From the NCBI GenBank assembly GCA_019915135.1, contig JAHLMK010000009.1, positions 806,001 to 870,000 on the forward strand: a stretch of 64,000 bases of DNA, given 5' to 3'. This stretch comes from Strobilurus pachycystidiatus. Taxonomy: Eukaryota; Basidiomycota; Agaricomycetes; Agaricales; Physalacriaceae. Below, piece after piece: positions 1 through 64,000 of this stretch. Each line of letters begins with the position of its first letter. The first letter of the stretch is position 1. The notes under the pieces were generated by a model that saw nothing but the letters and a program-made list of their open reading frames with translations, did not search any database and had not been told where the DNA came from. The position numbers and the translations under genes are program-made.

Positions 1-34
1 TTAACTGTGATATATCATCTAATGTTTCGACCAG

Positions 35-347
35 ATCGAGCATGCTCTCACAGAGTGGCGTGATGGCACCATTCGTCGGGCTGACTTCAAAGAGGACAAC
101 TCTGTCAGATACTTTTATCACCTAGCTGGAGTTCAACATGTTGAGAAGGAGGCCCCAGGGTACATGCTCAAGCTTCAGACAGGATTGTTCAAGTCCATGC
201 TGTGAGTTTTGTCTATATCACATCGTGATCATCACTGATCTTATGGTTGTTAGTGTTCACACTAACAAGACCTTTCTTCTTGAGACTGCTGTCTCAGATA
301 CTATGGCCAACCTGGATTTCGCTGCCCTTGAGGCCTCTGCTACTTAG
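35..347 (+). CDS. C-terminal exons of an unknown protein (5' end outside window)
   Basis: Two exons are visible, about 35-201 and 254-347, joined by an intron of about 52 bp (donor GTGAGT, acceptor TTGTTAG). The frame closes at TAG 345-347. A pyrimidine/branch-like stretch followed by CAG at 32-34 marks the 3' end of an earlier intron, so the gene begins upstream of the window. The peptide is charged, contains the short segment EWRDGTIRRADFKED and ends LDFAALEASAT. I do not recognise the family. Position beside transposons suggests it could itself belong to a mobile element, but nothing in the residues proves that. Confidence 0.5.
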
Positions 348-348
348 A

Positions 349-1302
349 CAAGTGTCTCTCTCAATCATTGCATCTACTTACTACTCATCTAATCCTGCAC
401 CTTCACTGTCCTTTTTGCACCACTCCTATCTTTGTTATTCCCATCATTAATCGTCTGTCGTCGTAGTTAGTTAGCTAGCTTTAGATACAACCTGCCAATA
501 CAATTTGATTATGCTGCTTTTTCTTTGTGTGCTTTGTTTGCCTGAATCTGAAATATTATTTTGATCTTTTTATTCAATTGTAGCTGTCTTCGATGCTGCT
601 TCAAAGCAATTATTGATGACTTTTGTTGCGCTTTGATGTCTTTATGGACAGGCTTTATAGTTACAGTATTTATATCTAATACTTTATGTAGCTTTAATAG
701 TGGTTCGAAAGCACTACACCACCGCTTGTTCAACACTTAATACTTGCTTATTGACTGCTTTCAAAGTGGTTGGGATACACTTTGCACATGCTTTGGAAGC
801 ACTACATCAATGCTTGCTAAGTGCTTTTGAAGGGCTTATATAGTGCTATACATAAAGGTTACATATGTATATGTCTTTGAGATACTTTGGAATCATCGTG
901 GAAGCACTCAATATACTCTTTGAGAGTATCTCGGAAGTGCTTACAAAGTGCTCTACACAAAGGTTAGCACAGTTGTATACTTTATAACACTTTCAATATG
1001 CTTACACTGTGAGTTGAAAGTACTATATAGAGCTTCAAGTGTACTTTATACTTGCTTTGTAAGTATGTTGAAAGCCTAATGAAAGTGCTTCACACAAAGG
1101 TTCATGGAGACATATACTTCATAAGAGTTCCAAAGTGTTCACAAAGCTCTACAAAAGTCATTTAAAGTACCTTGTAATACTTTGAAACACAAGTCTCCTT
1201 TAACCTTTGTTTAAAGCACTTTGGGTACTTTGAGGCTTTGTGAACTTTGAAAGACTTTGATTTTCTTTATATTGCTTCGATTCTATAAGGTGTTTCCAGA
1301 TG
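349..1302. repeat. AT-rich tract with degenerate short-word repetition, no gene
   Basis: No credible coding region. From about 720 to 1280 the sequence repeats variants of the words GTGCTTT, AAGCACT, ACTTTG and CACAAAGGTT (near 852, 957 and 1093) on an irregular spacing of roughly 100-140 bases. It looks like an old, diverged satellite-like tract. It ends at the truncation point of the first family-1 retroelement. Confidence 0.5.
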
Positions 1303-1992
1303 TAACCCCCGGACTATCTCATGGGCTTCTAGCCTAGAGACTCAACGCACAACTCATATATCATTTGATGAAGGTGGACATCCACTACACCCATCAAACC
1401 AAATATCTCGCTTGAGTACTCTGGGAGTACCTCAAGGAGCATGCTGGCGGACGCACCTGATCGGGGATCAGAGTGTTGCCCTTCCTAGCAGCCTAGGAAC
1501 CCTGGCGCTTTTCTCTCATATACATTTGAGAACCTTCGGAACACGGTTCAACAAACTTGCCAATTCTACCCCCAGCACCCGTCCAATCGTCTCATCTTGG
1601 ATTGACTGTTGAGACCAGTGATTCTTCTGCGCGACGCGACTACTTGCGTACTCATGCTCCCTCTCTGGCACCAGGTGCAGTGAAGGTTGAGCCCAAACAC
1701 TCAAGGGTACCAGCACAGACACTCTCATCCTCAGGGAGGATGGAGAGTGGTGACATCGCATCCACGGACCCTTCCCCACTCAAGAGAGTCTCTCTCCCTC
1801 TTGGTCATCCACCACCGAGCCAATCCTCAGCATCAACTGTTGGGACCCTTAAGACACAAGGACCGTTCTCAGGACCTCGGGGAGGACAACCTGAAACCAA
1901 TGACGAGTCTCCACCACTAGTCTTCTCGGTGGACCGAGAAGCTTGAGGAGGGGATGCTGCCACAATCCAAGACCCACTTTTTTCATGAAAAG

Positions 1993-2228
1993 ATGTGGTT
2001 GCAAGGACTATGGAGGACAACAATGACCGCACGGCGGGATAGTTGTGCCTTGGACACACTGGTCCATGAAGAAACGGAGATACAATCGAGGATTGTCCCA
2101 AGAAGATGCCATGTGGTTGCAAGGACTATGGAGGACAACAATGACCGCGCGGCGGGATAGTTGTGCCTCGGACACACTGGTCCATGAAGAAACAGAGATA
2201 CCATCGAGGACTGTTCCAAGGAGACGCC
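1993..2228 (+). repeat. Tandem duplication, about 118-bp unit, inside family-1 internal region
   Basis: Two copies of a unit starting ATGTGGTTGCAAGG begin at 1993 and 2111. The same duplication exists in the complete copy, starting at 7629 and 7746. It is therefore an ancestral feature of the family and not a local event. Confidence 0.85.
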
Positions 2229-2491
2229 ACACATTGAGCGGAGGACATCCATACTCGAGACAAGCGCCATACCCCAGAGGAAGTTACCTACCAAAAGGAA
2301 CACCAGTCAACGCAGCGCCAGAGACGCAATCCAAGGACTCACAACTAGAGGGCCACACCCACGCTTGCAAACACTCAAACTCGGAGCATCATCCCATACT
2401 ACCCACTTGGGGACTGGAAGGCACAAACCCTTGGAGCGAGTCCATTGACGTCTTTGCCTTCTTGGGGACAAGAAGCTTGAGGAGGGGATAT

Positions 2492-4042
2492 TGTCATGAT
2501 GCGTCTCCAGGCAGACCACTTGTCTCATCTACACAGCCACACGGCTCATCGCCACAGCCACAACTCTGGCTCACAATGGCTGCACACGCATCTATGATCT
2601 ATCTTCCATGCCACAGAAGCTCTACCGGGAAGTAAAGCAGGATGATGACAGAGTCTAGACGCATCAGGAGCTCCGGGAGCACCTGCACATACTCTCATAG
2701 GGGATTAATGTGAACACCCGGGAACCGGTACTTGTCACAGCCTGACAGTAGCTTCTCTTGGTCTCGGGTCACTTCTCAGACCATTGCACACATCGTTGTA
2801 ATGGCCACAACACTCAGGAACAGCTACAGCACTCAAGAAGGAAGCACACACAAGGTACCACTACCAGGAATCGCTCTAGAGACTCGTGGAGTCATCTAGA
2901 GGGGTATCTATTGAAGGAGAAGTCACAACACTAGCACTTGACGCTTGGAGAGCCTCTGGACCGCAGGAGAAGGTTGTAGAACCATGGAGAAGGTCCCAGA
3001 AGGTTCAGGGCGCCTCCAGAACGTCATCCCGCCGCATTGGGCGCTCTGACTCACTCAGGAGTCGCTGCAGCATGTGGAGCGGCGGGATCCCGCCCTTTAC
3101 CCGCTCTGACTCATTCAGGAGTCTCTGGAGTCATCCCAGGAACTTCTTGGCAGCCTATGACTCGAGCCAAGTCTATACTTAGGCGCATGAGCGCATGCTC
3201 CCGCCATTCCCGCCCTCCCGACCAATGGCAGCCCGCCGATCGGGCGCCCCGCCCCTTGAAACAGTGGATTAAGTGTCTTCCATCGCATCCAACACAGTGG
3301 GAGCTCTGACTCAGTCAGTAACCGATTTGGGGCACTAGAACAGTATATAAGTCGAAGTACATTCCCCCATGTACTTCAGAGCTGGACATTATTGCATCTG
3401 CGCTATTGTATATCCCTTCGCAGTACCCTTTGGCATCTTGCCTCTGCCATTGGGGAATTGCTCTCTAAGGGGCCCTCTCTCATTGTACGCTTCACTCTCT
3501 GCTGAATCGTACTCTTACTCGTCATCCTCTCCTCCCTCTCCACTATCCTCTCGCCACAGGATTGTCCTTGCGTCACTGAGTACGCCGTCAACATGACATG
3601 CAACTGGACGCTTGCTCTCAGCGATGGTATCCCGTGGGGATCTCTGTCGAGTGGGTTAGGGATGGATATGGATGGATCTCTCGGACACTGGCTGTACATT
3701 TGCTCTCGTCGAGGACGAGGCAATGGTGCAGTCACTGTTGGATTGCTGTCTATGCACCGAGGGTGCTAGACATTGATCCCCGCTTGTGTAGCGCTACCCC
3801 AGTGGAGTGTAACGAGTGGCGCAGGTGAATAGGATCCACAACGACACAAGGGGTCTACCGTTGAGCAAGACAATGGCTAGACAATCTGAACAGGAGTCTT
3901 GCTAGGCAGAGTGCCTAGGAGGTCTCCTGGCCTCCACCCCGAGGACGGCTTTGGGACATGGGATTCACATATGGAGGTGTGCAGTTGCCGTGTGGCGCTG
4001 TATGAGCTTGAGCACGTGAGAGTGCTGGCTCAGGTCCTAACA
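2492..4042 (+). repeat. Family-1 LTR (copy L1), 1551 bp
   Basis: Begins TGTCATGATG and ends GGTCCTAACA, giving TGT...ACA termini. It has a TATA box (TATATAA) at 3344-3350. TGACTCA heptamers lie at 3047, 3107 and 3307, and a GGCGGGATCCCGCC palindrome lies between the first two. It differs from L2 and L3 at scattered positions, so it is older. Confidence 0.9.
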
Positions 4043-4211
4043 GTGCCCGCTTGACTGGTGATGGGGGAAGTGCAGGCAAAGACTCCGTGACAAGGCGACG
4101 TCGATCCTCGGTGGTACGTTGAACGGAAATAACGCCGTCGTCGTTCTCGTTGTCGTCCTCGTCCAGAGTCGCAAGAAAAACGCCGGGCGGGCGCTTGAGG
4201 GTTTTGCCCAT
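4043..4211 (-). pseudogene. Truncated N-terminus of a possible KDZ-type transposase gene
   Basis: An ORF beginning with ATG at 4211 on the minus strand reads about 56 codons (MGKTLKRPP..., then an acidic stretch, then PPSPVKR) and is cut exactly where the family-1 LTR ends at 4042. From memory, fungal KDZ (Kyakuja-Dileera-Zisupton) transposases often begin with a similar segment ending in PPSPxKR. TET/JBP genes are reported to travel with KDZ elements, and this ORF starts only 89 bp after the stop of the TET/JBP-like gene on the same strand. The catalytic part is absent here, so the assignment is tentative. Confidence 0.45.
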
Positions 4212-4994
4212 GGTGGCGGAAACGCTACCAGTATTTCGTCATCTTGTACTTGGACTTGTCCGTCGCCGCGCGCCGGCTGGAAATTCAAATTATATGACAA
4301 TTAAACACCAGTAGTATTCTGATAATGTGCCACTAAGTCTTCCCACCTTGGGAATAGGTCCCTGTTACGAGCCGGCATCCCCCGCCTCCACTTCTCCCAC
4401 TCCTCCAAGTCCTTCTTGGAAGCACTCTCCTTGAACTCTTTATCTGACTGTCTACCATTAAGCACCCAACGAAAAAGTCCAGCCGCGGAGAACATAACAA
4501 AAGACGCCCTCTGCTCCCCTTGACACACGGAAATATTCCCATGTTTGATGAGCGCCGAAGGCAAAAGAATAAGGTTACCAGGGGGAAACTCCACAACAAT
4601 GCGAAGGTCCCAAAGAATAAGGTGTCCGCCCTTGGTAGGATCGAAGTCGTCCAGAGGCCAGACCGCGCACATGCCGCCAACTTTGTTCAAGTGGTCGGTG
4701 TGCAGCCGCGTCCACCCCGTTGGAGCAAAGTTTACGTGCGCGGCGGCAAAAGGGCAAGGACCAAAAGGTCGTCGGAGATTGGGGTTCTCGTCAACAATGT
4801 CGTCGAGGACTTCATTGTACTCCTTCCACATTTCCGGAAAGTAAGTGGCGAATGCTCCTGTGAATTGGAGCATGAGCTGGAGCTAAATAATGGAGTAGGG
4901 TGAGCTTACTGTTTGTGAACTGCGCCATGCGTTGGAAGGGCTCCTCCTTCATCAACGCTTCCATCATCAACGTATTGCATACTTCGTTGTCAAT

Positions 4995-6545
4995 TGTCAT
5001 GATGCGTCTCCAGGCAGACCACTTGTCTCATCTACACAGCCGCACGGCTCATCGCCACAGCCACAACTCTGGCTTGCTATGGCTGCACACACATCTATGA
5101 TCTATCTTCCATGCCACAGAAGCTCTACCGGGAGGTAAAGCAGGATGATGACAGAGTCTAGACGCATCAGGAGCTCCGGGAGCACCTGCGCATACTCTCA
5201 TAGTGGATCAATGTGAACACCAGGGAACCGGTACTTGTCACAGCATGACCGTAGCTTCTCTTGGTCTTGGATCACTTCTCAGACCATTGCACACATTGTT
5301 GTAATGGCCACAACACTCAGGAACAGCTACAGCACTCAAGAAGGAAGCACACACAAAGTACCACTACCAGGAATCGCTCTAGAGACTCGTGGAGTCATCT
5401 AGAGGTATATCTATTGAAGGAGAAGTCACAACACTAACACTCGACACTTGAAGAGCCTCTGGACCGCAGGAGAAGGTTGTAGAACCTTAGAGAAGGTCCC
5501 AGAAGGCTCAGGGCGCCTCCAGAACGTCATCCCGCCGCATTGGGCGCTCTGACTCACTCAGGAGTCGCTGCAGCATGTGGAGCGGCGGGATCCCGCCCTT
5601 TACCCGCTCTGACTCATTCAGGAGTCTCTGGAGTCATCCCAGGAACTTCTTGGCAGCCTATGACTCGAGCCAAGTCTATACTTAGGCGCATGAGCGCATG
5701 CTCCCGCCATTCCCGCCCTCCCGACCAATGGCAGCCCGCCGATCGGGCGCCCCGCCCCTTGAAACAGTGGATTAAGTGTCTTCCATCGCATCCGACACAG
5801 TGGGAGCTCTGACTCAGTCAGTAACCAATTTGGGACACTAGAATGGTATATAAGTCAAAGTACATTCACCTATGTACTTCAGAGCTGGACATTATTGCAT
5901 CTGCGCTATTGTACATTCCTTCGCAGTACCCTTTGGCATCTTGCCTCTGCCATTGGGGAATTACTCTCTAAGGGGCCCTCTCTCATTGTACGCTTCACTC
6001 CTCGCTGAATCGTACTCTTACTCGTCATCCTCTCCTCTCTCTCCACTATCCTTTTGCCACAGGATTGTCCTTGCGTCACTGAGTACGCCATCGACATGCC
6101 ATGCAGCTGGACGCTTGCTCTCATCGATGGTATCCCGTGGGGATCTCTGTCGAGTGGGTCAGGGATGGATATGGATGGATCTCTCGGACACTGGCTGTAC
6201 ACTTGCTCTCGTCGAGGACGAGGCAATGGTGCAGTCACTGTTGGATTGCTGTCTATGCACCGAGGGTGCTAGACATTGATCCCCGCTTGTGTAGCGCTGC
6301 CCCAATGGAGCGTAATGAGTGGCGCAGGTGAATAGGATCCACAACAACGCTATGGGTCTACCGTCGAGCAAGACAACGGCTAGACAATCTGAACAGGAGT
6401 CTCGCTAGGCAGAGTGCCTAGGAGATCTCCTGGCCTCCACCCCGAGGACGGCTTTGGGACATGGGATTCACATATGGAGGTGTGCAGTTGCCGTGTGGCA
6501 CTGTATGAGCTTGAGCACGTGAGAGTGCTGGCTCAGGTCCTAACA
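4995..6545 (+). repeat. Family-1 5' LTR (copy L2)
   Basis: TGTCATGATG...CCTAACA, 1551 bp, with a TATA box at 5847-5853. Upstream TGACTCA sites correspond to those in copy L1. Confidence 0.9.
5547..5853 (+). promoter_or_regulatory. LTR promoter with three Gcn4/AP-1-type sites upstream of TATA
   Basis: In each family-1 LTR the seven-base word TGACTCA occurs three times in about 270 bp, each in the context CTCTGACTCA. The last copy lies about 33-37 bp before TATATAA. The same layout is seen at 3047-3350 and 8677-8983. TGACTCA is the known core of fungal Gcn4/Cpc1 bZIP binding. Regulation by amino-acid starvation is inferred. Confidence 0.5.
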
Positions 6546-8124
6546 ATATGTCCAGCTCTCTCTCCTACTCGCTGTGGAGGTTAGGCAACGGTTACTCGAC
6601 AAGGACACCCTCGAACAAGGAAGTACTGCATGGTGCAGTCTTCCTACCACTACTCCCACCTTGGAATAACGCTTCCGGACGCCACAGCCTCAGCACAATT
6701 GCTCCCCTTGTCTGAGCTCGCAGAGACCCAGTATCAAGCGCACCAACCAACGTCACGGTACCCAAACCAACAATACGGTCTGGTCTCTCTTGATACAGGA
6801 ATCTTCTGGGCAGAGCTGCATGGGTTATAGACGCGGTCTATAGGTTGATAAGTTTGAAGAAGAACCGGGTTCTTCTTCACTCTTGGTGTACCGATACACT
6901 ACCCCGAAGCCTTGAACAACTGGAGTCTCCGGGATGTCTAACCCCCGGACTATCTCATGGGCTTCTAGCCTAGAGACTCAACGCACAACTCATATATCAT
7001 TTGATGAAGGTGGACATCCACTACACCCATCAAACCAAATATCTCGCTTGAGTACTCTGGGAGTACCTCAAGGAGCATGCTGGCGGACGCACCTGATCGG
7101 GGATCAGAGTGTTGCCCTTCCTAGCAGCCTAGGAACCCTGGCGCTTTTCTCTCATATACATTTGAGAACCTTCGGAACACGGTTCAACAAACTTGCCAAT
7201 TCTACCCCCAGCACCCGTCCAATCGTCTCATCTTGGATTGACTGTTGAGACCAGTGATTCTTCTGCGCGACGCGACTACTTGCGTACTCATGCTCCCTCT
7301 CTGGCACCAGGTGCAGTGAAGGTTGAGCCCAAACACTCAAGGGTACCAGCACAGACACTCTCATCCTCAGGGAGGATGGAGAGTGGTGACATCGCATCCA
7401 CGGACCCTTCCCCACTCAAGAGAGTCTCTCTCCCTCTTGGTCATCCACCACCGAGCCAATCCTCAGCATCAACTGTTGGGACCCTTCAGACACAAGGACC
7501 GTTCTCAGGACCTCGGGGAGGACAACCTGAAACCAATGACGAGTCTCCACCACTAGTCTTCTCGGTGGACCGAGAAGCTTGAGGAGGGGATGCTGCTACA
7601 ATCCAAGACCCACTTTTTTCATGAAAAGATGTGGTTGCGAGGACTATGGAGGACAACAATGACCGCGCGGCGGGATAGTTGTGCCTTGGACACACTGGTC
7701 CATGAAGAAACGGAGATACAATCGAGGATTGTCCAAGAAGATGCCATGTGGTTGCGAGGACTATGGAGGACAACAATGACCGCGCGGCGGGATAGTTGTG
7801 CCTCGGACACACTGGCATGAAGAAACAGAGATACAATCGAGGACTGTTCCAAGGAGACGCCACACATTGAGCGGAGGACATCCATACTCGAGACAAGCGC
7901 CATACCCCAGAGGAAGTTACCTACCAAAAGGAACACCAGTCAACGCAGCGCCAGAGACGCAATCCAAGGACTCACAACTAGAGGGCCACACCCACACTTG
8001 CAAACACTCAAACTCAGAGCATCATCCCATACTACCCACTTGGGGACTGGAAGGCACAAACCCTTGGAGCGAGTCCATTGACGTCTTTGCCTTCTTGGGG
8101 ACAAGAAGCTTGAGGAGGGGATAT

Positions 8125-9675
8125 TGTCATGATGCGTCTCCAGGCAGACCACTTGTCTCATCTACACAGCCGCACGGCTCATCGCCACAGCCACAACTCT
8201 GGCTTGCTATGGCTGCACACACATCTATGATCTATCTTCCATGCCACAGAAGCTCTACCGGGAGGTAAAGCAGGATGATGACAGAGTCTAGACGCATCAG
8301 GAGCTCCGGGAGCACCTGCGCATACTCTCATAGTGGATCAATGTGAACACCAGGGAACCGGTACTTGTCACAGCATGACCGTAGCTTCTCTTGGTCTTGG
8401 ATCACTTCTCAGACCATTGCACACATTGTTGTAATGGCCACAACACTCAGGAACAGCTACAGCACTCAAGAAGGAAGCACACACAAAGTACCACTACCAG
8501 GAATCGCTCTAGAGACTCGTGGAGTCATCTAGAGGTATATCTATTGAAGGAGAAGTCACAACACTAACACTCGACACTTGAAGAGCCTCTGGACCGCAGG
8601 AGAAGGTTGTAGAACCTTAGAGAAGGTCCCAGAAGGCTCAGGGCGCCTCCAGAACGTCATCCCGCCGCATTGGGCGCTCTGACTCACTCAGGAGTCGCTG
8701 CAGCATGTGGAGCGGCGGGATCCCGCCCTTTACCCGCTCTGACTCATTCAGGAGTCTCTGGAGTCATCCCAGGAACTTCTTGGCAGCCTATGACTCGAGC
8801 CAAGTCTATACTTAGGCGCATGAGCGCATGCTCCCGCCATTCCCGCCCTCCCGACCAATGGCAGCCCGCCGATCGGGCGCCCCGCCCCTTGAAACAGTGG
8901 ATTAAGTGTCTTCCATCGCATCCGACACAGTGGGAGCTCTGACTCAGTCAGTAACCAATTTGGGACACTAGAATGGTATATAAGTCAAAGTACATTCACC
9001 TATGTACTTCAGAGCTGGACATTATTGCATCTGCGCTATTGTACATTCCTTCGCAGTACCCTTTGGCATCTTGCCTCTGCCATTGGGGAATTACTCTCTA
9101 AGGGGCCCTCTCTCATTGTACGCTTCACTCCTCGCTGAATCGTACTCTTACTCGTCATCCTCTCCTCTCTCTCCACTATCCTTTTGCCACAGGATTGTCC
9201 TTGCGTCACTGAGTACGCCATCGACATGCCATGCAGCTGGACGCTTGCTCTCATCGATGGTATCCCGTGGGGATCTCTGTCGAGTGGGTCAGGGATGGAT
9301 ATGGATGGATCTCTCGGACACTGGCTGTACACTTGCTCTCGTCGAGGACGAGGCAATGGTGCAGTCACTGTTGGATTGCTGTCTATGCACCGAGGGTGCT
9401 AGACATTGATCCCCGCTTGTGTAGCGCTGCCCCAATGGAGCGTAATGAGTGGCGCAGGTGAATAGGATCCACAACAACGCTATGGGTCTACCGTCGAGCA
9501 AGACAACGGCTAGACAATCTGAACAGGAGTCTCGCTAGGCAGAGTGCCTAGGAGATCTCCTGGCCTCCACCCCGAGGACGGCTTTGGGACATGGGATTCA
9601 CATATGGAGGTGTGCAGTTGCCGTGTGGCACTGTATGAGCTTGAGCACGTGAGAGTGCTGGCTCAGGTCCTAACA
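8125..9675 (+). repeat. Family-1 3' LTR (copy L3)
   Basis: TGTCATGATG...CCTAACA, 1551 bp, apparently identical to L2, with a TATA box at 8977-8983. It is followed by the target duplication TCAAT. Confidence 0.9.
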
Positions 9676-11342
9676 TCAATCCAGCCCGGGTCGGATCACC
9701 CGCCCTCCTCCAAAACTCAACCCAAACCCAATGGTTGGATAATCCCCCCGCCGATGGAAGGAGTGGTCATAATCAAACCGGCACTTGCTCTTGGCTTCGC
9801 GTAGGAGATCCGCGGCTCTCTTCATGAGAGCTGGCCAATCCGGATCTAGGGGGTGGCCGACGAGCACAACCATTAGTCGACCCTCCCTGTCCAGCACAAC
9901 TTGGGGCCGCCTGTTGAGTAAAGTCAGGCTCTTGGAAGAAAAGAAATAACAGCGGTGACTTACATTCCTTTCCAACCAACCTTCCTGAACGCTCGCTCCG
10001 TTAAACGCCTGATATCATCCAAGGTAAAGACCCTGGGGTCCCACTCCGTTCGCTCTCCCTGCCACGTTCCGCCGGCGTTGGCATAATCCGTGTCCAGAAT
10101 TTGAGCGGCGATTGCCCGCCGAATCCCGGACGGCTTAACGAACCCCTTGGTTGCGTCGCCGCCCCGCTTTTCATAGCGCCTGGCTCGCTTGGCCGGCGGA
10201 GGAGCAGTGCCGCCCTCCTTCAGGCGAGCACGCTTCTTGTCCTTTTGCCGTTTTCGCTTCCGCTGGCGTTTGGCAAGTGCTCCCTGCTCACAGGAAGCGG
10301 GTTCATGGATGGCGTCCTCGAGCGATGGAGGTGGAGGAGGCGCTGGTGCGGAGGGAGGGTATGGAGGCGGCCGAGGTTCCAGGATGGGAAGCTCCCAGAA
10401 GCATTCCGAGTGTGGAGAGGGGGTCGGCGGCGGGGTGGACAGAGGAGTCAAAGGAGAGAGGGAACGTGAGCGCGCTGAGCAAGAGATGGGCGACGGGGAA
10501 CGAGAGGAGAGAGGAGTCAAGGGAGAGAGTGAACGCGTGCGCGGGCGAGGGGAGAGAGTGTGTGCAGCGTGTGAGAAACTTGGCGAGCCGAGCGGTAGAC
10601 TGGGGCGCCCGGAATCGTCAAGCTGACGGCCGCGGGGTGGCAAGAGCTGAGTGTAGACGTCGTCCGTCTCGGCGTCGTCTTCGTCCTCCCCGCGTCGGAG
10701 TGCGTCTTGCAGACGCTTCTCGATGAGCTCCGCGACCGTCGTTCTCTGGACCACGATTGGTGGGAAGGCGCCAAAAAACCCCGCGAATGTCTTGCCATTG
10801 CGCGTCGTTCGATCTATTGAAAGCGTATCATGTGTCAGAAAGGATCTTGCGAGGCAATGGGAAGAGAAAATGTAAAAAAAAAGAAAAAAACAATTGGCGC
10901 GCGTCTTTATGCCCTCCGGGGTCGTTAGCGTACTCGTCGCGCTCCAATTATAGAAGACTATCTACTGAAAAAGGAGGGGTAGGTGAGAGGTCTTACCGTG
11001 TGTCGAAGGACCCGCTCTGGAAGGACCCGCTACTTGGTTCATGGGCGCAGGAGGAAACCAATGTGTGTGACGGTGACAAACCAGCACATGGTGGTGACTT
11101 GACGTGCTGGTGCTAAATCTGGAATCACTGTGCGCTGGATGCGCCGAAGAAATGCACGCCCTCTGGCAGATAGATTATTATTTTAAAGACGTAGAGTTGA
11201 TGTTTTCTACTCAAGGATCAAAGTTCTCCGCAAACACTTAGCCACCAGGTGAGTTGTGATTATAGTACTTTTGGGCTGAACATCAAAATGTTGATGTGTT
11301 ATGCCCTTCGATTGTTGCAACATCTCTTCGATCACTCCATTC

Positions 11343-11949
11343 ATGACATTCAAGCGCAAGGTCGGCCGACCTCGCAAACATAAAACGCCGGACGCGCAGA
11401 AGATTGCAATTAGCGTCAAGAACCAAAAATATTTCACGAAGTAAGCCAAATTTCCTCAACCACGCCTGAAATTTACATGATTTCACAAGGCATCGCGAAG
11501 ACGTTTGCACCAAACGTCGCTCTCGTTATACACCAAAGACCAAGGGCGAACAGCCTACAACTAGTTCTACCAAAGATCCTTCTCCTGGCGCTAATCTCTT
11601 TCTACGCCGTCTGCGCCAGGCTAACGCGGACTATATTGCCCTAACGGACAATCATGCTCCCTCCTACTACCAAGAAATATGCTCGACGCTCCTGATGCTC
11701 GATCGCGACCAAGCGTTACAGCGTTGGACGACCATCTATACCCATATCAGCTCCATTTCTGATGCTGGCGAGGCCGCGTTCGGCCAGCTTGAAGAGGATT
11801 ACGCCGCCTCTCTAGAATTCGAACAGGCGGGGCCGTATATTGCGAGGGTGAGAAGTGTTTGTGAGATGGCTAGAGAGATCGAGCATAGTTTGAATGAAGA
11901 CCGGTTCGCGTACGACCTAGCCTGTAACGTCTTCTTGCACCAGCGATAA
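11343..11949 (+). CDS. Gene A: hypothetical protein with AT-hook-like start
   Basis: Two exons, 11343-11440 and 11490-11949, with a 49-bp intron (GTAAGC...ACAAG). Together they read 185 residues in one frame. The start MTFKRKVGRPRKHKTPD contains a GRPRK AT-hook-like core. A basic stretch follows (KHREDVCTKRRSRYTPK), then an alpha-helical C-terminal half rich in Asp/Glu/Ala without a recognised fold. It is convergent with gene B, with only 72 bp between their stops. The AT-hook could indicate DNA binding. No family is assigned. Confidence 0.55.
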
Positions 11950-12021
11950 TTAGATGGGCATCAATCTGTTGAGTTGAGAAATGCATGATATATATTGCAG
12001 GTGGAATGAACGTGGGGTGGT

Positions 12022-12944
12022 CTACTCAGAGGGCGTCGTCGCGGGCTCCTCATCTGCTACGAGATCTATTACAATAGGGGACGCGGGAGATATAGGAGGA
12101 AGAGGAGGTGCGGCTGCAGGTGGGGTTGGCGGAAGGTTGAGCTCCTCCAAATCGTAAGACGGCGCGTCGCCGTTAGGCTGATACTCAATGATGATCGGCG
12201 GCTTGTAGGGGGCGAATAGGATAGGGATATACTTTTCCATGATCCGCATGACCGCAAGATGGTCGGATACGTCTCCTGCCCATTGTCGCAAGGCCGGTTC
12301 CCTGCAGAAAGGTTCGCTATACGACAGATGGCTTTAGTGAGTGATGCAAAGTGCGAGCAAAATGAACGCACTCCGCTACATAGGCGCGGTTCCACTTGGC
12401 GCCCGAATCGTAGAGCCACTCAGTGGTCTGCCAAGACGCCTGTTCCCGCCAAATGGCGTCATTCCTTGCGGCGTATTCATAGTTCTCGATGGCGGGGCAT
12501 AATGCGATAGGCGGGGTGAGGCTGCACTTGCGTCGCGTCAGAAAAAGACGGTTGTCCAGGCGGTAAATTATAGCCTGCCAAAGAAAACGTTTGAGTATGC
12601 TTAATTGCCTAGTAAGGACGCACCTTGCGGCCGACAGCCTGATGTGTACCATATATCTCCTCCCAGAATGGCCAGAAATCTGCCATGAAAGCAAGACGCA
12701 GGCCGCGCGCACAAGCGTGGTGATAGTATGGGGCGATCGTCTTGAGAATGTGCAGTCTAGCGGGCGACATCGATGTTCGGAGGTAGCAGCCAAACCGGCT
12801 GACCGGGTCGAATCCTTTGAGAGCGCGCGCCAGATCGGAAGGGGGGATGTTGACTTGGTCGAGAACGACACGTATTTCGTCTGGTTCGTCTAGGTCGGCG
12901 TGGTCCCAGACATCCGGGAGGTCCTCGGCGGTGTCAACGTTCAT
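12022..12944 (-). CDS. Gene B: hypothetical protein, three exons
   Basis: Minus-strand exons 12944-12624, 12574-12372 and 12316-12022 sum to 819 bases, giving 272 residues with no stop. Introns are about 49 and 55 bp with GTGCGT donors and CAG/TAG acceptors. The N-terminus is acidic, the middle is rich in Trp/Tyr/Phe (FMADFWPFWEE), and the C-terminus has a Pro-rich linker ending ATTPSE. I do not recognise the family. It is divergent from gene C (118 bp between starts), so the two may share a promoter. Confidence 0.6.
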
Positions 12945-13061
12945 GACGGCGGAAGGGAACGAGTGCGGACTTCACAGCCAAAAAGAACCGGACATGTCAT
13001 CATGATGATGCCGTTACACGTTTGATGGCCTTGCTCCTTGCCTTTGCACCGTGACCGTCAA

Positions 13062-13985
13062 ATGCGCTACCGATGCACACCACGGTATTTCCCTGCCGTC
13101 TCACACCGTGGTGTGTCGCCTTTGGAACTTAATAAGTTCTATCTGGTGACTTCTGGGCGCCGCATCGGCATTCACACACATTGGTAAGTCCATTCTCATG
13201 TTTACATGTAGTCTACTCATTGAACGGTCCACCCAGGTATTCACTGACTGCGGCCGAGCAGGACGCTCGTCCTAAGCGTGACGAATCGTGGTTGGACGCC
13301 TGCAAGCGCTGGATCGATCACTGCTGTGGCACGCATACCCACAAGGAGACCGTCCCCGCCATTTCCGTCGGCGAGCTCGCTGATCGTTGGGCAGAAGAGC
13401 TCCAAGGTCAGCAGTACGACTCCGAGGACTCTGACTACGACAACGACGACGCCGGCCCCGTCTCGTCCCCCATCGACGAGGATCTGCAACCTGCAGACAA
13501 GAGCAGCGCCAAGTCACCCGCGCCCCGCCGTACGCCTTACCACGGAGGTGCACTCACTTCGCCGTCGCCGCGTTTACGTCGCACTCCCAGGAATGAGGGA
13601 TTAGATCACCCTCGCACGGATCCCTCCACGCCTCGCCCACGCCCCAAACACACCTCGGGCTCCATTTCGTCCGCCGTCACCCCGTCCGCGTCTCGCCCGC
13701 CGCAGGGCGCTTCTTCCAGTTCTGCGTCATTCTCCAGTCGCCCGACGACGTACCTTATGTTGGAGCACCTCGGGATGCGTAGAGTCTTTGACAATGGGTA
13801 TGTTTCTTCGGCACGCGATCTTTGCATGGCGCATATTGACATGTTCCACCTTGCACAGAGCCTCTATGTTGGAGTTCTACCAGCGGGAGATTGCCCCTGC
13901 CAGCCTCAACTTGACAGTGAAAACGACAACTCGCGAGGAGGCGGAGGGCTGGCAGCTGTTCCGAGACGGAACTGGTTACTATTAG
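13062..13985 (+). CDS. Gene C: hypothetical protein with a viroplasmin/RNase H1-N-like start
   Basis: Exons 13062-13183, 13237-13797 and 13859-13985 sum to 810 bases, giving 269 residues in one frame. Near residues 25-45 the segment KFYLVTSGRRIGIHTHW resembles the short hybrid-binding motif (YxVxxGRxxGIxxxW) of RNase H1-N/viroplasmin domains, which occurs in fungal TE-associated proteins. A low-complexity Ser/Pro/Asp linker follows, then a terminal block REIAPASLNLTVKTTTREEA. The reading frame also stays open through the second intron into a Leu-rich tail. I prefer splicing because donor GTATGT and acceptor CACAG are good and the spliced end is more protein-like. Function unknown. Confidence 0.6.
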
Positions 13986-14202
13986 ATTCAGTTACGACTC
14001 GTCCAATTCATTTCATTTTGTTTGCTCTACTTTTGTCTGTACTTCTGTTACTTTGTAAATCATGAGTACAGTGTTAGAATGGCTTAGTTGATGATATCAT
14101 GTTGATTACATGTTCTAAGAGAACCAGACCCAGCTCCATGTTACGTGATTGAAATTTCCCTCTGCTCCCGCCATCTCGTCGCGTCTCGCACGGCTTTCCA
14201 CC

Positions 14203-17064
14203 ATGACCAGACGCTTAGCTCCCGACAAAAAGAAAAAGCCCGGACAGGCCAGCAAATTCTCAGCCGACCGACTAGAGATGCTTCGCGACGCTGCCGCCAA
14301 GAAGGAAAAGCTGCCGCGAAAGGAGGTCAGCGGGTTCTTGGCTACATTTCTGGCGAACTGGTGGCATCGATATCCCTACCATCTGGACAACGAGCGCCCG
14401 GCGTCGTGGCCCGAGGAACCTGAGCACCCTGCGACTGACTTGTGCGACGGGCCTGAAGGTGTCGCCGAGTATAACGCCATCATGGAACGCATTGCTGAGC
14501 TCAAAGGCGAGCTCGTCGCGTCCGGGGATAAGGTGAGTGTTGTGAACATCAATAATTTCATCCTCTGACATTTCTCTCAAGCAAATCCGTGCTTGGTTCA
14601 ACAACGCGCGTAACTCCAAATATGCGGCATCGAACGTCGTTGGGGTCGCAGCATATACTGATATGCTGAGAAAGCTGCACGACGCCAGCGTTCGCCCCGT
14701 CCGCAAGCCAACGTTCAAATTCTACATGTCGCACCCGGACTACCAACATAAGTGTCGCGAGGCGACCGACCTTGATCCCCAATTCCCCTCTACTGCACCT
14801 AAGGATATCCTTAAACTTCGCTGTACCATCGCTCGGGAGCTCTTTGAGGATGAATCCGACGAGGTCCAGGCAAAACTGGAGAGCGAAAACGCCGCCGATT
14901 TCGAAGACCGCTTAGCGCGATTTCATGGAGAGACGGGCAATGTGGATGAAGACGTTGCGGACCAAGCGATGTATGTTCTAATTAGCTTGTTATTGCCCTA
15001 TTACTGATATTATCATCTTCCAGATGTCGCATGAATTTGGCGCGTGTAGCGGGCCCACTCTTGGACGCGCTGTGTAACAGTACCGGGTATAAGATGGTGC
15101 TCATCGCTGGAGCTGCGCCGCCGGAAGGATCTAATCAGTTTTCCCTTGCGGCGTAAGTTGTGGGTTATATTCGTGAAGTCTGAAGCTTACAAAGGTCCAG
15201 TGTATATTCTGGGCGGACCGAGGATACCAAGCAAGACTTTGGGGAGTTCACGGGGCCGAATGTCATGCGAAAGAAGATATGGAACCCTTTCATGAAGTTC
15301 TTGGTGGGATGTGAAGAGGGTAAGTTTTTTTTCAGTCTTGAATTCTATACATGCTGATTTAAGACATATATTCACAGATGCCAAGGCGCAGGAGGATGTG
15401 GAGAATGCAGAGATTAGAGTCGAGACTGGCGAGAGCACGAGCCTTATCCCAGATGACGAGGATGAGGAGGGAGAACGCGATGAAGGAGATGTGACGGGAT
15501 CGGCGAATAAGGGTGCCGAAAGGGCGAAGAAGGCGAAGAGTACCAAGAAGAGCCGTGGAAGGAAGACGTCCGCCTCTGCGCCAACCGTCAGGGACGACGA
15601 CGATTTGGAAGCTCAAGCTGAGGCAGAGCATGAACAAGAAGATCAGTTTCAGCTCCCCCGCACTCCTTCACCGCAGCCAGACCACCACACCCGTTCGCCA
15701 TCGCCCCCTCGCCCGACCACGCCCAAACTTAGACCAGGGATGAACATCTCCGCTGATCTGCAGGCTGCAGTCGATGGACTTATCACACCAGATCGCCGAG
15801 CAGCTATGGCCGAGCTATCGCGCCTGGCATCACAGTACGAATTGGATAGGGAATGCAACGTGTACAGGAACAACCAGACTCTTCTAGGTCTTGGGCTGCC
15901 GCCGACCAACCAGGGGGTCATGCGTGGCAAACGATCCAAGACTGACCCGCCACCACCAACTCCCCCACGCCCACCTCCTTGTGAATCACCATCCCGGGCC
16001 GCTGGATCCATCACTTCGTCGCCCCCGCAGACTAGAGCTCAACGCGCGGCTGCGGAGGCAGCAGCTCTGGCGGCTGCGCAGGAGAGAGGCGCGGAAGATG
16101 GCGTGGCGAACCAGGGACGCCAAAGTATCACGCCTGCACCGGGCAACACCTCCCCAAGTCCTGAGCCCAGCGATGCTGAGCAACAGCCAGGCAACTCCAG
16201 CCCAGACCAACCCCGCCCATTTCCCGAAATAGGAAGGCCGACGGCACAGCCACCTTTGGCAACATCTCCAGCGCCCGCGCCTGCAACCATAACCTCCTCT
16301 CCCCCGACTCCAACTCCCGCGCCGTCAGCGGCAGCGTCAAGCTCGCAACCCAAAGCTACCAACGGACCCACCACTGAGACGTCTACAACGTCCGACGCCC
16401 AGCCCAACGAAGCTCCACCTGGCCCCGCAACCTCCCTGAGTACAGAAAAGTGGTCGCCGTGGATGAGAGATTCTCTGTCCACCTACCTTCAAGGGTGTGT
16501 GGAGAAGATGGGTCCGGAATTCAAAGAAGTGGTGCAGTTGTGGGGGGATTTGGAGATCAAGATAGGCGGCGACCAAGATGAACGTGGGCCTGGGTACAAG
16601 CCAGCATTTCGCCCCGATGAGGTTGGGAAATGGCAAGGGTATGGGCGCAAGGCGGGCGGCCCACCAAACCAAGTCTTGAAAGCTGGTTTTGGGGATCGTG
16701 TTCGACGCTGGTGGATGCACTTGAACCCAGAGTGGAGGGCGGATGCACAGAGTGACCTGTTGAGAAGAGTGGATGCTCCAAGTGGCGACTGGGGTCCTCT
16801 GGCTACCAGGGGAAGGAATGGTATGTTTTTATTCCTTTTATGCATGGCGTGGTGGGCGGAGTTGGGAGGAACTGCGGAAGAGGGCAAGTGGAAGGATTTG
16901 CTGGATGATATGAGGTGGGCATTTACCCAAATGTTAGCGGATGACAAGTCAGTGCGCCACACCCTTTCTTAAATGATTACTAATCTTTTTTCAGCCTTTC
17001 TTACCCTGTATCTGGCAGCAAGCGTGTCTCGAAGTCGACGACTGACGCTCCTCCCTCCAAGTGA
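14203..17064 (+). CDS. Gene D: large hypothetical protein with homeodomain-like WFNNAR motif
   Basis: Six exons fit one frame of 868 residues: 14203-14532, 14582-14970, 15024-15152, 15201-15319, 15378-16947 and 16995-17064. All introns are 46-58 bp with GT-AG ends. The start ATG has a good context (CCACCATGA). Exon 2 opens with QIRAWFNNARNSK, which resembles the third helix of a homeodomain (WFxNxR), although the preceding helices are not convincing. A long Pro/Ser/Thr-rich linker spans roughly residues 390-640. The C-terminal block begins near EKWSPWMRDSLSTYL and is rich in Trp. No enzyme motif was seen. It lies in tandem with gene E. Whether it is a host gene or retroelement cargo cannot be settled from this window. 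Confidence 0.6.
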
Positions 17065-17223
17065 TCCAAGCGCTCCAATTAGACTATAGCTACTATACTA
17101 TCCTGGCTACGTACTTTTGAAATGCACACATTTTTGTCCAAAGTCCATTATTCTATTAGAGGTTAGTTAGCCTTAAGTGCATTGTGCTGACATAAGACCT
17201 AGCAGGGTATAGATAAGTCATGC

Positions 17224-17255
17224 TGCCGTGGGTGCCGTGAAAATAACCCACGGCA
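17224..17255. other. Perfect 10-bp inverted repeat upstream of gene E
   Basis: TGCCGTGGGT at 17224-17233 pairs with ACCCACGGCA at 17246-17255 across a 12-base loop, about 60 bp before the gene E start codon. A related inverted repeat (CACACCACGGT / ACCGTGGTGTG, 13076-13115) lies in the first exon of gene C. The role is unknown. Confidence 0.5.
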
Positions 17256-17315
17256 TCCAAGGTCATTCAGCCTGCCGAGGACCCGTGCTTTCCTAGAAGG
17301 ATCCCGTATTACACT

Positions 17316-18613
17316 ATGGGGCACCGTCCGGCACAAGTCCACCAATATTGCAACATGGGCTACGAGGCTTTTCACTCTTTTATTGTATTATTAGTACAGC
17401 TAAGGCTGACTGCAGCTCAGTTGTGGTACTTCCCGGATTCGTTGCGCAAGCTAGCGCCCAAACACCATTTCTACGAATTCGCGGCTCGATATGCTAGCAC
17501 CATCAATCCGCTCGACTTCCAACTGGAATTCGAGATCGAAAAGGTCGATGCCCTGCTTTTCGAAGCCTACGTGCTATGGTTCGTTCGGACACTTGCACAA
17601 GGAGAACCGGAGCGGGAAGATGAAATCGACATTGAGTGGATGGTTCAAGAATACGAGGTTTTGCTGAGCTCGCCGCAACTTGTCTTGAAACAGATGCGAG
17701 AAATCGCAGAAGAAAAAGAGTGGCCTCTGGAACGGCCTACAGTGTTCAATGAAGAGGTAAATAAAGAAATTCGAACGCGAATTCCTTACTTAACAAAGAT
17801 AAGATTTTCTTTGACGATGAAGACGACGAGTCCGCCTCAGAAACGGACAGCGAAGATCAAGAGTCGGAGTTGACAACCAGAAACTCGACCCCGAAATCCT
17901 CCACACCCCTTTCCACGCCCAAGCCTAGACCTCGACCCACGCCGTTGAAGTCTGCCGAAGCGAAGGCAAGGATGGAGAAAGAAAAAGGGAAGCCAGCTAG
18001 AGCTGAGACACCGGTAAGAAAATCGACTTTGAATATCTTCAATTTGAACTAGATTTTCTTATGCCCTATCCAGCGCACCCCAATAGCTTCCACCTCCAAG
18101 CAAGCGTTGGAACCCGAACCAGGAAATTCGCCTTCGAATTCCCTGCCAACGCCCAAGGCCCTTTCCCATTCCCCTCAGCCAGCGCCTAAACGAATTCGAA
18201 AGCGAAAACGTGCCGCGACCCCAGTGGAGGAGGAAGAGGAAGCGCCAGAGCCCAAGAAACCGAAGACCAATTCGAAGCCGAAATCCTCCACTAGCCGCCC
18301 GTCCAAAGCGGACAAGCACGGCAAAGTGTTGGACAACAAGGCGATGCAGAAGAAGATCAACATGGACCGCAAGTGTCTCACCTGCGAGCAGCGAGGGCAA
18401 GAGTGTACCTGGGAGTATATGCTGAATCAGCGGGACCACCCAGACACCGTCAAGACGAAGACTTGTGTATCTTGCGACCGTTGCCGGGTCAAAAGGTACA
18501 CTTGTTCACCGCCCAAGCGCCGCTACGATTACTTCAAGCACAAATCCAAGGAGGATGTCGAATTGGACAAGCAGGTGTTGGGGCAAATCGACCAGAAACC
18601 GCCGACTATTTAA
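17316..18613 (+). CDS. Gene E: protein with a Cys-cluster (zinc-binding-like) C-terminus
   Basis: Exons 17316-17756, 17804-18013 and 18074-18613 give 396 residues. The N-terminal third is helical and hydrophobic. The middle is acidic, then Ser/Thr/Pro- and Lys-rich (nuclear-localisation-like KRIRKRKR). The C-terminal domain holds CLTCEQRGQEC, a loop of about 20 residues, then CVSCDRC and a final Cys in YTCSPP: C-x2-C-x6-C...C-x2-C-x2-C-x6-C. This resembles a Zn2Cys6 binuclear cluster with a long loop. The same arrangement (CLACEQRSVVC...CDQC) occurs in the accessory gene at 40188-42260 inside the Gypsy element. Gene E ends 177 bp before a related LTR, so it is probably an accessory gene of a second large retroelement. 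Confidence 0.65.
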
Positions 18614-18790
18614 CCAAGTTGGAAAGATAACACGAAGACCCAGCGAGCGCTTTGTTCGTGCCAACTGGAGTTGGGATTGCATCCGTGCAGACAAAACCCG
18701 AAGAGAGAACCAGAAAAATAAGCGAAATGAATTATGGTTCAGGGTGAAGATCTTGATGTTGCGGACAACATATCGAAAGTTAAAGGGAGA

Positions 18791-20604
18791 TGACACGCTT
18801 TATGCGCGCCTGAGCCTAGAAACCGAGAATTTTGCGATTTCTAGATAAGACTCGAAGCCGAAATGCACGATACATCTAACGAGAGACCATAAGATTGCCA
18901 GTGATAATACGGAGACCTCATTAGGGCAAGAATGAGCCTCCAGGAGAAATTCATCTTCGAATATCACCATCCAAAGTGCCCACTTGATTTATCAAGTCAA
19001 CATCACGTACACATTCTTAAAGAGGACTCGTCTAAGAAACGAACTCGAGTCCCAAGTAATTCGGACTCGACTTTGGCAGTGTTGTTCATAGACGATTAGA
19101 GTTCGATTAGCTCACTTCCTGATGATAAGTAGAATGGGGTTAAGCTACAGAATGGTCTAGGTCAGCATAAATGGGGATGAAAGCCCAGTAATGTTATCAC
19201 ACGATACAACTATACCCTTGGAATTCTAAGTCTAGAACCCACGATAGCACAAAATCGAGTAACAGCCGAGCTATTCGAAGAAGCCAATCAAGATAAAGAT
19301 GATCAAGTGTTCTTCATGAATAATCCGCAGTATGCCAAGAGCGTTAAGAATCAAGAAGCCAAGCTTCTTCAGATCTCAGGTGATTAAATCTGACCTGAAA
19401 TCAGTAGAGATTGGAACAAGCAGACAGATTGCGAACAACAAGTCAACGATCTATCATGGATCTTAGAGTGGATTCTTAAGCGAAATGAAGCTCTAGACTC
19501 AATCAGATAATCGAGACTGAATTGGTGACGCAATCTGAAGAATCCGAGTCGCAAAGAAGCATTCAGAACAATTAAGAGCCAAGAGAAGACGAACCCCATG
19601 TGATAGATTCGACCGATAGCACGCAAGGATGTTGCAATCCGAGCTTGAAATTAGTCAACGTGGATCAACTCTAGAGGGTTTGTCATGAGGAAATGGAAGC
19701 GCCTAGACTGGTGTCTACAGCGCGGAAATTAACTCCAAGTGGCTATTAGTTAGTAAGTTAAGATTAGTGTACAGTAGGGACCCGTTTGTATAAAAGAAGT
19801 GTCGATACAGTATAGTAGTTTAGTTTAGTGACCCGCAGCCACGAGCCCACAAAGCTCTACTGTAGTAATCTAACTCTGTACAAAATCGAATTCGATTTGC
19901 ACGCACCCAAAGAAACTTGAATTCGAGTCAAACCTAAGAACAAAAGAACAAACCTAACGCACTAAGAGCAAGGGTTTAGAACAAAAGTGAACTTAATCAA
20001 AGAGCAAAGTTCCTTGAATTCAATGTACTAGAGGCGGTGTTTCTGAGCATAGTATCTCCCTAGAGACACTACAGAGACTTTGCAGTCTGAGCCAGCCTTT
20101 CCCTAGAGAGGACCGTTCAGTCGCGAAAAGCGTTAACCAGCATAACCTCTTGAGAGTTCAAGTGCAATTCGAGCACGATTTGGTCTAAAACCCACGCAAA
20201 CACTAAAACTCGAAGAATAAGCTCCTACCGAGGTTATAAGAAACATACCAAGTGTGGCAATAGACTATTGTGTTCTTGATACAACCCCTCCAGCGCGAGG
20301 ATTGAGAAAGTCGCATAGTTTAAGTTCAGTCAGAGGCTTGTGTATTGTTCCCTGAAAACCAGACGATTTGTCAATCGGTCAAAATCCCTACCACCCCCTT
20401 CAAACTCGCACTTTGTGCACACCTACGTTTCTGTTACGCAAGAACCTTGTTTTTCAAGTGTAGTGTTGTAGTAAATCAAGCTCGATTTTCTATTGCAAAA
20501 ACCCAATATCCCAAAACCGCAGAAACCTTACTCTCATTCGGAGTATTAAGAGTTGTGTTGTTTGTTAGGTGTGATTCTACGCCTCTAAAATAACGTGCAC
20601 ATCA
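18791..20604 (+). repeat. Diverged Gypsy-type LTR (1814 bp), probably a 3' LTR
   Basis: It starts TGACACGC and ends GTGCACATCA, parallel to the Gypsy LTRs (TGATACGC...GTGCATATCA). It shares short blocks such as GAATTTTGCGATT near its start and TATAAAAG at 19789-19796. The purine run AAAGGGAGA stands directly before it, as AAGAGGAGA does before the Gypsy 3' LTR. No matching 5' LTR or TSD was found. The bases after 20604 are in-frame codons of a TET/JBP-like gene, so the element landed inside that gene. No gag or pol remains upstream in this window. Confidence 0.65.
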
Positions 20605-21009
20605 ACGGTCAACACGGGTCCTCAGACGGTCTCCCTCCCCCACGCAGACAGCGCCAACAAGCCCGATGGCTGGTGCGGCATTGTCTGCTTTGGTCCTTTC
20701 AACCATCGTCGTGGGGGCCAGCTCATATGCTGGGATTTGAAACTTATCATTGAGTTCCCTCCAGGTTGTCCCATTTACATCCCCTCTGCCCTCGTCGTGC
20801 ATTCCAACTGCCCCATTCAGCCCGGTGAGAAACGTTATTTGATCACGCAGTACACCGCCGGGGGTTTATTTCAATGGGTGGCCAATAAATTCAAGACGGA
20901 GGAGAAATTTCTATTTGAGGCGGGTGATGAAGAGAGGGAGCAGTGGTGGAAGGACCGGGAGACTCGTTGGCACCGCGGACTTCGTCTTTTCCCTGAAGTA
21001 CCTTCTTGA
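20605..21009 (+). pseudogene. C-terminal fragment of a second TET/JBP-like dioxygenase gene
   Basis: The open frame from the LTR border to the stop at 21007-21009 reads TVNTGPQTVSLPHADSAN (HAD as the metal-binding pair), then GGQLICWDL, IIEFPPGCPIYIPSA, the distal His in VVHSN, and an Arg in GEKRYLITQY. The end is GGLFQWV plus a charged tail. Motif order and spacing match the gene at 4301-11042, so it is the same family. The opposite orientation and sequence differences make it a separate copy. Everything upstream of the catalytic core is missing, replaced by the LTR at 18791-20604. It cannot make a complete enzyme from this locus. Confidence 0.75.
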
Positions 21010-21154
21010 CAATATGTATCTTACTGTGAAAATGGTAAACTTACTTTGATGTGTATCATACTGTGACAATGGTAAACTTACTTTTATTTGACTTATTTTT
21101 TTTGTGTGCCTCGAGTGTGCTTACAACGTAGTACCCTGCATTGGTACTACCAAG

Positions 21155-21222
21155 AAGAACAATAGCTCAGTGGAATTGGGTATGCCCATGTCCGCCTGAG
21201 AGCAAGTTCAACCCCGCATCTA
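21155..21222 (+). other. tRNA-like (SINE-head-like) segment
   Basis: It contains an A-box-like TAGCTCAGTGG and, about 40 bp on, a B-box-like AGTTCAACCCC. Acceptor and D stems do not pair properly, so it is not a functional tRNA. A tRNA-derived SINE head or decayed tRNA is possible. Confidence 0.3.
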
Positions 21223-21248
21223 ACCACCTATTTTGCTGCACTCACTGC

Positions 21249-21492
21249 GGTCCGAACCGGTCTTTAACCGGTTCAGACCGGTCTTCGCTAGACCGGTTCA
21301 AACCGGTCCCAAGACCGGTTAAAGACCGGTAACAGCAACGGTCCGTGTTTAGGACCGGTTCAAGTCCAGAGTCCAGTCAAATTCAGGATTTCAGTGAACC
21401 GGTCCAGGTCCAGTCCGGGACCTCTGGGGGTAAAAAACCGGACTGGACCGGACTTTAAAACCCTACCGAATATATATTCGTGGACATCTCTA
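21249..21492. mobile_element. ACCGGT-rich MITE remnant ending in a hAT-like TIR
   Basis: About nine ACCGGT hexamers occur in about 170 bp, followed by CCGGACTGGACCGGAC and the terminal sequence ATTCGTGGACATCTCTA. That terminus is the same as the right end of the MITE at 47694-48155. The left TIR was not found, so this may be a one-ended or diverged copy. Confidence 0.5.
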
Positions 21493-22406
21493 CATGTCGC
21501 CGTCTGCGGGGTTGTTACATGTTCTTTTCTTGACTCTGACTTTGACTCACCACCTAGGCAGTGGTCGCCAGACTTGTTGCTGAAGCAAAGGTGCGTTTGT
21601 GCCCCAGATACATCCTCCATTCCGAGTCCTGACTCTGACTTGGACTCGGAGAGTGGTCCAGGAATACGCCGCCCACTGGAGGACTCGAAGCAGCTTACTT
21701 GAACTACCGTCGACCATGTCATCCACACTCCAGATTGGCGGTTGATTCCAGTGGGCTCTCTCCGATGTAGCACTGACCTTCGTCGGGCGCTCGATCATTC
21801 CCACTGCATCCCCTCCCCTGCCATCAGCACGTGATGTGAAAATGCTCCGAAAGTAGTTACCACCGCCTTTGTCGGTGTTTGTTTACCATTCTTGTCCGTA
21901 ATACCCTTCGTCTACGACGCGCATATGGAAACCCAACCAAATCAAGACGTATCTACTCAACGGTGCACGCGCCCGAAATGCAAAAAACTTCTTCCTCTCA
22001 ATTGGAACTGGCTACAGTGCTTCGTGTGTCAAGAAAGCAGCCGCCGTTGCAAAAAGCGAAAACGCAACCCAAGTGACGGCGGTGAGGCGCGCCCGGGACC
22101 CAGCACACCGGCAACTGCTCTCCCCCCTATTATGCCACCTGCTTCTCACGCTGGAGATGGAACGGATGAGGAGGTTGAGTCGGATGATGATGGCAGATGG
22201 AACGTAAGTCAATGCGACGGTATGCTGTTTCCGCGAAACCTGATCATTCTCCAGATAGCAGCCATTAGATACAATGACAGAGAGGGCATGGTGTGCGCAA
22301 TACGCGATGTCTTCAGGAAGAAATCCAAGATTCATTTCTATGGGTGTTACACGATTGCCGAGGATCCAATGCTATCAATGAAAGAACATGTCCGTATGCT
22401 CGCAAA

Positions 22407-23441
22407 CACCGGGGGCATTCGCCACCTCGTTCCGAAAGGAACGAGTCAGACTCGTCCTAACGGCACCTGAACGGCACCTGGTGAAAACCTGGAATCCTGC
22501 CCTCTTATGTAATCCTGTGACAACTGGCGGGACTTGCACCACACACGCGAAGAGGGACGGACGACACTAGCAGGAAGGACAAACGGATGAGGATCAGGGA
22601 GAAGAACAAAGGATAGAAGAAAAGGATGCGCACGGTCAAGGTGGTGTGAGCAAGACGAGACCACGGAGTCGAGTGTGTTGCATTCCCTACTATTTTATCC
22701 TGTTTAGTTCTCGTTCTATCCCAACTTTGTCTCGTTCTCTTGCAACTTCATTTCATTCCAATTTGGGGTGCTACTACATTCCCTGGTCGGCTAAAATTCC
22801 TCGCTTGGATGTATATCCCATTGCAGTCAGTATCGCCATGACGCGGATAATTCGGACTCTCCTCTCCTCCTTACTTTGCCATCTCTCATACACACCCAGA
22901 CATCCTCAAACACTTCCTTTTTGTTCCTTCCCGTCGGGATGGAGGAGATGATCGATGGGGTGGCGAGTCAGATGGCGCAATCTTGGCGGGGAATCCGGAT
23001 GGAGAGTATTTCATCGCAGGTGGAGACGTGGCTGAAGGACCGGCTGTGGAAGATGAAGCGCAAGTTGACGTTGTATCAGGAATTACAGTGCCATTGACTG
23101 CGACGACCCCACCAGCTTGTATTCAGGAGAGAATAAGGGCTTCATGTGGGGCGGCAAGTCCTCTGACTCCTATCGCGCCTCGTTCACATTCTTCAGTGTG
23201 GACCCTGCAAACAGCGGTATGTATGTCGGTCTTCACAGATAACAACTTGGCGGACCGCTTTCCAGGTCAGAGGGAGAGCAGAACGTGCGTCAAGGTGTGA
23301 GGTCCTCCGGCCCGCAAACATCTGTTGTCACTGGATTACGTAAGCTGGCAGAATGCCAGGTATTTGCCAGGTGCCGTTCAGGTGACGTTAGGACAAGTCT
23401 GACTCGTTCCTTTCGGAACGAGGTGGCAAATGCCCCCGGTG
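22407..23441. mobile_element. 1035-bp non-autonomous DNA transposon with long TIRs and 3-bp TSD
   Basis: The ends are inverted repeats of about 120-130 bp (CACCGGGGGCATT... against ...AATGCCCCCGGTG) at roughly 85-90% identity by eye. Each TIR holds a small palindrome CTCGTTCC/GGAACGAG. AAA flanks both sides (22404-22406 and 23442-23444), and removing the element with one AAA restores the MULE reading frame exactly. The inside shows no transposase motif. A 3-bp TSD with a CAC-type terminus recalls CACTA or PIF/Harbinger elements. The superfamily is not certain. Confidence 0.8.
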
Positions 23442-23966
23442 AAATGAGATCTGGAAGGTCACCAGCTATCGCTTCTTGTAAGTTTAAAGCTTGTCTCAAT
23501 CTGAATCAACTTACAATTCCTTCAGTGTCTGTGACCATAAAAGTTTCGAGTACCGCCACAAGACGTGTTTCTGGTGCTGTCAGGACGTGTCACGAAAGCA
23601 GAAACCTCACCCGAGCACTAAGGAGGACGCGAAGCGTCGGCAGAACGTTGGGATGAAGCGGTTTCCATGTAAAAGTCAGTTGAACATCACTTGTCGACGA
23701 AGCAATGCCGGCAAGATGTTGATAACTTTGCGGCTCATACACGAGGAGCGCCATCTTCCCTACTATGACGTCTCAATGCCGGAGGGCGCCCTTGACATGA
23801 TACGCACCCATATGGACTTCTCGACGCCTAGTGTTCTGGCAGCTGCCCTCCGTGAGAAGTATCCTCATGTCTCAGCTGCACAGGTACATCGAGCATGGTC
23901 AGCCATGAGTGAGACGTTGTGGAAGCGAGCAGGGGATCAGATGGAGTCCGGACGACTGTTGTTACG

Positions 23967-23980
23967 AGAGCTCAGAGCTC
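23967..23980 (+). repeat. 7-bp tandem duplication AGAGCTC x2 in the MULE gene
   Basis: With both copies the frame hits TAA at once. With one copy it continues LRELGNEVNYFDEI. This is the pattern expected of a transposon excision footprint, but replication slippage is also possible. Confidence 0.6.
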
Positions 23981-24520
23981 GGTAACGAGGTCAATTACTT
24001 CGACGAGATTCAACCGCCGGAGGGGGTTGAGCAGCTCTGCTTTGGCATGAAGCGAATTCTAAATGCTCTGAGAGGAAAAATAGTCGAGATTGGAATGGAC
24101 GCGACATGTAAGTTTGATCTGTTCTTCGAGACTGGGTTAGTATTAATGCAATATAGTTAATACAAACCAGGGTCACCTCGAGCTGTACAGCATCATGGGC
24201 GAGCATGATAATGCAGGATTTCCCTTGGCGTACTGCCTGCTCACAACAGCAACAGCAGTTGAACAGGGAAAACAAACTTCCGCTCTTGAAGCCTGGGCAA
24301 CAATACTTCGCAAACGCTACGGCATTGACCCGAGGTTTGTCCACCTCGACAAGGATATGGCGGAGATTGGCATGGCAAAGCGGGTCTGGACTCTTGCAAA
24401 GATCCTCATATGCTGGTGGCACCTTAATCGCGCCGTCGGTCAGCGATTGGCTAATGAAAAGATATCGACAACTCCATACCAAGCCCGAGCCGCCCACGAG
24501 TGTTTCCCTTTCATCGATCC

Positions 24521-24959
24521 TAAGGACCTCCACGAGTCAATACTCAAGTATACTCTTGACCCGTGACACGAGTACTCATGCTTCAAAACCAATACTCGTG
24601 ACTCTTCTTTGACTTGACTCATACGGGTACGGATCAAGACGAGTACGGGTTTAATGGGTCAATACTCACGGATACTCTTGCTTTTCAAGTGTATATCATT
24701 CCATTTATATAATGAATGACTATCATATAGAAGTTATTGATTAAATATACACAGAGGATTCACAAAACATTCATTTACTCAAGAAATATATGATGATACA
24801 CCTATTATGAAAATTCATGTCTCCAAAACTCATACTCGCGACCCATCTTTGACTTGACTCTTCTTGATCCGCGGATCAGAACAAGTCATACTCATGAGTA
24901 TTATGACGAGTCAAGTATGCGAGTATACTCTTGACTCTTGATACTCATGGAGGTCCTTA
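24521..24959. mobile_element. hAT-like MITE (439 bp), copy 1
   Basis: TIRs are TAAGGACCTCCACGAGT and, at the other end, the complement of TAAGGACCTCCATGAGT. The 8-bp target duplication ATCGATCC is at 24513-24520 and 24960-24967. Subterminal regions are full of short GACTC/GAGTC-type words. No coding capacity. Removal with one TSD restores the MULE frame (FIDP-AFIPPG). Confidence 0.9.
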
Positions 24960-26589
24960 ATCGATCCTGCGTTTATACCACCTGGTGACCCCGATGCAGC
25001 CGAGCGTGAGGGAGGTCCTGACCCAAACGCAATGCCACGCGAGTCCGACTCGGACATAGCGCGTCCTTGGGCACTGAAGATCAGGCTGGCGGTGGTCCCC
25101 ACTGGTAGTGCGCTGGGCATGACGGAGAGGGAGAGCGAACCACCTGTGCCGTGTGCAGAAGAGGGAGGGGAGGGACCAAAGGAAGTAGCTGCCGCCACGA
25201 GTGCTGCGCCAAGGGCACGCCGTACAGTCGATGGACCAAAGGTAGAGAAACAGAGCCACGCCAAGACGTCGAAGCGCCAATTTTGTCCGAAGGAGTACCG
25301 GTTGGATATCACGGACATGATGGAGCGCCATTATTGTGCACATCCATTCATCCCTGGCGAGGCGCACCCCTCAAAAGCAGCAATCTACGAGTGGGCAGTC
25401 CAGATGATGTATGGTTATTGTGTCGAGAGGGATCTGCGAGAGGTCTGGGGATATCTGTGGGAGAATTGGTATCGACCGGGTCGTTGGGAACTATGGGCGC
25501 GGTCAACATACCCAGAGATGATTGCGATTTTGAAGACCACGATGATCTTAGAAAGCCAGTAAGTTTCTACCTGCAGAACAATGAACACGAGACACTCACA
25601 TTGATAAAAAAAAGTTGGCGTCGCATCAAGGAAGACTTTCTTCATCACTTTGCCATGCCTCGGGTCGACCTTCTGATATGGATTCTGGTCACGAAGCTAG
25701 CGCCGAGCTATTATCGGAGGCTTGACGTGCTCATGAAACCAATTGGTCGCTACCGAGAGTTGGCATCGTGGCGAAAGGCGTTCAAGAAAGAATGGCGACG
25801 TTGCGAGACTACTCCGTTGACACTACCAATGAATGAGAAGTATCAGCCGATTACGGAGAAGTGGGTATGCACTTGTCCATACCTTCACAGCAGCCGCTTT
25901 CTAGTCTGCAAACACCTTGTCCAAGCTGTCCATCCAGTACCGCCAGTCTTCTTCCTTGAAGTCCGTCGGAACCGAGTGCCTCCATTCTGGTCGCACGCTA
26001 CTCTCATCCCTCTTGATCAAGTAACGACAGTCTCTGACCATCCCGCTGGTACGCCATTCGGATCCAGAGCTCGCTCTACACCTGGTGAGGACTCCGACTC
26101 TGACGAGGAAAATATTAGGGCTTTTACCTCGACCCAAACCACGTTCCGCGAGCAGGTTACATCTCGGGTGACCGTCCTCAGGCAGTTTGCAGACATTCTG
26201 GAGTACCAGACGCAATTCGGAGACCAGAGGATGTTGGATAGTGTGGAGCGGGAAGGGACTCGGCTATTCCGGTTTAAGGACCTCCATGAGTATCAAGAGT
26301 CAAGAGTATACTCGCATACTTGACTCATCATAATACTCATGAGTATGACTCGTTCTGATCCGCGGATCAAGACAAGTCAAGTCAAAGATGGGTTGCAAGT
26401 ATGAGTTTTGGAGACATCAATTTTCATAATAGGTGTATCATCATATATTTCTTGAGTAAATGAATGTTTTGTGAATCCTCTATGTATATTTAATCAATAA
26501 CTTCTATATGATAGTCATTCATTATATGTATGGAATGATATACACTTGAAAAGCAAGAGTATCCGTGAGTATTGACCCGTTAAACCCGT

Positions 26590-28284
26590 TGATACGCATT
26601 GTAGAATCCTAGTGCCAGAACCAGGGAATTTTGCGATTCCTGTAGGAGTCTATGCCAGGATTTCCAGTCACAGCACAATGACCAGAGAGACACACGGAGA
26701 AACTACCTTAACGCAGGCAAGTCTCCAGGACTAAGGGATACGCGCCTTTAGGACGCGGTATGATCGACCGATCATACTCCTTAACTCCGAATATCATTAT
26801 CCAAGCGTTGTACTCTTAAAACCAGGAGTTCATTCAACCGTGTCGGTCATGCAATGACAAGTGCCTACCAGAAATAGCACTACGGCAAGTACCCAGGCAG
26901 GAGATACTCTACCAAGAAGGTTCAAGGAGTTTACTCGTGCTAAGTCAGAACTCGCGCGACCAAGAATAGATCAAAGGAGAAGATCTCTCTTCCGGGCCAT
27001 GGCGCCTACGGAATAGTGATCTCCGCTCCGACGCCCCGCACCAAAGAAAACGGACTTCGATCCGTCGCCGCCGATCACTAAAGATAGACCTGGCTAAAAG
27101 GCCCGATCATGGACCTTGTACCTCACTGGAACTCACATATTGATGTGGCGTCACTGAGTTGTCGAAAACGAATCACCTTCCAAGCGCTAAGGATAAACCC
27201 AACCAACGCCTAAAGACACGAAAGAACTCATTAAGGAGTTTTGCCAAGACAAGCGGAACCTCGGGAGACAGAAATAGACTTAAGGAAGAGCCAGATCGGT
27301 GGTGTGGCGCACTTGGCGCTGACCAAGTGTTCAGTCTTCTCCCGGGTCGGCTGTTTCGAACAGGGATAGCCAATCAGGACGCTAGTACAGAATGACTCGA
27401 CCTCCGAGAGGCCCGACGAGTAGTAAACCCGCTTACAGTACAGAATAGCAGGAATAGTATAAAAGGCCAGCAAGCGCCAGTAGATAGGTAGCTTAGTGCC
27501 CCCACAGTATCCGCTAGTAATACGCAGTCGCTGTAGTGAATCTAACTCGAGTTTCGACTCAACTTACTCTGAATTTGAGAGAACCCAAAAGACCTTGAAA
27601 GCCCCAAAAAGACCTTAGAACCATTTAGGCGATATCAGGTGTTAGCAAACTCCTTGAAGAACTCATAGGTTCCTATCCTCCAAGTCACTAAGACAATACC
27701 AAACGACACCACTTGGCGTTAGACCCTTGTGTTCGTTAGAAGGCCGGGTTGCAAGTAGTTCTGCCTTGCAATCACGCTCTGTTGTGAAGTATTCGCCTTT
27801 GAGGAGTTTAGTTGAGTTTGAACGAGTGTTGTTATCGTCTGAAACACCTTACGGAATCTTTGGTCCCAGTCCAAGACACTAGAAGTTTGGTTTAAGGACA
27901 AGGAAATCGCCTTACTTGGTAGCAGTCCAGTAGCATAAACACCTACGGTAGCGGCCTGCCATAAGACAATCACCTTGTACAAAAGAACGATCAATAAGAA
28001 GGAGCTACATTGCCTCGCGCTGTTTAAGGTCTCCGTACGTTGTGACTTCGGCCTACGACTTTCAGATTATCTTGTTCGACTTTGTGAATCAATCTCCCTA
28101 CACCCCCTAAAACTACTCGAACGCAAGTTCGGAATACATCTCTATTGTTCCAATACCAAAAGTACTTGTTCCTTTGAACAACTACACCAGCCTCGCTCCC
28201 ACAAGGAGTATTAGTGAGATATAAGGATAGATAGGATAGATTTCATAGTCCCCTTTTAGAGGTCTATTTCGAACGTGCATATCA
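26590..28284 (+). repeat. Gypsy 5' LTR (1695 bp)
   Basis: TGATACGCAT...GTGCATATCA, with a TATA box TATAAAAG at 27460-27467. Confidence 0.92.
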
Positions 28285-28289
28285 TATTT

Positions 28290-28309
28290 TGGAGCCCACC
28301 GCGAGGGGG
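28290..28309 (+). other. Candidate primer-binding site of the Gypsy element
   Basis: TGGAGCCCACCGCGAGGGGG begins 6 bases after the 5' LTR. It opens with TGG, the complement of a tRNA CCA end. The tRNA species was not identified. Confidence 0.5.
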
Positions 28310-28357
28310 TGATATATTTTGATTTCAACGAAACCTACCAAGGCATCTGCGAAGTCT

Positions 28358-30214
28358 TAAATTCCAAACAACGACCTGGCTGCTAGGAACTCTGAACGTT
28401 ATACCAACAGTCAGAACCAAGCAAACCCGCCACCACCAAAAGCAAAACCAGTCATTGCAGGATCATCAAGTCCTACAAACTCTGGGATAGCAAGTCGGCT
28501 TCGAACCAAACGACCTACAGCCGGATCTCTCTTCAACGGAACTCCCCAAGAAGTTGCTGCAGCTCAAAGGCGTTTAGCGAACCCGTCAACACCAAAGTCC
28601 AAAAAGTCGAAACGTGGAACAAAAGTACCACCGACGCCCCAAGCATCTACTAGGAGAAGAGCTACTTCAGATCCTGAAACACCTTCCCGAGCTACTACCA
28701 GCCAAAGGCAATCTTCAGCCTCCGAAATCTCGCCTAGTTCTACGAGCTCCACACCTTTTGGAAGTCCTCTAACTAGTTTAGAAGACGACGACAGTTTACC
28801 ACCGATTCCTACGTTTATTAACTTCGGAAACTCCAACCCACGAACCAACACTATGCCCGCAATGGCTGCCGTTAGAAAGTTAATCCCTTCTGACGAACTC
28901 AGCGATGAGGCAAAAGCAGAAATCAAGGACAAAAAGGTTCCCATACCTTTCTCCAACAACGCCCCCAAATGCAAAGGCAAATCTGGAGAAGATATTAGGG
29001 AATTCTTCGCGACTTGTGACTGGATCTTCGATGTCTCGAACGTCAAGGAACAAGGAACCAAAATGGAGATGGCTGCCTTCTACGCAGGCCATGAACAGAG
29101 GAAACGCTGGCACCGACATGCAGACTATGCAAAAGGTGTTTGGGCAGACTTCAAGGAATCAATCTTAGCCTCCTACTCGAAGGGTAAGAACGATCCGGAG
29201 TATGTCCCTAGCGACCTCAAGGACGCTTTGGAACCTTACATCTCCCGGCCTGTTAATAACAAACAGTATTGGGAAGCGTTCTCGCGCGAAGTGCTCCATA
29301 TCCTGGAAGCTTTGATTCAGAGTGGAGAGGTAACCAACAAAGGTGCTATTGAGTATATAAAGTCCTCCCTTACGGAAGGAATCTGGCACAATGTCCTAGG
29401 AGATCTGAGGCAGGAAGTGTTGAAGACAGCAGTCGCTGGAACTACTCCGACGTATGATTTTACCTTGGATCAAGTAGCCAAGGCAGTCTCCAATTACTTC
29501 CTCACGGACAAATGGGTATCTGGTCCCCCGACCACGAATGCGTTTTCCAGGGACTTAGTCCCTATGCCAACGTCGCGGGTCAAGACCGAGGAACTGGACG
29601 AATACCTGAACCGTATAGCCTCGCTCCAGGACGTTATCCAGAAAGGAGAGAAAGATCGAGAGGAATCTAGAAAGAATGATCAGAAACTCTTGACGGCAGT
29701 CCTGGAGAGTCTGCAGAGGACCAACATTCAAGGTCTGCGTTCACAAGGCTATGTACAAGAAACACCTAATGTGTATTTACAAACTCCAATGAATGGCGTT
29801 TCGCTTCCGACCAATCTGCCTAACGGGATCTATAAGACTCCGCAAGGTGCGATTCCTCCAGGCAACAAGTTTGTAGTAAACGATGGAAGATGTTATTTCT
29901 GCCGGGATGTGGGGCATATAATCGCCAATTGTCCGGTGAAAGAAATGTGTGAAACCCAAGGTCATATATTCAAACCAGGGGGGACAAACATCTACCACTT
30001 ACAAAATGGACAGCCCATTCAAAGGACCAATGCGAAGCAACCGCTAAGTCCTTGGGAACAGGTACAGAAATACCAGCAAGAAAATGCAACCAAGGTCTCC
30101 GCATTCCAATCCCAAGAAGATGAATTTGCGCCGGATCCTTCGGTATATATGCAAATGACTCCCCAGGAAAGCGAGTTCAGTAGTGAACCATTTTCGGGTT
30201 TCGGCAAGGCTTGA
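28358..30214 (+). CDS. gag: Gag-like polyprotein with CCHC zinc knuckle
   Basis: The frame is open from 28358 to the stop TGA at 30212-30214. The first ATG in it is at 28853, which would give 453 residues. The 165 codons before it are free of stops and Ser/Thr/Pro-rich, so translation may begin at a non-ATG codon or from a spliced leader. Within the 453 residues, an N-terminal helical capsid-like region contains FFATCDWIFDV and RKRWHRHADY. A coiled, charged stretch follows, and then a zinc knuckle CYFCRDVGHIIANC (C-x2-C-x4-H-x4-C). The stop overlaps the ATG of the next ORF (TGATG, -1 frame), a typical termination-reinitiation arrangement. Confidence 0.85.
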
Positions 30215-31389
30215 TGAAGGAAGGGGTGCCTAGTGCACAGACTCCTCCGGAGAGCCAGTTGACTGTTCAAACTCGACAAAGTAATAAAGATAATCATTCC
30301 AAACCGGTTTCAACACCGGAAAAGATAAAAATACCTTGGCCTCGGGACCGGGTCTCCGTGGTAATACCTCCTAAAGCCCCGGTATCGCCAAAGGTAACCT
30401 TCACTAAACCTGAAGTCACCCAAGAAATACCTCCTGTGGATCAGGAAATTCTTGAGGAGATTCTGGCTATGGAAGAACCTGCGCCTGCAGTGCAGCCTAA
30501 GGTAGATTCAACTCTACCTTCGAGTACACCAACGAACCAGAAGACCTTACACCCTCAGCAGAAGGTCAAAAGTTTCCAACGCCGCAGCTTAGCGGAAGAA
30601 TTGCTACACAAGAATCCGAGCTGGAGAGAAGCATGGAAGTTCTTGCTTCCGGAAGCTCTTTTAGCAACGAATCCTCCGTGGCAGCAAAGCATATCGGACT
30701 TCATTAGAAAACGAAATGCGCCGGTTTCGGTACTCCAACAGGAGGAATTGACCGAAACGGTACAAGACGACTACCAACCGGAGTTATACTCAGTTAACTT
30801 ACAAGCACGAGACAACTTGCCGATTGGAGGAATTGTAGTTCACGATGCGGTGGAACAGTTCATAAACCTCACTGGAGGACAATATACTGGACCATTCCAC
30901 ATGACTACGGGAAACATTGCACCAGAGAACGCTGATCTAAGGACTTTCTGGCCTATGATAAACCGCAACGGAAAGAAGGAAAGTCTCATTGACGGGGGTT
31001 CTCAAATCGCCTCAATCTCGCTGAAAGCTGCGTTAGAACTAGGGGTTTCTTATGATCCCAACTTCAAAATAACCATGGAAAGCGCGGATAAAGGACGGAC
31101 TAGTACACTTGGGTTAGCCCGCAATGTACCCTTCGACTTCGAAGGGATTGTGTACTACCTCCAGTTGCATGTTCTGGAGGACCCCGCCTATGAAGTCCTA
31201 TTAGGTAGACCATTCGAGATTGTATCCAATCTGGTAATTACGAACTTGTCCAATGGAAACGCCTTGGGGACTCTGACAGATAATACCAATGGCAAGAAGT
31301 TGACCATACCGTCGTACCGACGAGGACAAATACCTAGGCATATGTTACCACCGGGGCAACAGGGTTTTCACCTGGACTCAAGGAAGTAG
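30214..31389 (+). CDS. Aspartyl protease ORF of the Gypsy element
   Basis: It starts at ATG 30214, overlapping the gag stop, and runs to TAG at 31387-31389 (391 residues). The first part is a Pro/Gln-rich linker. The protease core is seen as SLIDGGSQIASIS (Asp in DGG where retroelement proteases usually have DSG or DTG) and, about 90 residues on, a hydrophobic flap and VLLGRPF. It would release the mature Gag and Pol proteins. It is -1 relative to gag, and the RT frame is again -1 relative to it. The slippery-looking heptamer at 31362-31368 lies inside the overlap with the RT frame (31338-31389). Confidence 0.8.
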   Translation: MKEGVPSAQTPPESQLTVQTRQSNKDNHSKPVSTPEKIKIPWPRDRVSVVIPPKAPVSPKVTFTKPEVTQEIPPVDQEILEEILAMEEPAPAVQPKVDSTLPSSTPTNQKTLHPQQKVKSFQRRSLAEELLHKNPSWREAWKFLLPEALLATNPPWQQSISDFIRKRNAPVSVLQQEELTETVQDDYQPELYSVNLQARDNLPIGGIVVHDAVEQFINLTGGQYTGPFHMTTGNIAPENADLRTFWPMINRNGKKESLIDGGSQIASISLKAALELGVSYDPNFKITMESADKGRTSTLGLARNVPFDFEGIVYYLQLHVLEDPAYEVLLGRPFEIVSNLVITNLSNGNALGTLTDNTNGKKLTIPSYRRGQIPRHMLPPGQQGFHLDSRK

Positions 31390-34300
31390 GAAACGCCTAC
31401 GGAGAGGCGGTGTTGATCCTGGAAAGATCACCTAATGGTAATGTAGAAGTCAAGCAGACATGGGTACCAGGAGAAAATGAAGCACACTTCCGAGAAGGAG
31501 CCTTAACGTCCCTCTACCTGAAGAAATCTCCTGCGTACATAGACAAGGCGGCAAAAAGCCTTAGGAAACAACATGCCTTTATGAAAGCCTCTACGGTGCC
31601 GGGAACTGTCCCAGCTAGCCTGGTAACGCCTCGGGGTTTATTAAAAGAAATCAACGCAACCAAGGTACAAGGATTTCGAAAGGTGTTTAACATAAAGGGA
31701 ATTGCCGAAGATCAAGAACGAACTAAGTCCCACGCCACAGTAACCATGAATCTCTTCTATGGGGTACCACAGGAGTTGCACAAATCATTCTCAGGACTTT
31801 CAGTGACGCTACCTAAAGATTATGTGACGGAAGCACAGGACAAGTTCCTGGAGTTGGAAAGTCAACGTCCAGTACGAGGCGTGTTTGCCGGGAAAAAGTA
31901 TAAACCGATGGCGCTGAAAACCAAAGCCCATCTGGGGACTCTACCCGAAGAATTCAGGATCAAACGACATATCAAAGGCGATCCTCTAGCAGGAATGCCT
32001 GAACTCAGTCCAGATCCCCCGCCCTTCGTACCAACTGGAAGGTATACTGCGGAAAGACGTGAACAACTACAAGCGGACCACCCTGGAGATTTTCTGACTT
32101 CGGTGGAAAGACGAATTGTAGACCAACTTATGTGTGGACAGAATGCGGGATTCGCCTGGGAGGAAATGGAAAAAGGACATTTTGACCCAGAGTACTTTCC
32201 ACCTGTCGATATACCCGTTATTCCACATACTCCGTGGGTGTTAAGAAACATACCTATACCCCCAGGAATCTACGATGAAGTCTGTAAGATAATCAAGCAC
32301 AAACTAGACTCAGGCGTATATGAACCTTCGAACTCTTCATATCGCTCAAGGTGGTTCTGTGTAGTGAAAAAGGATGGCAAGAAACTCCGTTTGGTACATA
32401 GCTTGGAACCTCTTAACGCGGTAACCATCGCACATTCAGGGTTGCCTCCTGCTACAGAGGAGTTAGCTGAAGCGTTCGCAGGAAGAGCCTGTGGAGGTAC
32501 CCTGGACTTGTATGTCGGGTATGATGAACGGCTACTGGCCACTGCCTCTCGCGATATGACTACCTTCTCAACACCTTACGGTGCTTTACGATTAAAGACT
32601 TTACCTATGGGATGGACCAATTCGGTTCCGATATTTCACGACGACGTTACAACCATTCTAATGGATGAGATACCGGCGTTCACAAGACCTTACATCGATG
32701 ATGTACCTGTCCGTGGTCCAGCCACTAGATATGTACAGCCGGATGGAAGTTATGAAACGCTTCCGGGGCATCCAGAAGTTAGGCGCTTTGTCTGGGAACA
32801 CCTTCTAAATATGAATCGTATTATACAACGAATGAAATATGCCGGAGGTACCTTTTCTGGACATAAAGCCATCATATGTGCGGAAGAAATAGTAGTCGTA
32901 GGACATGTCTGCACTTATGAAGGAAGGAAACCGGCAGAAGAAAGAGTTAAGGTGATTTCTGATTGGCCACCTTGCAAGGCACTGACCGAAGTCAGAGCTT
33001 TCCTAGGGACCGCGGGGATCTTCAGGGCCTTCGTGAAAGACTACTCGAAGAAAGCCTTACCTCTTACCCAGTTGACTAAGGACATAACAAAGTTTCAATG
33101 GACGGATATTGAACAAGCTAGTATGGACCTCCTCAAGGAAGCAGTTAGGACTTGTCCGATGCTAAAACCCTTGAATTACGAATGGTCAACTCCGATCACC
33201 TTGTCGGTAGATACTTCTTACCAAGCGGTAGGATATTACCTATCCCAAGTAGATCCGGATGACCCAAAGAAAAGGTACTATGCCAAGTTCATGTCCTTAA
33301 CGCTCAACGACCGAGAAGCCAGGTACTCCCAAGCGAAGAGGGAATTGTTTGGTCTGTTCCGGGCATTGTCCGCGTGTAAGTACTATCTCCTAGGTTGTAG
33401 AAAACTAGAGATTGAAACAGATGCTAAGTACATCAAAGGGATGCTGTCGAATATTGACTCCCTAGCCAATGCCAACCTACAAAGATGGGCAGAGGAGATT
33501 TTGATGTACCATTTCAAGCTTATACACGTACCAGGAAAAGTCCATGGTCCAGACGGTCTTAGCCGCCGTCCTGCTTCGGAGAACGACGAAGTAATACCCA
33601 GACCCGCTCAAGGGGATGAGGACGATCGAATCAATAGCTTTGAATATCAAGAACCTGAGGACCTTCCGACCGAAGACAAACCTCTGGGGTTTGAGACATT
33701 CAGATATGATATTGTCATGATGTGGCCTCACCGCAACTCAAGGCCCCCCACTTTGGTCACACTTTGGCGTCCTGATGCTACGGCTACACAAACCAGCGCC
33801 ACACCGGAAGATGCCGAGAGATATATCAAGGGGTTGAGAGTTCGATCCCTTATGGCGACAGAACCGGGATCCTGGGGTCCCGCCCTTGTCGGGCTTCCCG
33901 CCCTCCCGGATACACTTTGGAGCAAGCGCACATGGTGTAAGACACCCCGGGAATATACTTAGGCCGCGTGAGTCAGGCGGGAGTCGGTACCCGACCAAAC
34001 CCGCCTTCCCGACCAATGGGCGGTCATCGATCTGTCGGGCGGTCATCGGGATGTCGGGATCTCCGTCATCCGCAGCGTCGGACCACTCCCGACGCATCGG
34101 GAGTATGTGGTAGAAGCTTCGAGAAGAGGAACGATGAGCAAGCATGGGATTAGTATAAATACAGAGACAGCGTTGTACTAGCTACTCAGACTTCGTCCTT
34201 AACCAGTTTTCCCCCATACAACTCCGTTGGGCACTCTGAGCTCTCCGTGGTAGGACTCACCCACATGTCTCCCTTCGATACCTCCGTCAACGTCGTGGAC

Positions 34301-37300
34301 TCCGACGAGAGAAGGCTCTTCGACGCCACACCTGGGACTAGGTCCGGCGGCGAGCCTTGTACCTTGGGATTAGGTTCCTACGGTATCTCGGTCTCTGACA
34401 AGATGGATGTGCGACCGTCGAGGGACCCTACGACTGGTACAGCACGACCAGTTGAGCACGATAGGAGGATGTACGTGGTACGCTCGCAGGAAAGCTATGG
34501 GTTGACTACAGGGGTAGTCTCTCATGAGCGAGTCCATGTCACGGCGGGACCAGGTCGTAACAATAGGACGAAGTCTCTATACTGCCCACGTACCACTACA
34601 TCGGAAACTCCCCCCTCCCCCGGCGTTGGGGTAACGCCTCCAATCACCACAACCTCCGACACTATCCCCCCCCTTGTACGAGCTCGCAGAACCGAACATC
34701 GAGTACTCTCCCTCCTTAGGGAGTTGACCATCCACATCGCGGAATTCAAACCAACAGTACGATCAGGTCCTACTCAATACCGGAGCCTTCTGGGCAGAGC
34801 TGCATGGGTCATAGACGTGGTCTATAGGTTGCTGGGACTAGAGGAAGACTGGGTTCTTCTTCGGTCTCTGGTGAACGGACATATCCCCATCATGGCACGA
34901 TGTATGGAAGTTCTGTGGAGAACCCCCCAACATCTATCTCGACACACGAAAGAAGGATTATGCCTTCTTCAGGCAAGATATCTACGGGGGCCACTACGAC
35001 GTATACGAACCCCGACATTCTATACCGAGCCACGCCTAGATCTCACGGTGTTCTACCACCCCCCTTCCCTCATCCTGGACCCCTGGGCCGTGCATCTATA
35101 CAGCGCAAAACAAACTTGCAACACCCCGCACCACCTACGTCTCCTATACGGAGTGGAATTCGAGAAATCCACGAACCCCGTCCAACCCTTGGATCGAGGA
35201 CTCATTCTCTTTCAACACCCCGTACTGTATTCCGACAACGGAAAACCTTTCCGCACAAACCAGGAATAAAACCACCCAAACGATATCATGGATCTCCTCG
35301 TGGAGGAGAGTCCTGACGTGAAATGGAAAGACCGAAGAATAGGTTTCGAGCCGAGCAGGGTAGCTCATTCTCTTCGAAAGAGAAACACAGTCGAGGACTG
35401 TCGTAATAAAAATCCAGATCCACCGGTCAAAAGGAAAATCCCCATACCATGGAACGCTGCGCCACCTTCCGACGAGGACGAGCGTCTATCACCCATCGGC
35501 ATGGCCGCAGGAACACCTCCGAAACGAGCACTCGCATCATCCGGATACCTGATCCTAAAGGATAAGTTAGACAACAGAATATCCCCGGGCGCGATCAACC
35601 ATCACGCAAATCAGGAACATTAGCCGTCACCACTAGTACGTGTTTGTTAAACATACGCGACGCGCCGATCACAACAAACGACGCGATCAAAATCCCAGAG
35701 TGGGGGGTATCACAAACAAGAAATGGTATACGCCGTACGCGAACTACAGGAAAGCAAGAAAATCCCCCGACAGGAGCTCCTCGACACCCTACCGAACGAA
35801 ATCCATCGCTCCCAGCCACCACTCCTCGGTCACCTCCTCCCACTCGCTCACCATCCCCATCTCGGATAACCCCTCCGTCTTCACCTTCTCCTCCCATCGT
35901 TTCCCCTCCTCCCCCTCCGTCGAGGCCCAGAAAGCCGTCACTACGTCGCGGCGGGACAAGGAACGCCAGAAGTACCGGAGCGGGAGATGGAAGTCAACGC
36001 TTCCACGGATGATAACATAGGGAGGGAGTTCCTCCGCCACTGGCCCCGTCTGGTCAAAACGAATACAAGGAAAAGAAAGAATAGGCTCACCAGGAGGCAA
36101 CAAGAGTGCCCATGCGCACACGGCCAGCGCGCAAGACGTATCACTACCCTGGGGCGGCACGAGCGAGAGAGGACTCCACGCCGCCGGAGGAAGGAACTCG
36201 ACGTCCTTCGCGAAGACGAGCGCGGCACATAGCAGGGTAAACTAAAAAAGGAAGCGTACCCACAACCCCAGACGTCCGGTCAAACAGCCCCAGCGCGGAA
36301 TGGTTCAACAACTTACCAAAGCCAACCATTCCGACGACGACAAATGCCCAAGTCCGAACGAATTATTATTCGTCAAACCGTCGTCTACGGCGATGATACA
36401 GCGTATCCACTCCTCCAGAACGAGGCCCGGGATTCGCGCAGGGCGCGCGTTGATGCGAAAGCCGCGATGATTGACAACCGGGGAGGCGTCAGACGGCGCG
36501 GCTGTCGAACGACGCGAGATCAGAGCAAGCAAGGAGGTGGGCATCGTCGAGGGGCGTAGGAGAGTGGTTCTGGGGACCTTCTTCGGAGCCGCGCCATTAT
36601 AGCTGCGCGCACAAGCGCTCGTTCCCGCACCCAATCTCTGGGACTTCTGGGATATCAGCAATAGGCTTTCAAGAAGCGCACCTGGGTCCAGAGAATAGAC
36701 TCACTTGAATGATTCTGCAGATCATTCCGCGAGACCCTGGGGTCTGTACCTCAGATGGATATCTGAGGGTGCAGATATGGGGTCTTGAGCACTCAGATGG
36801 GGGTTTGGACTCGCAGGGAGTCCTGGCTGCCCGGAGAAGACACAACCACGGTACCGAGCGCGTGGCGCGGGTGCTGTTCAGAGCTCGGGGAGCTCGAACG
36901 ACGAAATCATGACCGATGCCGGCGGCAATGAAAAAAAAAAAAAAAAAAAACAATTTCTGTACGATCAGAGGCGCATTCTCGAGGACATCTCAGGACGAGT
37001 ATCGAAAATATACGCCACACAAAATCGATCACGTGACCCAGACAACAAAACATCGTCTTTACGATACAAACACTTCTGTCTATTCAGAATTCTCTCCAAA
37101 CGCGTCTTCATCGAGGAAAACGCGTCTCGGCCCTCCCGTAGCAGGTTCCGAGCCATCACGCCCTCCGCCGCGACTACACTTTTGCTCTAACAAGGCTCGG
37201 GGAGTCTTGTAAAAAGCATCGACGCGACCGTAGGAGCCCATAAAAAGGGGATCACCCTTTCGTTTCTCGGGACGAGAAACTTAAAAAGGGGATATTGTCA

Positions 37301-39687
37301 TGATGTGGCCTCACCGCAACTCAAGGCCCCCCACTTTGGTCACACTTTGGCGTCCTGATGCTACGGCTACACAAACCAGCGCCACACCGGAAGATGCCGA
37401 GAGATATATCAAGGGGTTGAGAGTTCGATCCCTTATGGCGACAGAACCGGGATCCTGGGGTCCCGCCCTTGTCGGGCTTCCCGCCCTCCCGGATACACTT
37501 TGGAGCAAGCGCACATGGTGTAAGACACCCCGGGAATATACTTAGGCCGCGTGAGTCAGGCGGGAGTCGGTACCCGACCAAACCCGCCTTCCCGACCAAT
37601 GGGCGGTCATCGATCTGTCGGGCGGTCATCGGGATGTCGGGATCTCCGTCATCCGCAGCGTCGGACCACTCCCGACGCATCGGGAGTATGTGGTAGAAGC
37701 TTCGAGAAGAGGAACGATGAGCAAGCATGGGATTAGTATAAATACAGAGACAGCGTTGTACTAGCTACTCAGACTTCGTCCTTAACCAGTTTTCCCCCAT
37801 ACAACTCCGTTGGGCACTCTGAGCTCTCCGTGGTAGGACTCACCCACATGTCTCCCTTCGATACCTCCGTCAACGTCGTGGACTCCGACGAGAGAAGGCT
37901 CTTCGACGCCACACCTGGGACTAGGTCCGGCGGCGAGCCTTGTACCTTGGGATTAGGTTCCTACGGTATCTCGGTCTCTGACAAGATGGATGTGCGACCG
38001 TCGAGGGACCCTACGACTGGTACAGCACGACCAGTTGAGCACGATAGGAGGATGTACGTGGTACGCTCGCAGGAAAGCTATGGGTTGACTACAGGGGTAG
38101 TCTCTCATGAGCGAGTCCATGTCACGGCGGGACCAGGTCGTAACAGATATCGATACTAGGGGAGGCTACAGCCAGGAAATAGCTAGAAGTCCCTTGCCAA
38201 AGCATATGAAAGTATCTAAGGCAATTAGGACCTCCGCGCTAACTGGTATCAAGGACATTGAGGAGTGGATGGAGATCGAGGAGTTCCCTAGCTTAGTAAA
38301 GAGTAAGCGAGAACGCCTTTGGGAAAGTAGGTTGCCAGATCTCCAGCCACACTTGGTCGGGAGTAAAGTCCAGAAGGATGAAGACTTCGAAAGATGGAGT
38401 CGGGACTTTTCAATCAGACACGAGAAACTATATAGGTCTCACTTAGATGGAAATCTCCGCCGTGTACTCCTACCGAAGGAACGGATTCCGATTTGCAAAG
38501 CTATGCATGACAGAGCTGGTCATAAAGGTCAGTACTCGGTGCTTCAGCTACTTGCCAAACGGTTCTGGTGGCCAGGGATGGAGGTAGACATACGGTGGTA
38601 TGTGCGATCTTGCCTTATATGCCAAAAGCGACAGAAACGAAACATAAAGATAGCGCCAACCATCACCTCTACACCTGGGATATTCGAGAGGGCCTACATA
38701 GATACCTTCCGAATGCCCAAGGCCGGGGAACATTCAGCCAAAAAGAAACAACCATCCAAGTGGGCTGGGTTCAACGCTGTTACTGTGGCAAGGTGTGGTC
38801 TGACAGGTTGGCCAGAAGCCAAAGCTCTCCGAGATGAAACAGCGGAAACACTAGGAGAATGGATCTTTGAGGACATTCTCTGTCGCTGGGGCTGCATCAA
38901 GGAGATTGTAACGGACAATGGCCCAGCTATCAAGAAAGCCCTTAGACACATAGAGGAGAAATATGGCATCACGGGTATCCTGATTACCGCCTATAACAAA
39001 CAGGCAAATGGTAAAGTCGAAAGAGGACATTGGGATATTCGCCAGTCACTCTTTAAGGTGTGTAAAGGAAATCCGGAACATTGGCCGGAGTATCTACACG
39101 AAGTCCTATGGGCAGAACGAATCACTATCAAAAGGAGTATAGGAACTTCTCCCTTCCATGCTGTAACGGGCTGTGAACCTATAATGCCTATGGACCTGGT
39201 GGAGATTACTTGGCTGGTGGACATGCCAGATCACCTTGTATCGCACTCGGATTTGGTTGCACTCCGAGCAAGGCAGTTAATAAAACACAAAAGTGATACG
39301 GCAAGGTTAAAGTCTAAAGTCCTTCTGAACAAGCAGAAGGCAGCGGAGAAGTTCATGGAGGAATTCAACAACAGCATTCCGTGTTATGTATTCAAAACAG
39401 GTGAATTAGTGTTAGTACGAAACACCCGGATTGAAGCCGAAATGAACGCCAAGTTTAAAGAACGCTTTATGGGACCTTTTGCGGTGGTTTCCAGGACATC
39501 CGCAGGAAATTATGTGGTATGTGAGCTGGATGGCACCATCTGGAGGGATAAGATAGCTCAATTTCGAGTAATCCCCTTCGTAGCCAGAAGGGACCCTATT
39601 GCTTTAGGAGAAACATTCTTCTCTAGGCTTAGGCGTATCAGTCGCGGAGTCGGAAAAGCGTTGGATATGATTGCGAAAACTACTTAG
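31338..39687 (+). CDS. pol: Pol: reverse transcriptase, RNase H and integrase (split by a family-2 LTR element)
   Basis: Coding parts are 31338-33712 and 38151-39687. The frame joins exactly when the insert and one GATAT are removed. The RT region has TTFSTPYGALRLKTLPMGW and the catalytic YIDD (about 32691-32702). RNase H follows with VDTSYQAVGYYL and IETDAKYIKGML. After the join the integrase has an HHCC zinc site (HDRAGH...CLICQ) and DDE residues in AYIDTF, IVTDNGPA and KVERGH. A C-terminal SH3-like beta segment (FMGPFAVV) and a basic tail complete it. No stop or shift was found other than the insertion. It has probably entered pol by -1 frameshifting from the protease ORF. Confidence 0.88.
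31362..31409 (+). promoter_or_regulatory. Candidate -1 ribosomal frameshift site
   Basis: G_GGT_TTT at 31362-31368 is in the correct phase of the protease frame for an X_XXY_YYZ slip, and a -1 shift continues directly into the open RT frame. A small stem CGCCT/AGGCG (31394-31398 with 31405-31409) lies about 25 bases downstream, farther than usual. Function is inferred. Confidence 0.5.
33713..34562 (+). repeat. Family-2 5' LTR (850 bp)
   Basis: TGTCATGATG...GTCGTAACA, with TATA box TATAAATA at 34154-34161 and one TGAGTCA (complement of TGACTCA) at 33969-33975. Confidence 0.9.
34563..37295. other. Internal region of family-2 element, no convincing gene
   Basis: A reading frame of about 340 codons begins inside the LTR (34247) and crosses into the internal region, but it is low-complexity and lacks motifs. 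Many overlapping frames of similar quality exist on both strands. A 20-base A-run at 36931-36950 lies 345 bp before the 3' LTR. Confidence 0.5.
37296..38145 (+). repeat. Family-2 3' LTR (850 bp)
   Basis: Apparently identical to the 5' copy, with TATA box at 37737-37744. Followed by TSD GATAT. Confidence 0.9.
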
Positions 39688-39770
39688 AACAAGAAGTAAT
39701 AACGATGAAAAAGTAGTAACGATAGAGGCCGTACCAAAAAGATTTGGATGCAAATGACAGTTAAGGATGC

Positions 39771-39858
39771 AAGACTGGCAGCAGAGGGACTCGAACCGGC
39801 GCTCGGGTTTGAAACCAAGTCCGAGACGACGCGCTCAGCCGTTGAGCCAGTGGTGTCC
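39771..39858 (-). other. tRNA-like sequence with A and B boxes inside the Gypsy element
   Basis: On the minus strand the A-box TGGCTCAACGG (39849-39839) and B-box GGTTCGAGTCC (39797-39787) fit the pol III consensus, and a 4-bp D stem GCTC/GAGC is present. The T stem is weak and the acceptor ends do not pair, so it is not a functional tRNA. It may be a tRNA pseudogene, a captured primer relic or an internal pol III promoter. Confidence 0.4.
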
Positions 39859-40187
39859 GAAATCTGGCAAGTGCTCTGACAGGATGACGGGGACGTCATC
39901 AGAAAAAGTAAAAAGGGAATAGAGGGACAACGGTCCCATTTATTCTAATGGCTATAATTTTGCAATAAAAATTAAATTTGGAGCTCTAAATACGGTACAA
40001 GAGAGCGTCGTAACGAGGAAATGGAAGGAAAAAGGGTCGTAGCCCCTTGAAAATAATGACGCGCACCTCGGGCAGGGCTGTGCCCGGCCACGAACGCGAA
40101 AGCTTAAAAGTGATGAGCAACGGAATTAATGTGGTAAGCGAAGAAAAGAAGTTCGAACAAGTCCGTTCACCTTCTACTGCGCCCACC

Positions 40188-42260
40188 ATGTCGTCGCCCG
40201 TACCCGCACCAAAACCCACCTCGGAGAAGGTAAGTTTTGGGCGAAAAACCCAAAAAGAACAGGACAACGAACTAACTTACCTAAAGGAGAAGTCGCCCAC
40301 CCCTGCGAAAGATGATGAACCCGCGCAGGAGCCAGAGGAACGCGACCAGGAGCGAGAAAAGGTGAGTAAGCCCAAAACGAACAAGGCAACAGGAGATTTT
40401 AACGCGTCCTAGGACAACCAAGAAATCAACACGCGACCAGATGAACTCCCGGCCCCACGACCGGTGTTCGACTACAGCGGATTCTTCTTGAACGACCGCG
40501 TACCCACGGCGCTCCAAGCAGCAGGCATCGGACTCGAGATGGCGCACTAGCTAGCATCGACGCCCGAGCGCACCCGTAAAATCCTGGAAGAGAACGACTA
40601 CAAAGCGTACCGCGCCAATGCGGTGTTTTGGGTGGAATTCCAGGATGTGCTCAGTGCGTTGGACGACCCAGCCGACCACCCTCTGGAGCGAGTCGAGATT
40701 GCCCTGACGCGTGCCATGGAACAAGTCGAGCTGGCACCAAGACAGAACGCGCCCCAGCCTCCTCTCTTCCTAGGAAACAGCCGTGCGCGCGCAGACATTG
40801 CCCTCCAACTCGAGGAAGACGACGCCCAGGTCTGCTTCCTCGACCCAGAGCAGTTGTGGGCCTTTGTACCACACACCGAAGTAGCCGAAGGGTTTTGGGG
40901 TCGCCTGATCCCTGAACTCAAGAGCGCCAACGCCGCCCAGCCAATCTACTTCTCATTTAGACATGTCCTAGACCTCTTAATCGAGGACTCGGCCACCTTA
41001 TGTCAGCTGCGACTATACGAACCAGACGCGCCGGAAGCCGCAGGACGCGAAGAGAAGGAGGGCGATCAGGGCGAAGACGGGGAACGTGTGGGAACGCCGC
41101 TGCGAACGATGCAGGATTTGGCCGCCGAGGAAGGCAGTGACCAGGAAGAAGACGAGCTGGCAACGAAATCCCCCACGCCGGTGGCCCCGCGACCCCGACC
41201 ACAGCCGAAACCCCACTCGCCAGCCAAGTCCATGAAGGCGGTGGAAGTTCCGGCAAGGCGACACATGGTAAAAGGGAAGGGAATCGGCCCCAAGACAGCG
41301 AACCAGTACGTTGTCCGGCGATTTATAGCTCCCTTGCTTCCAGCTAAACAACGCCCCAGACCTAAGACCATCGCCAAGGTCGAACCGCGAGACAAGGAAC
41401 CTTCGGAGGTCGAGGAGGACGCCGAAGGAGAAACCGAGGCCGAAGAAGGAACGATGGACGCCTCCAGCAAAATGACCAGGCGTGTTCCCCTGTACGACGA
41501 CGACGCACACTGTCTCGCCTGTGAGCAGCGAAGCGTCGTATGCACATTCAACCGGATGCGCTCGAGCGACCGCGGGAACAAGACCAGCTGCGACCAATGT
41601 TCCCTGAGTCGGGGGATCTACGGTCCATGCCTGCTCGTCTGGGACCGGGAGCCAAAGGCGCCAACTTGGATGAGTCTCGATGGGCGTCTTCGGGCCAAGT
41701 TGCAGAAACTGGCGCAGCCGCTGGTCAGCGACAAGAAGATCTCGAGCGCGCGTTATGTCTACCCTGCGCGTCGAGGAACGGCCGTCAAGTCGGAAGTGCA
41801 GGAGAAGAAAGAGGCAACGGCGCAGTCAAAGAAGCGTCGAAGGGAAGTCGAAGAGGATAGCGAGGTCGAGGTGGTCGAGCCCCCGAAGAAGAAGGAGAAG
41901 GGGAAGGCCAAGGCGAAACGAGCCCCGACCCCGGTACCGGAGAACGACGACGACGATGACCTCGAGGAGATCGAAGCCCCGCGTGCACGCCGAGAGTCGA
42001 CGCGTCGCGTCTCTCTCATGTCGCCCCTCCGCCTCGTCACGGAGAAAGAGAAGGCTGAGCAGGACAAGAAGCGAAGGGCCGCCAACGCCGGCGAAGGATC
42101 TTCGCGCCACACCGTCGCGCCCACCTCATCCGCGCGCGACTTCCTCCCCTCGATGGATCAACAAGAAGTCACCGACCGGGTCAACCTGATCCTGTCGTGG
42201 TACTTCACGTTGCCGCCCACCGCGCAGAAGAAAGTCAGGGAGATCATTGGCAAGAAGTAG
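40188..42260 (+). pseudogene. Accessory sense gene of the Gypsy element: Cys-cluster protein with introns and one stop
   Basis: Exons 40188-40229, 40287-40361 and 40413-42260 share one frame (655 codons). The introns (57 and 51 bp) have GTAAGT/GTGAGT donors, an ACTAAC-type branch site in the first, and AG acceptors. One in-frame TAG at 40548-40550 breaks the frame early in exon 3; from there an uninterrupted stretch of about 570 codons follows. The C-terminal half has CLACEQRSVVC...CDQC...C, the same Cys arrangement as gene E, then Lys/Arg- and Glu/Asp-rich tracts typical of nuclear proteins, and a final helix. It lies in sense between integrase and the 3' LTR. If splicing were complete in the genomic RNA these introns should be lost on retrotransposition, so their presence is notable. 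Confidence 0.65.
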
Positions 42261-42798
42261 GACTTCGTCGCGGGCAGTTTCCCCTTCGCCGCCGCCGCTT
42301 GGCTTTCTTAGAACAATTTACGAACATTTTATCTACATGTACATCTACCGCACGCACCCGCCCGACAAAAATAAAATCCGCTTTTCATTAAAAACAAGTG
42401 TGATTTTTATTTGAAGAAAGAAAAGGACCTCGAGACCTAAGGTGCTAAGGCAAAACGCCTTAAAAGGCCAAGTCCAGGCAGGGCAAACTTCTCAAAAGTC
42501 AAGAGGAGTTTCGAATAAAGTGTAAGGGAAATACAAGCGTGTATAAAAGCGAACTAAGGAGAAATTCTATAGGACCTGGCTAAGTAGACTAAACGACTAA
42601 GGTCTTTTATAGACTAAGGTGGTTAGACTTAGACGAGTAAAGGAGTTTCTATGAGGAAATAAGACTAAAAACGATTCCAATCCGGACCCACTGGGAGACG
42701 CGCTAAGCGTTCGTAGAAGAAACCCGAAGACCTAACATCAAGAATCATGATATAGTTCTCCAGGAGTTCGTAGTCCAGTGCGGAGGCGTTTGACCAGT

Positions 42799-43784
42799 CT
42801 ATTTCCCAGAAGGATGGAGTGACAAAAGACAAATGCTCATCGGCTCGCTACAAGCACAGAAGTTACAAGGTGTGCGAAGCGCGGGAAGGAGTTGACGAAC
42901 GGTGTTCGAAGGAACTTCAACGTGGGGAGCCAAACGCCTAAGACGAGTAGGTCGCATCAAGGCTCCCAACTTAGGAAAACCATACAAGGCAGAATTCACT
43001 CGCTGGAACTCCGGCCACCACTTCATAACGGTTACGATGGCCGGAGGCGTTTGATCGTATTGAACAGGGAGGATCCGCAAGGCGTTTGGATCGATAATCA
43101 ACTCGCGAAGAGTGGAATCGAATCCCATATAACCACCGAAGGTGGATTCCACCTGGAAGAAATAATCAGACAAGGCGGTTCTGGAGAAGGTGTTTGCGCA
43201 CCATGAACCGGGGAATAATGTCCTTCATCAAGTCGGGATGCACGCCCGGTATGTCCAGCAAACCATAACCAAGGAAGTTATCAAGGGCGAAACCGTCGAG
43301 GGTCCTTCCATTGACGGCTCGGAACCAAGACTTACAGAGCTCCACGGCTCCGTAGTACAAGGGAAAGAAGTACCGGCGAAAGCCAAGGTAAATGACGGGG
43401 TTTTCGTAGAAGGCGGGATCCCACATATACGCCAGACGACGCTGGAGTGGAAGTAAGCAGGCATAAAGGGCCTAAGGCGATGTTACGCACCAAGGTATAC
43501 AACAAATACCGCAGGGACGGGACATCCAAAGGCTTCCCTTCACCAAAATGAAGTACTGGCTCTTCTAAGGCAGCTACCGCCGCGGTATCGTCAACCGTGG
43601 AGAGAGTACCATCGTCATAGCGGATAACGATGCTGAATCGCCGAGCGAAGGTATACAATTCCAAGGCGCTGGTCAAGGCCAATTCGCCAAGTAGGGCCTC
43701 GAGCTCCTCCGGAGCAGGTTGGTTGTGCAAAGGGATGCCGCGAAGGCGAGTGTCAGAAAACGAAGGAAGAATCGGGATAGGCAT
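42799..43784 (-). CDS. Accessory antisense gene 1 of the Gypsy element
   Basis: Minus-strand exons 43784-43491, 43441-43202 and 43152-42799 are each multiples of three and give 295 residues. Both introns are 49 bp (GTGCGT...CAG). The start MPIPILPSF is followed by an acidic helical region, then an aromatic-rich segment (FRRYFFPLYYGAVELC) and a Pro/Arg-rich end. No known domain. It is convergent with the sense Cys-cluster gene. Splice sites on the minus strand would be invisible in the sense genomic RNA, so these introns can survive retrotransposition. Confidence 0.6.
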
Positions 43785-44236
43785 GGCGGTTATGGCAAAA
43801 CCAGAAGCAACTCTGGCGTTTTTATAGAGCGCCTGGACCGCCGTGACGATCCAAGGAAAAGGAAGAAATAGCCTAAGCGAGTCTAGGAATAAAGTTTAAG
43901 CTACTCCGAAGACCATTAAAAAGACCTAGGCACTGTAAAAACTTAGGATGAACGATTCGACGAAGGTGATCGGGAATTCCCGATCGAACTTACTTAGTTG
44001 ATGAAGGCGGTCACTGGACTTAAGAAGGATCGCCGGAGTTCTAACGGATCGCGCCAAAGGGGTAAAAACAAGGGTAGTCGTGTTGAGACGGCTGTGTACT
44101 AAAGTAGCTACGGGAAACAAAGTGCTACCGGACCTACAAGGGATAAAACGAAATCCGAAGCCAGTGTAAACATGAAAGGAGAAAGGGCTAGACGACTGGC
44201 TAAGACTTGGAGGAGGTTGAGACCACCTTTAGGAAA

Positions 44237-45744
44237 CTACTGGACTTGGTCCACTCCGTCTAAGGCGGAAATGTACAAATCCCGAGTCGACAAAACGAAC
44301 TGAATACGACCCCGGATCTCATTGTAAGACGAGATAATGTCGTGGCGGTATTGACGCTCCAACTGGAGAAGTCCCGGCGAAATATTGGGATCATCCACAC
44401 CGGCCAAGCGAGTCATGCGCTTGTGAACTTGCGTCAAGGCGGCCTGCAAACCGTTGATGTACTGGGGTGCTAATATCCAAGAAGTCAGAAAGGAGAAAGA
44501 CAGATCAAAGTAACAGGACGTACCCGCATCCAATTGCTTGAGCAAGACCGGCTCGATCATAAAGGTCGAAGGACGAGCAGCCTTAGCGGCGCGGCGAGAA
44601 AGGTCGTCGGGGAGCTTGCGCTTAGGAGGAAGTTCCTGACCGTTGAGGGATCCCAAGGTTTGCATGGCGCGCTGATAAACACGGGCGTTAACGTCCATCT
44701 TGGGTAGGGCAGCAAAAGGAAGATAACGCACAGAAGTGCTCTAAAGGGGAATCCCAATCAGAACCAAGTAAAGGCAAAAAGGCCAAGAGTAGTAAACGAC
44801 TCACCGCTTCCGCCTCTTTGAAAAGGTTGTTGGACAAGGACATCTGTTGGAAGAAATCAGCCAGCTGAAGGCGAAGGGCTATAAAGGAATTGAGCGTACG
44901 TTCTCACCAACGACAATCACGGACTCCTCACCGTCGGTGTCGGCTTCTGCAACATCGTCAGCCCAATCAAAATACTCGCGCTTGAAGAATCGCGCACGGC
45001 CATCGGCATCCATGTCGATGTCTTCTTCCGCCTGTTTCTCCATAGCGTCGGTGATAACTTCAGGAGATTTCTTGCTTTTTCCCTGTGAAGAAGTAAGGCG
45101 TTAAGAAAGACCTAATGAACAAGTATGACAAACCTTGACCTTGGGGTCCGGTTTAACGAAGACGTTGGTCGGATGCATGGGATGATCAGTAGGCAAAGGC
45201 TGGAACTGCGCGTTCGACATCTTCTTGGCGGTGTTCACCAAAGGTTGGAAGATGTGCGCGATGTGGTGCGAAGGCGTTTGAGGATGAATGCCAAGGAGAT
45301 GGAGCGTCAATCCGAGATAGTTCTTGACGTTGTGGAAGAACAAGACAAGGTCGGATGGGACCTTCGAGTCGGAAGGAACGGACTTGATGTCGGTGTTGGC
45401 CATCTAGGAGGAATTAAGGAAACGACGACATGAACAGAAGGATAAAAGGGACACACCAAGACCGCCTCCATGATTTTGTCGACCTGCTCGGTGATCTGCT
45501 TGGAAAGTTCGTTGTTGAGGCAGGCCTTTTTGATGTCGAGACGGTTGAGGCGAGGGAGAGCCATCGACATGCGAAGCCCGAGGACCGTAAAAGTGTCCGG
45601 GGTGGTCGCAGGAGGATCGTATTCCACGGAATAGGCGAGGACGGCGACGGAAGCGTCCTTGTGAGTGGCGATCTCCTTCGCGGAAGGAAGGTAAGGGACC
45701 GAAGGCAAAAGACGAGCGCAGGAAGTCCAGGATTTGGGAGCCAT
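44237..45744 (-). CDS. Accessory antisense gene 2 of the Gypsy element
   Basis: It starts at ATG 45744 (MAPKSWTSCARLLPS). Clear exons are 45744-45463 (94 codons), 45403-45134 (90 codons) and 45082 to about 44908. Further exons lie around 44860-44800 and 44710-44530, and the last runs from about 44470 to the stop at 44237-44239 (ends ALDGVDQVQ). The joins of the middle exons are not fully resolved, and one simple model reads a stop. Features are an acidic DIDMDADGRA stretch, a KRKLPDDLSRRAAKAAR basic motif like a nuclear signal, and a helical C-terminus. No recognised family. It is in tandem with antisense gene 1, ending 453 bp upstream of its start. Confidence 0.5.
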
Positions 45745-45929
45745 GTCGAAGGAAAGTAAGGATGAAAACGCCCAGGAGATAAAACAGGCGTTTTTATAGG
45801 CGAGCAAGGCGAAAATTGCTAAGGACCTTGATAAAGATAGAACGGCAAAAGGTCTGGGGCTTTGCACCAAGGCAGAAGGAATAAGCGTTTTCGCGATACT
45901 ACTAGGATGTCGGGGACGACATTTCAAAA

Positions 45930-45941
45930 GTCAAGAGGAGA
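45930..45941 (+). other. Polypurine tract of the Gypsy element
   Basis: The purine run AAGAGGAGA directly precedes the 3' LTR. A near copy of this motif (AAAAGTCAAGAGGAG) also occurs at 42495-42509, 3.4 kb upstream. Confidence 0.6.
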
Positions 45942-47636
45942 TGATACGCATTGTAGAATCCTAGTGCCAGAACCAGGGAATTTTGCGATTCCTGTAGGAG
46001 TCTATGCCAGGACTTCCAGTCACAGCACAATGACCAGAGAGACACACGGAGAAACTACCTTAACGCAGGCAAGTCTCCAGGACTAAGGGATACGCGCCTT
46101 TAGGACGCGGTATGATCGACCGATCATACTCCTTAACTCCGAATATCATTATCCAAGCGTTGTACTCTTAAAACCAGGAGTTCATTCAACCGTGTCGGTC
46201 ATGCAACGACAAGTGCCTACCAGAAATAGCACTACGGCAAGTACCCAGGCAGGAGATACTCTACCAAGAAGGTTCAAGGAGTTTACTCGTGCTAAGTCAG
46301 AACTCGCGCGACCAAGAATAGATCAAAGGAGAAGATCTCTCTTCCGGGCCATGGCGCCTACGGAATAGTGATCTCCGCTCCGACGCCCCGCACCAAAGAA
46401 AACGGACTTCGATCCGTCGCCGCCGATCACTAAAGATAGACCTGGCTAGAAGGCCCGATCATGGACCTTGTACCTCACTGGAACTCACATATTGATGTGG
46501 CGTCACTGAGTTGTCGAAAACGAATCACCTTCCAAGCGCTAAGGATAAACCCAACCAACGCCTAAAGACACGAAAGAACTCATTAAGGAGTTTTGCCAAG
46601 ACAAGCGGAACCTCGGGAGACAGAAATAGACTTAAGGAAGAGCCAGATCGGTGGTGTGGCGCACTTGGCGCTGACCAAGTGTTCAGTCTTCTCCCGGGTC
46701 GGCTGTTTCGAACAGGGATAGCCAATCAGGACGCTAGTACAGAATGACTCGACCTCCGAGAGGCCCGACGAGTAGTAAACCCGCTTACAGTACAGAATAG
46801 CAGGAATAGTATAAAAGGCCAGCAAGCGCCAGTAGATAGGTAGCTTAGTGCCCCCACAGTATCCGCTAGTAATACGCAGTCGCTGTAGTGAATCTAACTC
46901 GAGTTTCGACTCAACTTACTCTGAATTTGAGAGAACCCAAAAGACCTTGAAAGCCCCAAAAAGACCTTAGAACCATTTAGGCGATATCAGGTGTTAGCAA
47001 ACTCCTTGAAGAACTCATAGGTTCCTATCCTCCAAGTCACTAAGACAATACCAAACGACACCACTTGGCGTTAGACCCTTGTGTTCGTTAGAAGGCCGGG
47101 TTGCAAGTAGTTCTGCCTTGCAATCACGCTCTGTTGTGAAGTATTCGCCTTTGAGGAGTTTAGTTGAGTTTGAACGAGTGTTGTTATCGTCTGAAACACC
47201 TTACGGAATCTTTGGTCCCAGTCCAAGACACTAGAAGTTTGGTTTAAGGACAAGGAAATCGCCTTACTTGGTAGCAGTCCAGTAGCATAAACACCTACGG
47301 TAGCGGCCTGCCATAAGACAATCACCTTGTACAAAAGAACGATCAATAAGAAGGAGCTACATTGCCTCGCGCTGTTTAAGGTCTCCGTACGTTGTGACTT
47401 CGGCCTACGACTTTCAGATTATCTTGTTCGACTTTGTGAATCAATCTCCCTACACCCCCTAAAACTACTCGAACGCAAGTTCGGAATACATCTCTATTGT
47501 TCCAATACCAAAAGTACTTGTTCCTTTGAACAACTACACCAGCCTCGCTCCCACAAGGAGTATTAGTGAGATATAAGGATAGATAGGATAGATTTCATAG
47601 TCCCCTTTTAGAGGTCTATTTCGAACGTGCATATCA
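45942..47636 (+). repeat. Gypsy 3' LTR (1695 bp)
   Basis: It matches the 5' LTR except for about three visible substitutions (for example near 46011, 46205 and 46448). TATA box at 46810-46817. Followed by TSD CCGT. Confidence 0.92.
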
Positions 47637-47693
47637 CCGTACTCGTCTTGATCCGTACCCGTATGAGTCAAGTCAAAGAAGAGTCACAAGTAA

Positions 47694-48155
47694 TAGACAT
47701 GACCACGAATAAGGAGTAAAGGAGAATATTCATGAATATATTCCTAATCTTATTCATGAATATGAATATGATGAATATATTATATTCGTGAATAAGAATA
47801 AGTTGACAAATATAGAATATGAACCTTCAAGTTCACATAATCCTCAACTCATTCATGAGTGTCTGACAATACTGAATTCTCAGTACTGAAGACAAATTTA
47901 TGATAAATTTAGATGCTGTTTGAATGATTTATAGTTCATTCAATAACTTTAACTGTGATTTTGAGTGACATTGAGATGATTATACTTGTATATTCGTGAA
48001 TATTCATGAATAAAAGCGAAATATTCGCAGTGAAGATTAAGTTGACGAATAAGATTAAGAGTATATTCATGAATAACAATTATGACCCTTGGAGGGGGGA
48101 TTATTCGTGTGCATGAATAAGAATATACTCGAATATATATTCGTGGACATCTCTA
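47694..48155. mobile_element. AT-rich MITE (462 bp) inside MITE copy 2
   Basis: TIRs are TAGACATGACCACGAATA and the complement of TAGAGATGTCCACGAATA. Flanks ACAAGTAA (47686-47693) and ACAAGTAT (48156-48163) match at 7 of 8 bases, which is consistent with a hAT 8-bp TSD plus one mutation. The inside is rich in ATTCATGAAT-type palindromes. Confidence 0.8.
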
Positions 48156-48429
48156 ACAAGTATTGGTTTTGAAGCATGAGTACTCGTGTCACGGGTCAAG
48201 AGTATACTCGAGTATTGACTCGTGGAGGTCCTTATTCCGGTTGGCAGAGAACTGTGCAAGCCGGGAGCATCGTTTTCGTTCGCGAACAGAGGCATCACCA
48301 ACGACGTGGGAGGCGTCAACGTCGAATGCTATGTTTTTTCGAGCCCGGCCTGTCCCTGAGTAGATCACGGATGTTTTCTTCTTTTCCGGCTCAGTCTTGA
48401 TGATTCAACTACTTTACTTTACTTTTCAA

Positions 48430-48453
48430 TACATACATACATACATACATACA
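48430..48453. repeat. (ACAT)n microsatellite
   Basis: Nearly six units of ACAT in a non-coding stretch after the MULE gene. Confidence 0.9.
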
Positions 48454-48793
48454 GCTATAATGAAGTCAATCTGCACTTGTGTATAGTTATCAATCCACGG
48501 GATGGTCAGGGAACGTTGTATTCAGGCGGACACCCCGGGGCCCCTGCCACGTTGGGTAAGTCGGTGAGGTGTCGGCCCGTGTCCGGGTCACGTGCTGATG
48601 GCAGGGGGTGGGGATGCACAGGGGCTTCTCGCGCTCGTTCTCTCGGACCTGATGGCGGCCGTTTCAATTGAGTGATGTTCAGCTCGGCTATGAACGATCC
48701 GCCTTCCACTTCATCTTCATATCGTCCTGTTCTTACGTGCCTGTGTACTGTACGTCGTGTAACCTATTTACTTCTGTGTGTCTGTTATACCAA

Positions 48794-48835
48794 TTCTATG
48801 TCTTGTCCTTCAAGCTTGAAGGACAAGACATAGAA
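48794..48835. repeat. Perfect 42-bp palindrome
   Basis: Two 21-bp arms with no spacer; the centre is CAAGCTTG. It lies in the roughly 700-bp intergenic region before the P450 gene (48364-49066), which otherwise shows no gene. Confidence 0.9.
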
Positions 48836-49066
48836 GCTTCAAGTTCGACGTTCGTGCGTGCGAAATTTTGTACCTCAGGCCCGGGTATAATGAACATGAC
48901 GCATCAATTGTTCCTCTCCTTCCTTGATTCAGTCCAAGTGTCAGTGATGCTTCCTTTCTACGTGATGCAGCCACACACAACAACAGTGCTTTTGCGTCCA
49001 TCATCCGGCTGTGCGCACGGACCTGGACGTTCATAAGCCTGGAGAACAGTTTACCTCGATTGCACG

Positions 49067-51041
49067 ATGATCAAGCTCGTGCTCCTGCTGCTCTGTGCCG
49101 CTGCTGCGACGTGGGAGACTTACAGTCGCGCGCATGCTAAGCAGGTGAGTCCCTGCACACCCGCACCGCTCTCTCAATAACGTCCCCACCAGAAACGCCT
49201 CCCCCAACTCGGCCTCGCCAACGTCCTGCACTCATATATCTCCTCCCTAATCAACTTCTTCTACGCAGACGACGGTGTCAAGCGGGGATGCGCAAAGGCT
49301 TGTCTCCTTCCCCCTCTCCCCCATGTTATGTAGAGCTTCTGACCCCATCACAGTTCGGCGACCGCATATTCACATTCCCGCTTCTCGGACAGTGGTTCGT
49401 CGTCGTCCGGAAGGCCCGCCTCGTCGAAGAGGTCGTGAACGCACCGGAGGATATGATCTCCATGGAGGCCGCTGCCGAAGATGTCAGTCTATAAGCATCC
49501 AGGATCACTGGCACCGTGACCTACTGACTCGGATGCGAACCCACAGTTGACGCAGTTCAGCCATGTCGTGGGTCCGTCAGAGGAATACCACATCCCCGTG
49601 ATACGGTCCGCCCTCAACAAGAACATGTCGAGCTTCGTCCCCGAGCTGTTTGACGAGATGGTTTATGCGTGCGAGCGCGAGCTCGGCAAGATGGATTGTA
49701 CGTCGTCCCTTCTCTGAACCTGTGGAATTCTGTTGACAGTGGTACCATGGCAGGCTCAGATTGGCGTCCCGTCGACGCGATGCATACATTTTCCCGAATC
49801 ATGGCTAGGACGAGCAATCGCGTATTCGTCGGGAAGGCACTATGTGTGTTTTCTCTCACTCAATCAATCGAGATTCCGATCCTGATGGGATTGCACAGGC
49901 CGTAACGAGGACTACATCAAGCTGACGAGCACGATGAGCCACACGATGATCTTCGGCGGCGCGTTCCTGCGGTTCATGGCGCCTGGGTTCCTCCGTAGGT
50001 ACGCGAACATTCGTCTCCCCATCAGCTCAGCTCAAGCTGAGAGCTCCGCAGGCCTGTGGGAAACGTCGTCCGCAAATTTCTTGGCCACCATCAGCGGTTC
50101 CTCGGTTTTTTGAAACCTATGATCGAGGACAGACGGCGGCGGAAAGAGTTGGGCGAGACGCTGGAGGTATGTGTTGCTGTGTTGACGTGCTCTCGCAGTT
50201 TTAGGATGTTGATTTTGCTATAGAACGACATGCTGACTTGGCTAATGGAGGATGGTGATCATTCGCCGGAGTCTTTGGCTATGGCGATGCTGAACGTGAA
50301 CTTCCTCGCACTGCATACGACGATCAAGGTCAGTTCAGTAGTCGACCTTGGCATAGCCATCCAGACGGCATGTTGATTTGACTCGATGCACAGACTTTCG
50401 TTCATGCGCTATACGACGTCTCTGCACGGCCCTCATACATCCCAGATCTGCGCGAGGAAATCGAGAACATCCTCGGTCTGGATGCCAGGCTGTGGACCAA
50501 AGAGGGCTTAGTGCGCTGCATCAAGCTGGACAGCTTCATCAAAGAGTCGATGCGGCTGAACGGGATGGGGTGTCTCTGGATGCCCCGGCTGACCTTGCGC
50601 GAGTTTGCGTTCTCTGACGGGACGACGGTGCCGAGAGGGACTTTTGTGGCGACGGCGGTGAATGTGATACATCGGGATGAGGGTGTTTACGAGGATGCCA
50701 CTGCTTTCAGGGGTTTTAGGTTTGTGGACATGAAGGCAAGGGAAGAGGAGGGGCTGATGCCACGCATGACGAGTCCGTCGCCATCGTTTTTGGCGTTTGG
50801 GAAAGGGAGGCATGTTTGGTGAGGATTTTGACTAGGAATAGAAGTGGAAGGACTGTACTGACTGTATGGTGATAGCCCGGGTCGGTTCTTTGCTTCTATG
50901 GAGGTGAAGGCGTTACTTGCGCATGTGTTGTTGGAGTATGATGTCCAGCCGAAGGGTGGGGTGCGGCCTGCTGACGAGTGGATTGGGCCTACCTCTGCTC
51001 CGAGGCATGGGGCTCATGTGCTATTCCGTCGCCGCCAGTGA
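49067..51041 (+). CDS. Cytochrome P450 monooxygenase
   Basis: About ten exons. The start MIKLVLLLLCAAA is a membrane anchor. Recognisable in order: GQWFVVVRKARLVEEVVNAP, SNRVFVGKALC, an I-helix with FLALHTT, the K-helix ExxR in KESMRLNG, and the heme loop FGKGRHV/CPGRFF. The heme loop is split by an intron, and its Cys ligand is the first residue of the last exon. The protein ends FRRRQ at TGA 51039-51041. Length and motif spacing fit an ER-bound class II P450; the style recalls basidiomycete CYP5150/CYP512-like enzymes, from memory. The exon just after the anchor (about 49195-49330) is the least certain. The substrate is unknown. The neighbouring desaturase suggests a lipid, but this is inference. 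Confidence 0.88.
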
Positions 51042-51817
51042 GATTGAACAGGACTATGCCACCAAGTATGGGTACAACTCCGAATCTGGGGAGTCTCATA
51101 GATATTGAAGGACCGCACAGGGAGTTGAGCACAACAGGTTCTAGTAGATCTTGTGTATGTAGATCTGTGTACTACCTGTAGGTTCAACACGAGAGTTGGT
51201 GCTATCAAAAGCCATTCAGAACTCAGGGAACACGGTGAAGATGGCACTGCTGCCAACTCGAATAGTATTATCCAGGGCAGCGCTTGTCGTGCTAATGTAG
51301 CACTTGCGGAAATGAAGACAACTAGTACGTATCCAAGGCCAGTGGCGCTAAGTTAACGACGCGACCAGGACTGACACGGAGCAGATCAATATAAGTAGCC
51401 GACGGAAGTCGTTTAGAATCCGGCAGTCTCGGCTTTCGTCCTCCTCACTCTTCGCCGCCACTCCTCCCCGCCATGCTCTGCACCTTGACCCAACTTGTCC
51501 AGCGGTGCGCCGTCGACCCCGCACTCCCCAATGAATTCCCCTCTCATGGAGCGCCTCCAGGGCGACCACCACAGCAGTGGCATGCTCGGCACCATCGGGC
51601 AAGGATTTCTGAAACGTATCAATTGGCAATTGCTTTGTGCGTAGAAAGCTAGGTGTGCCAGAGGTGTGCGAATGAGCATGCGAGTTGGCCGCCCGAGCCC
51701 GCGCGTAACTGCGAGAGGCTCCCGCCCTGGATAGCGGACTGCCCGAGGCTCGAACAGGCTATCGTTCATAAAAGATACAACACTGTTTGGATACGTCTTC
51801 GAACAGTACTCCTTGCC
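51042..51817. other. Intergenic, nothing recognised
   Basis: Short frames on both strands (for example 51413-51769 minus) lack motifs. It probably holds the P450 3' UTR and the desaturase promoter. Confidence 0.5.
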
Positions 51818-53395
51818 ATGTATAATCTACTCCGCGACAGTCCTGAATACGAGAAAAGGTGCAAGACCCCCTTTTCCCCGTCCAAGGTTTGTGCGTGCGG
51901 CTACAATCCCTGCTTCATTCGTTTCACCATGCACGCCAGATATCTATCCGAGAACTTCGCGAGGCCGTGCCCAAAAAGTTGTACCAGAAGAGCACTATCA
52001 AGGCGCTCGCTTATGTCTGCCGACATATCCTTTTCTGTGGCGGTCTTTGGTTTTTGGGCTGCCACATTGACTCTACATTCCTCCTCCTTCGGACTCACAA
52101 TGGACAATTGGCGGGACTGATTCTCGCCACAGAATGGTGCCTGTGGGCTCTCTATTGGTGTTCTCAAGGCCTTGTCTTTGCGGGCTTTTTCACGTTAGGG
52201 CACGAAGCTGGACACGGAACGCTCTCGTCGCGCCGGTGGATCAATGACAGCGTAGGCTTTCTTCTGTACAGTGTACGTTCATCAGATCTTTTCTGCTCCT
52301 CTCTAATGAAGTTTACAGGCGGTCCTGGTGCCATACCATGCTTGGCGCTTTACACATACTGGACACCACAAAGCAACAATGTCATTCGAACGTGATCAAC
52401 ACTATATCCCGCGTACTCGCTCATCGTTGGAACTGCCTGAGGAGCAAGTCGTGGAGAGGATAGATTATCTCGAGCTCCTTGAGGAAATGCCTCTCACAAC
52501 CTTGGTCCGACTTATCGTGATGCAAGTCTTTGGATGGCCAGCGTACCTTCTGTTCAACGAAACAGGCAACCCCAACTACGGCAAACGATTCACCACTGTA
52601 TGATCTTGCCTTTGTCATCAAACCTCTCTTGACTCGTCCCGAAGCATTTTCTTCCCAGCTCGCCGCTATTCAAGCCACAGGAAAGGAACAGTATAATCGC
52701 CTCCGACGTTGGTCTTCTCGCAATTGGTTGCACACTTCGCTGTTTGGTGAACGCCATCGGCTCTGCTGCGTTTCTCAAGTTATATGTCATCCCCTACATA
52801 GTAAGAAGTCCTGGCCTTATATTGAGTGCACCGTCTCATTTCTGGTCCCTCTAGGTCTGTAACCACTGGATCATAATGTTCGGGTACTTGCAGCATGTGG
52901 ACCCCACTCTTCCGATCTACCGGCGGAGCGAATGGACTTTCGTACGAGGCGCACTTTCCACCATGGATCGTCCGTTCTTGGGCTGGGCCGGACGACTGTT
53001 TCTGCACAACGCATTACACGACCATGTACGCAACGTCTGATTTCAGAATACCGATTTGACTGTCGTTGCCCAGCTCGCTCACCATCTTTTCTCGTCGATT
53101 CCGTTCTGTAGGTAAGCGTCAATGTCAAACGGTGCATTACTGATGGATTTTCTCCAGATAACTTACCCGCAGTGACTGAGTGCATCAAGCCGGTTCTCAA
53201 AGATGACTATAACTACGATTCTACAGTAGGTGGCATCCAAGTTTCTGCTGATCCGCTATTCACTGATCGAACAAGAACTCCTTCAGAGCCTTGTACCGGT
53301 CGTTCGAGGAGTGCTGCTTTATCGAGGATGAAGGCGATATAGTGTTCTATAAGAATCGCCGTGGCGAACACGCCCGGGTCCTAAAACAGGACTGA
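51818..53395 (+). CDS. Delta-12-type fatty acid desaturase
   Basis: Exon pieces are about 51818-51886, 51940-52272, 52319 to about 52597, 52643-52800, 52855 to about 53025, and short final exons to TGA 53393-53395. All three histidine boxes are present: HEAGH in TLGHEAGHGTLS, HAWRFTHTGHH, and HLAHH, whose first His is separated from the rest by an intron. The protein has hydrophobic membrane stretches (for example ALYWCSQGLVFAGFF) and the RELREAVP N-terminal motif typical of fungal oleate desaturases. It acts in the ER on acyl-phospholipids, adding the delta-12 double bond. Box 1 has Ala where many family members have Cys (HECGH), so altered activity is possible. The start codon is not certain because the frame is open further upstream. 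Confidence 0.88.
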
Positions 53396-53878
53396 TATCA
53401 AGTTCGCCCCCCGGATCAGCGAGTCTCACCGATCACTAGCTAGCTTTCGAGCTTTCCCAGTGCTCACTGTACATTTCGAGTAGGCCAGCGCTGCCGTCGC
53501 TTATAGCTGCTACCCAAAAAAGCAAACATATTATTCTGATACCCATCATATGCCCTCTGAGCCCAATGGGAATTGATTTGGGTTCCCCGCGATCTTGTTC
53601 TTTCTTTTCCGCCAACCGAATATAACCCCTTTCCTCCCCTACACTTTCACAGCTGGCTCTGTTCTCAGCCTGTGGTTCTCACAAGAATTTGATTGAAGCG
53701 AGGGTGTCCGGGTCTGCTACTACTGACTAAAATTATCCATATTGTAGAGACCGGGATAGCTAGATACAAGAGAGTGTATAGATACATCTACTTCTACAAG
53801 AGTCTGTCGAAACAGTAATGACAGTGAGTACACGAAGTTCATCTCAGCGACGCCAGTCAATGGCCGCTTCTTGAGATT
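53396..53878. other. Intergenic between convergent genes, nothing recognised
   Basis: No credible ORF. It separates the convergent desaturase and minus-strand membrane protein. Confidence 0.5.
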
Positions 53879-55591
53879 TTAGACCATGGTTCCCTCTGAC
53901 TTTGGAAGTAAGTCTCGATTCTGATGCGCCGCCCAAGAAGCCGCCGCATTCGCAGTCGGAGGAGCGAAAGATATATCTGGTTCTCGAGCCTGAGCATCCG
54001 AGCCCGCCTCCGAATCCCTTGGGCCCGACTTTGCCCTGCGGCGTACCTGCGGTAAGCAGGCAGAAAACCAGACAAAGAGCATATCCTGAAGAGGATCAGT
54101 CAGAGAAACACCGGTGTCATAGTACTGACCACACTGCCTCCCATTAGTCCTGCGATACTGAGAGGTACTGTAGGTGGACGCCGTGGTCAGATCAAGGAGC
54201 ATCGCCGGAAGTAGGCCGGTACTAACGAACAACGAGCGCCAAGTTCCATCCACTGGCGTTCCCAGAGCGTGAATTGCCCAGTGACGAGGTCGCCATACTG
54301 AGGAAAGATTCAGAAGATCTCTAACTACAGGAGAGTGTCGAGTACTCACCCTATCCCAACAACCGTTAGGAACGCCATGAGGACATTCCGGCGGAGGAAG
54401 TCAACGAGCGAGAAAGCCTTCGAAGAGCCATCCTCAGGGAGCAAAGTGCCAGTGCTTTTTCTGTGCATGTAGACAATGACTGCATTCCAGACTTGGCAAG
54501 AAAAGGCATCAACGATGGGCATCGTTGACGAACAGCGCTTGAACGTACCCGAGAAAATGATGACGAAAACTTCTAGAATCAGCGTACTGTAAGCGCTGAT
54601 GCGGAACCTGTACAGGTACCACTTGTCAGAGTCACTTCGTGGGAAATGAATGAGTGGGACACACTGACGCTTGCATATATCCCATGGTCTCTGAAAATCG
54701 GATATGGCAGAACATGTGCGTCGAGTCTGGCTCGACTAGTTCGGGATGGGATACGCCAATCTGAGCATCAGATGGTAGATAAGTAAGCGTGCCGACAGAC
54801 ATAAGTGGTACGTACTGCGAGTATCCAGCCGAAAATGATCATGAGGACCATGATTGGGAGCGATAGTATCTGCAGGAAGAGTTGACCGTGACCATCAGCG
54901 CGACCAACAAAGCCTGTACTGAGGCATACCAAAACAACTCTTCTGCGTTGGTCTTTGGCTGAGACTGGGCCGGAGATGGAGGACGCAGTCCTCAATTTCA
55001 GAAAGAGCTATCACTTTGGTAAGTGTCCTTCGAGCGGAAAGAACGTGCCAACCAACATCGAAAACAAGTGCCACTGCAGCGCATGTGATGCTAGGAGTCA
55101 CGGTGGAACTCAGTATATTGATTCTCGCAGAAGGGATGAAGAAACATACAACGGGTTCGTGGAGTATATCATCGAGGCTTGAAGAAGGCAGAGGCTCTGA
55201 TTCGACGCCAGGTCGGTGTGTCGGAGAGCCGAGAGAAGATAGGATATGGACCAAAGAAGCGAACCGCCCATGAACAAGTACCAAGTGGGCGAACGGCTGA
55301 TACTCTTCGACAGGCCAGCGGTAACGATGAGGGAAAAGGTCCAAACGAACGCAAGAGCCTGTGATGCATCGTAGAGACCAAGATCGCTGGTGTCAGCGGG
55401 CGGAGTACCTGACTCTGAGCTTTGGCCTTGAAAGAGGTCAGAGTCTGGAGGCAGCGAGACGTTCCATAGACGTTACCTGCAGAGTCCATGGCCAGAAGAT
55501 ATGGGAGTAGGAAGAAACAGACACGCTCATATCAGTCGATGGACTACAAATAGAATAGCGTAGGGCACTATGAATATGGGATGCCATGTAA
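53879..55591 (-). CDS. Seven-TM receptor-like membrane protein 1
   Basis: A multi-exon gene on the minus strand whose stop is TAA 53881-53879. The clearest exon (about 55415-55200) reads GTPPADTSDLGLYDASQ, then hydrophobic ALAFVWTFSLIVTAGLS, YLFMGGSLLWSISYLLSAL, a CLLQASMIYSTNPL segment. Further hydrophobic helices lie around 54840 (ILSLPIMVLMIIFGWILA), 54600 (STLILEVFVIIFSGTF) and 54370 (NVLMAFLTVVGI). The C-tail is hydrophilic. Layout and the short motif match the gene at 60093-61728, so they are paralogues. The pattern recalls basidiomycete GPCR-like proteins, from memory. Exact exon borders and the start are not resolved. Confidence 0.6.
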
Positions 55592-56282
55592 GTATGTTGA
55601 TCCGTGTTACCAACAGTATTCGATATGATGAAGGTGGTACTGTATTCGTTGCTGTTCTTGCGAAGAGACTGGACAACGATCAAGATGATCTTGGAGTACA
55701 TGATAATGACAAGCGCCGCGAAGTGAGAACAAACACATCATACGTTGAAGGCTGGTCTGAGGCTGGTGGCCGATTGAAAGCGAAAGTGAGTCTGGGTGGC
55801 TCGGAGATCAGCAGAGCTGACCTCGGGCCGATCCCACGCTGTCCAGTCGCCATCATCTTCTCTTTGCCCGTGTGTGAAGGAGGCCAGCGTTCGGTGTTCT
55901 CGCTCTCTCAAAGGACCCACAATATGGACTATTGCCGCGCGCGAAGTGCGCACAGCAACACCCGCCTGATTGACTGTTCAACAAAGTGTCTCGCGGCCAT
56001 CTCAAGTTCCGCCTCTTTACTGCCGAGCGGATACAGGTCGACATCAGAGCCTATCCCTTTCAGTATCTCCGGCATGAGCCAGAAGACCGAGGTCGTTTCG
56101 TAACTGGCAACATTGCTCCACGTTGGGTTTTCGCTTGAGGTCGGATGGGTCCTGTACACGCCAACCATTCCGCATCGGCAAAGGCGCTCAGCAGGCCCTC
56201 CTGGCTTTGGCAGGCATTCATTGCACTTGGTACGTGCCGTCTTCGCTCTGACCATGCCTTTGCCTCATCCTGTGTTTAGCGC

Positions 56283-57998
56283 GCCTCAGCGTTTGCAATG
56301 CACTCGAACAGGACCTCAAACACGGTCTAATCGAAATCGTCGAATACTCGCACATCGTTACCTTTTTTGGATGTGGCCATGGGCCCTCGAAAGCCCTCTT
56401 GCTTGTGCATGACAGTTTATTTTGGGTTAGGGTCTACCTCTCGTCCGAGGCTGGATGTACGGCTTTACACATCCTTCCACCGTCTCCGCTCAATTCTATC
56501 AGTTCTTACGGCCTATATCAACGGGGAAATCTCATCTCCCTCCATAAGAGATGTTCTGACGGTGCGTCTTATCCCCCTTGAAGTCCCACACGAGCTCACC
56601 TAGTCAAGATATTCTCTCTCAACTCCAAATGCGCGCCATGGCTTCTGACCCGTCTTCTCGATTCTGCATCCTACGGTGTCTTCAATCGCTCTCTAGATCG
56701 AGGAATACACCATACAGTTGCCAATGTTGGCCTATTTCTTCTCAAACTTGCTTGTCGTTGTCTGACTTAGTCCAGACTGCGCTCTTCGATTCACCAAGCG
56801 ATTTGTTCAAGGCTCGTCACGGTCAACCGCGCATTGGATGTCATCTGATCCCTCTCCAGGCTTTCCTCAGCGATGAAATGCAATACTCGTGTCCCATATG
56901 GTTGGACGATGACGGCGGACCAGCCGGCTTCCGCTCCTCGGGAGATTTAGAACGCGCACAGGAAAATAAAATACGTTGGGTTCTTGGACGGGCTCGCCTA
57001 AAGAGTGGTCACCGTGTACTGGAAATCGGGACCGGGTGGGGTGGTCTTGCCATGGCGGTGAGTATAAGCTCATTTCGCGCAATATCTTATTGAGACAATC
57101 CCCCAGGCTGCGGCGTTGGGCTGCACAGTCGATTCGCTTACTCTCTCGGTTGACCAGAAACTCATTGCCGAGGAACGTATAGCTAGGGCCGGATTGTCGT
57201 CGAAGGTTCGCATCCATCTGCTGGATTACAGGAATATGCCACAAAGCTTCGCAAAGTCTTTTGACGCGTGTATAAGCTTGGAAACGATTGAGGTATGTCC
57301 TATTAGCTCCCTATCACCCAACTGCATTTTGATCGCACAGTGTTAGGCCGTTGGATCCTCGTACATGCCGGCCTTCATCCGTGTCTTGGACTGGGCTCTC
57401 AAAGAGGACGAGGCTACTGTCGTGCTTTCGGCTACGACTTATCCGGATGCCACCTACAAGCGATCGCCATCATACCCGCTTGTCCGACCGCACTCTCCGC
57501 TACTGGCACCACCCAGCGCATCATCGTTAGTCGCCCAGTTCCAATCAGTATCAGGAGGTCAATTTGCCCTGGACTCATTGTACAACACATCTTCCCGTAA
57601 GTCGATATCTTCGTCCTTTCTTCGGGGGCGCGCTGATGATCGTCAGACTACTGTCGGTGTCTCAGGGAATGGAGCAGGTATACGCTGTCATGCATATGTG
57701 GACTGCAAGCTAACAAGAGTCTGATCATAGGCGGTTTGAGCTGAACTGGAAGCCGAAATTGGCAGAATCGCTTCAGCAACGATATCCGGAACTCAAGAAT
57801 CCGTCCATTCTCGAAGGGTACAGGCGACAGTGGCTGTATACATTCGCGTACATGGAGGTTGCTTATTCTGAGGGCTGGTTCAAATTGAATTACTGGGTGT
57901 TCACGCGGGATGTGAGTATACTCTGCGTGTCTGATTGCCAACCGCCCATATGCTGACACGGAATATAGCCCGTCGAGTCGGAAACTCCAGTCTATTGA
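56283..57998 (+). CDS. Cyclopropane-fatty-acid-synthase-like SAM methyltransferase (possibly decayed)
   Basis: The opening exon reads LIEIVEYSHIVTFFG and WVRVYLSSEAG, as in fungal CFA synthases. Then DVRLYTSFHRL in another frame, SDLFKA..FLSDEMQYSCPIW, LERAQENKIRWVLGRA, the SAM-binding EIGTGWGGLAMA, TVDSLTLSVDQ, AEERIARAGLSSKVRIHLLDYRNMP, and the end ERYRRxW-like EGYRRQWLYTFAYMEVAYS with stop TGA 57996-57998. It would transfer a methylene or methyl group to unsaturated acyl chains. Between the EA-G and DVR segments a short expected block is missing with a frame change, and the usual ITMPE and GPHY motifs are not clear around 57450-57700. It may be a pseudogene, or my exon reading is incomplete. 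The N-terminus is not defined. Confidence 0.65.
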
Positions 57999-58890
57999 TG
58001 TGTATCACTTCGTTCAATCACCGCTTTCACCATCAATGCGATGATTGTTTCAGAGACTAGGGCCTGTTCTTGATCGACAGTACGCACACAACGTAGATGG
58101 AAGCCTATGGTGAACCAACCACGAAACGTGAGAGCCGATGCACACATACCCAAGTGCCGGGTTTGTGGTAAGCGCGGCCTGAACGGCCTGAACGCTGAGC
58201 GCCCATGATCATCCGTTCTTCTTATCATCCGCTGCTCTTTCCTCGCCCTCGTTGCTTGATGAAAAAGACTCCGTCGACTTGGTAGATGTCGCGATCAGTT
58301 CACTTCATGGTCGCCGTACCTACGCGCTCTGGAGTGTCAATTGTATGATAGAACTTGTGCTATAAAACGGGTGAGGCTTTATCAAATGACGCGTCGGTAC
58401 ACGTAGTCCTCGTCACCCCAGGTTGATGCATCGATGCTTTCCATTATATATATTTTCAGCATGTCAGACTCCCTCCTTTGTCTTTCGAGGGTATCGCTGA
58501 GGCAGCGACTCCCTAGTGTGCCTCAGCCAGGCAGCGCTCGTGTATGCTCCTTGAAGTGGATGACACGCTCTTGCACGAGAAGTATCAATCTTTCGAATGG
58601 TCTATATTGGATCGTCTCTTTTCGTAATTTAACATTCCTCTGTGATTTCTTCTGCTTTTCGTTTCTATGCCTGAACTTCCGTCAAAATGCTCTGTCTTGC
58701 TTACTGTGTACATTCCTGTTGAACGGATATGTGCAGGAATGAAGATGCTGCACATTTATGTAGGTAAAGATTGTCGCGTATAACGGGGCCCGTCTTTGCT
58801 CTGTCTCGTCTACAAGCGTCAGCCTCCCAACGCGCAAATGGCTCAGTTTCGGGCCCTTCGTGATTGAAGAAGGCCGAACGCGTCAAATAT
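57999..58890. other. Intergenic, nothing recognised
   Basis: A frame at 58434-58742 is Phe/Leu/Cys-rich and lacks motifs. Treated as UTR or spacer. Confidence 0.4.
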
Positions 58891-59107
58891 TAGTCTCGTA
58901 CCCATCCGTTCTGGAGAGATCCCTGCCCCCTCCTCGTGATACTCGGAGACTCGGACCGAGCCACGTTTTTGACCATTGAGGCACGGGAGCAGGGAATCTC
59001 TCCGTTCTGGCGAACCCTCTGCTCTGAAAACTTAAATCCGAAAAACGTGGCACGGTCCGTACATTCCGATCGGCCGAAGTGAGCCAGAACGGATGGGAAC
59101 GAGACTA
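58891..59107. mobile_element. 217-bp MITE with 9-bp TSD (Mutator-like)
   Basis: TIRs TAGTCTCGTACCCATCCG and the complement of TAGTCTCGTTCCCATCCG extend about 25 bp (to CTGG). The 9-bp duplication GTCAAATAT is at 58882-58890 and 59108-59116. A 9-bp TSD is the hallmark of Mutator-type transposition. No coding capacity. Confidence 0.85.
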
Positions 59108-59116
59108 GTCAAATAT

Positions 59117-60092
59117 CTGAATTGGAGTGAGCGGCAATTTAAAGCGGCGTCCAAGTTTGGAAACTCCGTGGGCGGCGCTCTCGAAGCGGCCGCCGGTTTC
59201 AGCCGCTTGGCTCTTTTCTTCTGTCATGCCACGTTGTCAACCATGACCTCCCCCCTCCATGTCCGCCTTCAGCACTCGCGCGGCCCCATCATTGTGAGCT
59301 TGTTCCCCCTCTGAGAAAAAGAGGTCTACTAGGGCTCTTCATGAGACCGGTATAACGCGTACGCGTCTTTGTCCGTCGCGTCCCAATATTCCTCACTGTC
59401 GATCCAACTGCCGAGAAGACTATTTCTTTGTTTCCCCGCCTGATATTATTCTGCGTGGAGATCATCAATTGCAAGCACACTCTCTACGAATACGGGCAAA
59501 TTGGAAACTACGATCATATCCTCTGATTACCTTCATGGTTTCATCTCAATACTGAGCCCATCCGCCGGGTGGCCATGTACTGCCTCCTCAGAATTGCACA
59601 TCATTCAGACTTGTGATCTTTTGGAATCATTATGGATTATCTCCACAGCACTCGAGATCATCAGGGATCACATCTTTGGTGAGGAGGTGTGTACGCAGTC
59701 AGTCAGAAAGGGTCTCCATGGCGTCTCAATACCTGCTACCTTGGCCCATCGGCATACATAATGAAGACTCGTGCTACGCCGTCAACAATGACCGTAACTT
59801 TCCGATCGCCCAACAACGAGGTATACATGTCCGGTTGAATCGTCTTCATGCTGAAAGTTCCCGTTAGATTCCTTGAACGAAGTATGCTGTTCTCAGCGCA
59901 TCTGATCGGCATGATGATCCACACAAGATCGGACTATGACAGTGCCCAACGCGACGAAACTGCTGAATGTCGTTGAATCAGTTGACGTGACTACGGACGG
60001 ATGTCCGCCTCCCAATCTGGGGATGAACAACAACGAATGATCGGCACAAGTCGAGGGATGGGCCATGAAGCCCGGGAGGGCCCTTCATATAC
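59117..60092. other. Intergenic or unresolved gene remnants
   Basis: Short exon-like frames occur (for example 59245 + and 59736-59924 -), but I cannot join them into a gene or see a family motif. Confidence 0.35.
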
Positions 60093-61728
60093 ATGTCATC
60101 TTGGACCTATGGTCTCATGGCGATGAGCTTGCAGATAGCTATGGACATGGACATTCCCAAGACCATCACACTAAACGACATCCTCCGCTTATTTGGGATC
60201 CTCACCGGTCATAGTCAGTCGTCTCACTTGCGCGCCTCACCTGCTCGTATACTTACCGGACGACATGTAGATACCGCCCCTACTCCCAATCCCGAACTGA
60301 TATCCACGTTCAATACGCTGCACCTCATCGGACTCGTCTCGCTAGTCTGCCTCCTCGTCGCAGCGATAAGGTCTCCCCGCGTGCACCGCGGAACGATCTG
60401 GTACACCTTCATCGCGTCGTGGGCACTGTACTGCCTGTCCTTTGTGCTCAATCTCGCCGATGGAACGCCAGGCCCAAGGTTATGCCTCGCGCAAGCGGCA
60501 ATGATGTATGCCAGTCCGCCGATGTACCTTCATTTTACGACTGTGTTGTTTGGGTTCTCACGCGTCTGTAGGGCATCCATCGCGTGTATTGGATTGGTTT
60601 TCCATGTGAGTTAGGCCATCCAGTTGTATACGGATGATATCTGAAGTATAGAAAGATATATATCACGGTTGCGGGCCTGCTTGGAACGAAATCCAAAGAC
60701 TTGGCCATGACTATTGATAGTGTCCCGCCGTATGACCCTTGTCTTGTCCCCTTGCGCACGGTCAGGCCCGCGACTTTTGTGTCGTATGTTGTACTCAAAT
60801 AACATGCCAGATGCCTCTGGTACCATTCTTTGCCTACGCTCTTATATTCGTGGAGGCTGTTATGGTTCGTTGACTACTTTCAACCCTATGGAAGAACGAG
60901 TAATCAAACGCGAACTCTCAACAGGTTGGGTCATCTAAGCCTGAGCTGATTGTACGCGATCCCTCTGGCATGTACTGCAGCATAGCTTCTGATTCTGTGT
61001 GAGTTCCTCGTCGTACTTCGAAGAATAACGTTTCACTTTCTCGACAGCCGAATGACCTCCGCTACGCTAGTCGTCGTATCATCCTTCGCCGTCATTTGGC
61101 TCGGAGGTGCGTACATAACCTTTGTGCGTCTCTGCTCTGACGCTGTATATAGTGTGTACGTCCCACGTTCTGTACACCCATTGGGAGGAGTACAGACGCC
61201 TGAGCCTGCGCACTGGTAGTTGGGTCTCTACCGCATTGATTCTTCGCGTTGCGATGTTCTGTATGTTTCCGCTGGTAGCTCTTCTGTGAGTATTAGCACC
61301 CTTTCGTATTAGCTGGGACTCAGGGCTCGGAAGTTCCGGGCTTGTGCTGTGTTTGCAAGACACGATGTGGACGATTGGAACGAGCTCAAGGCTGAACATC
61401 GCCTTCGCATATAGTGCGTCATCTACTTTTGCAGTGTATCCGAGCCTGACCGCCCTTCAAGTTCCAATTGTGTGCTCGCTGATCTTTGGGACGCAGGAGG
61501 TGAGCTCCAAGGCAGTACCTCTTACGTCGCGCGACACTTAACTCTCAATATCAGGACATTCTTCGGACTCTGATCTTCTGGCATGAGTGGGAGTGTCCAA
61601 GTTTCTCTCAGCGGTTGGAGGTCGCGGAACAGAGTCTGCAAAGGGCAGTAGATAAAGAAAGGGAAAAACGGAAGAACATTGTCAAGGTAGAGGAGGATGG
61701 GCGGGGGATATTGCGCGATTCAACTTGA
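60093..61728 (+). CDS. Seven-TM receptor-like membrane protein 2
   Basis: Exons include 60093 (or ATG 60141) to 60208, 60272 to about 60540, about 60807-60860, about 60935-61000, about 61049-61105, about 61153-61285, about 61320-61500 and 61555-61728. The second exon begins DTAPTPNPEL and has helices LIGLVSLVCLLVAAI and WYTFIASWALYCLSFVL, then CLAQAAMMYASPP. Later helices are PLVPFFAYALIFVEAVM, SATLVVVSSFAVIWL, ALILRVAMFCMFPLVAL and VPIVCSLIFG. The hydrophilic tail ends ILRDST. It is paralogous to the protein at 53879-55591. The conserved loop segment LVxDPSGMYC is typical of this basidiomycete GPCR-like family as I remember it. Ligand and G protein are unknown. Confidence 0.65.
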
Positions 61729-62936
61729 AGGGCATTCGGATTGGACCATGCATCTTTTTCCGTCTTCGACCCAAGATTTATTCGAATTGAATTCATCATG
61801 TATACAGTACTGCCTTATTTAATGTCCGTCTCCTTGGAGATAACAGTTGCATTGTAATAATCTTCTTTGATTTGTTGTACTGCATACCGTGTATCAACCG
61901 TGTATTGAAGACCTGTGTTATGATGTGACTTGTGGGTGCCTGCAGGCGGTCTGACCAAATTGGGCCACAGAATATTTTCGACCGCGACCGTCATGTCGCT
62001 GAAATGCGTTCCTTTCGTCCTCCTCTCTGACTCCCTGACGAAAACTATGCCTGAACAAGACATCGCGGACATCCCGACACGAACCCAGAGCGGCCTGGAG
62101 AGTGTGCAGAGGGCGAGGAAAGGCACCAAAGATACAACGAGAAACAGTCCATGCAGGTGCGTACGCGCGCTCTCTTCGCAATCTATTGACTCATATAGCC
62201 CACAGCCTCTCATCTGCACATACGGACAAATTACAGACCAGAGACGAGTACACCTTGCCCTGTCCGACACCTGTCAGCGTTGCCGGCGCAAGCACAGGTC
62301 ATCAACCCTTTCCGTGTAACTTGACACGCGCCATCTCCCAATTCATCTCTCGCATAAATCGCTCGTCTCATATGGTCCGGATGTCCATCACCCTTTTCGA
62401 GCACATCCAAGGCTTGTGTCAAGCGAAGGACCGGCAAAAAAAATCGCTTTCACCCTACAAAAGCGCTAGGATAGCCAGAGGCGCGTGTTGCTTCAAGGTC
62501 GAGTTTACCGTTGGTCATCCGAGTACGCGCATGTGTTCCTAGGGTGAGCATAGGCATTGCATTTTCCTGTCTCTCTGACTCCACATTTGAAGCAGTGCAC
62601 TCGCAAGCATGTGGATCCGTCATTGTTAGAAATCTAGGCGCTCAAGTCGAGGATGATTCCCGACCAAAGCCTCCTTCTGTCTTTCCCAGTGCGGCTGCAA
62701 CTCTCGGAGACTGGCTGCCAGGCCGGCTTGGTGCTTTGCGCCACGGTCAATGAACCAGCCATTAACGGATCCGCGAGTTTGATACCGGAACAGTTGGAAA
62801 CTTCGGCCCTGACTGCATGTGACGGCTGCACCGCTTTGGGCTTGAAAGGATATCTGTCACTGTCAGTCATTCTGGCCCCCTGTCAGGCATCCTATATTAT
62901 ACAGTCGCTCGGCGGACTCTTTAGAACACCACCACC
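61729..62936. other. Region with unresolved ORFs before the sacsin-like gene
   Basis: Overlapping short frames exist on both strands (62634-62870 minus, 62231-62437 minus, 61930-62319 plus). Some have exon-like borders, but no family is recognisable and no consistent gene model emerged. Confidence 0.35.
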
Positions 62937-64000
62937 ATGGTCGAATCGTTCGGCGAGTATGCCTCGCCAACAGACACCATTGCCGCCATCCTCGGCACCT
63001 ATCCATTCTCCATCGGTCTCTTTCGTGAACTGATACAGAACTCAGACGATGCGAAGGCTTCAAAGCAGGTGCGTACCGTCCGTCCTTGCCTTCAGACATG
63101 CTGTTAACCCGTGATGCACCAGGTCTTCGTCTTGGACTCACGAACCCACCCGACAAGCTCCTTATTTCACGTAAACCTGGCCGATGCCCAGGGTCCGTCA
63201 TTGCTCGCGTTCAACGACGCGTCGTTCTTTCAAGAGGATTGGGAGGCCCTCCAGAGCATTCATCGATCGTCGAAGAAGACAGATACCTCGAAGATCGGAA
63301 AGTATGGAATCGGGTTTAGGTCATGCTATCATGTATGCGGCCTACCTCTACAGCATCTGTTCGGTCTGATCATTCCGACAGGTAACAGACAACCCTCAAA
63401 TTCTCTCAGCATCCTCTCTGGCCATATTGGATCCCCAACACACATTTTCAGAGTCCGGAGGTGCCAAGTTCGATGTCCAGGACTATCCCGACCATCACGT
63501 TGCTTTTGATTTCTTCCCATCGGCCGGGTCGGTCATACGCCTACCACTACGGCGCGAGGCGTCAACCATCAGCAAGCAAGTGGTTACTCCCCAGGAGGTC
63601 CGGACCTTGTTTGCGGACTTTATCCGGGAAGAGCTACATCTCACTTTGTTGTTTCTGAAACACGTCAAGAGGATAGAGGTATGGGAGATTGAGGAGTCGG
63701 GGAGACGCGTGTGCCTCACCGGCGCGTCGATATCGAAAGACACGCCGTCCCAGTCGTCTTTCGTCGCACAAGTCGATATCGACGCGACTTCTTCGCAACG
63801 CTGGCGAATTGTACAATCGTCGTTCTCTCAGGAGGAATCCGCTCAATCGATGTCTCGGCGGCTCGGACGCGACGTTCGGTCACTGCTCGACAAGCACAAG
63901 CTCTTCCCCAATCTGGCCATCGCCGTGCCATTGGACGTACAAGAGGAGACGGCTGGTCGTCTGTTTACGTTCCTCCCACTACCCATCAAGACTGGATTTC
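62937..64000 (+). CDS. Sacsin-like GHKL-ATPase protein, N-terminal part (runs off the window)
   Basis: Exons 62937-63068, 63123-63332 and 63382 onward join in one frame and remain open to the window end. Near the start is FGEYASPTDTIAAILGTYP followed by LFRELIQNSDDAKAS, where the Asn/Asp pattern is the N-box of the HSP90-type ATPase fold. Then GKYGIGFRSCYH is the G1-type glycine motif and ILDPQHTF follows, as in sacsin repeats. Fungal proteins of this kind are very large (over 1000 residues), so most of the gene lies beyond the window. The role is a chaperone-like ATPase, not proven. The start ATG has a CCACCATGG context. Confidence 0.85.

Follow-up and report, generated by a model that had tools for sequence, protein, structure and literature searches.

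The 64,000-nucleotide stretch of Strobilurus pachycystidiatus DNA analyzed here (the window) carries an LTR retrotransposon with TG..CA termini, bordered by a 4-bp target duplication (CCGT, at 26586-26589 and 47637-47640). An inverted copy of the target, found at 24593-24960, covers both element flanks with a 4-bp overlap. RT_RNaseH precedes Integrase_H2C2 on the same strand, the pol order of Ty3/Gypsy elements. The reverse transcriptase core gave no Pfam match at E<=1, and its YIDD motif was read by eye. No chromodomain is present at the integrase C terminus among Pfam matches at E<=1, so the element does not classify as a chromovirus. The region between integrase and 3' LTR (39687 to 45942) holds one sense gene, S, and two antisense genes, AS2 and AS1 (Table 1). 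This arrangement, as well as the near identity of the LTRs, had been described in the first-pass annotation, and both descriptions are correct. A tRNA-like T-arm string noticed by eye near 39774-39860 gave no tRNA with ARAGORN (bacterial settings) or Rfam.

Table 1. Features of the retrotransposon in the window (S, AS1 and AS2 exons are predicted)
Feature	Position	Strand	Remarks
5' LTR	26590..28284	+	1695 bp; 3 mismatches vs. 3' LTR
gag ORF with CCHC knuckle	28361..30214	+	zf-CCHC E 0.0055, below curated cut-off
Protease ORF (weak)	30187..31389	+	gag-asp_proteas E 0.015, below cut-off
Reverse transcriptase and RNase H part of pol	31338..33707	+	RT_RNaseH E 3e-16
Nested LTR element, 4.4 kb, interrupting pol	33708..38145	.	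LTRs ~855 bp, 100% identical
Integrase part of pol	38146..39687	+	Integrase_H2C2 E 4.5e-19; GPF-type C terminus (by eye)
S exon 1	40188..40229	+	
S exon 2	40287..40361	+	
S exon 3	40413..42260	+	hypervariable, swapped in family B
Six-cysteine cluster of S	41511..41630	+	C-x2-C-x6-C-x15-C-x2-C-x9-C
AS2 exon 3	42799..43152	-	
AS2 exon 2	43202..43441	-	
AS2 exon 1	43491..43784	-	start codon 43784
TATA-like site upstream of AS2	43816..43826	-	TATAAAAACGC
AS1 exon 6	44237..44469	-	
AS1 exon 5	44524..44740	-	
AS1 exon 4	44805..44878	-	
AS1 exon 3	44932..45082	-	3' boundary least certain of all
AS1 exon 2	45134..45403	-	
AS1 exon 1	45457..45744	-	start codon 45744
TATA-like site upstream of AS1	45788..45798	-	TATAAAAACGC
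3' LTR	45942..47636	+	3 mismatches in 1695 vs. 5' LTR

The copy in the window is broken: pol is interrupted by the nested LTR element, flanked by GATAT on either side, and S has an in-frame stop at gene codon 85, a codon open in the other 12 family A copies. Because of this stop, the 569-aa frame in the window is part of an S gene of ~654 aa. Basic and acidic tracts, together with a six-cysteine cluster of Zn2Cys6-like spacing, suggest a nuclear-type protein. Cysteines 1-5 are invariant in an alignment of eight S proteins, both family D ones included. Pfam Zn_clus matches two of the eight (E 0.38 and 0.57), below cut-off, and a Zn2Cys6 identity is only putative; the AlcR DNA-binding domain is aligned by an S profile with no better than E 5.9, and no recognized Pfam domain scores above cut-off in S. 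One S-like protein of family D matches DUF7179 at E 4.3e-4, below the cut-off of that family. The structure of the N-terminal part, predicted from a single sequence, is unusable (mean pLDDT 42.8).

AS1 (six exons, 410 aa) and AS2 (three exons, 295 aa) are both predicted genes. Gene models were lifted over to 17 copies, corresponding to the window, 12 members of family A (L009-L020) and four of family B; in L013-L016 the S model did not carry over at exon borders, and exon 3 frames alone were used. AS1 is uninterrupted in 12 of the 17 copies and AS2 in 15, all of which retain GT..AG borders, although intron lengths differ among copies by frame-breaking steps (51 or 55; 52, 53 or 54 nt). AS1 fails in L010 (last exon unmapped), L018, L021, L023 and L024, AS2 in L023 and L024. 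In family C, where AS1 is 61% and AS2 52% identical, number and order of the introns (five and two, respectively) are unchanged. The splice models therefore hold across copies, in line with the earlier proposal that the antisense pair splices into long frames; splicing and expression themselves are predicted. Pfam matches of AS1 are limited to Ino80_Iec3 (E 0.064) and Lsm_interact (E 0.13), and AS2 has none. Protein database searches with AS1, AS2 and S gave no homologue at E<=0.01; some runs scored only ~8000 candidates sharing most words, and this null result does not mean absence of relatives, since such a search has little power where fungal genes are spliced. Nothing significant was obtained from PDB, five S proteins had no match in PHROGs, and one scan of viral contigs with the integrase yielded no relative.

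The genome contains no fewer than 61 S and 58 AS2 places, all in element context; the S places were hand-merged from 110 rows, after exclusion of fragments (C1:5441804 and C1:5467667, among others) and of rows that were further pieces of an element already counted. Two further families, with integrases 80% and ~66% identical, keep S, AS2 and AS1 in the same order, and dN/dS ranges between 0.05 and 0.19 for the three genes, far below 1. Occurrence in other Gypsy copies and dN/dS between copies were among the checks named in the first-pass annotation, whose notion of a module moving with its element is upheld by both: this fungal Gypsy lineage has a standing accessory module, S, AS2 and AS1, under purifying selection. 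The same annotation overlooked the swapping of S, described below, and the damage to the window copy. Its suggestion of captured host genes is unsupported as far as a recent capture from this genome is concerned, as none of the 61 S and 58 AS2 places lies outside element context. Both S and AS2 are missing at 15 of the 53 integrase places of family C, and the module is therefore dispensable in cis; the deletion junction is identical in the four copies read.

Backbones ~94-99% identical (integrase, AS1, AS2, LTR) bear S versions separated by dS of 0.45-0.92. Between classes, dS of S exon 3 is 0.45-0.57 in family A (intact pairs) and 0.62-0.92 in family C, vs. 0.044-0.083 and 0.009-0.077, respectively, in the flanks. 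The S mean (0.71) takes in the broken copies L018-L020, and integrase dS was usable in 13 of 15 copies. A1 and A2 differ by a dS of ~1.4 over the first 260 codons (N-terminal third); L026 and L028 have an integrase dS of 0.009 and an S dS of 0.62; in family B, S identity falls to 37%, compared with 94-98% for the backbone. The swapping pattern is present in two families, and in either of them three or more classes of S occur (A1, two A2 types and B in one, L025, L026 and L028 in the other). S classes stay together in 86-100% of 200 bootstrap trees of S, while A1, A2 or B are kept together in none of 200 integrase trees; the few strongly supported branches of the integrase tree do not alone force the mixing of S classes. 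Two gag copies are 98.6% and 99.4% identical; the uniformity of gag rests on these two, because the third (L036, the expected gag of the element of L022) shows no alignment whatever to the element. LTRs of copies with other S classes are 98.6-99.3% identical to that of the window, and S is thus not matched to its own LTR. Among the parts compared (gag, integrase, AS1, AS2, LTR, S), S is the only one with deep allelic classes recombined between near-identical backbones. Though re-sorted against the backbones, S is constrained (dN/dS 0.14-0.18), and windowed dN/dS (0.03-0.19 where computable) gives no sign of positive selection inside the gene.

Partial likenesses are found in several systems. 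Plant elements of the Retand lineage (Grande, RIRE2, Retand) are described as bearing ORFs in antisense orientation in the pol-3' LTR interval (PMC11963269), the very position of AS1 and AS2; they likewise are non-chromovirus Gypsy elements with a long pol-3' LTR region and conserved antisense genes of possibly nuclear function (PMC11963269). The TRP28 domain (PF04195) was not detected by Pfam in AS1 or AS2, and the fungal element differs in having two antisense genes, with five and two introns, plus a sense gene swapped and hypervariable; the word intron is absent from the paper on Retand (PMC11963269). Accessory antisense genes are described in plant Gypsy elements; here a fungal lineage keeps three accessory genes over large divergence. 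In yeast, Ty1 and Ty1' subfamilies are reported to share a Ty1 backbone but to differ in gag, a divergence linked to copy-number control that the element itself encodes (PMC7055915) and known as p22 copy-number control (PMC4599808, PMC8458377). One gene block diverged and recombined on an otherwise similar backbone in both cases; in Ty1, however, the block is gag, the restrictor a gag fragment and self-restriction subfamily-specific (PMC7055915), whereas S is a separate gene, gag is uniform in two copies, and restriction is only proposed. Bdelloid rotifer LTR retrotransposons have an extra gene downstream of pol too, varied ORF3 types being reported on different elements (PMC5408684). Within families, ORF3 is described as varying about as much as gag and pol (PMC5408684), whereas S varies far more than the rest, and no enzyme domain was found in S. 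VANDALs are DNA transposons, not LTR elements. Their VANC proteins are described in Arabidopsis as anti-silencing proteins sequence-specific for their own elements (PMC5735166, PMC10398659); S would resemble them as an element-encoded, family-specific protein of putative regulatory role, but here LTRs are independent of the S class.

In the favored reading, a tentative one, S may be an allele-specific factor acting in trans, comparable to Ty1 copy-number control, and AS1 and AS2 would serve the same process, either as its constant partners or as regulators. S would be a nuclear zinc-binding protein endowed with allele-specific recognition; elements sharing an S class would interfere with, or regulate, each other (copy-number control or immunity), and a copy gaining a foreign class would escape such interference. 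Rare classes would therefore be favored, and old classes would coexist, each constrained. Action in trans fits the multiplication of family C copies deprived of S and AS2. Also in favor were counted the depth of the S classes on near-identical backbones, their grouping in the S tree but not in the integrase tree, the low dN/dS of S, LTRs that do not follow the S class, and the Ty1 parallel. Counted against the reading are the lack of similarity of S to gag (best E 3.4), at variance with the gag-derived Ty1 p22, the greater difficulty for selection to maintain a separate self-restraining gene, and the windowed dN/dS of S. The main alternative, possible but somewhat doubtful, is that template switching occurs everywhere between co-packaged RNAs, and only S recombinants survive because only S fits any backbone, diversity being a by-product that is not favored. 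S is self-contained, sits at the pol edge, and is constrained rather than positively selected; the divergent blocks run near the S ends, gag-pol-AS parts could be co-adapted, and the pattern may merely mean that S swaps harmlessly. Yet two families maintain at least three classes each despite near-uniform backbones, mosaic patches inside S suggest repeated exchange there, and AS1 and AS2, accessory as well, are not exchanged in the compared copies.

More doubtful is that S represents an immunity-type locus in a eukaryotic retrotransposon, that is, a multi-allelic gene spread by recombination, whose old classes would be retained through negative frequency-dependent selection acting among copies of the element, the two antisense genes being constant partners. 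The S pattern (old classes, exchanged, constrained) resembles that of recognition loci. The immunity regions of lambdoid phages are exchangeable specificity cassettes in mosaic, otherwise similar genomes; these phages are unrelated to the element, and the likeness to S is confined to the exchangeable cassette, without operators identified here. Were class-specific interference true, transposable elements in one genome would behave like competing strains with immunity classes.

Unlikely is a host-facing S, countering or hijacking a polymorphic silencing or chromatin factor, its classes tracking host alleles. The nuclear-type make-up agrees with it, and a partner may lie outside the element, the LTRs not co-varying with S; but a single genome retains old classes side by side, under purifying selection, instead of one replacing another, and there is no dN excess. 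Partition of genomic sites among classes, S picking the insertion target, could be imagined for a gene adjoining integrase, which it could steer, but is quite improbable, different classes occurring in the same neighborhoods (e.g., contig C11, 977-1015 kb; C10, 691-755 kb, where S is 81-99% identical to L026). Local DGR-like or RIP-like hypermutation would explain why only S and its near flanks are divergent, but is very hard to reconcile with all six substitution types seen without single-base bias, a Ti/Tv of 0.84-1.52, as in old divergence (vs. 3.8-4.1 in the rest), the low dN/dS of S, and blocks common to different classes, which indicate recombination. Least credible of all is an envelope-like nature of S, AS1 or AS2: retroviral env genes lie between pol and 3' LTR and likewise vary and get exchanged, but no near-threshold membrane span, as in an Errantivirus-like third ORF, emerged in a single hydropathy scan (best 19-residue means 0.74, 1.10 and 1.07).

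AS1 and AS2 may be expressed from promoters of their own, independently of the LTRs, and the antisense orientation would shield their introns from splicing of the genomic RNA. TATA-like sites precede both starts, and were counted for such promoters; the 11-mer TATAAAAACGC occurs twice in the whole window, both times at these minus-strand sites.

The Gypsy element lies in G000:C9:806001-870000, in a host genome of 51.8 Mb and 61 contigs. Its ends are fixed by a 4-bp target duplication (CCGT) and by an inverted target copy (24593-24960) that covers both flanks, overlapping by 4 bp. Inverted repeat copies surround the insertion at 24593-24960, 26274-26589, 47637-47692 and 48156-48234; the element is inserted within one of them, so that the empty site is known and the 4-bp duplication confirmed. 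Its coding part comprises, in order, gag (containing a CCHC knuckle), protease (a weak match), RT-RNase H and integrase. The nested element has no long gag-pol frame; once it is subtracted, arithmetic gives the Gypsy element a length of about 16.6 kb. The three genes noticed in the first-pass annotation, one sense (S) and two spliced antisense (AS1, AS2), were modeled between integrase and the 3' LTR.

Coordinates in the window of the Gypsy element, its nested element and its predicted accessory genes
Feature	Position	Strand	Details
5' LTR	26590-28284		3 mismatches with the 3' LTR in 1695 sites
Nested LTR element	33708-38145		between RNase H and integrase; identical LTRs of ~855 bp
S (predicted)	40188-42260	sense	3 exons, ~654 aa
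AS2 (predicted)	43784 down to 42799	antisense	3 exons, 295 aa
AS1 (predicted)	45744 down to 44237	antisense	6 exons, 410 aa
3' LTR	45942-47636		

By lift-over, AS1 is uninterrupted in 12 of 17 copies and AS2 in 15 of 17, splice sites being kept and intron lengths differing. Proteins of related family C (AS1, 413 aa; AS2, 302 aa) are 61% and 52% identical to those of the window, and their genes match in intron number and order. Codon 85 of the window S is an in-frame stop, whereas the frame is open there in all 12 other copies of family A, to which the window element belongs; 9 of the 13 family A copies have a full-length exon 3. Between copies carrying the S classes A1 and A2, dN/dS is 0.11 for AS1 (36 pairs), 0.05 for AS2 (42 pairs) and 0.18 for S (42 pairs, broken copies included). 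Within family C (loci L025, L026 and L028) it is 0.06-0.19 for AS1, 0.13-0.16 for AS2, 0.14-0.17 for S and 0.09-0.14 for integrase.

The genome search gave 61 S places (merged by hand from 110 matching rows), 58 places for AS2 exon 3 and 86 for integrase, all lower bounds. None of the 61 S places was without both integrase (within 15 kb) and AS2 (within 8 kb). The AS2 place C1:5469066 was without both companions in the merged lists, yet an S piece left out in the merging is 1 kb away. S and AS2 accompany 15 of 18 A/B integrase places. In family C both genes are found at 33 of the 53 places, S alone at 4, AS2 alone at 1 and neither at 15; three places (C3:412 kb, C16:944 kb, C21:770 kb) combine integrase with an S of 615 aa and have no nearby AS2 match. 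At the sensitivity of this search none of the 15 family D places matched S or AS2. One family D element, read through at L031 with L035, has AS1 (E 1.7e-17), AS2 (29%, E 8e-13) and S (E 0.002), arranged and oriented as in the other families; its LTRs were not found within the 13.3 kb read. A second S-like six-cysteine gene stands ahead of S, forming a tandem pair (L031:3130-3870 and L031:5706-6524) before AS2 and AS1. Four of the 15 family C places lacking S and AS2 were read (L029, L030, L033, L034). A single deletion junction, with an 11-bp shared sequence, is common to them; the deletion takes away both S and AS2 as well as the 3' part of AS1, and integrase remains in long open frames. Given this distribution and the deletion copies, the S-AS2-AS1 module is old and dispensable in cis; the derivatives may spread without the module or with the aid of helper copies.

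S is both hypervariable and exchanged between backbones. Within family A, integrase has a dS of 0.081 (A1-A2) and 0.054 (A1-B), AS1 one of 0.044 and AS2 one of 0.083; for S exon 3, intact pairs give 0.45-0.57, and its first two 100-codon windows reach ~1.4. Copies with the B class (L021-L023) have an A backbone, 93.7-98.1% identical in aligned blocks, and an S only 36-37% identical to that of A and 33-35% to that of C. Among the family C copies L025, L026 and L028, binned identity is mostly 95-100% away from S and its near flanks and 74-91% within that region, the last bins extending past the LTR; dS is 0.62-0.92 for S vs. 0.009-0.077 for integrase, AS1 and AS2. Re-sorting of S against the backbone is seen directly in L026 and L028 (integrase dS 0.009, S dS 0.62). 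Thirty-four family C S matches, of 564-617 aa each, have no internal stops and are 81-100% identical to L026. Divergence begins about 200-300 bp upstream of S and ends near 41400 (A2), at 42300-42450 (B) or ~300 bp past S (C), and patches of 99% identity occur within S. Of 200 bootstrap trees for S, 86-100% keep the classes together; for integrase, none of 200 keeps A1, A2 or B together, although the few strongly supported branches of that tree do not alone force mixing of S classes. All six kinds of substitution occur in S, so its diversity is better explained by ordinary long divergence plus recombination than by targeted mutation.

The 8 aligned S proteins all have five cysteines and a CT motif in common. 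The cysteines, flanked by basic and acidic tracts, are spaced in a Zn2Cys6-like manner, and the Zn2Cys6 matches in Pfam and PDB are suggestive only. No similarity to gag and no candidate membrane span were found in S. LTRs of different S classes are 98.6-99.3% identical, and gag is 99.4% (A2) and 98.6% (B) identical to the window in the two copies compared; because both are uniform, S is probably not tuned to the LTR or capsid of its own element. S proteins differing at nearly two thirds of residues are found in full-length frames on the same backbone. In the A2 copy L037/L038 (C18:567200-571500) an insertion of ~470 bp splits the gag frame near the match to window 28824.

Old, constrained, coexisting and exchanged S classes have, by analogy, the look of self/non-self or immunity loci. 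S may tentatively be viewed as an allele-specific trans-acting regulator, a reading built on genes, constraint, allelic classes and re-sorting, all observed. Permissive exchange of S is ranked close behind. An allele-specific regulator would imply expression of the module genes, a nuclear role of S, class-specific interference by S, and roles for AS1 and AS2. The Ty1/Ty1' case (PMC7055915) shows that exchange of this kind can be linked with self-encoded restriction. For fungal Gypsy elements, neither spliced antisense genes nor a swapped accessory gene was found described in the open-licence literature, subscription papers and Repbase lying outside the search. In a fungal LTR survey (PMC3248453), additional domains are mentioned in complex, multiply inserted elements, and the word "antisense" is absent. 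Some Tcn1-like or related elements are drawn with an additional ORF, given no function there, in PMC2864245.

In the window the 11-mer TATAAAAACGC is found at two places, one just before the AS1 start codon and one just before that of AS2, each on the minus strand. The enclosing 13-mer is matched exactly before AS2 in all 12 family A copies fetched and before AS1 in 10 of them. No TATA-like site was seen before AS1 or AS2 in family D, nor before AS2 in L026; in all four family C copies a TATA-like TATAAAA precedes AS1 only.

Within the nested element, 34727-34879 shows 78% similarity to 6742-6894, a stretch that lies just inside a different repeated structure; judging from this similarity, the two may be related non-autonomous elements. 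At 1303-9675 a 1553-bp repeat occurs three times (2490-4042, 4993-6545, 8123-9675), two copies being 100% identical; the layout resembles an LTR-internal-LTR-internal-LTR array and contains a 119-bp tandem unit.
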